NCBI GenBank assembly: GCA_017848125.1
Contig: JAGAJY010000256.1
Location: 1-39,932, forward strand
DNA length: 39,932 nt
Direction of reading: 5' to 3'
Source: Oscillospiraceae bacterium
GTDB lineage: Bacteria > Bacillota > Clostridia > Oscillospirales > Ruminococcaceae
The notes below the pieces were generated by a model. It was not told the origin of the DNA. It made no database searches and was given only the letters and a program-made list of their open reading frames with translations. This document shows, one piece after another, positions 1-39,932 of the stretch (position 1 is its first letter; each line of letters starts with the position of its first letter). Position numbers and translations under genes: made by a program.

Positions 1-30
1 AAAAAATCCGATTCCATGGGGCTTTTTAAT

Positions 31-178
31 GGTAGAAAGCTCAAAAACAGCGAAACAGCGCTGTTCTGAAAATTCAAGCATTTTGAAGATTTTTGGTAGA
101 AATTTGGTAGAAAGCCAACGGTAAAAAAGTTGGTAGAAACTTGGTAGAAGCCGAAAACAACCCTAAAACGGTAGAAAG
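31..178 (+). repeat. Iteron-like GGTAGAAA repeat array
   Basis: Six copies of GGTAGAA(A/G), most preceded by TT, begin at 31, 95, 106, 132, 143 and 170, and a degenerate copy GGTAAAAA begins at 120. Two pairs (95/106 and 132/143) are spaced exactly 11 bp, about one helical turn, and the pairs are offset by 26-27 bp. All copies point the same way. The array lies upstream of a gene for a Rep-like winged-helix protein (662-2065). The arrangement resembles the iterons that bind a replication initiator, or a multimeric operator. The repeats are seen directly; the role is inferred. Confidence 0.6.
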
Positions 179-182
179 TCTG

Positions 183-211
183 TTGACAAAGCAAACTGAA
201 TAATGGACAAT
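183..211 (+). promoter_or_regulatory. Candidate sigma-A promoter of the transfer operon
   Basis: A perfect -35 box TTGACA (183-188) is followed after 17 bp by GACAAT (206-211), which matches 4 of 6 bases of the -10 consensus. It lies directly after the last GGTAGAAA copy and before the first gene, so it is the best candidate for starting the rightward operon. The -10 box overlaps the left arm of the 209-250 inverted repeat, so a protein bound there or a hairpin could control it. Confidence 0.5.
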
Positions 212-253
212 AGCGGACGGTGTTTCATAACAGAAGCGCTGTCCGCTATTTTT
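209..253 (+). terminator. Perfect 10-bp inverted repeat followed by T-run
   Basis: AATAGCGGAC (209-218) and GTCCGCTATT (241-250) are perfect inverted repeats separated by 22 bases, and the right arm runs into five T's (249-253). It could be an intrinsic terminator or attenuator just after the promoter, or an operator. It is followed closely by a second, stronger terminator-like hairpin. Confidence 0.5.
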
Positions 254-280
254 ATGCCTAAAAATTGAATATTGCACATC

Positions 281-328
281 GCTTCTCACTGAGCCTGTAT
301 GAAAACAGGTCGCTGAGGAGCTTTTTTT
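281..328 (+). terminator. Intrinsic terminator or attenuator upstream of the first gene
   Basis: A long imperfect stem pairs 281-298 with 305-321 (core CCTGT/ACAGG), followed by seven T's. It sits between the candidate promoter at 183-211 and the ribosome-binding site AAGGAGGT (348-355) of the first gene, so transcription must read through it. This suggests conditional termination of the operon, or that it ends an upstream transcript. Confidence 0.6.
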
Positions 329-361
329 ATTTCAGATGAACTATGTCAAGGAGGTCTTTCT

Positions 362-646
362 ATGCCGAACCCTACTGAAATCAGTCTGCTCAATTACAAC
401 TTTGAAGCTAAAGCCTGTAATGAACTGCTGACGGCAATGCTCAACCATTCAGACTTTGACTACGTTACGGTCGATGAGCTTCGCCGTTACAGTGAGCTTT
501 CACAGTTCACCTTCGATGAGCTTCGTACCGCTGTGTATGAGCTTTGCAAGAGAGGTTTCCTCCTTGTAGTGCAGAAGCCGTATGGTCATGTCTATGCGGT
601 CAACAAGCTGCGAATATCCAACATGGAATTTGTGTACGGAGCGTAA
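362..646 (+). CDS. Small winged-helix-like hypothetical protein
   Basis: The gene encodes 94 aa and starts at an ATG behind a strong ribosome-binding site (AAGGAGGT, 348-355). The sequence reads as a compact alpha/beta fold: a helical N-terminal part, a segment with the pattern VDELRRYSELSQFTFDELRTA that fits a helix-turn-helix, and a KPYGHVYAVNKL stretch that fits a beta wing. No signal peptide or membrane segment is visible. It is the first gene of the operon, lies 15 bp before the Rep-like gene, and follows a terminator-like leader, so a regulatory or replication-accessory DNA-binding role is plausible but not shown. I do not recognise a named family. Confidence 0.75.
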   Translation: MPNPTEISLLNYNFEAKACNELLTAMLNHSDFDYVTVDELRRYSELSQFTFDELRTAVYELCKRGFLLVVQKPYGHVYAVNKLRISNMEFVYGA

Positions 647-661
647 GCAGAGGTGAGAGAA

Positions 662-2065
662 ATGGACAAGAAAACAAAAGCAAAAAAGACAATACCAGAT
701 ACGATCTGCCGAGTACATAGGTCAGGCGGTTATGCCGTTCTGAGCAATTGCTTCGTGCGGTCAACAAATATCGGCTGCGATTCGATAGGTCTGCTCGGCA
801 AGATCAATGACCTACCACCTACATGGAATTTCACGATTGCCGGACTTGTGGCTATCTGTGAGGACGGTGAAACAGCGATCAAGTCTCAACTTGCTGAACT
901 GGAACAGTGGGGATATGTCAAAAAGACCTTGCTGATGCCAAACGAGTCTCCTACGGGCAGGATCAGCTATCTCTATGACTTCTATGAATACTCGGAACTG
1001 GACGATTCTATCCCGAAGTATGACATTGAAATGGAGACATTTACAGCAGATAACGCTACCCTGAACCGTGTGAAGAAGGACAGCAATTTCACTATTATCA
1101 GTGCAAAGCTCCTCAGAACCAATAAGATCAGAAACAAACTGATCGGCTTTATGCTGAAAGTTCTTTCTCTGCCGAATAGCTGGAATTTCTCTATGTCAGG
1201 ACTGAAAGCTATCTGCAAAGAGGGCAAGACTGCCGTGCATAACGCTGTGAACAAACTCATTGATATGGGCTACCTTGTTCGCACAAAACTCCTGTCGAAT
1301 GAGAGCGTGAACAATCATTTTGAATATGTTTACAGCTTTTTCGATGTACCCGTCAGCAAGGAAGAAGCAGACGAACTTGAAGCTGAGACCAGACGCAAGG
1401 CTATTACGATCCGTGAGGGCGGCAAGGCGAAAGCCGTTGTTTCTTCATCGGCTGAAAAACAGAAGGTGGAAAACCCGTATCTGGACACTCCGCCTGCTGA
1501 AACTCCGCTGTCTGAAAATCAGGGACAATATAATAACAACAATACAAAACAGAAAAATCAATTACTGTGTGATAAATCCTCTATCATTCCTGCGGTGGCA
1601 AAGCCAACTTTCAACATTCCGAGTGTTGAAAAATCTGCTGAGAGAGTGACTGACGGATATAACGCAGAAGAAGTAGAGTATTTCACAGAAGTTGTCAGAG
1701 ATAATCTCGACTACTGGCATCTTGGTGACTGGCTCTGTCAGGACGGTCGGGACGGTTATGCAGAAGCTGATGAAATTGTCGGCTTTATCGTTGACGAAAT
1801 ATGTTCCCCTCTGCCATATACCACACTCAGAGGTCAGGCATTCCCCAGAGCAGTTATTCAGTCAAAGATGCTCAAAGCCAATATCTACATGGTAGAGAAT
1901 GTCCTTGAGAATATGGCAAAGGTCGATAATATCAAGGATTTTCGCAGATATTTCATCAGTTCCCTCTACAACGAGGTTCTGACATATCATTTCAACGAAG
2001 GTTGTGAGAGCCGTAACATTGACGAACAGATCAGGCGTGATCTCGGTTATGGTATGGCTGTCTGA
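662..2065 (+). CDS. Rep-like initiator with duplicated winged-helix segments and C-terminal DUF6017-like domain
   Basis: The product is 467 aa from the ATG at 662, which has AGGTGA at a proper distance; a GTG at 653 is possible but sits within that ribosome-binding site. Two copies of a similar winged-helix unit are visible: LPPTWNFTIAGLVAICEDG near residues 55-75 and LPNSWNFSMSGLKAICKEG near 170-190. Each is followed by an alternating helix and a 'GYVKKTLL' or 'GYLVRTKLL' wing. A charged linker follows, then a C-terminal helical domain (about 335-460) like the DUF6017 domain of mobile-element helix-turn-helix replication proteins. Known relatives are annotated as replication initiator or DnaD-like proteins. 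The upstream iteron-like repeats fit a role in autonomous replication of the excised ICE. Function is inferred from family and context. Confidence 0.75.
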   Translation: MDKKTKAKKTIPDTICRVHRSGGYAVLSNCFVRSTNIGCDSIGLLGKINDLPPTWNFTIAGLVAICEDGETAIKSQLAELEQWGYVKKTLLMPNESPTGRISYLYDFYEYSELDDSIPKYDIEMETFTADNATLNRVKKDSNFTIISAKLLRTNKIRNKLIGFMLKVLSLPNSWNFSMSGLKAICKEGKTAVHNAVNKLIDMGYLVRTKLLSNESVNNHFEYVYSFFDVPVSKEEADELEAETRRKAITIREGGKAKAVVSSSAEKQKVENPYLDTPPAETPLSENQGQYNNNNTKQKNQLLCDKSSIIPAVAKPTFNIPSVEKSAERVTDGYNAEEVEYFTEVVRDNLDYWHLGDWLCQDGRDGYAEADEIVGFIVDEICSPLPYTTLRGQAFPRAVIQSKMLKANIYMVENVLENMAKVDNIKDFRRYFISSLYNEVLTYHFNEGCESRNIDEQIRRDLGYGMAV

Positions 2066-2085
2066 CAGAGAAAGGAGGTGGTTCT

Positions 2086-2349
2086 ATGGCTGCAAAGAAG
2101 AATGTGGCGGTAACTCCTGCATTTACAGGCAGGAATGTATCGCTGTCTGAGATCTCTCAGGCAAGTGGTATCGGCATCGCTACGCTGAAAAAGGGGCTTG
2201 TTGCCGGAGCTGTTGACTTCGGTTATGCGATTCCCTGCGGTAAAGGCGATCAGCATCGCTATTACTGCCCCGACAGGCTTGTGTATCTCAAGACCGGATA
2301 CTTCAATCCTAACCCTGAGAAGCAGAACACAGACTCCGAAGCCGCTTGA
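2086..2349 (+). CDS. Small excisionase-like / helix-turn-helix protein
   Basis: The product is 87 aa with an ATG behind AAAGGAGGT (about 2071-2079). The segment VSLSEISQASGIGIATLKKG (residues about 19-38) fits a helix-turn-helix, followed by a wing-like 'GYAIPCGKGDQHRYYCPDRL'. This resembles small MerR/excisionase-type DNA-binding proteins often encoded in ICE regulation modules. It ends in TGA at 2347-2349, and the same frame stays open into the next small gene. Its place after the Rep-like gene suggests a role in replication or excision control. No exact family could be assigned. Confidence 0.75.
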   Translation: MAAKKNVAVTPAFTGRNVSLSEISQASGIGIATLKKGLVAGAVDFGYAIPCGKGDQHRYYCPDRLVYLKTGYFNPNPEKQNTDSEAA

Positions 2350-2353
2350 AAGT

Positions 2354-2375
2354 CTGTAAACGACCTGTTTTACAG
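2354..2375. promoter_or_regulatory. Palindromic operator-like site
   Basis: CTGTAAA (2354-2360) and TTTACAG (2369-2375) are perfect 7-bp inverted repeats with an 8-base centre. There is no T-run after it, so it is not an intrinsic terminator. It lies just after the stop of a small helix-turn-helix gene and could be a binding site for that or another regulator. Confidence 0.3.
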
Positions 2376-2403
2376 TTTTCACAGCGATTTAGAAGCTATC
2401 GTC

Positions 2404-2535
2404 ATGGATATGCTCGGTAACAGGATAGAGAAAAAGACTCTTGACACCGTGTTTTCTTCTTTTGACGAGCTTCAGGAGGAATATCACAACAAGCTCCATG
2501 AGCTTTTACGGAAAGAGGTGAAAAATCATGGCTAA
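2404..2535 (+). CDS. 43-aa hypothetical protein
   Basis: A short frame begins with ATG at 2404 and ends at 2535, overlapping the next gene by 8 bp. The peptide begins MDMLGNRIEKKTLD and is highly charged and helical, with 'FDELQEEYHNKLHELL' suggesting an amphipathic helix. The ribosome-binding site is weak. The frame is open back to the TGA of the preceding gene (19 sense codons), so the coding region could use an earlier non-ATG start or be a remnant of a longer protein. Overlap with the next gene and typical codon use support it being real. Confidence 0.5.
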   Translation: MDMLGNRIEKKTLDTVFSSFDELQEEYHNKLHELLRKEVKNHG

Positions 2536-2806
2536 GTCTATTATCACGCAGGACGGCGATCTTGTCAACTATAACAATCTGGTCGCAATCAGCGTCGAGG
2601 AGCGTGCTGTTGGTTTCGATGAGGAGCATTCGGAAGATGAATACTGCATCATCGGCACTGACGTAAAGAACGGCGAAATTCTCCTTTACCATAGCTCCGA
2701 CTATGAGGAAGTGATGAAGGTCCAGCGTGACATTACCCGTTGGCTCCAGAGTGAAGCGTTCTCCACTTTTGAAATGCCAACCGCAGACGAAGGCGGTGAT
2801 GCGTAA
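2528..2806 (+). CDS. Small acidic hypothetical protein
   Basis: The product is 92 aa, starting at ATG 2528 behind AAAGAGGTG. It begins MAKSIITQDGDLVNYNNLVA, alternates short beta strands with acidic loops, and ends in a helix (YEEVMKVQRDITRWLQ). The pattern of an N-terminal 'I.QDGDLVNY.N...I' strand pair is common in small ICE-encoded proteins of unknown function. The stop codon TAA overlaps the ATG of the next gene (TAATG), indicating translational coupling with the PcfB-like protein. Confidence 0.7.
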   Translation: MAKSIITQDGDLVNYNNLVAISVEERAVGFDEEHSEDEYCIIGTDVKNGEILLYHSSDYEEVMKVQRDITRWLQSEAFSTFEMPTADEGGDA

Positions 2807-3282
2807 TGCCGTCCGACTATGAGAACGGTGCGAAGAAAACCATCGACATTTCGATCAAGGCGGAGAAAATGACCGCCGATGTGCTGAAATCCGCATTGCA
2901 GGAGTTTATGTCGGGCAAAGCTGAGAAAAAGGGGCGTATGACCTACAAGCAGTTGCAGGCAAAGTCCCCGTCAAAGCTCGACAGCATTGAGGTTTCAGAC
3001 CGAAATATCGGGGATTTTCTGAAAACCGCACGAAAATACGATGTGGATTTTGCCCTGAAAAGAGATAAAAGCACCGAACCGCCTACCTATCATGTTTTCT
3101 TTTCCGCTGCCAAAACAGAGGATTTCAAGAGAGCATTTTCGGAGTATGTCGGCAAGGGACAGGGCAAGACACAGAAGCGTGGGGAGTTCACCCGTGAGCA
3201 GATGCAGCAGCAGGCTCAGAAGCTCAGGAGCAAACCTCGCAAACAGAAACAGAGAGAGAAAACAAGGGAGAACAGACGGTGA
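2806..3282 (+). CDS. PcfB family (DUF3801) conjugation protein
   Basis: The product is 158 aa and its ATG overlaps the preceding stop. The body matches the pattern of PcfB/DUF3801 proteins: 'ALQEFMSGKAEKKGRMTYKQL', then 'IEVSDRNIGDFLKTARKYDVDFALKRD', then 'YHVFFSAAKTEDFKRAFSEY'. The tail is very basic and rich in Q, K and R. In the enterococcal pCF10 system PcfB works with the coupling protein PcfC to dock relaxosome substrates at the membrane. Here it also directly precedes the VirD4-like coupling protein, which fits that role. The stop TGA overlaps the GTG of a small downstream frame. Confidence 0.85.
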   Translation: MPSDYENGAKKTIDISIKAEKMTADVLKSALQEFMSGKAEKKGRMTYKQLQAKSPSKLDSIEVSDRNIGDFLKTARKYDVDFALKRDKSTEPPTYHVFFSAAKTEDFKRAFSEYVGKGQGKTQKRGEFTREQMQQQAQKLRSKPRKQKQREKTRENRR

Positions 3283-3419
3283 TCTACAACTACTTCCAGC
3301 CTGCACCCGTTCCACGGGCAAGGGGCGATGATGTTTTTACGGCGGTTTTTGATGCCGATACCAACAGAAAGGAAAGGTCTGCGAATTGCAGATCGACACG
3401 AGAAAACTCAAAAAGCTGA
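3279..3419 (+). CDS. 46-aa small protein between PcfB and VirD4
   Basis: A GTG start overlapping the preceding TGA (GTGA) opens a 46-codon frame beginning MIYNYFQPAPVPRARGDD and ending 34 bp inside the VirD4 gene. The first 30 residues look protein-like and aromatic/proline-rich; the last part is the out-of-frame start of VirD4. It fills the only gap between PcfB-like and VirD4-like genes, and translation through it would couple the two. No family is recognised. Confidence 0.5.
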   Translation: MIYNYFQPAPVPRARGDDVFTAVFDADTNRKERSANCRSTRENSKS

Positions 3420-4820
3420 TCATCAAGGCTGTTCCCTATGTAGCTTTCTCTTATGTGGGCAACCTGATCGGCTTTGCGTACCGTACTGCTGAGGGCAACG
3501 GATTTCAGGAAAAAATCCTGCCTTTCATGAGCAATCTCGGTGTGGCGTTTGCAAGAATCTTTCCCAGTTTACACCCGTTTGATCTTCTTTTCGGCTTGGT
3601 TCTTGCGGGTGTAATGAGGTTAGTCCTCTATGTCAAGTCGAAAAACAAGAAGAAGTTCCGCCAGGGCGAGGAGTACGGTTCTGCCGTATGGGGCGGTGAA
3701 AAGGATATTGAGCCGTATATGGACTTATCCTGCCCTGAAAACAATGTGATACTCACAAAGACGGAATCCCTGACTATGGGCAAGCCCTCTGCACCGAAGT
3801 TCGCCCGTAACAAGAACATTCTTGTGATCGGCGGTTCAGGCTCAGGTAAGACACGATTTTTCGTCAAGCCGAACCTGATGCAGATGCACTCCTCTTATGT
3901 AGTAACCGACCCGAAGGGTACGGTGCTTGTGGAATGCGGAAAAATGCTTGAACGGGGCCGCCCGAAACGAGTTGACGGAAAAGTTGTGTACCGCAGGGAC
4001 GATAAGGGCAACTATCTCAAAGACAAAAAAGGCAGATATATCCCTGTCTATGAGCCTTACAAGATCAAGGTGTTCAACACGATCGACTTTGCGAAAAGTA
4101 TGCACTACAATCCGTTTGCTTACATTTCAAAGAAAAACCGTGAGAAGGATATTCTCAAATTCGTGGAAGTCCTTATCAAGAATACTTCTTCCTCTCAGCA
4201 GCCGTCCGGCGATGACTTTTGGGTGAAAGCGGAGAAACTGCTCTATACTGCGTATATTGCACTTATTTTCGCTATGTACCCCGAAGATCAATGGAACTTT
4301 GAAACGCTGATCGACATGATAAACGCTTCGGAATGCCGTGAGGACGATGAGGAATTCAAGAATGCGATAGACATTGAGTTTGAGATCGTGGAGTGCTGGC
4401 TGAACGGCACAAAGCACGAAGATCCCGAAGTCATGGCTGATTACGGTGACATCTTTGAAACAAAACCCGATGCCGAACAACGGCGCTTGGGTGCATTTGC
4501 ACTCAAACAATTCAAGGCGTATAAGCTCGCTGCCGGAAAAACGGCTAAGTCTATTCTTATTAGCTGTTCGACACGACTCGCGCCTTTTGCAATAGATGAG
4601 GTCTTGGAGATCACCTCCTACGATGAGCTGCACCTTGACAAGCTCGGTGATGAGTTGAGTGCGCTTTTCATAATCATCTCCGATACAGATGCGACTTTTA
4701 ACTTCCTGGTCGCTATCATGTATTCACAGCTTTTCAACCTACTCTGCACCAAAGCAGATAATTCCCCAGGGGGAAAGCTGACCTATCATGTACGCTGTTT
4801 GTTAGACGAATTTGCCAATA
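3386..4820 (+). CDS. virD4: VirD4-like type IV coupling protein, 5' exon
   Basis: Exon 1 codes for about 478 residues and one extra base; joined to 7597-8231 it gives a 689-aa coupling ATPase. The start is TTG at 3386 with AAAGG 8 bases upstream. Two N-terminal membrane segments (about residues 13-30 and 60-83) are followed by the Walker A motif GGSGSGKT (about 148-155), and the exon ends in the Walker B motif LLDEFAN (about 472-478). VirD4/TraG proteins bring the relaxase-DNA complex to the mating channel. The reading frame is interrupted at 4821 by a group II intron; without splicing translation stops at 4858. The restored junction reads N-I-G-E-I-P, as in intact relatives. Confidence 0.92.
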
Positions 4821-5565
4821 GTGTGACACGTTCCGTACTGAAAAGGTGCGGCACGTAACAATAAAATAGTTACGTAGAACTATTATTCTGATGAATCGAA
4901 TGAGGGAGTAACGTCCTGAAAGGTTCACGTTAAAACTACGGACGGCTATGCAGTGTGAAATGCAGAGGTCGTAAGCCCGTGGAAGTCGTGCGAGAGCAGT
5001 CCTAACGGAGAAAGCAATTTCAGATGAGGAAAGCGCCGCAGAGGTGCGGTGTACTGCCTATAGTGCGGACGGCGGTGCAATATGGTTAGAATGACTTGAA
5101 ATACAGTCCGACAAAAATCCGAGTGTACGGTTCTAAACGAATGACCGATAGAAATGTCGGGGTGCAAAATGCACGCAGGCGGGGTGGAGTAAAAGTTGTT
5201 AGTATGAAACTCCCTGTGCTGTTACAGGCGGCACGTATCCTGAGAATATCGAGGATAATGCTTGCAGGACTAAAGGATTGACCTAAGTTGTACCAATGCT
5301 AAGAATAATGGAACGTGGAAAGCAGTCCAGTCAGTGAAATTCACATTTCTATACTGATGTTCAGACGAAAGCGGAGCAATCCGTATAAGCTGATTCAGGA
5401 CTGTGAGAGTAGTGCCACAGTACCAATGAAACGGTGATAATAAGCCGTGGAGGGATAGGCACAAGTCATTTTCAGAATATTCAATATGTATATGTAGTAA
5501 TCACAAAGTGATTTCATAGCTTCGGGTATGAGAAAGAAAAAACACGCTGAAAGGCGGTGGTTACT

Positions 5566-7449
5566 ATGACGAAGGAAACTGTAAACAAATCAGAAAAGAA
5601 TATGTATCGGTACGGCTTGCAAGAGAAGCTCTGCAATTTATATGAGCAAAGCAGGCAGGGAAAGCAGTTCAGACATCTGATGAAGCTGATTGTTTCAGAA
5701 GAAAATGTGGTGCTTGCGTACCGAAATATCTGCAAGAACAAGGGCAGTTTTACTGCCGGAGTTGACGGAAAAATCATTACGGATATACAGAAATATCCGA
5801 TTGAGAAAGTCGTAGAAAAGGTCAGAAATAAACTGCAATTTTATCAGCCGAAACAAGTACGCCGAGTCTATATTGATAAAGGGAACGGCAAACAGCGTCC
5901 GCTTGGTATTCCGAGCATATGGGACAGGCTGATACAGCAATGCGTGTTACAGGTTTTAGAGCCTATCTGTGAAGCAAAATTTCATGAGCGGAGCAATGGG
6001 TTTCGACCGTACAGGTCTGCACAGAATGCAATCGCACAATGCTATAAAATGATTCAATTACAGAATCTGCATTATGTTGTAGATGTTGACATCAAGGGAT
6101 TTTTCGACAACATCAACCATGCAAAGCTGATACGGCAAATCTGGGCAATGGGCATTCAGGATCTGAAAGTCCTTGCAATCATCAGAGCAATGTTAAAGGC
6201 GGATATATTGTTCAATGACATTGTAACAAGCCCCGAAACAGGAACACCGCAGGGCGGTATTTTATCGCCGCTGCTGTCCAATATCGTGCTGAATGAACTT
6301 GACTGGTGGGTTGCCAGCCAATGGGAAATGATGCCGACAAGAGTGGGCAGGGAGTACAGCAAGACCGATAAAAAGGGAAATGTTGTCATAGACAGGTCAC
6401 AAAAATGGACGATGCTTCGGGAGAAAAGTGAGCTGAAAGAGATCTATATCGTAAGATATGCCGATGATTTCAAAATCTTTTGCAGAGATTATCACACAGC
6501 AAACAAAACCTACACAGCCGTTGTGAAATGGCTGAAAGAGCGGCTTTCATTGGACATCAGCGAGGAAAAATCAGGAATTACCAATCTGAAAAAGAACTAT
6601 ATGGAATTTCTGGGATTAAAAATCCGAGCAGTGCCAAAAGGTAAGAAATTTGCAGTAAAATCACATATGACCAATAAGGCAAAAACCAGAGCCAAAAAGA
6701 AAGTCGCTGAAAGCACAAAACGTATACTGAACCATAACGACCAGAAATCGCTTGATAAAAATATCAGTCTGCATAATTCTTTAATATGCGGACTGCACAA
6801 CTACTATAAAATGGCGACACACGTCAGTGCGGATTTTGCCGAAATCGGCTATCCGATTCAAAAAATGCTAAGTGGAGCAAATCACAACAGCAGGCAATGT
6901 TCGGTAGAAAAATCAGGTGAAATACGGTCAAGGTTCATCGCAGACAACTACGGAAAATCCAAGCAAATGCGTTGGATTCATGACAGACCTATTATTCCTG
7001 TTGCGTATGTACAGCATGAATACCCTAAGTACAAACGCAGAGAGATCAATAAATACGTTTTGAAAAGTGAAGCAGAGTATCATGTTCCCAATTCTATCAG
7101 TTTTGAGATAATACGTTATTTAATGGAAAACGCCTATAAATGGGAAAGTATTGAATTTGCGGACAATATGCTTTCAAGGTACATTGCACAAAAAGGAAAC
7201 TGTGCGGTCACGCATAAGCCCCTAAGACTTCATAACATGGAATGCCACCACATCAAGCCAAGACAAGGCGGACGGCGTGAAGATAACAGTTATAGGAATC
7301 TTGTCTTATTGTGTACAGAAGCGCACAAGCTGATTACGGCAACCAGAAAAGAGACAATTGAGAAATACGTGCAGATGCTGAATCTCGATGAAAAACAGCT
7401 CGCGAAAATCAATAAATTCCGTAAACTTGCAGGAATGGCAGAAATTTAA
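5566..7449 (+). CDS. ltrA: Group II intron-encoded reverse transcriptase/maturase with HNH endonuclease
   Basis: The product is 627 aa from the ATG at 5566, which follows AAAGGCGG at a good distance (a GTG 9 bases upstream lies in that site). The reverse transcriptase domain shows DVDIKGFFD (about 173-181), TPQGGILSPLLSN (about 227-239) and the catalytic YADD (about 298-301). Maturase domain X follows with 'LHNSLICGLHNYYK' (about 401-414). The C-terminus carries an HNH-type endonuclease with C-H-H near 560 and N...H near 576-587. The protein helps the intron RNA fold and splice and drives retrohoming into DNA. All key catalytic residues are present, so it looks intact. Confidence 0.93.
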   Translation: MTKETVNKSEKNMYRYGLQEKLCNLYEQSRQGKQFRHLMKLIVSEENVVLAYRNICKNKGSFTAGVDGKIITDIQKYPIEKVVEKVRNKLQFYQPKQVRRVYIDKGNGKQRPLGIPSIWDRLIQQCVLQVLEPICEAKFHERSNGFRPYRSAQNAIAQCYKMIQLQNLHYVVDVDIKGFFDNINHAKLIRQIWAMGIQDLKVLAIIRAMLKADILFNDIVTSPETGTPQGGILSPLLSNIVLNELDWWVASQWEMMPTRVGREYSKTDKKGNVVIDRSQKWTMLREKSELKEIYIVRYADDFKIFCRDYHTANKTYTAVVKWLKERLSLDISEEKSGITNLKKNYMEFLGLKIRAVPKGKKFAVKSHMTNKAKTRAKKKVAESTKRILNHNDQKSLDKNISLHNSLICGLHNYYKMATHVSADFAEIGYPIQKMLSGANHNSRQCSVEKSGEIRSRFIADNYGKSKQMRWIHDRPIIPVAYVQHEYPKYKRREINKYVLKSEAEYHVPNSISFEIIRYLMENAYKWESIEFADNMLSRYIAQKGNCAVTHKPLRLHNMECHHIKPRQGGRREDNSYRNLVLLCTEAHKLITATRKETIEKYVQMLNLDEKQLAKINKFRKLAGMAEI

Positions 7450-7513
7450 GCTACAAAATCAAATTACAGTAACAGGGCTACATATGCACCAAAAATATTC
7501 TGAAAATGATGGA

Positions 7514-7547
7514 ACGCCGTGTGACGGGAAACTGTCACGCACGGTGT
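7514..7547 (+). ncRNA. Group II intron domain V
   Basis: A 34-nt hairpin has a CGC catalytic triad near its 5' side, a two-base bulge on the 3' strand and a GAAA tetraloop (7528-7531). Length, bulge and loop match group II domain V, the catalytic core. A domain VI-like stem (about 7574-7593, GTGAT/ATCAC) follows, and the intron ends three bases after it. Confidence 0.85.
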
Positions 7548-7596
7548 GGAGTGGGGGAAAATCTGGTGATTATATCAAAGGATTACCTATCACTAT

Positions 7597-8231
7597 TTGG
7601 CGAAATACCGCAGTTTGAGAAGCTCATTGCGACTATCCGAAGCCGTGAAATCAGCGCGTCGATCATCTTGCAAGCTAAGAGCCAGCTAAAGGCTATCTAT
7701 AAAGATAATGCAGATACGATTGAGGGCAACTGTGATACGATGCTGTTTTTGGGCGGTAAGGAGAAGTCCACGCTGAAAGAGATCTCAGAGAGCTTGGGTA
7801 AAGAAACGATCGACAGTTTCAATACCTCCACCAATCGTGGACAATCGGAAAGCTACGGTATGAACTATCAGAAGCTCGGCAAAGAGCTGAAAAGTCAGGA
7901 CGAACTGGCGGTCATGGACGGCGGTAAATGTATCTTACAAGTGCGAGGAGTGCGTCCGTTCTTCTCGGACAAGTTTGACATTACCCGTCATAAGCAATAT
8001 CCAATGCTCTTGGACGATAATCCTGAGATGGGGTTCAACATCGAAAAATATGTGAGTGACCAAAAGGCGATGCGTTTGAGACTGTCTCGACAGGAGAAGT
8101 TCACGGGGTATGGTGTTGATATGACGGCCGCCGGACAGGAAGTTACAACAGTATCAGCAACAGAAACAGAAACCGCTGATACTCCAAATTCTGAGGAAAC
8201 CGACGAAAAAGAGATATATGTCGGATTTTAA
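7597..8231 (+). CDS. virD4: VirD4-like type IV coupling protein, 3' exon
   Basis: This exon resumes the VirD4 frame two bases into a codon and continues with GEIPQFEKLIATIRSRE, the conserved stretch after Walker B, then 'SIILQAKSQLKAIYKDNADTI' and 'NCDTMLFLGG', typical of VirD4/TraG C-terminal halves. It ends with an acidic tail and TAA at 8229-8231. A spurious frame opening at 7506 inside the intron could be mistaken for a separate truncated gene; no ribosome-binding site or independent function supports that. Confidence 0.9.
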
Positions 8232-8316
8232 CTCGGACAGTGAAGAAACCGAATAAAAGAGAAACGGTTGAAGCTGCGGACACTACTTTTTTTATTTTGA
8301 GGGAGACTTTTTACCT

Positions 8317-8739
8317 ATGAACGAACTGAATATTTCTGCGGTCGATGCTACCGCTATGGAGACAGCAACCACTACCTCTGCACCTAAGCACAAGTGGCTC
8401 TCTAAGCTCACCCGTGGTGCAAAGAAGGCAACCATGTTTGCAACCGTTGCAGGCGTTATGGCTATGACCTGTACTACTCAGGCATTCGCAGCAGGCACCG
8501 GCGAGGTCGATACCTCGTCCTTCATCACTACTGCCTGCACCGTACTCAAGAGCGTTATCTGCCTTATCGGCGGCGGTGTTTCGCTTTGGGGTGTCGTAAA
8601 CCTCCTCGAAGGTTACGGTAATGATAACCCCGGTGCGAAGAGCCAGGGCATGAAGCAGCTTATGGCTGGTCTTGGTCTGATCCTCCTCGCTATCATTCTC
8701 GTACCTGTTCTTGAGGGTATGATGACCGGTGCGGTGTAA
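8317..8739 (+). CDS. Maff2-family / VirB2-like conjugation pilin
   Basis: The product is 140 aa with ATG behind GAGGGAG. A long N-terminal leader ends in a hydrophobic segment and a signal-peptidase-like site after AFA (about residue 58). Two hydrophobic segments follow (about 70-95 and 113-136), separated by a short polar loop rich in G and N. This matches Maff2 mobile-element proteins and the general build of VirB2/TrbC pilins. Its place between the coupling protein and the TrbL-like channel gene supports a role as the pilus or channel subunit in the membrane. Confidence 0.8.
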   Translation: MNELNISAVDATAMETATTTSAPKHKWLSKLTRGAKKATMFATVAGVMAMTCTTQAFAAGTGEVDTSSFITTACTVLKSVICLIGGGVSLWGVVNLLEGYGNDNPGAKSQGMKQLMAGLGLILLAIILVPVLEGMMTGAV

Positions 8740-8740
8740 T

Positions 8741-8759
8741 CTGAATACCGAAAATTCAG
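8741..8759 (+). other. Small hairpin after the pilin gene
   Basis: CTGAAT (8741-8746) and ATTCAG (8754-8759) form a 6-bp stem with a 7-base loop directly after the pilin stop. There is no T-run, so it is not an intrinsic terminator. It may protect the 3' end of an abundant pilin mRNA. The rest of the 132-bp gap to the next gene shows only very short frames. Confidence 0.3.
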
Positions 8760-8871
8760 AACGGAGACAAGCGTAAACCTCGGCTGAACGCTATATAAAT
8801 AATGCCGTTCCAATAGAATTATGAAAGGTCGCTCGGCGGTGGGCTGTGGTGGGTATGAGCGATAAGACAGA

Positions 8872-9441
8872 ATGGGAATAAACATCGGTTATCTGACAGC
8901 TAACCGAACAAGTGCAGGAGATGAGGTCTACACACCATTTTATGCGGTAGAACCGTTACTGGAGTTTCTTCCGAAAGACAAGAAGATATGGTGTCCGTTC
9001 GATGAGGAATGGAGCGCTTTCTATCAGTTTCTTTCGGAGAAAGGCTATGAAGTGGAGCGAAGCAGCTTAAAGGAGGGACAGGACTTTTTCAGGTATGAAC
9101 CCGAACATTGGGACATTCTTGTGTCCAATCCCCCATTCAGCAAAAAGAATGATGTACTGAAACGAGCATTTTCTTTCCAAAAGCCCTTCGCTCTGCTCCT
9201 GCCCGTGAACAGTATTCAAGGCAAGGCGAGATATAAGATTTTCAACAACGAAATCCAGATGCTCTCCTTTGACGGGCGTGTGGACTATCATACACGGCAG
9301 AACATGGAATGTTACACTAAGGGCAATCACTTCGGCTCTGCTTATTTCTGCCGTGATCTCCTCCCCACAAAACTTGAATTACGGCAGCTTGTCAAATATG
9401 ACAGACCTTTAGTCACTCCCACGATTGGAGGTGATGAATAA
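8872..9441 (+). CDS. Small NPPF-motif methyltransferase-like protein
   Basis: The product is 189 aa. It has 'DEVYTPFYAVEPLLEFLP' near the N-terminus and the motif SNPPFSKKNDVL with NPPF at about 86-89, the catalytic signature of N6-adenine (or other amino) methyltransferases. The glycine-rich S-adenosylmethionine motif is replaced by 'KIWCPFDEEWSAFYQFL', so the family is divergent and short; activity cannot be assumed. Similar proteins are regular members of Clostridia ICE transfer operons. The start at 8872 has a weak ribosome-binding site and overlaps an 8-codon frame at 8855, so coupling is possible. Its stop overlaps the next ATG (TAATG). Confidence 0.7.
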   Translation: MGINIGYLTANRTSAGDEVYTPFYAVEPLLEFLPKDKKIWCPFDEEWSAFYQFLSEKGYEVERSSLKEGQDFFRYEPEHWDILVSNPPFSKKNDVLKRAFSFQKPFALLLPVNSIQGKARYKIFNNEIQMLSFDGRVDYHTRQNMECYTKGNHFGSAYFCRDLLPTKLELRQLVKYDRPLVTPTIGGDE

Positions 9442-10382
9442 TGGGAATTATCAGCGATGCGATCGATGCACTGGAAGATTGGTGTAAGGACTTATTTAAG
9501 GACGGCATCCAGTCTCAGTTTGACGGCATTTCCGACCTCCTGACCGACACTTTCTCGCAAACAACGGGAACAGGCGGCAGCGGTGGACTTGTCAATGACT
9601 TCGTAACTCAGCACCCGTCACAGTTCACTGGCGGAGGTACTGGCGGAACTACGATCTGGACAACGATCGAAACGCTTTGCAACAATGTCGTAGTGCCTAT
9701 CGGCGGTTTCATTCTGACAGTTATCCTGTTGAACGAACTGATACAGATGGTACTGCGAGGAAATAACTTCAAGGACTTTGATGATTCTATTTTTATAAAA
9801 TGGATCATAAAAGCACTTTGCGGTGTAATTTTGGTCGCCAACACCTATTACATCGCTTCGGCACTATTCTCGTTTGGCACAACGGTATGCTCCAACGGAC
9901 TTGCCACACTATTCGGGACCGGAGATTATCTATCTTCCACGCTCTCGATCAATCCGTCGGCTCTCAGCGGTCTGAGCTTGGGTGAGCTGATGACGGTGTG
10001 GTTTATTTCCCTGATCGTTCATCTTGGGGTGCTGATACTGATAGTTGCTATCGTTATCACACTTGCAAGCCGTATCATCGAGGTGTTTATGTATCTCAGC
10101 ATTGCACCGATTCCTATGGCGACCATGATGGACAGCGGTGAATGGGCTTCTATCGGTAAGAACTGGATCAAACAGCTTCTCGCTCTTTCTTTCCAGGGGT
10201 TCTTTATCGTAGTGGCACTCGGTATTTTCAAGACGCTTTTCAGCAATGCTATTGTCGCTCTGAACGCAAGTACAGACGGCGTGATCCTGCAAATGGGACT
10301 GCTTCTCGGCTATACCGCAGCACTTATCTTCACGATTCTCCGCACAGGAGCTATCAGCAAATCAGTGTTCAACGCTCACTGA
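9441..10382 (+). CDS. TrbL/VirB6-like mating-channel membrane protein
   Basis: The product is 313 aa. After a soluble N-terminus with a Gly/Thr-rich linker (about 40-72) it has five or six hydrophobic segments, beginning near residues 83-105 and ending near 285-305, including 'IAPIPMATMMDSGEW' between membrane segments. The build matches the TrbL/VirB6-like polytopic channel proteins of Gram-positive conjugation systems. It is translationally coupled to the methyltransferase-like gene upstream and followed by the PrgI-like gene. The channel role is by family and context. Confidence 0.8.
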   Translation: MGIISDAIDALEDWCKDLFKDGIQSQFDGISDLLTDTFSQTTGTGGSGGLVNDFVTQHPSQFTGGGTGGTTIWTTIETLCNNVVVPIGGFILTVILLNELIQMVLRGNNFKDFDDSIFIKWIIKALCGVILVANTYYIASALFSFGTTVCSNGLATLFGTGDYLSSTLSINPSALSGLSLGELMTVWFISLIVHLGVLILIVAIVITLASRIIEVFMYLSIAPIPMATMMDSGEWASIGKNWIKQLLALSFQGFFIVVALGIFKTLFSNAIVALNASTDGVILQMGLLLGYTAALIFTILRTGAISKSVFNAH

Positions 10383-10404
10383 GAACAAGATCGGAGGTTA
10401 TTAT

Positions 10405-10782
10405 TTGGCACATTATGTACCGATCCCAAAAGATTTGAACGACATCAAGGAAAAGTTCATCATGGGATTCACAAAGAGACAGGTAATATGCTTCGGTATC
10501 GGTCTTGTTCTTGGTGCGCCTGTGTATTTTCTCACAAGAGCGTCTATCGGAATGTCGGGGGCGATCTTCGCTATGGGTGCGGTCGCCGCACCTGCGATAC
10601 TCTGTGGCATTTACAAGAAAAACGGCGTGTTCTTGGAGAAACAGGTGAAGTTCATGCGTGAATATTTCACCCGACCGAGAAAGCGATATTACCAAACAAC
10701 CAATGTATTCAGGTGCATTGAACGGCACATCGAATACAACAGAATCAAGAAGAAGCTGAGAGATGCCGAAAGAAAAGGCTGA
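10405..10782 (+). CDS. PrgI family (VirB3-like) membrane protein
   Basis: The product is 125 aa from a TTG start at 10405 with CGGAGGTT upstream. It begins 'MAHYVPIPKDLNDIKEK', the usual opening of PrgI proteins, and has two membrane segments (about 26-45 and 50-70) followed by a basic cytosolic tail. PrgI/VirB3-like proteins anchor the VirB4 ATPase to the channel, and the VirB4 gene follows directly. The 67-bp gap after this gene holds a TATAAT at 10797-10802 without a clear -35 box. Confidence 0.85.
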   Translation: MAHYVPIPKDLNDIKEKFIMGFTKRQVICFGIGLVLGAPVYFLTRASIGMSGAIFAMGAVAAPAILCGIYKKNGVFLEKQVKFMREYFTRPRKRYYQTTNVFRCIERHIEYNRIKKKLRDAERKG

Positions 10783-10849
10783 TACGGCTCTCTATATATA
10801 ATAGTATAACTTTCGGTGTCTCCGCTTTGGAATATAAACGGAGGTCACA

Positions 10850-13294
10850 ATGGGCTTTAGAAAGAGAAATGCCAAAAGAAGTGATAACCGCAGCTCGGCT
10901 AAGGTTATCATGGGCAAGCCTGCCTCTCAGTTATCAAAAGAGGAGAAAAAGATTCTCTCCGCAAGAATGGCGGAGATCAGGAGTGAAAACGGCGGTAAAT
11001 CGACTGTGCAGAACACGATACCGTTTCTGTGTATGTATCAGGACGGCGTGTGCCAGGTGTCGGAGAATTTCTTTTCTCTGACGGTGCAGTTTTACGATGC
11101 CAACTACTCCATTGCAGAGTTTGATGAGCAGAACAATATCTTTTCCAAGTATTGCGATGTGATCAATCTCTTTGACAACACAATTCGTTTTCAGCTTACC
11201 TTTGAAAATCAGAACCGTTCAAAGGCAAAGCTCGTCAAAACGGTGCAGATACCCGAACAGGACGATGATTTCAACTCTATCCGCAAGGAATACAGCGAAA
11301 TGCTCACCGACAAGCTCCTGAAAGGCAGCAACGGACAGAGTGCAAGAAAGTTCCTGACATTCGGTATCGAATCCACATCATACAAGGCAGCAAGGGCAAA
11401 GCTCATGTCGATCAAGAATGATGTTATCAAGGGATTTAAGGCTTTCGGTGTCGAAGCGGAACTGCTTGACGGCAGGCAGAGACTTGAAGCTCTGTATTAT
11501 GCCCTGAATCCTTACAGAAATTCCCCATTTCTTTTCGATTGGGGCGAAATGCTGAGGGCAGGAATGGACACAAAGGACTTCATCTGTCCGCCCTCGCTCA
11601 AATTCAATAAGGCAGACTTTGAGATCGGCAATGCCTACGGTGCTGTGTGGGGTATGAATATCCTTGCCGGAGAGCTGCCCGATGAGATACTCAAGGACTT
11701 CCTTGAAATGCAGAATCTTTTCTGCGTGAACATTCATGTAGAACCGCTGGACCAGATAGATGCCCTGAAATTCGTCAAAAAGAAGCTCACAAATGTTGAG
11801 CAGATGAAGATCGACGAACAGAAAAAGGCATCGCAGTCCGGCTATGATCCCGACATTCTGCCACCTGCGATCAAGATGTATATCGAGGACATTGAAAAGC
11901 TCCTCGGTGATCTGAACAGCAAGAATGAGCGACTGTTCCATATCAGCATTTCGCTGAGGGCATACGCAAAATCGAAGAAAGACCTGAAACTTCTTTCTGA
12001 GATGCTGAAAAGAACGTGCCAGAAGAACAACTGCACGATGTTCCCTTACGATTACAGGCAGGAGCAGACGCTCGTTTCCACACTTCCGCTGTGCTATAAC
12101 GAGATTCCCGTCCGCCGTGAGATGCACACCAGCGGTATCGCTATCTTCGTACCGTTTACCACAAAAGAGCTGTTTCAGGACGGACAAGCTACCTACTACG
12201 GCATCAATACGCTGTCGCGCAACATGATCCGTGCCAACAGGTCAAGGCTCAAAAACCCGAACGGACTTATCCTCGGTACGCCAGGTGCAGGCAAGAGTTT
12301 CAGCGTTAAGCGTGAGATCCTCGACTGCTTTCTGACAACCGTGGACGATATTATCATCTGCGATCCCGAAGGTGAGTATTTTCCGCTTGTTTCGGCACTC
12401 CACGGACAGCTTATCCGTATCGCCAGCAACTCGGAACAGCACATCAACCCTATGGACATCACCATTGATGACTATATGTTCAGCAATCCTATGGAAGTCA
12501 TTGCGAACAAGTCTGACTTCCTGATCTCCCTGTGTGAGATCATTGTCGGCGGCCGCTACGGACTTTCTGCGGAGGAACGCTCGGTCATTGATAAGTGTGT
12601 TCAGCGTATCTACAAGCACTTCATTGAGAATGAACCGTCTGAGGACAAGATGCCACTTCTCTCTGATTTGCAGAGAGAGCTTCATGAGGAGGGCGAAGTC
12701 GCTCTGAGAGTGGCAAACTCTTTGGAGATGTTCGTAAACGGCAGCCAGAACCTCTTTAATCATCGCACCAATATTGATATGAGCAATCGTATCATCTGCT
12801 TTGATATTAAGGAGCTTGGCAACCAGCTCAAAAAGGTCGGTATGCTCATCGTGCAGGATACCGTGTGGAACAGGGTTTCCGCCAACCGTGAGAAAAAGAA
12901 GATCACTCGCTACTATATCGACGAGTTCCATTTGCTTCTCAAGGAGGAACAGACAGCGAAGTATTCCGCTGAGATCTGGAAGCGTTTCCGTAAATGGGGC
13001 GGCGTTCCGACGGGTATCACACAGAATGTCAAGGACTTGCTTTCTTCTCAGGAGGTCGAGAACATCTTTGATAACTCGGATTTCGTGTATATGCTCAATC
13101 AGGCAGCCGGAGACAGAGACATTCTCGCTGAAAAGCTCCATATCTCAAAGGAGCAGATGAAGTATGTCACGAACAGCGGTCCGGGCGAAGGGCTTATCCG
13201 CTACGATAAGGTCTTGCTGCCGTTTACGGACAAGTTCCCGACGGATACAGAGATGTATCGCCTTATGACCACGAAGCCAACCGAAAGTGCGTAA
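10850..13294 (+). CDS. virB4: VirB4-like conjugation ATPase
   Basis: The product is 814 aa with ATG behind GGAGGT. The N-terminal half is the VirB4 family region; the C-terminal half is a RecA-like ATPase with Walker A GTPGAGKS (about 477-484), the 'IICDPEGEYFPLV' strand and Walker B YYIDEFH (about 688-694), then the 'GGVPTGITQNVKDLL' segment typical of VirB4/TraC. VirB4 powers assembly of the mating channel and pilus at the inner face of the membrane. Length and motifs match intact members. It lies 68 bp behind PrgI and 21 bp ahead of the CD1108-like gene. Confidence 0.95.
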   Translation: MGFRKRNAKRSDNRSSAKVIMGKPASQLSKEEKKILSARMAEIRSENGGKSTVQNTIPFLCMYQDGVCQVSENFFSLTVQFYDANYSIAEFDEQNNIFSKYCDVINLFDNTIRFQLTFENQNRSKAKLVKTVQIPEQDDDFNSIRKEYSEMLTDKLLKGSNGQSARKFLTFGIESTSYKAARAKLMSIKNDVIKGFKAFGVEAELLDGRQRLEALYYALNPYRNSPFLFDWGEMLRAGMDTKDFICPPSLKFNKADFEIGNAYGAVWGMNILAGELPDEILKDFLEMQNLFCVNIHVEPLDQIDALKFVKKKLTNVEQMKIDEQKKASQSGYDPDILPPAIKMYIEDIEKLLGDLNSKNERLFHISISLRAYAKSKKDLKLLSEMLKRTCQKNNCTMFPYDYRQEQTLVSTLPLCYNEIPVRREMHTSGIAIFVPFTTKELFQDGQATYYGINTLSRNMIRANRSRLKNPNGLILGTPGAGKSFSVKREILDCFLTTVDDIIICDPEGEYFPLVSALHGQLIRIASNSEQHINPMDITIDDYMFSNPMEVIANKSDFLISLCEIIVGGRYGLSAEERSVIDKCVQRIYKHFIENEPSEDKMPLLSDLQRELHEEGEVALRVANSLEMFVNGSQNLFNHRTNIDMSNRIICFDIKELGNQLKKVGMLIVQDTVWNRVSANREKKKITRYYIDEFHLLLKEEQTAKYSAEIWKRFRKWGGVPTGITQNVKDLLSSQEVENIFDNSDFVYMLNQAAGDRDILAEKLHISKEQMKYVTNSGPGEGLIRYDKVLLPFTDKFPTDTEMYRLMTTKPTESA

Positions 13295-13315
13295 ACTGCG
13301 AAGAATGGAGGATTT

Positions 13316-16126
13316 ATGAGCTTACAGAGAAAAGAAAATAACCTCCGCAGAGCGCAGGCACGACTTGACCGTATTCAGAACCCTCCCCGATGGAAAGTGG
13401 TTTCACACCTGAAAGCAAGGGAGTTTCAGATCGACTATCGCCGTGAGCCAAATCGTCACGGCAGATACCGAACCCGTGCGTATATTGTCCGTGGTGCGAA
13501 AGCGTATCACGGCAATAACCGTGGACTTATCCACAAGGCTGTCAACCTGAAATACCGTGTGCAGGGCGATAAACCCTCGGTCACAAGGACGATCAAATCA
13601 TGGCAGCCAAAGACCATGAAGGGCAAGCTGTTCAAGGCAAATGCCCGTGCTGTGAATTTTGCAGTTCACGATGTTACACAGACGGCAGTCGATACGGCTC
13701 TCGCAGCGGAGACTGTCGGTCTGAAAACATCGGATACTGCCCAGCGTGAAGTCCGCAACAAGCTCAAACAGAAGTACACCCGTGAAGCGGTGGACGATTA
13801 TCACCGTGGCGTATTTCTCATGGGGCGCACGGCGGTCGATGCTGTCAAGGGTACACATCACCACCTGAAAACAAAGAAACAGCATAAACTCGAAAAGGCA
13901 AAGTTTCAGCTAAAGAAAGCTGATAACAAGCTATATAAGTCGAAAATCGGCAAGCCGAAGCTCAGGGCGAACAAGGCAGCTCTGCGAGGTGCTAAGGCTG
14001 AGTATAAGGCGAAGAAAAAGCCTGCCCACGGCAATAAGCTCCGCAAGGCGATGAATAAGCGTAGGCTGCAAGCCTACAAACAGACGAAGCGTGAGCTGAA
14101 ATTTGAGCGTAAACAGCTCAGGACAGAAAACAAGTTCCGTGTCAAGGAATTCCGCAATCAGAAGAAGATCAGCAAATTGACCAGACCGGGACTGCTTGCA
14201 TTGAAGCCTGCCACTTATACCGCAGGCAGAATGAAAGCGTCCGCTTGGCAAAAGGCGGTCAACGAAGATCAGGACAACGATTTTCTCCACGCTATCGACT
14301 CTGCAAAACGCAGAGTTGTAGAGCCTGCGGCACAGAAAGTAAGCAAGCCTCAGCGTTTGCAGAAAAAAGAGAAACAGCGTGACCGCCTGAATGACAAGAA
14401 GTCGAAGTCCAATAACCGCCTGAACAGGCAGGAGACTCGACTGAAAGACAAGCACGACAGCTATAAAAAGCGTAAAAAGCCGAAGCCGAAAAAGAAGAAA
14501 GGTGCTAAGGACACGATCTCCGCTGCATTAAAGGCAGCGTGGAAATTCGTGAAGAATGTCTATGAGAGCGAGGTCAAAAAGTTCTTTCTTTGTCTGGCGA
14601 TACCTGTCATTGTGATATTGCTTGTATTCGGTATTATCACGATGCTGTTCTCTGCGACTTCCTCGCACAGCGGTTTTACGCTCGGCACATACGCAGCGCA
14701 GGACTATGACCTGAGTGAAGCGGAGAAATACTACACGGAACTTGCCTATAACCTCAATCAGAAGATTCGCAAGGTAAGCAGTTCTGCTGACTGGCAAAGC
14801 GGTCTTGCTGCTTTCGGAGCAAATACGGGTGATCTCTCCGATACCCCTGATGAATGGGTGTGGGGACGCTCCTCGGTCTATGACTTTGATCCTGTGTATG
14901 ACTTCGATACCTACAAGCTGTGGTCGTTCCTCTGTGCTTATTACTATGATTTCGATGCCGATAACGATGATATTTACTATTGGGAGTTCGACGGCGATAC
15001 GGAAGATCTGCTTGAAGAAATCTTCAATGATGAATATGAGTTCGTCTATTGGTATGATAATCAGTCCCGTTGGGAGGAGCTTTCCCCATACAACTATTGG
15101 GGCGGCGGTAACGCATCTTCGGGAACATATTACAGGGCTGAGAAAGATGCTTATATCTATGACGGGCAGCCGTACAGATACCGCTTCAAGCCGATTGCGA
15201 TCACATCGGAGCTTTCGCAGTATGAGGACGATGACGGCTATCTCTGCATTACAGACGGCTATCGTGTGCTTGATGCACAGAACGATTACAAAGAAACAGG
15301 CTTCTTTATCATGGATCACCGTTGGTATTCCGGCACAAGCCACCCGTTCTACTACATCGACAACGATACCGACACTTTCTTCTTTATGAAAGGAAGTACC
15401 CGTCATAACCGCAGTTTTTGGGGGTGGGACGGTACAGATGCTTGGTTCTTGGTATCTCCGACAGATACCCATATCTGGAACAGCAGTCTGAATGATGTGT
15501 GTATGTACGGCTACTATGAGAAATACAAGTGGAAAACGGAGTGCAAGCTCTACTATAACGTAAAGCAGAACAAGACCTTTGATGAGGTCATTGCCGATAA
15601 GCTCGGCAGTATGTCACATTCCGATGAACGCTTGCAGTATTACAGTCTGCTGATCGGTACGGACGGCTCTGCTTCGATGTACGGCAATCACCAGACTTTG
15701 CATAATCTTCTTCCGGGTGCAACGATTCGTGATTACTCGCTGAAACGGGAGTTTGGCTATGAAATGACGGGTTGGAACACCGACAGCGACGGGCTGTATC
15801 AGGGTATCAAGGTGTACTGCACCAATGGCGATAAGCTCAAAGCTCCGTTCAAGGGCAAGATCACCGATGTTGATACCGACGATAACAAGATCACAATACG
15901 CAAGGACGATGTGGAGTATTGGTATGACGGTACGGGCGGAACTGAGCGTGATACGGAAGTCACCATTGCTAATGCTGTGCTTCTGAGTGGCTTCTCTGAG
16001 GGCGATACGGTCAATGACGGACAGGAGTTTGCAAAAACAACAGCAGGAAATGTAAATTTCCATATTTATATAGACACTGACGGCTACGGTTGGGACTACA
16101 TTGATCCCCGACTGGTGCTGTATTGA
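13316..16126 (+). CDS. CD1108 family mobile element protein with degenerate M23-like domain
   Basis: The product is 936 aa with ATG behind GGAGG. The first 415 residues are extremely basic and helical (Lys/Arg/Gln-rich), then one membrane segment (about 423-446) and a large extracellular part rich in Tyr, Trp and Asp, with the local repeat VYDFDPVYDFDT. The last 150 residues resemble an M23 peptidase fold ('GDKLKAPFKGKITDVD', 'GNVNFHIYIDTDG'), but the zinc-binding HxxxD and HxH residues are missing, so it is probably structural or peptidoglycan-binding rather than catalytic. The basic cytosolic part could contact DNA or the channel ATPases. In conjugation systems this position usually holds a cell-wall hydrolase. 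Confidence 0.8.
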   Translation: MSLQRKENNLRRAQARLDRIQNPPRWKVVSHLKAREFQIDYRREPNRHGRYRTRAYIVRGAKAYHGNNRGLIHKAVNLKYRVQGDKPSVTRTIKSWQPKTMKGKLFKANARAVNFAVHDVTQTAVDTALAAETVGLKTSDTAQREVRNKLKQKYTREAVDDYHRGVFLMGRTAVDAVKGTHHHLKTKKQHKLEKAKFQLKKADNKLYKSKIGKPKLRANKAALRGAKAEYKAKKKPAHGNKLRKAMNKRRLQAYKQTKRELKFERKQLRTENKFRVKEFRNQKKISKLTRPGLLALKPATYTAGRMKASAWQKAVNEDQDNDFLHAIDSAKRRVVEPAAQKVSKPQRLQKKEKQRDRLNDKKSKSNNRLNRQETRLKDKHDSYKKRKKPKPKKKKGAKDTISAALKAAWKFVKNVYESEVKKFFLCLAIPVIVILLVFGIITMLFSATSSHSGFTLGTYAAQDYDLSEAEKYYTELAYNLNQKIRKVSSSADWQSGLAAFGANTGDLSDTPDEWVWGRSSVYDFDPVYDFDTYKLWSFLCAYYYDFDADNDDIYYWEFDGDTEDLLEEIFNDEYEFVYWYDNQSRWEELSPYNYWGGGNASSGTYYRAEKDAYIYDGQPYRYRFKPIAITSELSQYEDDDGYLCITDGYRVLDAQNDYKETGFFIMDHRWYSGTSHPFYYIDNDTDTFFFMKGSTRHNRSFWGWDGTDAWFLVSPTDTHIWNSSLNDVCMYGYYEKYKWKTECKLYYNVKQNKTFDEVIADKLGSMSHSDERLQYYSLLIGTDGSASMYGNHQTLHNLLPGATIRDYSLKREFGYEMTGWNTDSDGLYQGIKVYCTNGDKLKAPFKGKITDVDTDDNKITIRKDDVEYWYDGTGGTERDTEVTIANAVLLSGFSEGDTVNDGQEFAKTTAGNVNFHIYIDTDGYGWDYIDPRLVLY

Positions 16127-16137
16127 CGGAGGTGCGA

Positions 16138-16467
16138 ATGGCTCTATACGATGCGAAGATCGAAAAAAACTGCAAAAAGGTAGAGCAGCTTGAACGGAAT
16201 ATCAAGCGTGATACAGAGGAACGCAGACGGCTTCTCTCCGAAATTGACAGACTGCGTTACCTCTCGCTCTGCGAAAAGCTGAACTGTCAGGGAGAGGAAT
16301 TAGAAACCGTCCTCGCCAGAGAACATGAGCAGATCCAGAACATGAAGGCTCGTGGAATGACCGATGATGAGATCGACCATCTCGGCAAAGGCGGCAATGA
16401 CGGTAAATACGAAGATCAAATGAGTTTTTACTCTGAGGAGGACGATGATGAAAACAAGAATGCTTAG
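16138..16467 (+). CDS. DUF4315 family coiled-coil protein
   Basis: The product is 109 aa from ATG 16138 behind GGAGGTG; a TTG at 16123 lies before that site and is less likely. It is a strongly heptad-like basic/acidic helix ('KKVEQLERNIKRDTEERRRLLSEIDRL') followed by 'LCEKLNCQGEELETVLAREHEQI' and an acidic tail. This matches DUF4315, a small family of ICE transfer operons. A paralogue sits on the opposite strand at 38461-38796 in the second element, sharing the REHEQ motif. It overlaps the next gene. Confidence 0.85.
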   Translation: MALYDAKIEKNCKKVEQLERNIKRDTEERRRLLSEIDRLRYLSLCEKLNCQGEELETVLAREHEQIQNMKARGMTDDEIDHLGKGGNDGKYEDQMSFYSEEDDDENKNA

Positions 16468-17344
16468 TGCTGTTATGGCAGCATTTATGCTTGCAACTGC
16501 AAGTGTGGGCGGTATTACCGCTTCTGCCGCTGAAAAGGCTTCTGCCGGAGAGGATACGGCTGAAACTACTGCGGTCGATGAGGACAGCTCGGCAGATACT
16601 ACGGAGACAACTGCCGATACAGCGGAAAGCTCCGATACTGAGGAGACTTCTTCTGTTTCAGAAGATAATACCGACGATATGGAGAAGTTCCGTGAGGTCA
16701 TGAGCGACCTTGCCGAAGCAGGAACAACAGAGGTCGCTCCTGACTATTACGGTGATGATTACTATGATACGGACGGTAATGCTACGCTTATCAAGTCCGA
16801 AAGAATTGTCTACAATTCCGAGGAAATGCAGTTCATCGCCGTTACTACAAAGGACGGTCATGTGTTTTATGTGCTGATAAACTATTCGGCACAGAATGCC
16901 GAGGACCAGGTATTTTTCCTGAACAAAGTTGACGACTATGATCTGTACGCACTTCTCTACGCCGGAGCTGAGGACGATGATGATAAAAAGAAGATCACTC
17001 CCGAACAGGCAGCTCAGGCGGCTGAAAAGGCAAACGGCAGAGTGCAGTCCGGCGACGGTGTGGATACCGCTGATACAGAGGAAACCGCTGAGGACGGCGA
17101 AGATGCAACTGACTCCGCAGCTCAGGCAAAGCCTATGCCGATGAATAAGAACAGTATGATGCTTGTTCTCGGTGCGATCGCTCTGATCGGTGTCGGCGGT
17201 GCAGGCTTCTTCATCATGAAGAAAAAGAACGGCGGCAACAGTAAGTCCGCTATGCAGGTCGAGCCTGAGTATGACGATGATAACGAGATCACTGAGGACG
17301 AGGACGATATGAAGTTCTACGATGATCAGGACGATGAAGAATAA
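16448..17344 (+). CDS. CD1107 family (DUF4366) surface protein
   Basis: The product is 298 aa. The ATG at 16448 is 6 bases behind GAGGAGG; one at 16445 is too close. A signal peptide ends around ASA (residue 26-28), followed by a Thr/Glu/Asp-rich low-complexity spacer, a DUF4366-like domain (about 78-180, with 'MQFIAVTTKDGHVFYVLINYS'), a second acidic linker, one C-terminal membrane segment (about 236-257) and a basic then acidic cytosolic tail. It is a membrane-anchored surface protein with an extracellular body. It follows CD1108 and DUF4315 genes as in other ICEs. The acidic tail motif DMKFYDDQDDE recurs in the 20909-21427 protein. Confidence 0.85.
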   Translation: MKTRMLSAVMAAFMLATASVGGITASAAEKASAGEDTAETTAVDEDSSADTTETTADTAESSDTEETSSVSEDNTDDMEKFREVMSDLAEAGTTEVAPDYYGDDYYDTDGNATLIKSERIVYNSEEMQFIAVTTKDGHVFYVLINYSAQNAEDQVFFLNKVDDYDLYALLYAGAEDDDDKKKITPEQAAQAAEKANGRVQSGDGVDTADTEETAEDGEDATDSAAQAKPMPMNKNSMMLVLGAIALIGVGGAGFFIMKKKNGGNSKSAMQVEPEYDDDNEITEDEDDMKFYDDQDDEE

Positions 17345-17362
17345 GAAAGAGAGGGCAAAAGA

Positions 17363-17635
17363 ATGAGCAAGATGAAGAAGATTGGGGTTTGTATGGCAGC
17401 GGTGGCAGGTGCCGCCGGAATTGCAGGCATTTCCGCAAAGGCGGTCGAGGGTGTGAGAAAGAAGTGGTTTCTCCGTGGTTTTGAGGCAGGGCAGTTTATC
17501 GGCAGCCTGACCGCTGCGGAGAGCTTAGCCCACGACAAGACCGTAATCCAGCAGAAGTATGACAAGCTCTGCGAGGAGTTTGATGAGCTTCAGGAGAACT
17601 ACAACGAGCTTTGTGAGGACTACTATGAAGCATAA
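17363..17635 (+). CDS. Small membrane/coiled-coil hypothetical protein
   Basis: The product is 90 aa with ATG behind GAGAGGG. A hydrophobic alanine/glycine-rich N-terminal segment (about 6-26) is followed by 'KKWFLRGFEAGQFIG' and a coiled coil 'YDKLCEEFDELQENYNELCEDYYE'. It looks like a membrane-tethered helical protein. It is the last gene of the channel cluster before a 9-bp inverted repeat and the DNA methyltransferase. No named family is recognised. Confidence 0.7.
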   Translation: MSKMKKIGVCMAAVAGAAGIAGISAKAVEGVRKKWFLRGFEAGQFIGSLTAAESLAHDKTVIQQKYDKLCEEFDELQENYNELCEDYYEA

Positions 17636-17637
17636 TC

Positions 17638-17664
17638 AACTTTGAACCCAGTGGATTCAAAGTT
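17638..17664. promoter_or_regulatory. Perfect 9-bp inverted repeat in the 17636-17719 gap
   Basis: AACTTTGAA (17638-17646) and TTCAAAGTT (17656-17664) flank a 9-base centre. No T-run follows, so it may be an operator or an mRNA hairpin separating the channel genes from the methyltransferase cassette, rather than a terminator. No convincing promoter is visible in the remaining gap. Confidence 0.4.
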
Positions 17665-17719
17665 CCCGACAACAGAACAAACAACATAAGACAATGAGAA
17701 AAGAGAGAGAATTTGTCTA

Positions 17720-18904
17720 ATGAAGGTACTCAGCTTATTTGACGGTATCTCCTGCGGTATGCTTGCTTTACAGAGGGCAGGCATACCCGTGGAGTGCTAT
17801 GATGCGTTTGAGATCGACAAGTATGCCGTCACAGTCTCAAAGCGCAATTTCCCCGTAATCGTTCATCACGGGAATGTTTATGACGGCGACTTTACGCAGT
17901 TTCGGGGATATGACCTTCTGCTCGGCGGTTCGCCCTGCACCTATTGGTCTATCGCCAAAAAGGATAGAGAGGTTGACTGCAACGGTGAGGGATTCAGGCT
18001 CTTTAAGGAGTATGTGAGAGCGCTTCACGAAAGTGGGTGCAGATACTTTTTATATGAGAATAACTACTCCGTTCATCAGAACATCAAGGATGAGATCAGC
18101 AAAACACTCGGTGTTGAGCCTATCATGATCAACTCGGCACTTGTATCGGCTCAGAACCGTAAACGCTGCTATTGGACGAATATTCCGTTTACTTCTTTTC
18201 CTGCGGACAAGGGTATCCTGCTGAAAGATGTGCTTGAAAGCGGTGTCGCTTGGCAGGACAAGTCCTATTGTATGACCGCTTCCTATGACGGTGCGGTGCT
18301 GTATAACACTTTGGAGCGCAAGCAGCGGACAATGGTCGCAGAGCCTATCCCGATCAATACATATCAGGGTACGGACAAGTCCCGAACTGTCATGGCAGGC
18401 TATCACAAGTATGGTGAAGCAACTCTTATCAAAAACTCAGGTTTTAACGGCGGAACAACTGCGGTCGCTATGCCTGTGGGTGCCGCCCAGCGTGGCAGAT
18501 ACGTTGACGGCGAAAAGACCGAACAGCATATTGAAATCCGTGAGGACGGTAAATCCAACTGCCTGACAACCGTGCAGAAAGATAGCCTTGTATGCACTCC
18601 CGTTCGTGTCGGTCATTACGGCAAGGGCGGACAGGGACAGCGAATTTACTCCGTGGTCGGCAAGTCCGTTACACTTTCTGCCAACGGCGGCGGTCAGGGT
18701 GCTAAGACAGGGCTGTATAAGATAGACCTTCCCGATGGTGACTATATTATCCGCAAGCTCACTCCCATTGAAGCGGAGCGTTTGCAGACTCTCCCTGACA
18801 ACTATACCGCAGGCATTTCCAATACCCAGCGATACAAGTGTATCGGCAACGGTTGGACGGTAGATGTGATCGCCCACATCCTGGGAGGGCTTCACAATGA
18901 TTGA
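17720..18904 (+). CDS. Cytosine-5 DNA methyltransferase
   Basis: The product is 394 aa. Motif I FDGISCG (7-13), the catalytic Pro-Cys in GGSPC (69-73), ENN (113-115, in place of the usual ENV), QNRKR (145-149) and the C-terminal motifs 'LTPIEAERLQTLPDNYT' and 'YKCIGNGWTVDV' are all present in order. The enzyme transfers a methyl group from S-adenosylmethionine to carbon 5 of cytosine; the target site cannot be read from sequence. No restriction endonuclease is adjacent, so it probably acts as a solitary methylase, for example as protection during transfer. It overlaps the following PP-loop gene by 8 bp. The ribosome-binding site is weak. Confidence 0.93.
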   Translation: MKVLSLFDGISCGMLALQRAGIPVECYDAFEIDKYAVTVSKRNFPVIVHHGNVYDGDFTQFRGYDLLLGGSPCTYWSIAKKDREVDCNGEGFRLFKEYVRALHESGCRYFLYENNYSVHQNIKDEISKTLGVEPIMINSALVSAQNRKRCYWTNIPFTSFPADKGILLKDVLESGVAWQDKSYCMTASYDGAVLYNTLERKQRTMVAEPIPINTYQGTDKSRTVMAGYHKYGEATLIKNSGFNGGTTAVAMPVGAAQRGRYVDGEKTEQHIEIREDGKSNCLTTVQKDSLVCTPVRVGHYGKGGQGQRIYSVVGKSVTLSANGGGQGAKTGLYKIDLPDGDYIIRKLTPIEAERLQTLPDNYTAGISNTQRYKCIGNGWTVDVIAHILGGLHND

Positions 18905-20036
18905 TGAAGCTCTGAACAAGTGTGCCGATAACAATAACTACACCATTTACACCAGTATGTGCAAGGCACAGCGTATCCTGATGCGGTTTTATGATGCTGT
19001 GTGCAGTATCAGCGGCGGCTCGGACAGTGATATTGTCCTTGACCTGATACACAAGGTCGATGAGGACGGCAAGGTCAAGTATTTCTGGATAGACACGGGG
19101 CTTGAATACTCCGCTACAAAGGAGCATTTGGACTTCCTTGAACAGAAATACGGTATCACCATTGAGCGTGTCAAGCCCGATAAGCCTATCCCGACTTGCG
19201 TTAAGGAGTATGGTGTTCCTTTCCTGTCGAAATATGTTTCCGAACAGATGATGCGTTTGCAGGCACATCACTTCCAGTGGGAGGACGAGCCTTTGGAAGT
19301 CCTCTTGCAGAAATACCCTCGGTGCAAAACGGCTCTGCAATGGTGGTGCGGTGAACGATACTCCGACAAGGACGGTATCCAGAAGATAAGCCGTTTTTCG
19401 ATCTATCGCAACCGTTTCCTCAAAGAGTTCATCATGGCAAATCCGCCGGATTTCCCCATTTCCAATAAGTGTTGCGAGTATTCAAAAAAGAAACCAGCAA
19501 AGCGTATCGTCAAGGAACATGATGCTGACCTTGACATTACGGGTATCAGGCAGTCCGAGGGTGGTATCCGTTCGGCAGCGTATAAGACTTGCTTTTCCGA
19601 GTGCAAGTCTAAGGGTTGCAATACCTTCCGTCCTGTGTTTTGGTACACGGACGGTGACAAGCGTGACTATGAGGAAATGTTCGGCGTGACGCACTCTCGT
19701 TGCTATACCGAATACGGACTGCGGAGAACGGGCTGTGTCGGGTGTCCTTTCAGCAAGCATATCACCGAGGAGCTTGCGATCATCGAGGAACATGAGCCGA
19801 ATCTGTATAAGGCGGCTGTCCATATTTTCGGGAAGTCATACGAATATACGGCAAAATACCGTGCTTTTGTCAAGGAAATGAAAGCGAAAGAGAAAGAGGA
19901 GAAGAAACGTGATAGACTACGCAGCCTTAATGGAACATCTGCCTGTGATACTGGTGGTGACAGCGGTGCTTGCTCTCCTGATCGGAGTGCCGTATCTGCT
20001 GACAACAATGCTCCTGAGATCACAGAAGGAGCGTGA
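18897..20036 (+). CDS. PAPS-reductase-like PP-loop protein with cysteine clusters
   Basis: The product is 379 aa. The PP-loop SGGSDSD (39-45), 'YFWIDTGLEY' (62-71) and 'ITGIRQSEGGIRSAAYK' (214-230) mark the phosphoadenosine phosphosulfate reductase / DndC-like ATP-pyrophosphatase fold. Cysteines at about 192-193, 232, 236, 241, 269 and a CxxC at 280-283 suggest an iron-sulfur or zinc site. Members in phages and mobile elements have uncertain roles; DndC relatives put sulfur into DNA. It overlaps the methyltransferase gene. The last 40 residues are low-complexity and overlap a separate membrane-protein frame at 19909, so the functional domain probably ends near residue 340. Sulfate assimilation is unlikely in this context. 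Confidence 0.8.
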   Translation: MIDEALNKCADNNNYTIYTSMCKAQRILMRFYDAVCSISGGSDSDIVLDLIHKVDEDGKVKYFWIDTGLEYSATKEHLDFLEQKYGITIERVKPDKPIPTCVKEYGVPFLSKYVSEQMMRLQAHHFQWEDEPLEVLLQKYPRCKTALQWWCGERYSDKDGIQKISRFSIYRNRFLKEFIMANPPDFPISNKCCEYSKKKPAKRIVKEHDADLDITGIRQSEGGIRSAAYKTCFSECKSKGCNTFRPVFWYTDGDKRDYEEMFGVTHSRCYTEYGLRRTGCVGCPFSKHITEELAIIEEHEPNLYKAAVHIFGKSYEYTAKYRAFVKEMKAKEKEEKKRDRLRSLNGTSACDTGGDSGACSPDRSAVSADNNAPEITEGA

Positions 20037-20055
20037 CAGCGATGTTCGATCCTGA
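19909..20055 (+). CDS. 48-aa single-pass membrane protein overlapping the PP-loop gene
   Basis: A GTG at 19909, well placed behind AGAGGAG, opens a 48-codon frame: MIDYAALMEH, then one strongly hydrophobic segment (residues about 11-36), then a basic tail RSQKERDSD. It overlaps the 3' end of the PP-loop gene by 128 bp in another frame and the FN3 gene start by 14 bp. The clean membrane helix with a positive inner flank, and the good ribosome-binding site, argue that it is a real gene. It is one of several tiny membrane proteins in this element. Confidence 0.6.
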   Translation: MIDYAALMEHLPVILVVTAVLALLIGVPYLLTTMLLRSQKERDSDVRS

Positions 20056-20893
20056 ATTTCAGCGAAAAGCCCTGAGCCTTGTAATGGGCTTTATCATGCA
20101 GTTTTCAGAAACTCCGGCAGAACCCGAAGTGCAGGAGCTTACTATCAATGACCTGAATGTTTCGACTATCTCTGTTTCCTGCCTGAAAGTGGCTTGGGAC
20201 GGTGAGCCTGACCGTGATTATTATGTGAGCTGCACGGCTCATGACGATAGCTATGCCTACGGCGATAATATGTACTTTGCATTCAAAGGCAATGAACTTT
20301 GCTACATAACAGGTCTGCGTGAGGGTACGGAGTACACGGTGACGGTCGAGCCTATTCTTTCAGATGATGAAAAGGACGGCTATACCGCAGTTTCCGCAAG
20401 TGCTGACGGCAAGACGGAAACGGTAGAGGTCATTTATGAGTTCCCCTATGAGGACGGTTGGACAAACTGTTTTGCAGGAGAACGAGCTTCGGGCTTGACG
20501 GCAATGCCAAGCTCAGGAGCAATATATGGCTCAAAGGTCGATACCATAACAGGCACGGGCATTCGCCGTGATGATTATGGTGATTACTGCTGTGCTATGG
20601 GCGTATGGTATGGCTACTGCAATGACAGGTTTTTGATCGAGCTTGAGAATGGCACTCAGTTCACTACGAAAATCTGCGACAGCAAAGGCTATGCCGACGA
20701 TGGCGAGGGCAAGTATCACAACTTCGGTGGCAGCGGTAAATGTATCGTGGAGTTTATCTACGATGATTATAACTTACCGTCCTGCGTAGCTTTCTCAGGC
20801 TCTTGGGGTTATTACAACTGGAACGGTCTTGACCTCGGAGCAAACATCAAATCAATCAAGAAGATCAACTACGGCGATCCCGTAGTGTACTAA
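20042..20893 (+). CDS. Fibronectin type III domain protein
   Basis: The product is 283 aa from ATG 20042; a GTG at 20033 sits too close to AAGGAG (20025-20030). After an N-terminal helix it has a fibronectin type III domain (about 32-120) with 'ISVSCLKVAWDG', 'YYVSCTAHDD' and 'ITGLREGTEYTVTV'. The C-terminal part (about 135-283) is rich in Gly, Tyr and Asp with paired cysteines and looks like a beta-sandwich or barrel ('CIVEFIYDDYNLPSCVAFSGSW'). No convincing signal peptide is present, so its location is unclear. FN3 domains mediate protein or carbohydrate binding. Confidence 0.75.
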   Translation: MFDPEFQRKALSLVMGFIMQFSETPAEPEVQELTINDLNVSTISVSCLKVAWDGEPDRDYYVSCTAHDDSYAYGDNMYFAFKGNELCYITGLREGTEYTVTVEPILSDDEKDGYTAVSASADGKTETVEVIYEFPYEDGWTNCFAGERASGLTAMPSSGAIYGSKVDTITGTGIRRDDYGDYCCAMGVWYGYCNDRFLIELENGTQFTTKICDSKGYADDGEGKYHNFGGSGKCIVEFIYDDYNLPSCVAFSGSWGYYNWNGLDLGANIKSIKKINYGDPVVY

Positions 20894-20908
20894 GTGGAGG
20901 TAATCAAA

Positions 20909-21427
20909 ATGAATGTAAAGAAGATCATCAAGGGTATCGTGGGACTCAGTGCTGTGGCAGGCATTGCATATCTTTCCTATAAGTTCGGTGAGAGCAACGG
21001 CGAGGTCAACGAGCGCTTCCGTGAGAAGTACGGCGACGATGAGGACGACATTGAGCTTGACGATGATGAGGACGAGTTCAGGTTCTACGATAACATGGAC
21101 GAGCCTGACGATGAGTGCCTTGCGCCTAAGAAGGAGTATATGCCTTCTTTTACGGTGAGTATGCACAATTTCGCACCACTTGATTCCGTTAAGGTTGACG
21201 GCATTTCGGACAGGGATATGGATATGCTTATTTACCATATCTCCCTCGACAAGTACACCTCTAACAAGCAGATCCGTGAGTGGCTCAAAGTCGATAAGGA
21301 GACTGCGGCAAAGGTGATCGCTGCTCTCAGAGAAGCGGAATATATCGGAGAGGAATATCCTAACTACATCATTCCGGTGCATATCACAACAGAGGTGTAT
21401 TTCAGGCTCAGAGGTGAACTGCGATGA
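20909..21427 (+). CDS. Membrane-anchored acidic protein with C-terminal winged helix
   Basis: The product is 172 aa from ATG 20909, behind GGAGGT. It has an N-terminal membrane helix (about 4-25), a highly acidic stretch (DDEDDIELDDDEDEF), the motif FRFYDNMDE, and a C-terminal winged-helix-like domain ('LDKYTSNKQIREWLKVDKET', 'IAALREAEYIGEEYPNYIIPVHIT'). The acidic motif is close to one in the tail of the CD1107-like protein. It could tether DNA or a transfer complex at the membrane. Its stop overlaps the ATG of topoisomerase III (ATGA). Confidence 0.75.
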   Translation: MNVKKIIKGIVGLSAVAGIAYLSYKFGESNGEVNERFREKYGDDEDDIELDDDEDEFRFYDNMDEPDDECLAPKKEYMPSFTVSMHNFAPLDSVKVDGISDRDMDMLIYHISLDKYTSNKQIREWLKVDKETAAKVIAALREAEYIGEEYPNYIIPVHITTEVYFRLRGELR

Positions 21428-23448
21428 GTATCCTTATCGTAGGTGAAAAGCCGAGCGTTTCAAGAGCCATATCTGCCGTGGTCGGTGCTTCGTCCACAAA
21501 GAAAGGCTACACCGAAGGAAACGGTTATATTGTTTCTTGGTGTGTCGGTCACTTGGTCGGACTGAAATATCCGAATGACTACGGCAATGGCTGGGACCAG
21601 AAGTGGAGCTTTTCACAGCTCCCTATGATTCCCGAAAACTGGCAGTTTCAGGTTACGGACAGCACAAAGGCACAGTACAATCTCCTGAAAAGCCTTATGA
21701 ATAAGGACGATGTGTCGGAGATCATCTGTGCGACCGATGCCGACCGTGAGGGCGAGTGTATTTTCCGCTATGTGTATAACATGGCGAACTGCAAAAAGCC
21801 CGTCAAGCGCCTGTGGGTTTCTTCTCTTGAGGAGTCGGCTATCCGCAAGGCACTCACAACGATGAAGCCCATGTCTGCTTATAACAACCTGTTCAATGCA
21901 GGCTATGCCAGGGCGAGGGCTGACTGGCTTGTGGGAATGAACGGCTCTCGGCTGTTTTCCGTTCGTTACGGCGGTAAGCTCAACATTGGCAGAGTGCAGA
22001 CACCGACGCTCGCAATGATCGTTCAGCGTGATTCGGAGGTCAATGGGTTTATCAAGCAGAAGTATTACACGGCAGACCTCAACTGCGGTGAGTTTATTCT
22101 TTCTTCTGCAAGAATTGACGATGAGAATGCCGCTGATACACTTGTTTCTGCCTGTGACGGCAGTACGGTTACGATCAGCTCAATCAAACGTGAGGTCAAG
22201 ACCGACAAAGCACCGAAGCTGTATGACCTGACCACGCTCCAAAGAGAAGCAAACAAGGCTTTCGGCTATACGGCACAGCAGACGCTCGACTACACGCAGT
22301 CGCTCTATGAGGGCAAGCTCGTCACTTATCCCCGTACCGACAGCCAGTATCTCAGTGATGATATGGCGCAGACGGCTCTCGATTTGGCAAAGCTCTGTGA
22401 TACTTATTTCGGGTTTGGTATCTCACATACTCCCGATATTACTAAGGTCATCAACAACAGCAAGGTTTCAGGGCATCATGCAATTATCCCCACAAGCGGT
22501 ATCGCTACGGCTGACCTTTCTTCTCTGCCGTCGGGTGAAAAGAATGTGCTTACGTTGATTGCCACAAAGCTGACCTGTGCAACGGCTCCGGCGCACAAGT
22601 ATGAAGCTGTCAAGCTGACAGGTATCTGCAAAGGTACGGAGTTCACGGCAACGGGCCGCACGGTGCTTGAAATGGGTTGGAAAGCCTATGCAAAGCAGTC
22701 CGACAAGAAGAATGAGGAAAAGTCTCTGCCTGCGGTATCTGAGGGACAGACATTCACGGCAGCAGCAAGCAAGGGCGAACACTTCACTTCTCCTCCGAAG
22801 CCGTATACCGAGGACACACTTCTCTCCGCTATGGAGAGAGCCGGAAATGAGGACTACGACGAGGACATCGAAAAGAAGGGACTCGGCACTCCTGCCACAA
22901 GAGCTGCGACTATCGAAGCACTTGTAAAGAATGGCTATATGGAGCGTGTCGGCAAACAGCTCAGGGCAACGGATAAGGGCAAGGAGCTTGTGACTGTTGT
23001 TCCCGATGAAGTGAAGTCCGCAAAGTTGACCGCAGAATGGGAGTCCAAGCTCCAGCAGATCGAACACGGCAGCCTGCCCGAAGCGGTCTTTATGTCGGGT
23101 ATTCAACAGTTTATCACTGAGATGTGCAGTAAATACGGCTCTGTGGATAAGTCTGTTTCTCTTTCTGACGGCGGTAATGAGCCTGTCGGCAAATGCCCGA
23201 AGTGCGGTGCTGAGGTGGTCAAGGGTAAATTCGGTTACTACTGCAAGGGCAAGTGCGGTATGAATATCGCAAAGGTGTACGGCGTGGAGCTTTCCGATAC
23301 CCAGGTCAAGGGACTTCTTGACGGCAAGTCCACAAGCTACACATCTAAGGGCAAAAAGACGATCGTCCGCCCTGAGATCGTGGAGAATCCGTATAACGGC
23401 AAGATGTACTATCAGTGGAAAACAGAAAGGGGTAACAAGAATGGATAA
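21424..23448 (+). CDS. topB: DNA topoisomerase III
   Basis: The product is 674 aa, the usual length for mobile-element topoisomerase III. The Toprim domain has 'ILIVGEKPSVSRAI' and ATDADREGE (about 105-112); the topoisomerase core has 'NIGRVQTPTLAMIVQRD' and the active-site tyrosine at about 302 in LVTYPRTDSQYL; the C-terminus carries a zinc-ribbon-like CPKCG...C...KC (about 590-612). It is a type IA enzyme that relaxes or decatenates DNA by single-strand passage, probably needed during ICE replication or transfer. It overlaps genes on both sides. Confidence 0.95.
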   Translation: MSILIVGEKPSVSRAISAVVGASSTKKGYTEGNGYIVSWCVGHLVGLKYPNDYGNGWDQKWSFSQLPMIPENWQFQVTDSTKAQYNLLKSLMNKDDVSEIICATDADREGECIFRYVYNMANCKKPVKRLWVSSLEESAIRKALTTMKPMSAYNNLFNAGYARARADWLVGMNGSRLFSVRYGGKLNIGRVQTPTLAMIVQRDSEVNGFIKQKYYTADLNCGEFILSSARIDDENAADTLVSACDGSTVTISSIKREVKTDKAPKLYDLTTLQREANKAFGYTAQQTLDYTQSLYEGKLVTYPRTDSQYLSDDMAQTALDLAKLCDTYFGFGISHTPDITKVINNSKVSGHHAIIPTSGIATADLSSLPSGEKNVLTLIATKLTCATAPAHKYEAVKLTGICKGTEFTATGRTVLEMGWKAYAKQSDKKNEEKSLPAVSEGQTFTAAASKGEHFTSPPKPYTEDTLLSAMERAGNEDYDEDIEKKGLGTPATRAATIEALVKNGYMERVGKQLRATDKGKELVTVVPDEVKSAKLTAEWESKLQQIEHGSLPEAVFMSGIQQFITEMCSKYGSVDKSVSLSDGGNEPVGKCPKCGAEVVKGKFGYYCKGKCGMNIAKVYGVELSDTQVKGLLDGKSTSYTSKGKKTIVRPEIVENPYNGKMYYQWKTERGNKNG

Positions 23449-23953
23449 CAAACAGCTTGCGGAAGTCGCAAAGATCCTCGGTGTCTCCGAGGACAGTATT
23501 TCCGCTATGGACGATGAGATCAAGAACAGTATGACAGCGGTCTTTGAACAGGTCGCCGTCAAAAACGATGAGGACAAAAAGGCTGTCTTTGAAGCCCTCG
23601 ACAATCTATGGCAGAAAGGCTCTATCTACATTGAGCTGAGTGAAGTCGCAAAGTCCACGGGTATCACCACCGAAACGCTCCGCAGTCTTGACTATGAGAC
23701 TCAGCAGACTATCGTCTATGAGTTCATGATGGACAGTTCGCAGACCGCCCGTTTCTATGACCTTGTGAACAAGTCACTTGCGGTCGCTGACCTCCCGAAT
23801 GTGGCGAAGCTCATTGGCACTCCCGTTCGTGAGCTGAGGTCGCTCCCTCGCCGTATTCAGGAGAATGTATGCGGTGCGTATGCAATGGAGTACGATGCCG
23901 ACAGCACCAATACTGACCTTATCGACACGATCAGGGAGATGATCGCACCGTGA
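23441..23953 (+). CDS. Protein made of three helix-turn-helix-like repeats
   Basis: The product is 170 aa from ATG 23441, inside the end of the topoisomerase gene. Three ~55-residue units repeat the pattern L-x-x-VAK-x-x-G-x(5)-L-R-S-L/M: LAEVAKILGVSEDSISAMDD (about 5-24), LSEVAKSTGITTETLRSLDY (about 65-84) and LPNVAKLIGTPVRELRSLPR (about 115-134), each followed by a helix with Q/N...Y/F..M and an acidic segment. The same unit occurs once in the next protein and once in the leftward protein at 37958-38443. I do not recognise a named family; DNA or protein binding is possible. Confidence 0.75.
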   Translation: MDNKQLAEVAKILGVSEDSISAMDDEIKNSMTAVFEQVAVKNDEDKKAVFEALDNLWQKGSIYIELSEVAKSTGITTETLRSLDYETQQTIVYEFMMDSSQTARFYDLVNKSLAVADLPNVAKLIGTPVRELRSLPRRIQENVCGAYAMEYDADSTNTDLIDTIREMIAP

Positions 23954-24642
23954 CAGATTTCCCGTATATCGGCGGTATCGAAGTCTCCGCTATCCAGAAC
24001 CGTGAGTTTATCCGCATTGAAACGGACAAGGCGCAGGCTATCGTGGTGGCTCTCGACAAGAGCAATATTCCTTTTTCTGCCCGATTCGGTGATGCCGAAA
24101 TGGTGCTGACCTATGACGGCAGCTACAAGGAACAGGTCGAGGAGATCATCGCAAAGGCACAGTCCGGCGACTATGAAGCATTGCTCCGTGAGCTGCAAGT
24201 TTACGGAGTGCCTGACGGCTATTATCGGCTGCTCGGTGAAGTAGCGGAGCTTCTGAACACAACTGTGAGCTTTTTGCAGTCCCGTCCCGATGAAGTTCAG
24301 CTATTGCTCTGTAAGTTCTATGTTGACCTGTGGCTCTGCGACAAGGCTACACTTCAGCGTGAGCTTGACCGTATTATCACGGTCAACGGCAGAACGCTCT
24401 CGGATATTTCGGAGTATGAACGAAAAAAGGTTCAGGAGAAAACTCCTGCCGAACCTGTGCAGACGGCAGACAAAGTTCCCACATTTGAGGAGCTTTATGA
24501 TGCTTATCAGCGCCGTCATGTCAATGACCACTTTACAAGAGAAGCCCATAAACATCTGGCTGAGATCGCCCGACGCAGACAGCGTGACGAACAGGAGCGT
24601 ATCATTCAGACAGAAGAAAGAGAAAGGAAGAACAGACCATGA
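23950..24642 (+). CDS. Two-module hypothetical protein (ICE repeat module plus helix-turn-helix-like unit)
   Basis: The product is 230 aa, with GTG at 23950 overlapping the previous stop. Residues about 20-75 hold an alpha/beta module ('AIVVALDKSNIPFSARFGDAEMVLTYDG') that recurs in the 683-aa protein and the giant protein. Residues about 90-145 hold one copy of the VAK-type unit ('LGEVAELLNTTVSFLQSRPDEVQ'). The C-terminus is a charged helix. The leftward 161-aa protein of the second element is a clear homologue with the same order. Function unknown. Confidence 0.75.
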   Translation: MTDFPYIGGIEVSAIQNREFIRIETDKAQAIVVALDKSNIPFSARFGDAEMVLTYDGSYKEQVEEIIAKAQSGDYEALLRELQVYGVPDGYYRLLGEVAELLNTTVSFLQSRPDEVQLLLCKFYVDLWLCDKATLQRELDRIITVNGRTLSDISEYERKKVQEKTPAEPVQTADKVPTFEELYDAYQRRHVNDHFTREAHKHLAEIARRRQRDEQERIIQTEERERKNRP

Positions 24643-24722
24643 AGAAGTTTATCATCATCGGAAGTGCCGTTGTTACGGCTGTGACCACAGCGGTTATCAT
24701 CATCGTGAGAAAGAGAAAGTGA
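24639..24722 (+). CDS. 27-aa single-pass membrane peptide
   Basis: An ATG at 24639 overlaps the preceding TGA (ATGA) and follows AGAAAGGAAG. The 27-residue product begins MKKFIIIGSAVVTAV and ends in VRKRK: one hydrophobic helix between basic ends. It fits exactly between two real genes. It resembles small membrane peptides that stabilise complexes, or a toxin-like peptide, but neither can be shown. Too short for most gene finders. Confidence 0.6.
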   Translation: MKKFIIIGSAVVTAVTTAVIIIVRKRK

Positions 24723-24730
24723 GGTAGCCT

Positions 24731-26782
24731 ATGCCCGTACAGGACAATGACGATAAGAGAACCGCCGACCAGCCTGCGGTCGATGCGGAGGAAGAACTGA
24801 GAAGAAAACAGGCGCAGGCGCAGGAACAGCAGCAGGAGGAGTCCGGCGCTCAGAAGTCGGGAAAACTTCTTCCTTTTCTGAACGCAAAGGCGGAGCATCA
24901 TCAGAGCCGTATCGACTCTATTGACGAAAAGATTGCCAATCAGACGGACAGGATCGACCGCAACAAGGCGAAGATCGAAGCATTGTCTGCAAAAGCTGAC
25001 AAGCTCGAAGATACGAACCGTATGCTGAAAGCCACTATCGGCAATCTGCCAGGTATCCGCACTCTCATCGCTAACAACGAGAAGCGTATTCAGGCTATCC
25101 GTGAGGTGAAAATTCCGAAGCGGCAGGAGAAGATAGATCAGGGTTGGAAGAAAATCGACACCCTGACCGCAAAGCGTGACCGTATCGAACACAAGCTGAA
25201 CCGTGTGATCGCTCTCAATGACACGATCAAGAGCTTCGGTATCCACTTCAACAAGGAGCGCCGTGAAGCCTTTGCCGATGCAATGACAAGGCTGAACAGC
25301 TCGACCGTGGACTGCCTGAGCGACAAGAAAGCAACGCTTGAAGCGAAAAGACAGGATATTCTTGACACTTATAACGCTCCTGAAACAAGTGCCGTTGACA
25401 AGCTCAAACTTGGTGAACAGCTCAAGGGCGTGAATGAGCGTATCGGCGCACTGGAAAGCAAGATCATGAAGCTCGCCCGTCCCGAAGCGCACTACGAGGA
25501 GCAGACCAATGACCAGCTCGATGCTTCTATGGTTCTCACTGGAGAAAAGCTCGGTGAAATGGTGCAGAACGGCACAATGGATATGCCTTCTCTTGCTGAG
25601 GGTGCTGTGCAGGCGGCACAGGAAGTTGAAACGCTCGACAGGTCAAAGGTTGCTGAACTTGCCGACCAGCTTGGTATCCAGCCGCTTGCCAATGCAGAAA
25701 TGCAGATGGAAGATGATTACAACATGATTGACGGTATCATCAACAACGGCAGCAAAGAGGATATTGACAAGGCAAAGGCAGAGCTTGCAGAGGGTATCAA
25801 GTCTATGGAAAGCCTTGCAGACAATCCTTTCGTTTCTGAGGAAGTCCGTGCTTCTGCGGCTGATGAGCTTGCAAAAATGAAGAAACAGCTTGAACTGCTT
25901 GACAGTGCCGATGAAGTCCAGGTGGATAGCTGGCTCTCAGCTATGATCGAGAATGGCGATGCAGTCCTCACCGATGACGGCGGTTTCAAGGTCAACCCCG
26001 ATTATTACAAGGAGTTGCCGAGAAATGATCGTCATGTGGAGACTATGACGGAAATTCAGGCGGTCGAGGTCATGTCCGCATTGACTGCCGCAGGCGTGGC
26101 ATATTCCGCTGCTACTAAGGGTGAGGATAAGGTCGGCATTACTGTTTCTAAAGCTGATGTTCCTGCCCTGAATGATGTGATGTACGCTTCTATCGGCAAG
26201 ATCGCCCATACAGAAGCCGCAAAGGAAAACGGCGGTAAGGGCGAAAAGGGCAAGTATCAGACGATCAATCCCGAATACTATGCATCGCTCGGCAAGGACG
26301 ATAAGCACACCCGTGTTGAGCCTATCGGAACTGCACGGAAGATCGTGGCAGAGCTGCAAAAGCAGAATATCCCGTATTCAGCGGTAGTCCGCAAGAATGA
26401 CACGGTGGCGGTCACAGTCTCTAAGGCGAATGCCGAAGCCTACAAGCAGATTGAGAGTGCTGTCAAGGGCGAAAGAGCCGTGGAGTATGTCAATCCCGAC
26501 TTTTTCAAGTCACTTCCAAAGCAGGAGCGTTTTACGCAGCGTATGGACGAGGGGCAGGCTCGGAAAAAGTCGGCAGAGCTGACCGCAAAGGGCGTGGAAC
26601 ATTCTGCGGTGTTCGGCGGTGAAAAGTCCGCTGTCACAGTTGCAAAGAAGGACTCACAGAGGGCTTTCTTCTCCCGTGGCAGGATGCAGCGTGACGCACA
26701 GCGTATCAGCGGTCGAGGACAGCAGAAGCCTCAGCAGAGAGAACAGACACCCAAAAAGAGAAAGAATCAGGGGCTTGAATAA
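24731..26782 (+). CDS. Coiled-coil protein with three C-terminal ICE repeat modules (DUF4316-like)
   Basis: The product is 683 aa with ATG behind GAGGT. The N-terminal ~250 residues are a long charged coiled coil (for example 'SRIDSIDEKIANQTDRIDRNKAKIEALSAKADKLED'). A helical middle follows, then three tandem ~70-residue modules starting near 418, 514 and 586, each with N-P-[DE]-[YF]-[YF]..L...[DE]R/K...., 'LTAAGVAYSAATKG' / 'LQKQNIPYSAVVRK' / 'LTAKGVEHSAVFGG' and a final V.VSKAD/N or VAKKD strand. The tail is basic. It precedes the giant protein, which contains the same module, so the two may work together. No membrane segment or signal peptide is visible. Confidence 0.75.
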   Translation: MPVQDNDDKRTADQPAVDAEEELRRKQAQAQEQQQEESGAQKSGKLLPFLNAKAEHHQSRIDSIDEKIANQTDRIDRNKAKIEALSAKADKLEDTNRMLKATIGNLPGIRTLIANNEKRIQAIREVKIPKRQEKIDQGWKKIDTLTAKRDRIEHKLNRVIALNDTIKSFGIHFNKERREAFADAMTRLNSSTVDCLSDKKATLEAKRQDILDTYNAPETSAVDKLKLGEQLKGVNERIGALESKIMKLARPEAHYEEQTNDQLDASMVLTGEKLGEMVQNGTMDMPSLAEGAVQAAQEVETLDRSKVAELADQLGIQPLANAEMQMEDDYNMIDGIINNGSKEDIDKAKAELAEGIKSMESLADNPFVSEEVRASAADELAKMKKQLELLDSADEVQVDSWLSAMIENGDAVLTDDGGFKVNPDYYKELPRNDRHVETMTEIQAVEVMSALTAAGVAYSAATKGEDKVGITVSKADVPALNDVMYASIGKIAHTEAAKENGGKGEKGKYQTINPEYYASLGKDDKHTRVEPIGTARKIVAELQKQNIPYSAVVRKNDTVAVTVSKANAEAYKQIESAVKGERAVEYVNPDFFKSLPKQERFTQRMDEGQARKKSAELTAKGVEHSAVFGGEKSAVTVAKKDSQRAFFSRGRMQRDAQRISGRGQQKPQQREQTPKKRKNQGLE

Positions 26783-26785
26783 TAG

Positions 26786-29700
26786 ATGAGAATTACTGAC
26801 GAACAGAAAGAAAGGGCGGCATTTGTCAATCTTCCTCAGTTCCTCATGGCTCACGGCTTTGACCTGAAAAAAGTCGGCAGAGAGTATGTGTGGAAGAATC
26901 ACGATAGCCTGCACATCAAGGATAACGGTCCAGGTGAGCGTGGTGCGTGGTTTCGTTTCAGCGAGGACAAGGGCGGCGATAACATCGGATTCCTGCGTGA
27001 ATACATGGGAATGTCCTTTGTTGATGCGGTCGAAGCCCTCACAGGCGAACACATTGACCGCATCTATACTCCGTCCCGCACATACGAACAGAAGCCGAAA
27101 ACAGTAACGGCAAGGGAGCTTTCCCTTGCCGAAGCTGACAATGCAAGGCGTGTGTTTGCGTACCTGTGCAAGACCAGAGGGCTTGACTATGACCTTGTGG
27201 CTTCACTTGTGAGACAGGGCGTGATCGCTCAGGAAGAAAAGACAGGAAATGTCCTTTTCAAATACTATGACGATCAGGGCAAGATCATCGGTGCTGAAAA
27301 GGTCGGCACATCAACAGAATACAAATTCAAAGGAATTGCAACAGGCTCGGCAGCAGGACACGGCTTTGAAGTAGTCCGTGGCACGGGCGAAAAGGCTTTT
27401 TTCTTTGAGTCGGCTATTGATATGCTCTCCTATCTGCAAATGCACGATAAAGAGCTAACCGATTGCAGGCTCGTTTCCATGATGGGCGTGAAGCCGAATA
27501 TCGTGCTTGATACAATGCTCAGGCACAATATCTCTCCTGAGAATGTATTTTTATGCTCCGACAATGATACCGCAGGCAATGATTTTGCCCAGCGTTTGCA
27601 GGAGCAGTATCCCGACATGAAGCGTGTTATCACTCCCGATACATATAAAGACTGGAATGATATGCTTCGTGGTATCCCAAAAGCAGTAGAACATGAGACT
27701 GAGAAAAAGGAGGTTGACAGCGTGGCTGACCTTATTACATTCGGCAACAGAATGTGGAATGATGCGACTGATAACAGAGACAAGTCGCTGATTTCTATGC
27801 AGCTTGCAGACTTTCAGCGTGTGCGAGACACACTTGAAAGATCGGGTATCAATTACTATGCCTATGAAATGAACGGTACTGTTCGTATGGCGGTAAATGA
27901 TAAGGACACCGACTGGCTGAGAAATATCCTCGGCAATGTGAGCATTACAAAATCCAACAGACCTTACTCTCCGCCCGAAAAAAACATCTTCGGAAGTGCG
28001 GAGTATCGTTATATCCCGCAGAAGGAGTACCTCTCCGCTGACCGTGACCTTGTGCTGAAAATAGCTGAGATCATGAAAGCCCGTGGTATGCAGTTTTCGG
28101 GCAGAGTCTATCCGTCCGGCAAGGGTACGCTGACGGTTAGTCACGCTGATCTCTTTGCAGTCCGCAACATCAGGGACGAGGTTGTGAATATGCGTAAGCA
28201 GTTTGCAAGTCCCGATAAGGCGCAGGAAGTCGGCAACCGTGACTATCGAGCGAACCGTGATACCCATTATTATATGAGCAAACTCACGCCTGAACAGTTC
28301 GGAGAGGTCAAGCCTTTCCTTGAAACAAGTGTGAGCTATCACGCTGTTGTTCGTGACGGCAAGGTAGCTTTTGCGGTCGATAAGGAAAATGCTCCTGCAT
28401 TTCATAGAGCATTGGAGAACGCTGTCCGTGAGGTCGGTATGCTCCGCAATATGACAGACCTCGGTCTGCCAATGGAACAGATGGTAGCATTATCTCCCGT
28501 TGTTCATCGTCTTGCCGTTGAGGATATGAAGCTGAATCTTGCTGACTTTTTTGACCGCAGATATGATGAAGCTCAGTTCGGTGAAATGCTCTCACTTGTC
28601 AATGCGTATATCGCTCAGGCTCCGGCTGAAAGATATGGCGAAAACTCCAAACTGAATGATATGCTTGAAGCAAAGTCAAGTTTTGACCGCAGTATCGAGC
28701 TTTCGGACTTCTTTTCTCAGCACGATTTCTCCGATGAGCAGAGGGCGGCTATTACCGCAATGTTTGTCGGTGATGTTACAAGAGGACAGATCGACAGCAT
28801 TGACGAAACTTTCACGGCTGAGGATATTCAGGCGTATGACGAAATTCTGCATAATGCTTTGCAGGAGTCCGATGTTGCTGATTTCCTGACTGCCCATAAG
28901 CAGGCTGTTATCGACAGAGAGAACGCAAGCAGAGTGCCGACAGAGGAAGAAGTTTTATTCTCCCAGGCTGACCTTGCAAAGTTCATTGCGGAGCGTACAC
29001 TGTCCAGCGATGAGTGGGAGGACATGGCTTACCCTCTGTTTGACAGCGGTTATCTTGATAAGCATAAGCCCAACGACAAGGCTGCTTTCGGCTATCATCT
29101 TTCTGAGCCTGCACTCTATGACCTTGCCCAGCGTTATCATGACGGTGAGGATATTCGCCGTGAGCTTGCCCTCGGCCTGTTAGAGGGCAGCGGGGCCACA
29201 GATATTGAGTTTATCTTTGAACAGGGCGAGATCTCAGACCGCACCTATTATTATGCTGAAAACCTCCGTCACTCCCTGCATACGGAGAGGACTGAGGACG
29301 GCTTTATGTGCAGTTTCGGCGGTATGGAGCGTTTTGTTTCCTTTGAGGAGATCGGGCAGGCTTTCATTGACCGCACCCATGAGGAGTTCAATGACCTCGC
29401 TTTCTGGTGGGTTCGTGATGATATTCAGGCGGCTGTACCCGATATTGAAGATACAAAAATCGCTGACCTGCTTAACGCTTTTGGCGGCGCAGCTATGGCA
29501 GATTGGGAGAAAGGCGACAATAAGCCGAAGCTCAACCGTATCAAAAAGGCTCTCTATGGTATTCTTGGTGATGAAGCTCAGACCGAACAGGTATTTGCTA
29601 TCATCGCAAAGGAAAAGTATCATGTAACTTTTGAGCCTGAAAGCTCTATCCACTTCGGTCTGTTAGGAAATGGTATTACGGCTTATGATGTATCCCGTAC

Positions 29701-32700
29701 TGATCCCGAAACTCACGATTATCCTACTGTTGCTCATATTTCCGAGGAGGGCGTTGTATCTATTTATGACGATACTCTCTCGGAGAAAGATATGCAGCGT
29801 ATTCAGGAACAGGCGCAGTCTGCCCGAAAGCAGTTTTTTGAGAGATGGAACAGGCTGTCAACAGAAGAACAGTATTATCAACTGCTTAACAATGCCGATA
29901 TGACTACTTCTGTGAATATCACCAGAGATCATCTTCCGATGGAAAAAGCAATCGAAAAGTATATGCCGTTTGTTTTCTTCAAGGAGGGCGAACGTCCTGA
30001 ACCTGAGCAGAAAGGAACTTTTCAGATTTATCAGCTCCCCGGCGGTGACAAGTATCACGGTATCCGCTTTGAGGGTATGGAACAGCTCAAAAATGACGGT
30101 GTTCAGCTCAACAAGGACGATTATGAGCTTGTCTATGAGGGCGAAGTCGGAGAGTTCAGGGGCAATGCTACTCTTGAAGCTCTCTTTGCTCAGTTCAATA
30201 CCAATCACCCCGAAGATTTCAGAGGTCATTCTCTTTCAGTTTCCGATGTTATCGTCATTTCCGTTGACGGCAAGGATACAGCGTATTTCTGTGACAGCTT
30301 CGGCTTTACCAAAATGCCTGAGTTCTTCCGTGAAAAGGAGCTTGTGCAGGAAAAGCCCGAAACTGCAAAGGTGTCCGATCTTGCAGTCGGTGATATTATC
30401 ATGTATGACGGCGCTCACCGTGAGGTCGAGAAGATCAGCGACAAGAGCATTTCCCTGAAAGACCTTGACGCACCCGACTACGGCGGTATCCTTCTCGGTA
30501 CTTCCGATGTTCTTGCGTATGACGGCTGGCAGCAGGATATGGAGGAAAAGGGCTTTGAGATCATCAGCAAGGGCGGACAGCAGGCTGAAAAGGCTGAACC
30601 CGAAGATAAAGGTCCGGTATCGCTCCGCAAGGTCGGTGACTTCTACGAGATGCACGGCAAAAATGCGGAGATCGGTGCGGAAGTCCTCGGACTGCGTATG
30701 CTCTCCAAAAATGGGCAGCCTATGGTCGGTTTTCCGGCTCATGTCAAGGACGAATACTCCGACAAGCTGAGAGAAGCTGGATATACTGTCCTGATTGAAC
30801 AGGCATTTGAGCTGAACCCTCCGAAGCGTGAAGCTGAGAAGCTCCAGACATTACAGCAGGTCGTTGACAAGTTCTTCGGGACTGACTGCGAATCTGCCGA
30901 AACGGAGCGTGGCACATGGAAACTGGCAATCGCTGACGGCGATAAGGTCGGTGAACTGTTCTATGACGGCGATCCCGTCTGCGGTATCTATAACCGTGGC
31001 GATAAAATGGAGATTGAGCCTTACCGTGAGATGACCACTTTCCCCGCACTCCTGCGTACTGCGATGCTTGAGCATAACCCCGACAAGCCCGTGGAGATCA
31101 TGGATTTTCAGCATACTTTCGAGACTCCGCTTGATAAGGCAAAGTTCCTTATCAACGATTTTTGCGAAGCAGAGTACCGTGAGGGTGCTGATTTCTCCGA
31201 TCTGCACAATGTCGGTCTTGCGTTTACCACTCTGACCGATGATGAGCTGCCCATTCAGGTGACGGCTGACCTTGTGGATTTCAAGTTCACTCACGAATTT
31301 GACGGCGAGGTATTCGATACAGAGCAATTTGACAGTATCGAGGATATGATCGAGAACGGTCTGACTGACTTGGACTTCTCTGACCTTGTATCCGTTCCCG
31401 ATGAGGTTATCGACAGGCACACTGGCAAGGACGAACAGACGGTTGACCTTATGAGTGATGCCGCCGATGTTTCTGATACTTCTTCTCCTGCGGAAGATGT
31501 GCCGTCTATTACGCTGAAATACAAGGGTGATGCCGAGAGCCTTGACGAGATCAAGGATAAGGCACTTTCCCTCGGAGCTACTGTTATCATTGATAATGCC
31601 GAGGGCGTTATCTCTATCGACACCTATGAAAACCATCATGCTGAGATCGACGGAGCCGCCTATGAGCTTGGTCTAATGGCAGTCGATGATGCTCCAACGG
31701 TTTCAGAGGATATTGACAAGCCCCTGTTCACCGATGATGCTGTTATTGAGGAAATTCAGCGGAGTCAGAACGATGATATTCCGTTTTGGGAGAAGCCCGA
31801 TATTCAGGGCGAACAGCTTTCTTTGTTTGGCGATCCCGAACCGCTGACATCTTCAAAGCCAGCAAAAGAAAAGCCTAAGTCCGAGTTTGCAAAAGGTCCG
31901 GTGGTGGACGGTGTTCAGGTCTATGAAGCACTTGCCGCCGAGATCGACCGTGGAACTGGCTTTGTTCACGGCAAGCTCCGTGTGCAGGACTTCTACGAAG
32001 AAAAGCACCCGACTATCCAGCAGCTTGCCGATTTCTTGAAAAAGGAGTATGGCACAGGCGGACACAGCGGTGAGGGCAAGATCTCACTCGTTGACTATAA
32101 TTCTCAGGGTATCACATTCAGCTTTGAGAACGGCGAAAAATTCCGTCATTCGTGGTACAATGTCGCAACAATGACCGAATCACGGCTCAGGGACGATACC
32201 TACCTTTCTGCTGAACAGAAAGCTGAGAGGGCCGCACTCAAAGCGGAAAAGGCTGAGGAGCAGAGCCACAAGATCGTGGAAGTCGGTGACCGATTTCGTC
32301 ACAAGATTACTGGCGAGGTTTCTGAGGTTATTTCGCTGACGGGCGCACTCCCGTTCTATTCGGACGATTGCACCATTCAGCGTGAAAGCAGCGGTTTCGC
32401 TGTGACGGAGAATATCTCCTATGATAAGCTCCTTTACAGCGGTCTGTATGAGTATATCGGCAGGGCTGAACCCGAAAAGGAAAAGTCTGAACCTGTGAAG
32501 CCTGAGCCTGTAAAGGCTGAGGTCAAACCGGATAATCCTGCTGTCGCGCATGAAACGGAAAAGACTGATATTCCTACGGTCAAGAACCTATCTCAGCTCA
32601 AAAAGTCATTGAAGCCAGGAATGATATTTGAGATCAGCGATCATCTCCGTCCTGAATGTATCGGAGAGCGCAGAATCGTCACGGGTGTAAGCACCGTTGA

Positions 32701-35700
32701 TTTTACTTCCAGAAAGCTCGATGAAAACGGTGAACCTACGGGCAAAGACCTCCACATGGAGATTGACCGTGCGAAGAACTGGACTTTTGACGGCGGTGAG
32801 CTGACTTCTCGGCTCGATAATGGCGATATGCTGATGTCATTCCATTTCATTGACAGCTTGGAGCGTGAGCAGACTGTTCAGGCTGAGAAAGAGCCGGAGG
32901 TCGCACCTGTTGTTGATGAGGTCGATGCTCCCACACCGGAAGCAACTGCACCCGATAAGGGCGAAAACTTCACCATTACTGATGATAACCTCGGTGACGG
33001 CGGTGCTAAGACAAAGTTCAGGGCGAATGTCGATGCAATCAAAACACTGAAAACACTTGAAGCTGAAAAGCGTCCTGCAACTGATGAGGAAAAGGAAACC
33101 CTGTCGAAATATGTCGGCTGGGGAGCTTTGGCAAAGGCTTTTGACAAGGACGATCCGAAGTGGGCCGCAGAATATAAGGAGCTTTCAGAGCTGCTGACTC
33201 CGCAGGAGTACGCTCAGGCTCGTTCAACGGTCAATGATGCTTTCTATACTTCTCCTACGGTTATTGACGGCATCTATGAAGCTCTCGGCAATTTCGGCTT
33301 TGACGGCGGTGCTGTCTTAGAGCCTGCAATGGGTATCGGAAACTTTTTCGGCAGAATGCCAGAAGATATGCAGGCACACTCCCAGCTTTACGGCGTGGAG
33401 ATCGACTCGCTGTCTGGCAGGATCGCTCAGGCTCTTTATCCTGATGCGGATATTGCGATTCAGGGCTTTGAGCAGAACCGTTTTCAGAACGGCTGCTTTG
33501 ATGTGGCTGTCGGCAATGTCCCGTTCGGTGAGCTTGGTTTCCGTGATACCGTCCACGATACCACGAAACTGCACGATTTCTTCTTTGCCGAAGCTCTCGA
33601 CAAGCTGAAAAATGGCGGAATCATGGCATTTGTGACCTCGGCAGGCACACTCGATAAGCGTGACGAAAGCACTCGCCAGATGTTGGCTGACAAGGCTGAT
33701 TTCATCGGTGCGATCCGACTGCCGGGTGGCAAGAACGGAGCTTTTAAGGATAATGCAGGCACAGAAGTGACCACTGATATTATCTTTTTACAGAAGCGTG
33801 AGGGCAAGTCTGTTGCCGAAATGTCCGATATTCCTGATTGGGTACATATCGGTGAAACGGCTGACGGTCTGCCGATCAACAAATACTTTGAACAGCACCC
33901 CGATATGGTGCTTGGTACGGTGGTCGAGGGCAATAAGCTCTACGGCAGCGGTACAATGGTTGTCGCTGAGGACGGCTTTGACCTGAGATCGGCACTTCAT
34001 GAAGCAGTCGGTAAGCTGTCTGCGGAGATCAGTCATGAGCGTGGCAGAGATGTTTATGCGAAAACGGCTGACGGTGTGCAGGTGCAGATTCCCTCTAAAC
34101 TGCGTAATTACAGCTTTTTCCTTTCTGACGATCAGGTTTTCTTCAAGAAAAATAACGCTGCCTGTGAGTTCCGTTTCGACAAGGGTACTGCACAGCACAA
34201 GCGTTTCAAGGCGTTTATTGAGCTTCGTGACCTCACCCGTGAGCTGATCGAAGCAATGGAGCTTGACAAGCCTGACAGCGTTATCAAGGATTTGCAGGCA
34301 AAACTGAATGTGGCATACGACGATTTCTATAAGAAATTCGGACTTATCCACTCTCAGACCAACAAGCGTTATTTTGCGGAAGATGTTTCGTATAACCTTG
34401 TGGCAGGACTGGAAAAGAGCTATGATAAGACTAAGCTCCTTGAAAAGTCCGATATTTTCACAAAGCGGACTATCGTGCCGCCGAAGGCTGTGGAACGAGT
34501 TGATACAGCACTTGAAGCACTCACGCTCTCCATTGCTGAGAAAGCACGGGTTGACTTTGAGTATATGGGAAAGCTCACAGGCATGACCGAGGACGAGCTG
34601 AAGCACGACCTTACTGGCGAAATTTTCAAGATTCCCCATACGGAGAATGACTATCAGACGGCTTCGGAGTACCTTTCGGGCGATATTCGCAAGAAGCTCC
34701 GTGAAGCTGAGGAGATCGCTGAGTATGATCCCGATTTCAATATCAACGTATCGGCGCTGAAACAGGCTATGCCTGAACCTCTGAAAGCCGGAGATATTGA
34801 CATTAAGCTCGGTGCCGCTTGGCTCGATCCGAAGTATTACGAACAGTTCATGTATGAGCTGTTGCAGACTCCGGCATATCAGCGGAGTGACAGTCCGTCT
34901 GCACGTTGGAACAAGTCTGCTATCGTAGGGGTGGAATACTCCGTCCACGCTAATTCTTTCCATGTAAGCAACAAATCTTCCGACAGGTCGGTGCTTGCGA
35001 CTCAAAAGTACGGCACACACAAGATGAACGCTTATGACATCTTTGAGCATTTGCTGAATCTGCAAGAGCCGAAGGTCTACAAGACGATCGAAGTGCCTGA
35101 CGGCTTGGGCGATACAAAGGAAAAACGTGTGGTGGATATTGATGCTACCCGTGTGGTACAGCGTAAGGCTGACGATATTCGCAAGGCTTTCAAGGCTTGG
35201 ATCTTCAAAGATCCGCAGCGCCGTGAAGCTATTGTAGAGCGTTACAATGAGCTGTTCAACAGTATCCGTCCCCGTGAGTTTGACGGCTCGGCTCTTTCTT
35301 TCCCGATGATGAACAGCGATATTCACTTGCACGATCATCAGAAAAATGCTATCGCTCACGCTATGTTTGGCGGAAACACCTTGTTCGCTCACTGTGTTGG
35401 CGCCGGAAAAACCTTTGAGATGATCGCTACTGCTATGGAAAGCAAGCGGTTAGGTCTGTGTACCAAGAGCCTGTTTGCCGTTCCAAACCACTTGACGGAG
35501 CAAATCGGTGACGATTTTCAGAAGCTCTATCCGGGAGCTAATATTCTTGTTGCGACCAAAAAGGACTTCAAGAAGGAAAATCGCCAGCAGCTTTTTGCAA
35601 AAATCGCTACTGGCAACTATGATGCGGTTATCATCGGTCACTCTCAGCTCGGTAAGATTCCTGTTTCCAAAGAGAGACAGGTCATGACCATTCAGAGCCA

Positions 35701-36067
35701 GATCGACGATATTCTGCAAGGCATTGAGGAACTGAAAAAGAGCGAAGGCTCTAAGTTCCAGATCAAGGCTATGGAGCGAACCCGAAAGAGTTTGCAGAAA
35801 CAGCTTGACAAGCTCGAAAAAGCAGGACAGGACGATACGCTGACCTTTGAGCAGCTCGGAATCGACCGTTTGTTCGTCGATGAAGCCCACGAGTTCAAAA
35901 ACCTGTTCGTCGCCACAAAATTGCAGAATGTAGCCGGAATTTCCAACTCGGCTTCACAGAAAGCACTCGATCTTTTCCTCAAATGCAGATACCTCGATGA
36001 AAAGACAGGCGGCAAGGGCGTTATCTTTGCAACTGGCACGCCCTACGCATCACCTTATCAACACTAA
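26786..36067 (+). CDS. Giant primase/YodL/MutS-I-like/N6-methylase/SNF2 helicase protein, 3' truncated by insertion
   Basis: The open frame is 3093 codons. In order: a CHC2-primase-like region without cysteines (1-90), DUF3991 (about 125-205), a Toprim domain with SDNDTAG (D259, D261), three alpha/beta modules shared with the preceding protein (about 330-550), a YodL domain (about 1075-1185), a MutS domain-I-like segment with Phe-Tyr-Glu (1286-1288), a GTGG..GEG linker region (about 1710-1790), an N6-adenine methylase with 'LEPAMGIGNF' and NVPF (2244-2247), and SNF2 helicase motifs GAGKT (2872-2876) and DEAH (3032-3035). The homology ends at ATGTP (3082-3086, motif III); seven foreign residues and a stop follow. 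Helicase motifs IV-VI are lost, so the helicase is inactive here. Such proteins are thought to process and protect transferring DNA. Confidence 0.88.
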   Translation: MRITDEQKERAAFVNLPQFLMAHGFDLKKVGREYVWKNHDSLHIKDNGPGERGAWFRFSEDKGGDNIGFLREYMGMSFVDAVEALTGEHIDRIYTPSRTYEQKPKTVTARELSLAEADNARRVFAYLCKTRGLDYDLVASLVRQGVIAQEEKTGNVLFKYYDDQGKIIGAEKVGTSTEYKFKGIATGSAAGHGFEVVRGTGEKAFFFESAIDMLSYLQMHDKELTDCRLVSMMGVKPNIVLDTMLRHNISPENVFLCSDNDTAGNDFAQRLQEQYPDMKRVITPDTYKDWNDMLRGIPKAVEHETEKKEVDSVADLITFGNRMWNDATDNRDKSLISMQLADFQRVRDTLERSGINYYAYEMNGTVRMAVNDKDTDWLRNILGNVSITKSNRPYSPPEKNIFGSAEYRYIPQKEYLSADRDLVLKIAEIMKARGMQFSGRVYPSGKGTLTVSHADLFAVRNIRDEVVNMRKQFASPDKAQEVGNRDYRANRDTHYYMSKLTPEQFGEVKPFLETSVSYHAVVRDGKVAFAVDKENAPAFHRALENAVREVGMLRNMTDLGLPMEQMVALSPVVHRLAVEDMKLNLADFFDRRYDEAQFGEMLSLVNAYIAQAPAERYGENSKLNDMLEAKSSFDRSIELSDFFSQHDFSDEQRAAITAMFVGDVTRGQIDSIDETFTAEDIQAYDEILHNALQESDVADFLTAHKQAVIDRENASRVPTEEEVLFSQADLAKFIAERTLSSDEWEDMAYPLFDSGYLDKHKPNDKAAFGYHLSEPALYDLAQRYHDGEDIRRELALGLLEGSGATDIEFIFEQGEISDRTYYYAENLRHSLHTERTEDGFMCSFGGMERFVSFEEIGQAFIDRTHEEFNDLAFWWVRDDIQAAVPDIEDTKIADLLNAFGGAAMADWEKGDNKPKLNRIKKALYGILGDEAQTEQVFAIIAKEKYHVTFEPESSIHFGLLGNGITAYDVSRTDPETHDYPTVAHISEEGVVSIYDDTLSEKDMQRIQEQAQSARKQFFERWNRLSTEEQYYQLLNNADMTTSVNITRDHLPMEKAIEKYMPFVFFKEGERPEPEQKGTFQIYQLPGGDKYHGIRFEGMEQLKNDGVQLNKDDYELVYEGEVGEFRGNATLEALFAQFNTNHPEDFRGHSLSVSDVIVISVDGKDTAYFCDSFGFTKMPEFFREKELVQEKPETAKVSDLAVGDIIMYDGAHREVEKISDKSISLKDLDAPDYGGILLGTSDVLAYDGWQQDMEEKGFEIISKGGQQAEKAEPEDKGPVSLRKVGDFYEMHGKNAEIGAEVLGLRMLSKNGQPMVGFPAHVKDEYSDKLREAGYTVLIEQAFELNPPKREAEKLQTLQQVVDKFFGTDCESAETERGTWKLAIADGDKVGELFYDGDPVCGIYNRGDKMEIEPYREMTTFPALLRTAMLEHNPDKPVEIMDFQHTFETPLDKAKFLINDFCEAEYREGADFSDLHNVGLAFTTLTDDELPIQVTADLVDFKFTHEFDGEVFDTEQFDSIEDMIENGLTDLDFSDLVSVPDEVIDRHTGKDEQTVDLMSDAADVSDTSSPAEDVPSITLKYKGDAESLDEIKDKALSLGATVIIDNAEGVISIDTYENHHAEIDGAAYELGLMAVDDAPTVSEDIDKPLFTDDAVIEEIQRSQNDDIPFWEKPDIQGEQLSLFGDPEPLTSSKPAKEKPKSEFAKGPVVDGVQVYEALAAEIDRGTGFVHGKLRVQDFYEEKHPTIQQLADFLKKEYGTGGHSGEGKISLVDYNSQGITFSFENGEKFRHSWYNVATMTESRLRDDTYLSAEQKAERAALKAEKAEEQSHKIVEVGDRFRHKITGEVSEVISLTGALPFYSDDCTIQRESSGFAVTENISYDKLLYSGLYEYIGRAEPEKEKSEPVKPEPVKAEVKPDNPAVAHETEKTDIPTVKNLSQLKKSLKPGMIFEISDHLRPECIGERRIVTGVSTVDFTSRKLDENGEPTGKDLHMEIDRAKNWTFDGGELTSRLDNGDMLMSFHFIDSLEREQTVQAEKEPEVAPVVDEVDAPTPEATAPDKGENFTITDDNLGDGGAKTKFRANVDAIKTLKTLEAEKRPATDEEKETLSKYVGWGALAKAFDKDDPKWAAEYKELSELLTPQEYAQARSTVNDAFYTSPTVIDGIYEALGNFGFDGGAVLEPAMGIGNFFGRMPEDMQAHSQLYGVEIDSLSGRIAQALYPDADIAIQGFEQNRFQNGCFDVAVGNVPFGELGFRDTVHDTTKLHDFFFAEALDKLKNGGIMAFVTSAGTLDKRDESTRQMLADKADFIGAIRLPGGKNGAFKDNAGTEVTTDIIFLQKREGKSVAEMSDIPDWVHIGETADGLPINKYFEQHPDMVLGTVVEGNKLYGSGTMVVAEDGFDLRSALHEAVGKLSAEISHERGRDVYAKTADGVQVQIPSKLRNYSFFLSDDQVFFKKNNAACEFRFDKGTAQHKRFKAFIELRDLTRELIEAMELDKPDSVIKDLQAKLNVAYDDFYKKFGLIHSQTNKRYFAEDVSYNLVAGLEKSYDKTKLLEKSDIFTKRTIVPPKAVERVDTALEALTLSIAEKARVDFEYMGKLTGMTEDELKHDLTGEIFKIPHTENDYQTASEYLSGDIRKKLREAEEIAEYDPDFNINVSALKQAMPEPLKAGDIDIKLGAAWLDPKYYEQFMYELLQTPAYQRSDSPSARWNKSAIVGVEYSVHANSFHVSNKSSDRSVLATQKYGTHKMNAYDIFEHLLNLQEPKVYKTIEVPDGLGDTKEKRVVDIDATRVVQRKADDIRKAFKAWIFKDPQRREAIVERYNELFNSIRPREFDGSALSFPMMNSDIHLHDHQKNAIAHAMFGGNTLFAHCVGAGKTFEMIATAMESKRLGLCTKSLFAVPNHLTEQIGDDFQKLYPGANILVATKKDFKKENRQQLFAKIATGNYDAVIIGHSQLGKIPVSKERQVMTIQSQIDDILQGIEELKKSEGSKFQIKAMERTRKSLQKQLDKLEKAGQDDTLTFEQLGIDRLFVDEAHEFKNLFVATKLQNVAGISNSASQKALDLFLKCRYLDEKTGGKGVIFATGTPYASPYQH

Positions 36068-36091
36068 AAAATACCGAAATTCCGCACTTTT

Positions 36092-37645
36092 TCAAATGCT
36101 GAATTTCACCTCAATACCTGTTTCATCTGATATAAGCACGACATCGATCATTGCTGCCGCTACATCGTGCTTTTCCTGAACCGTCAGTTTATCCCACTGC
36201 TTCATAGGTTCTTCCAAAGGCTTTGTGTCGATCGCCTTACGCTTACGGCACATAGTCTGCATTTTTTTATCAAGCTCTGATTTCTGTTCGTGCAGGGCGC
36301 TCACACGCTTCTGAATGTAGTCAAAGAGTACGCTGTCCGCATCAGCGAGCTTTTCCATGAGCTTCTGTATCTCACTGTCAATGCGAATGATCTCCGTCTT
36401 GATACTCTCCGTTTCGGTGTCGGGCTTGCTGTCCTCACGCTTTGCGATTTTAAGCTGTTCAATGCGTTTCTGCATTTCTTTCAGCACAGCGTCCTCGACC
36501 TGTTTTGGCTTTAGCTGAATGGGCGGAGTGGGACAGCCGTTCAGCGTGAACTTTCCGTAGTCGATGAAACGATGATACACCACACCTTTTCTGTTCGCAC
36601 AGTGATTGAAGTGCATCGCATAGCCACAGCAGGCACATTTCACCATACCCACAAGCCAAGAGTTCATCGCCTTGCCGTTTGTCGGGAACTTGCTCTGGTG
36701 CGACTTCCTGTCCTGCACTCTCAGCCATGTTTCCGCAGGCACAAGCCCCTCATGGTAGGCTACTTTTACGAAATGCGTATCATCAATTCCGGCATGAACG
36801 AACAGCCCATGAATGCCATCATACGCTTCAATGTCATCAAGCAATTCATATCCTTTGGAAAGAAAATAGCGGTAGACCTCTTTATCCGCACGGACATACA
36901 GCGGATTTCCAAGGATACGGCTCAAGTGCGACCTGTCAAGATTGGAAATGCCTGTTTTCGTGCGTGGTGTCGGTCTTGAAGCATTGATACCGTTCTCTGT
37001 CATGTAGTGGATAATATCGCTTAGAGAGTTTTCAGGGTGCTGATACAGGTCATAAGCCACCCGCACCGCTTCTGCATTCTCCGAGGGAACAAGCACCGAG
37101 CCTGTCTTGCCGTTTATCGTTCTTCTTTCGGGAGTATAGCCGAACTGAACTTTACCGCCCTGATAGAAGCCTGTTTCCCTTGCCTTTGTCTGGAAGGCAT
37201 CGGCAACTCTTGCAGCGATAGTCTCACGCTCAAACTCAGCGAAATTGAGAAGGTTATTTCTCATCATACGCCCCTCTTTAGTCTCCGTATTGAACGGCTC
37301 GGAGAGCGAATAGACGGTCACGCCGTAGCGGTCAAGCTCGTCCGTGATATTCAAGTATTCCCTCATGTTTCTGCTGAAACGGTCATACTTTTTCACGATA
37401 ATTCTGCTAATAAGTCCCTCACGGGCATCGCTCATCATCTGCATAAATGCGGGACGGTGCATCACATCTTTGCCTGACTTGCCGTCATCACAATAGATAC
37501 GATAATCACACTCACCGACAAATCTGATACACTCCTCCTTCTGTGCGGAAATAGACAAACTGTTGTTGCCCTTGTCCTTGTCGCTGACGGATCGGCGGAC
37601 GTATATTGCCGTGATACCGTCGTTTGTTTTCGTTGTTTTTTTCAT
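36092..37645 (-). CDS. Large serine recombinase (integrase)
   Basis: The product is 517 aa with ATG behind GGAGGT. The resolvase domain has the catalytic serine at about 19 (YVRRSVSDKD), 'DDGKSGKDVMHRPAF' and 'KYDRFSRN'; the recombinase domain spans about 165-270; a zinc-ribbon motif KCACCGYAM follows near 335-345; then a coiled coil (about 400-455) typical of large serine integrases. It catalyses integration and excision through a serine-DNA intermediate. It is the last gene of a leftward operon and also has its own promoter within an inverted repeat just upstream. The gene reads toward the left junction at about 36043. Confidence 0.95.
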   Translation of the reverse strand: MKKTTKTNDGITAIYVRRSVSDKDKGNNSLSISAQKEECIRFVGECDYRIYCDDGKSGKDVMHRPAFMQMMSDAREGLISRIIVKKYDRFSRNMREYLNITDELDRYGVTVYSLSEPFNTETKEGRMMRNNLLNFAEFERETIAARVADAFQTKARETGFYQGGKVQFGYTPERRTINGKTGSVLVPSENAEAVRVAYDLYQHPENSLSDIIHYMTENGINASRPTPRTKTGISNLDRSHLSRILGNPLYVRADKEVYRYFLSKGYELLDDIEAYDGIHGLFVHAGIDDTHFVKVAYHEGLVPAETWLRVQDRKSHQSKFPTNGKAMNSWLVGMVKCACCGYAMHFNHCANRKGVVYHRFIDYGKFTLNGCPTPPIQLKPKQVEDAVLKEMQKRIEQLKIAKREDSKPDTETESIKTEIIRIDSEIQKLMEKLADADSVLFDYIQKRVSALHEQKSELDKKMQTMCRKRKAIDTKPLEEPMKQWDKLTVQEKHDVAAAMIDVVLISDETGIEVKFSI

Positions 37646-37664
37646 TGTTGACCTCCAATTGCGT

Positions 37665-37723
37665 TTGCAATCGGACGGTTGGTTTTACATCTATATCATA
37701 GCACAACCGTCCGAAGATTGCAA
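37665..37723 (-). promoter_or_regulatory. Recombinase promoter inside a long inverted repeat
   Basis: On the minus strand TTGCAA (37723-37718) and TATGAT (37700-37695), spaced by 17 bp, make a good sigma-A promoter facing the recombinase. The region is framed by inverted arms 37665-37681 and 37704-37723 that pair as TTGCAATC...GGACGGTTG with only a 3-base insertion. The right arm covers the -35 box and the left arm lies downstream of the -10, so a dimer bound here could repress the integrase. It may also be a hairpin in the mRNA leader. Confidence 0.65.
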
Positions 37724-37765
37724 CAGCATTTCTGTAACTGTAACTCTTTTCGGCAGAGTGCCAGA

Positions 37766-37954
37766 TTATTCAGTTGTTTCCTTTGTTCCGTTGCGGCGCA
37801 TTGCACCGAGGAAAATATCGTACATCTTGTTGATCTTCTGCTGTCTGATATTTTCGGGAACATCATCGGGGTAAGAAACCCTCACCTTGATACCCTCATC
37901 AGACACATAGTCAACTGCCTTCTCTCTCTTTTCTACGGCAGATGTTGTATTCAA
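37766..37954 (-). CDS. 62-aa hypothetical protein upstream of the recombinase
   Basis: The product is 62 aa from a TTG start with AAAGGA upstream, 3 bp after the stop of the module protein. It is soluble: 'IKVRVSYPDDVPENIRQQKINKMYDIFLGAM', a strand followed by a helix. Its position just before the integrase gene resembles that of small recombination-directionality or regulatory proteins, but no family is recognised. Confidence 0.65.
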   Translation of the reverse strand: MNTTSAVEKREKAVDYVSDEGIKVRVSYPDDVPENIRQQKINKMYDIFLGAMRRNGTKETTE

Positions 37955-37957
37955 ATT

Positions 37958-38443
37958 TTAGTCCTTTCCGACAGCTATATCTTTCTCGCTGTCTGTCATT
38001 TCGGGTTTTGTTATCAGCATCATCGCATCTTTCAGCTCATGCTGTATCGTGTAAGTATCGCAGTACCAGTTATCGGCATAACGCTTGCAGACGGCAAGCT
38101 GAATGTCAAGAGGTCTGCGGCGGAGAGTACCCTCTGTCATACGCAGTATTTTAGCGGCAGCAGGCAGGAAATAAAGACTGTCATCGCCCTTATGCTCCGC
38201 TATCTCGTCACGCTGTTTGGCATACTCGTCCGAAGTGAATTTTGCGATAATTTCATCAACGGACTCCTTGTAAATGCCGTCATAGTTGAACAGCATACTC
38301 TCTTTATCAAACCGCCCTTTGAACGGGATACCGCTTGCGGCGAGGGCAATGCTTATCAGCTTTCCCTTGTCAGAATTTATTGAAACATATTCCTTGTTGC
38401 TGCTCTCATAATCGTCACCAACAAGGAAAACATAGTCACTCAT
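37958..38443 (-). CDS. Module protein of the second element, homologous to 23950-24642
   Basis: The product is 161 aa with ATG behind AAAGGGGG. It has the same order as the 230-aa rightward protein: an alpha/beta module ('ISIALAASGIPFKGRFDKESMLFNYDG', then 'YKESVDEIIAKF') followed by one VAK-type unit ('LPAAAKILRMTEGTLRRRPLDIQLAVCKRYADNWYCD'). It lacks the charged C-terminal extension. The pair shows that the nested element belongs to a related ICE lineage. Function unknown. Confidence 0.75.
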   Translation of the reverse strand: MSDYVFLVGDDYESSNKEYVSINSDKGKLISIALAASGIPFKGRFDKESMLFNYDGIYKESVDEIIAKFTSDEYAKQRDEIAEHKGDDSLYFLPAAAKILRMTEGTLRRRPLDIQLAVCKRYADNWYCDTYTIQHELKDAMMLITKPEMTDSEKDIAVGKD

Positions 38444-38460
38444 TCAAAGCCCCCTTTCCG

Positions 38461-38796
38461 TCAATTACCGCCTGAGTAGCTATGGGGAAAACTGCTGTGC
38501 TTAACAGCCGTATCGTCCTGCTTGTTCTCATCGTCCGTGACCGAGGAAGTGCTGTCCGTATCATCGGACTGCTCACCCTCACGGAGCTTTTCAAGCTGTT
38601 CATGCTCACGCTCGATAGCGGAGAACAGGTCTTTGCCACTCAGCTTGAACTTGTCGGCAAGAGCCATAAGGTAGAGCTTGTTATACTCCTCCATTTCCTT
38701 GTTGAGCTGTTCCTGTTCCTCAGCGATAGCTTTCTCACGCTTGGCGATCTTCTTTTCGAGCTTCGCCAGCTTGTCAGCGATAGAAGTCGTAGCCAT
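38461..38796 (-). CDS. DUF4315-like coiled-coil protein of the second element
   Basis: The product is 111 aa with ATG behind GGTGGTGAT. It starts with a long coiled coil ('LAKLEKKIAKREKAIAEEQEQLNKEMEEY'), continues with 'LADKFKLSGKDLFSAIEREHEQLEKL' and ends in a Ser/Asp-rich tail. Order and motif REHEQ match the DUF4315 protein at 16138-16467. It is the first gene of the leftward operon leading to the integrase, with a good promoter at 38852-38881. Confidence 0.75.
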   Translation of the reverse strand: MATTSIADKLAKLEKKIAKREKAIAEEQEQLNKEMEEYNKLYLMALADKFKLSGKDLFSAIEREHEQLEKLREGEQSDDTDSTSSVTDDENKQDDTAVKHSSFPHSYSGGN

Positions 38797-38851
38797 ATCA
38801 TCACCACCATTCTGAATTTTAGTCGAGCCGAATACTCAGCCCCATACTAAA

Positions 38852-38881
38852 ATTATAGCGCACTTTCGGGGTGAAAGTCTA
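38852..38881 (-). promoter_or_regulatory. Promoter of the leftward integrase operon
   Basis: On the minus strand TAGACT (38881-38876) and a perfect TATAAT (38857-38852), spaced by 18 bp, lie 56 bp upstream of the DUF4315-like start. No other promoter is evident between it and the gene. Confidence 0.6.
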
Positions 38882-38948
38882 TTCGCAGTGCGCATGAAGT
38901 TGAGTGCGCCATAAAAGTTTTCCGTTCGATATTTTGACCGGGGAAAAT

Positions 38949-38981
38949 GAAAAAGCTGCGAAGCGGATTGCTTCACAGCTT
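38949..38981 (-). terminator. Intrinsic terminator of the membrane-protein gene
   Basis: Read on the minus strand, a 12-bp stem with one mismatch (38981-38970 with 38964-38953) and a 5-base loop runs into five T's (38953-38949). It lies 25 bp downstream of the 39006-39404 gene and separates it from the integrase operon. Confidence 0.8.
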
Positions 38982-39005
38982 AAGATAAATCGGACTCTGA
39001 ATTTA

Positions 39006-39404
39006 TCAACAAATTTTCCTTATGAGTGCATCAATCAAGTAGATAGAAATATAACCTCCAATAATACCACAAACAATCATTACTATAATCGAAATTGTTA
39101 TCGTAACTGCTTTCTTCTTTATGCTTCGGATTCTTTTTACATAATGTTTTGACACAAAAATCAACATAAGAGTAAAAAGCAATCCCAACACACCAACTAC
39201 TGGGATTTCTTTTACATTGACATAAAACGGCAATAGATCATCACGCTCAAAAACATCATTATGGTAAGTTAAATAGTTTTTTACATCAATGAGAAAACTG
39301 TACATTAGTATAGCTGAATCGATTATCAACGGTCCAATTAGAATGGATGACAAGTATGCGTATGTTTTGGCTTCTATTTCCTTTATACTTTTTTCAGTAT
39401 CCAT
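39006..39404 (-). CDS. Small multi-pass membrane protein
   Basis: The product is 132 aa. Three hydrophobic segments are visible (about 17-38, 68-85 and 99-125) after a short charged N-terminus (MDTEKSIKEIEAK). The gene has its own promoter (39467-39495) and terminator (38949-38981), and is more AT-rich than its neighbours, suggesting a separate origin. No family is recognised; immunity, entry-exclusion or stress-type roles are possible but not shown. Confidence 0.7.
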   Translation of the reverse strand: MDTEKSIKEIEAKTYAYLSSILIGPLIIDSAILMYSFLIDVKNYLTYHNDVFERDDLLPFYVNVKEIPVVGVLGLLFTLMLIFVSKHYVKRIRSIKKKAVTITISIIVMIVCGIIGGYISIYLIDALIRKIC

Positions 39405-39466
39405 ATCATTATCCCTAACTAAAATATTTTGGTTTATGAGAAAAAAGTGCTAACTCTCACTTCACC

Positions 39467-39495
39467 ATTATACCACACCGCCCCCGAAAAAGCAA
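39467..39495 (-). promoter_or_regulatory. Promoter of the membrane-protein gene
   Basis: On the minus strand TTGCTT (39495-39490) and a perfect TATAAT (39472-39467), spaced by 17 bp; the -10 box is also extended (TGG before TATAAT). It faces the 39006-39404 gene, whose ATG lies 63 bp downstream. Confidence 0.65.
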
Positions 39496-39660
39496 TCCCA
39501 TTTCCGAGAAATCCACCCTCCGAAATCACCGTCATCATCAACAGAAATCCCGTGTTGAAACTATGCAAGAGGGAGAATCATCATGAACAAGCTGTAAACT
39601 TTTCGGAAAATCATGAGCATTTTCTCAAAAACGTCGGTAGTAAAGTAGAAGGGTATTTTC

Positions 39661-39756
39661 ATGGGCAGTCAGGCAGGTCAGAAATTTGAATGTAACGATA
39701 AGCATATCGACATTCAAAATCGGCTCAGGGAGAGCCGAACGGAAGGTTTCACCTGA
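39661..39756 (+). CDS. Candidate 31-aa leader-like peptide
   Basis: An ATG at 39661 behind AGAAGGG opens a 31-codon frame beginning MGSQAGQKFECNDKHIDIQN, which runs through the hairpin cluster at 39664-39761. It could be a leader peptide controlling a downstream gene beyond the window, or chance. A 4-codon frame with a ribosome-binding site (ATG at 39582) lies just upstream. Confidence 0.25.
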   Translation: MGSQAGQKFECNDKHIDIQNRLRESRTEGFT

Positions 39757-39761
39757 CTGCC
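39664..39761. other. Nested hairpin cluster
   Basis: Outer arms GGCAGTCAGG (39664-39673) and CCTGACTGCC (39752-39761) are perfect 10-bp inverted repeats. Inside lie TTTGAATGT..CGAT / ATCG-ACATTCAAA (39685-39718; 13 paired bases with a 2-base bulge) and CGGCTC/GAGCCG (39721-39737). Together this can fold as a three-way junction. With the hairpins at 39848-39909 it fills the gene-free stretch 39405-39932. A transfer origin, replication origin or structured leader RNA are possible. Confidence 0.55.
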
Positions 39762-39847
39762 GCCCACCCAGCATCATAACTGCGCCGAACCCCGGTAAAA
39801 TACTCTCAGAGCTGTGCGGAACAGAGAGAAAGTCGCATAGCTCCAAA

Positions 39848-39909
39848 CACGCAGGAGCGTGAAAAATCGCCGTAAAACGGCGAAAAACAAGTGAGGGCGT
39901 GAAACGCCC
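39848..39909. other. Three consecutive short hairpins
   Basis: CACGC/GCGTG (39848-39861), TCGCCG/CGGCGA (39867-39883) and GGGCGT/ACGCCC (39895-39909) are perfect stems with 3-5 base loops in 62 bp. The middle one has A-runs on both sides. Such arrays are common next to mobilisation genes (oriT) and single-strand replication origins. The gene they serve would lie to the right, outside the window. Confidence 0.5.
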
Positions 39910-39932
39910 GATCAATTTTCACAAGCACGGTA

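Follow-up and report, generated by a model that had tools for sequence, protein, structure and literature searches.

Overlapping C5-methyltransferase and PP-loop genes of an integrative conjugative element, read as candidate writers of two stacked anti-restriction marks

A gene for a C5-cytosine DNA methyltransferase (MTase) and a gene for a PP-loop protein overlap in the window, the whole stretch of 39,932 nucleotides analysed here, which raises the question of whether their products build one joint DNA modification, write two separate marks, or act on something other than DNA. The pair sits in an integrative conjugative element (ICE) of a gut bacterium, probably Ruminococcus. Cultured Ruminococcus strains also carry the ICE, among them R. 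albus AR67 (L099) and R. flavefaciens FD-1 (L096). The reading preferred here, tentatively and at somewhat below an even chance, is that the pair represents two stacked anti-restriction marks, 5-methylcytosine and a DNA sulfur mark fed by a host cysteine desulfurase. The PP-loop open reading frame (ORF) begins within the final 8 bp of the MTase gene, and coordinates and family matches agree with the first-pass annotation, which had described a complete C5 MTase with this overlap (Table 1). It had also let a 48-residue membrane protein and an FN3 protein follow in the same tight cluster; the second does follow, although on its sequence it is FN3-like at most, while the 48-residue ORF overlaps the 3' end of the PP-loop gene instead. 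An ORF of matching type and place is found in nine of 21 loci (the window, L092–L098, and L103).

Table 1. Features of the gene pair and its small neighbours, in window coordinates.
Feature	Position	Strand	Details and basis
C5-cytosine DNA methyltransferase (MTase)	17720..18904	+	394 aa; family models and motifs
Variable stretch of MTase with repeated short TRD-like units (QRTMVA / KSRTVMAG / SNCLTTV)	18263..18598	+	Comparison of sibling ICEs
Last target-recognition domain of MTase, M.HhaI-like (GKGGQGQRIYS...TLSANGGG)	18599..18739	+	phmmer alignment with M.HhaI
PP-loop / PAPS-reductase-fold protein	18897..20036	+	379 aa; Pfam, predicted structure
PP motif SGGSDS	19011..19028	+	SGGxDS in 72/72 relatives
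Cys192-Cys193, invariant	19470..19475	+	Alignment of relatives
Cys280-x-x-Cys283, invariant; with the CC pair, APS-reductase 4Fe-4S pattern	19734..19745	+	Alignment
48-aa hydrophobic (membrane) ORF	19909..20055	+	Other frame; overlaps 3' end of PP-loop gene by 128 bp
FN3-like protein	20033..20893	+	286 aa; sub-threshold (17.5 bits vs. Pfam cut-off 25, E 0.0047)

Family models and catalytic motifs place the MTase among the C5-cytosine DNA methyltransferases, with matches to PF00145 in Pfam (E 1.2e-31, 110.9 bits, cut-off 22) and TIGR00675 in NCBIfam (102.7 bits, cut-off 100.65), and with GSPC, ENN, QNRKR, and GN starting at residues 70, 113, 145, and 376, respectively. The usual form of motif VI is ENV. 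The last recognition domain aligns with that of M.HhaI (phmmer domain i-Evalue 7.3e-16), is kept in most ICE kin, and retains Q-x-x-R, T-L-S, and GGG, with Tyr replaced by Asn at one position, these being recognition-domain residues of M.HhaI. In the variable stretch, which may consist of tandem target-recognition domains (TRDs), the number of TRD-like units differs among sibling ICEs, whose recognition region is mosaic, and two loci (L099 and L100) carry a second, different C5 MTase ahead of the PP-loop gene. The MTase has the look of an anti-restriction enzyme with several targets; this reading rests on the family matches over cut-off, the M.HhaI-type domain, the mosaic recognition region, and the second MTase; its targets are probably several short palindromes, with GCGC probably one of them.

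In restriction-site counts, the window and 15 other contigs of its genome are about equally poor in GGCC, CGCG, CCGG, and CTAG. Two sites are scarcer in the ICEs: GCGC, at 0.51, 0.35, and 0.74 in the window, nine ICE-kin loci, and the 15 contigs, respectively, and ACGT, at 0.22, 0.33, and 0.71 in the same order. The scarcity of these two sites fits restriction and methylation-driven loss equally well, and site avoidance was rejected as proof of MTase specificity.

The MTase gene lies upstream of the PP-loop gene in all 20 loci L092–L111, and the distances of the two proteins are correlated (r 0.85, Mantel p 0.0005, 14 of these loci); the neighbourhood is therefore more than chance. The pair marks a single lineage, occurring in 20 of the 21 rows of the ICE PP-loop clade in a tree that excludes L105 (broken, PP-loop protein of 209 aa), treats the rows of L093, L094, and L095 as identical, takes the tag of the window's own row as set by hand, and includes under its C5 tag matches weaker than the window MTase's own subfamily. 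Matching lengths or coordinates make L098 and L002, L112 and L003, and L104 and G168:C51 non-independent. A dN/dS of 0.03–0.06 in eight of nine comparisons indicates purifying selection on the pair. In a 148-genome family sample, the MTase query found 11 separate places (split matches merged), of which five adjoin a PP-loop match, three are fragments, and three are intact or near-intact with no PP-loop match (G138:C40, G000:C202, and G153:C74); the PP-loop query found five places at ≥67% identity, each adjoining an MTase match, four at 39–43%, and one broken fragment without MTase (G168:C26). Beyond the ICE lineage, the PP-loop gene has a C5 MTase neighbour at position −1 in 5/115 and at +1 in 5/117 loci, and PP-loop kin lie within about 4 kb in 10 of 79 viral-contig MTase loci counted together (the 80th, L077, taken apart, has one too; L312 and L070 share one contig). 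In L021, L036, L070, L075–L077, and L134, a PP-loop gene has an MTase near this subfamily (138–368 bits) at a distance of 0.2–5.6 kb. The pair is uncommon elsewhere; the proposed check, its conservation across ICEs and phages, showed it to be constant in one ICE lineage (20/20 loci).

The PP-loop protein matches PF01507 (E 1.4e-16, 61.4 bits) and contains SGGSDS, WIDTGLEY, and 16 cysteines, where a PP-loop, WIDTGLEY, and at least eight cysteines had been described. C192, C193, C232, C280, and C283 are invariant in 72/72 aligned relatives, and the CC to CxxC pattern is recovered by regular expression in 68 of the 72, with a spacing of 83–89 in 65 of the 68, suggesting a 4Fe-4S cluster. The PAPS_reduct domain and the CC...CxxC pattern expected of an APS/PAPS reductase (CysH) are both present, but the C-terminal ECGLH-type catalytic motif is found neither in this protein nor in the last 120 residues of any of the 72 relatives; all five comparison APS reductases have ECGLH or ECGMH, and SGGxDS is absent from the four of them with the N-terminal part compared (the fifth, L211, is outside this comparison). 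Scores against NCBIfam models are far under the cut-offs (47.6 vs. 154; 42.1 vs. 235.3), and the DndC model TIGR03183 is not among the NCBIfam matches. The predicted structure (pLDDT 90.7) is nearest, among its best 50 matches, to APS reductases, followed lower down by the [4Fe-4S] thiolases NcsA and TtuA; no DndC or SspD structure is among these 50, which carries no excluding weight. Profiles built from only five sequences per side gave a probability of 97.6 against APS reductase and 73.8 against DndC (hhalign). Both profile and modelled structure place the protein closer to APS reductase than to the DndCs compared. Its SGGxDS and second-half CxxC nevertheless align with those of five DndCs, and PADLOC models match it as SspD (5.3e-11, best stretch 72 N-terminal residues) and BrxP (1.4e-12, 79 N-terminal residues). 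It is neither a canonical PAPS reductase nor a canonical DndC, and it retains an ATP-pyrophosphatase motif together with an APS-reductase-like 4Fe-4S cysteine pattern.

The Pfam scan took in 14 proteins of the window rather than every ORF, and among these 14 there was no DndD/DndE, SspB/SspC, DUF4007, BrxC, or PglZ partner and no sulfate-assimilation gene. The absence of the latter fits the first-pass annotation, and the window's genome gave no match to the APS-reductase model at E ≤ 1e-40 or to the DndC model at E ≤ 0.001. Another contig of this genome has a DndD C-terminus at its edge and a DndE-like gene, together with an ORF whose start is PbeA-like (L175); a complete Dnd system was rejected, as there is no DndC match. 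A second weak DndD match (C216) appears SbcC-like by eye. Cysteine-desulfurase-like genes are found at four places in the genome.

As a single query, the PP-loop protein found no confirmed relative in viral contigs; profile scans found 330 relatives there and 171 in genome contigs, 80 of each being kept. In kin of about 50% identity, a cysteine desulfurase is the next gene (L125, L128, and L130). The order in L125 is DndF-DndG-DndH-PP-desulfurase, that in L130 is PbeA, PbeC/DndD-like, PP, and DndA-like, and the further neighbours in L128 are Lamassu genes, not Dnd; the genomes of L125 and L130 have no match to the DndC model, and that of L125 has none to DndD. Among 121 loci deduplicated from 140 non-ICE loci, a cysteine desulfurase stands at +1 in 4/117 and at −1 in 1/115, and at other positions only in 1/93 (−4). 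The desulfurase link comprises five deduplicated loci, and a single locus stands behind each of the DndFGH and Pbe links. PMC10853773 argues for a standalone DndFGH, and closeness within a defence island may therefore mislead. In eight loci, kin belong to a fixed three-gene set whose other members are a GHKL ATPase and a Methyltransf_35-type gene. One distant relative lies among phage head genes, and in the tree, which combines phage, genome, and ICE rows, 82 of 140 have none of four neighbour tags within two genes. KTI12 is the only tRNA-linked family among the 25 commonest of 72 neighbour families, in a Pfam tally of 150 of 163 neighbours that excludes the 13 longest.

A single combined modification had been suggested as possible for the pair. 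In one form of it, the MTase would pick and flip a cytosine and the PP-loop protein would add sulfur there. Such a joint base would suit the overlapping genes, their co-inheritance within one ICE lineage, and the subfamily-like MTases within 0.2–5.6 kb of a PP-loop gene in five viral or genome contexts. It is nonetheless very unlikely, as the sibling ICE L194, with the same flanking genes, has the MTase followed directly by the FN3-like gene and lacks the PP-loop gene, and the MTase likewise occurs alone in L193, a second ICE-like contig of the same genome, and in L195. Most PP-loop kin, moreover, have no C5 neighbour, and the recognition region changes, or an extra MTase joins, while the PP-loop gene stays. 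A joint function drawn from pair conservation was rejected, since the pair is constant in only one ICE lineage and breaks in L194.

Other alternatives concern the PP-loop protein itself. It is unlikely to be a tRNA-thiolase-like enzyme whose substrate for thiolation or adenylation is RNA or a host component, in the service of takeover or superinfection control, as the DndFGH and Pbe neighbours of its kin point to DNA and the 25 commonest neighbour families include no tRNA-linked one besides KTI12. An auxiliary metabolic protein of the APS/PAPS-reductase kind, feeding sulfur metabolism, would explain the fold, the 4Fe-4S pattern, and the best phage match in PHROGs (phrog_424, filed as auxiliary metabolic PAPS reductase); however, the missing ECGLH-type motif, the SGGxDS intact in every relative, the scores far under cut-off, and the lack of assimilation genes among the scanned proteins make it quite unlikely. 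The three-gene sets with the GHKL ATPase and the Lamassu genes beside L128 would fit a defence or anti-superinfection factor that acts through ATP or nucleotide chemistry and leaves DNA unmarked, but the desulfurase links and 4Fe-4S cysteines indicate sulfur transfer, and no GHKL ATPase is among the 14 scanned proteins; this alternative is distinctly unlikely.

The two stacked marks remain the preferred reading, and the earlier suggestion of a DNA-modification or anti-restriction role in transfer is supported as such; the pair probably helps the ICE to disguise its DNA on entering a new cell. Its sulfur half rests on the invariant SGGxDS and five cysteines, the missing ECGLH-type motif, the desulfurase, DndFGH, and Pbe partners, which also favour the earlier DndC-like leaning, and the precedent of type-4 BREX, in which, according to PMC12839542, the MTase is replaced by a PAPS-reductase-like phosphorothioation (PT) component. 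Against it count the lack of a DndDE- or SspBC-like partner in the scanned proteins, the profile nearer to APS reductase, the few linked loci, the Lamassu genes of L128, the 82 untagged rows, the kin among phage head genes, and L194; described PT pathways use a DndD/DndE- or SspB/SspC-like partner (PMC12707154). The MTase step is well supported in kind: it would methylate short palindromes, probably including GCGC, and let ICE DNA withstand type II restriction in the recipient. In the sulfur step, the PP-loop protein with ATP may activate a DNA group, most likely a phosphate of the backbone, the route put forward for DndC, and sulfur from a host cysteine desulfurase would then be moved onto the DNA via the 4Fe-4S cluster and conserved cysteines. 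This mark would mimic the self mark read by phosphorothioation-linked systems (DndFGH and Pbe), and the two genes would travel together because each protects incoming DNA, neither requiring the other.

If the PP-loop protein does mark DNA with sulfur, mobile elements would beat phosphorothioation-sensing restriction by writing the mark themselves, as with type II enzymes; no such counter-defence appears in the titles and opening abstract lines of the papers listed by the literature searches. It would also give concrete ground to doubt the label of phrog_424. A broader proposal, doubtful at present, is that the family (CC...CxxC, SGGxDS, and no reductase motif) forms a further DNA-sulfur-modification lineage that needs only a cysteine desulfurase, replaces DndC beside DndFGH or Pbe, and was adopted as a counterfeit self mark by phages and also by ICEs, where it stands beside a multi-target MTase; some auxiliary PAPS reductases listed in viromes would on this view mark DNA. 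What makes the question testable is the clusters of L125 and L130, small desulfurase-linked gene sets in genomes with no DndC match.

Compared with known systems, the MTase shares the C5 motifs and an HhaI-like last recognition domain with M.HhaI and the multi-target C5 MTases of Bacillus phages, and short recognition-like units in tandem with the latter, which have several tandem recognition domains (PMC8936443); it differs in being ICE-borne and in having ENN in motif VI. From CysH, the PP-loop protein differs in its intact PP motif, its missing C-terminal motif, and the lack of sulfate-assimilation genes among the scanned proteins. From DndC, it differs in its CC pair, where five DndCs have, by eye, a single Cys, which hhalign instead places at C151. 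With DndC, SspD, and BrxP, it shares the PP-loop ATP-pyrophosphatase fold with SGGxDS, G-x-R-x-x-E, and CxxC, and the company its kin keep with cysteine desulfurase and DndFGH or PbeA/PbeC.

The C5 DNA methyltransferase and PP-loop genes of the window overlap by 8 bp, as the first-pass annotation stated. In all 20 related loci of integrative conjugative elements (ICEs; L092–L111), a C5 methyltransferase gene lies upstream of the PP-loop gene on the same strand; the overlap is exactly 8 or 11 bp in 14 of them and 35–140 bp in five, where an upstream start was probably taken by the ORF call, while L105 is broken and shows a 652-bp gap. The ICE clade comprises 21 rows of the tree (SH-aLRT 100), 20 of them with a C5 neighbor (the tag of the window was set by hand), the exception being L112, where a C5-like gene of another type lies 1.8 kb downstream. 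The same pair occurs on MT835730.1, an unannotated human-faeces scaffold from a phage collection. Tests of pairs from nine loci indicate purifying selection on the methyltransferase and the PP-loop gene alike: omega is 0.03–0.06 for the PP-loop gene in eight (undefined in one) and 0.05–0.08 for the methyltransferase, dS being close to saturation in distant pairs. None of the papers listed in literature searches dealt with this pair, judged by title and opening abstract lines.

Judged from its gene content, the window looks like an ICE, in which the reverse-transcriptase/HNH ORF that splits the coupling-protein gene (3386–8231) is probably a group II intron. The host genus would be Ruminococcus, since most of the loci carrying its nearest PP-loop relatives are labelled with this genus. 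The 3093-aa protein has Toprim, DUF3991, YodL, MutS_I, ResIII, and a weak Eco57I-methyltransferase match, similar to the polyvalent proteins of conjugative elements described in excerpts of PMC5512222. CTAG, CGCG, GGCC, and CCGG are strongly depleted in the window and nine ICE-kin loci (L092–L109, L196), a depletion common to 15 other contigs of the same genome (G000); compared with these contigs, the ICEs are poorer in ACGT and GCGC.

Features of the putative conjugative element and the gene pair
Feature	Position	Remark
Coupling protein, first piece	3386–4858	
Reverse-transcriptase/HNH ORF	5557–7449	between the coupling-protein pieces
Coupling protein, second piece	7506–8231	
TrbL/VirB6-like	9441–10382	
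TraG-type ATPase	10850–13294	
C5 methyltransferase	17720–18904	
PP-loop protein	18897–20036	
Topoisomerase III-like ORF	21424–23448	resemblance by eye
Multidomain protein	26786–36067	3093 aa
Large serine recombinase	36092–37645	

Profile scans retained 80 of 330 viral loci and 80 of 171 genome loci. The conserved pairing that had been proposed holds throughout the 20 ICE loci but is uncommon elsewhere: among 121 deduplicated loci outside the ICE clade, C5 neighbors (5/115 at −1 and 5/117 at +1) barely exceed the 2–4% seen at offsets 2–4. L021, L036, L070, L075–L077, and L134 do have methyltransferases near the subfamily of the window, at 0.2–5.6 kb from the PP-loop gene, and PP-loop kin were found within ~4 kb in 10 of 79 viral methyltransferase loci (one of the 10 strong) and also in the 80th, L077. 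Rather than having the suggested joint function, the two genes are probably independent, as the methyltransferase occurs without the PP-loop gene in L194, where the flanking genes are those of the window but the FN3-like gene follows directly; in L195, where it is alone; and, as a related enzyme, in L193 (9657–10916), a second ICE-like contig of G000. The L193 gene sits among apparent conjugation genes.

The methyltransferase is above the cut-off for PF00145 and TIGR00675, and its C-terminal ~110 residues align with M.HhaI, recognition domain included (domain i-Evalue 7.3e-16); GCGC is therefore the best guess for one target. Upstream of the last recognition domain are short TRD-like units varying in number and kind between sibling ICEs, parallel to the tandem recognition domains known from Bacillus phage methyltransferases (PMC8936443, in excerpt). 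In L099 (7106–8008) and L100 (7040–8008), an additional, distinct C5 methyltransferase with motif ENV is inserted between the usual one and the PP-loop gene; L099 retains the 8-bp overlap. The enzyme is read as a multi-target anti-restriction methyltransferase with predicted targets.

Among the same 121 loci, a cysteine desulfurase is beside the PP-loop gene in 4/117 at +1 and 1/115 at −1, and otherwise turns up just once, at −4. L125 has the order DndF (2.9e-73, truncated by the locus start), DndG (3e-112), DndH (1856 bits), PP-loop, and cysteine desulfurase, and L130 has PbeA (6e-205), PbeC/DndD-like (1.1e-73), a 177-aa protein with no match in PADLOC or NCBIfam, PP-loop, and a DndA/SspA-like desulfurase (4.1e-151). 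Both PP-loop proteins share 49% identity with that of the window; neither genome has a DndC-model match (E<=0.001), nor that of L125 a DndD match (E<=1e-8). In L128 (51% identity), a desulfurase and then LmuA and LmuB of Lamassu follow. These contexts make the sulfur link specific, yet few loci are behind it. A distant relative (25% identity), annotated as PAPS reductase, lies between the portal and head maturation protease genes of Ruminococcus phage NatCom_23091 (L214).

A GHKL ATPase is found at +1 in 8/117 and is confined to this next-door position. The PP-loop protein, this HSP90-like ATPase, and a third gene (+2) recur as a set in eight of the 121 loci (L114, L115, L116, L118, L119, L122, L126, and L127), possibly an undescribed defence system. 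The third gene is Methyltransf_35 in L126; in L119, the ATPase has only a weak MzaB match and the third gene no PADLOC match.

The best-fitting reading, held tentatively at slightly under an even chance, is two stacked anti-restriction marks, methyl and sulfur. That the methyltransferase adds the former is, in kind, close to certain; the PP-loop protein would add the latter, as suggested by its partners, cysteines, and PP motif. The sulfur reading has a weakness: none of the scanned window proteins looked like a DndDE- or SspBC-type DNA partner. The PP-loop protein may work with a host partner, may belong to a family requiring no such partner, or may target something else. Candidate host partners in G000 are DndE-like and PbeA-like genes and four desulfurase-like places. 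Its contig C67 (L175, 1–3566) carries a DndD C-terminus, a DndE-like gene, and an ORF with a PbeA-like start and PbeC-like rest; G000 has no DndC match. Matches at E<=1e-60 to TIGR04095, a PbeA-type model, in 6 of 148 family-sample genomes (none above its curated cut-off) and to DndH in one of 148 indicate that pressure to counterfeit a sulfur mark exists but is uncommon there.

Among known systems, excerpts of PMC10853773 argue that DndFGH functions without modification genes, and report DndDE-type cores with cytosine methylases replacing phosphorothioation genes, a precedent for exchanging methyl and sulfur marks. In type-4 BREX, a PAPS-reductase-like phosphorothioation component replaces the methyltransferase (PMC12839542, in excerpt).
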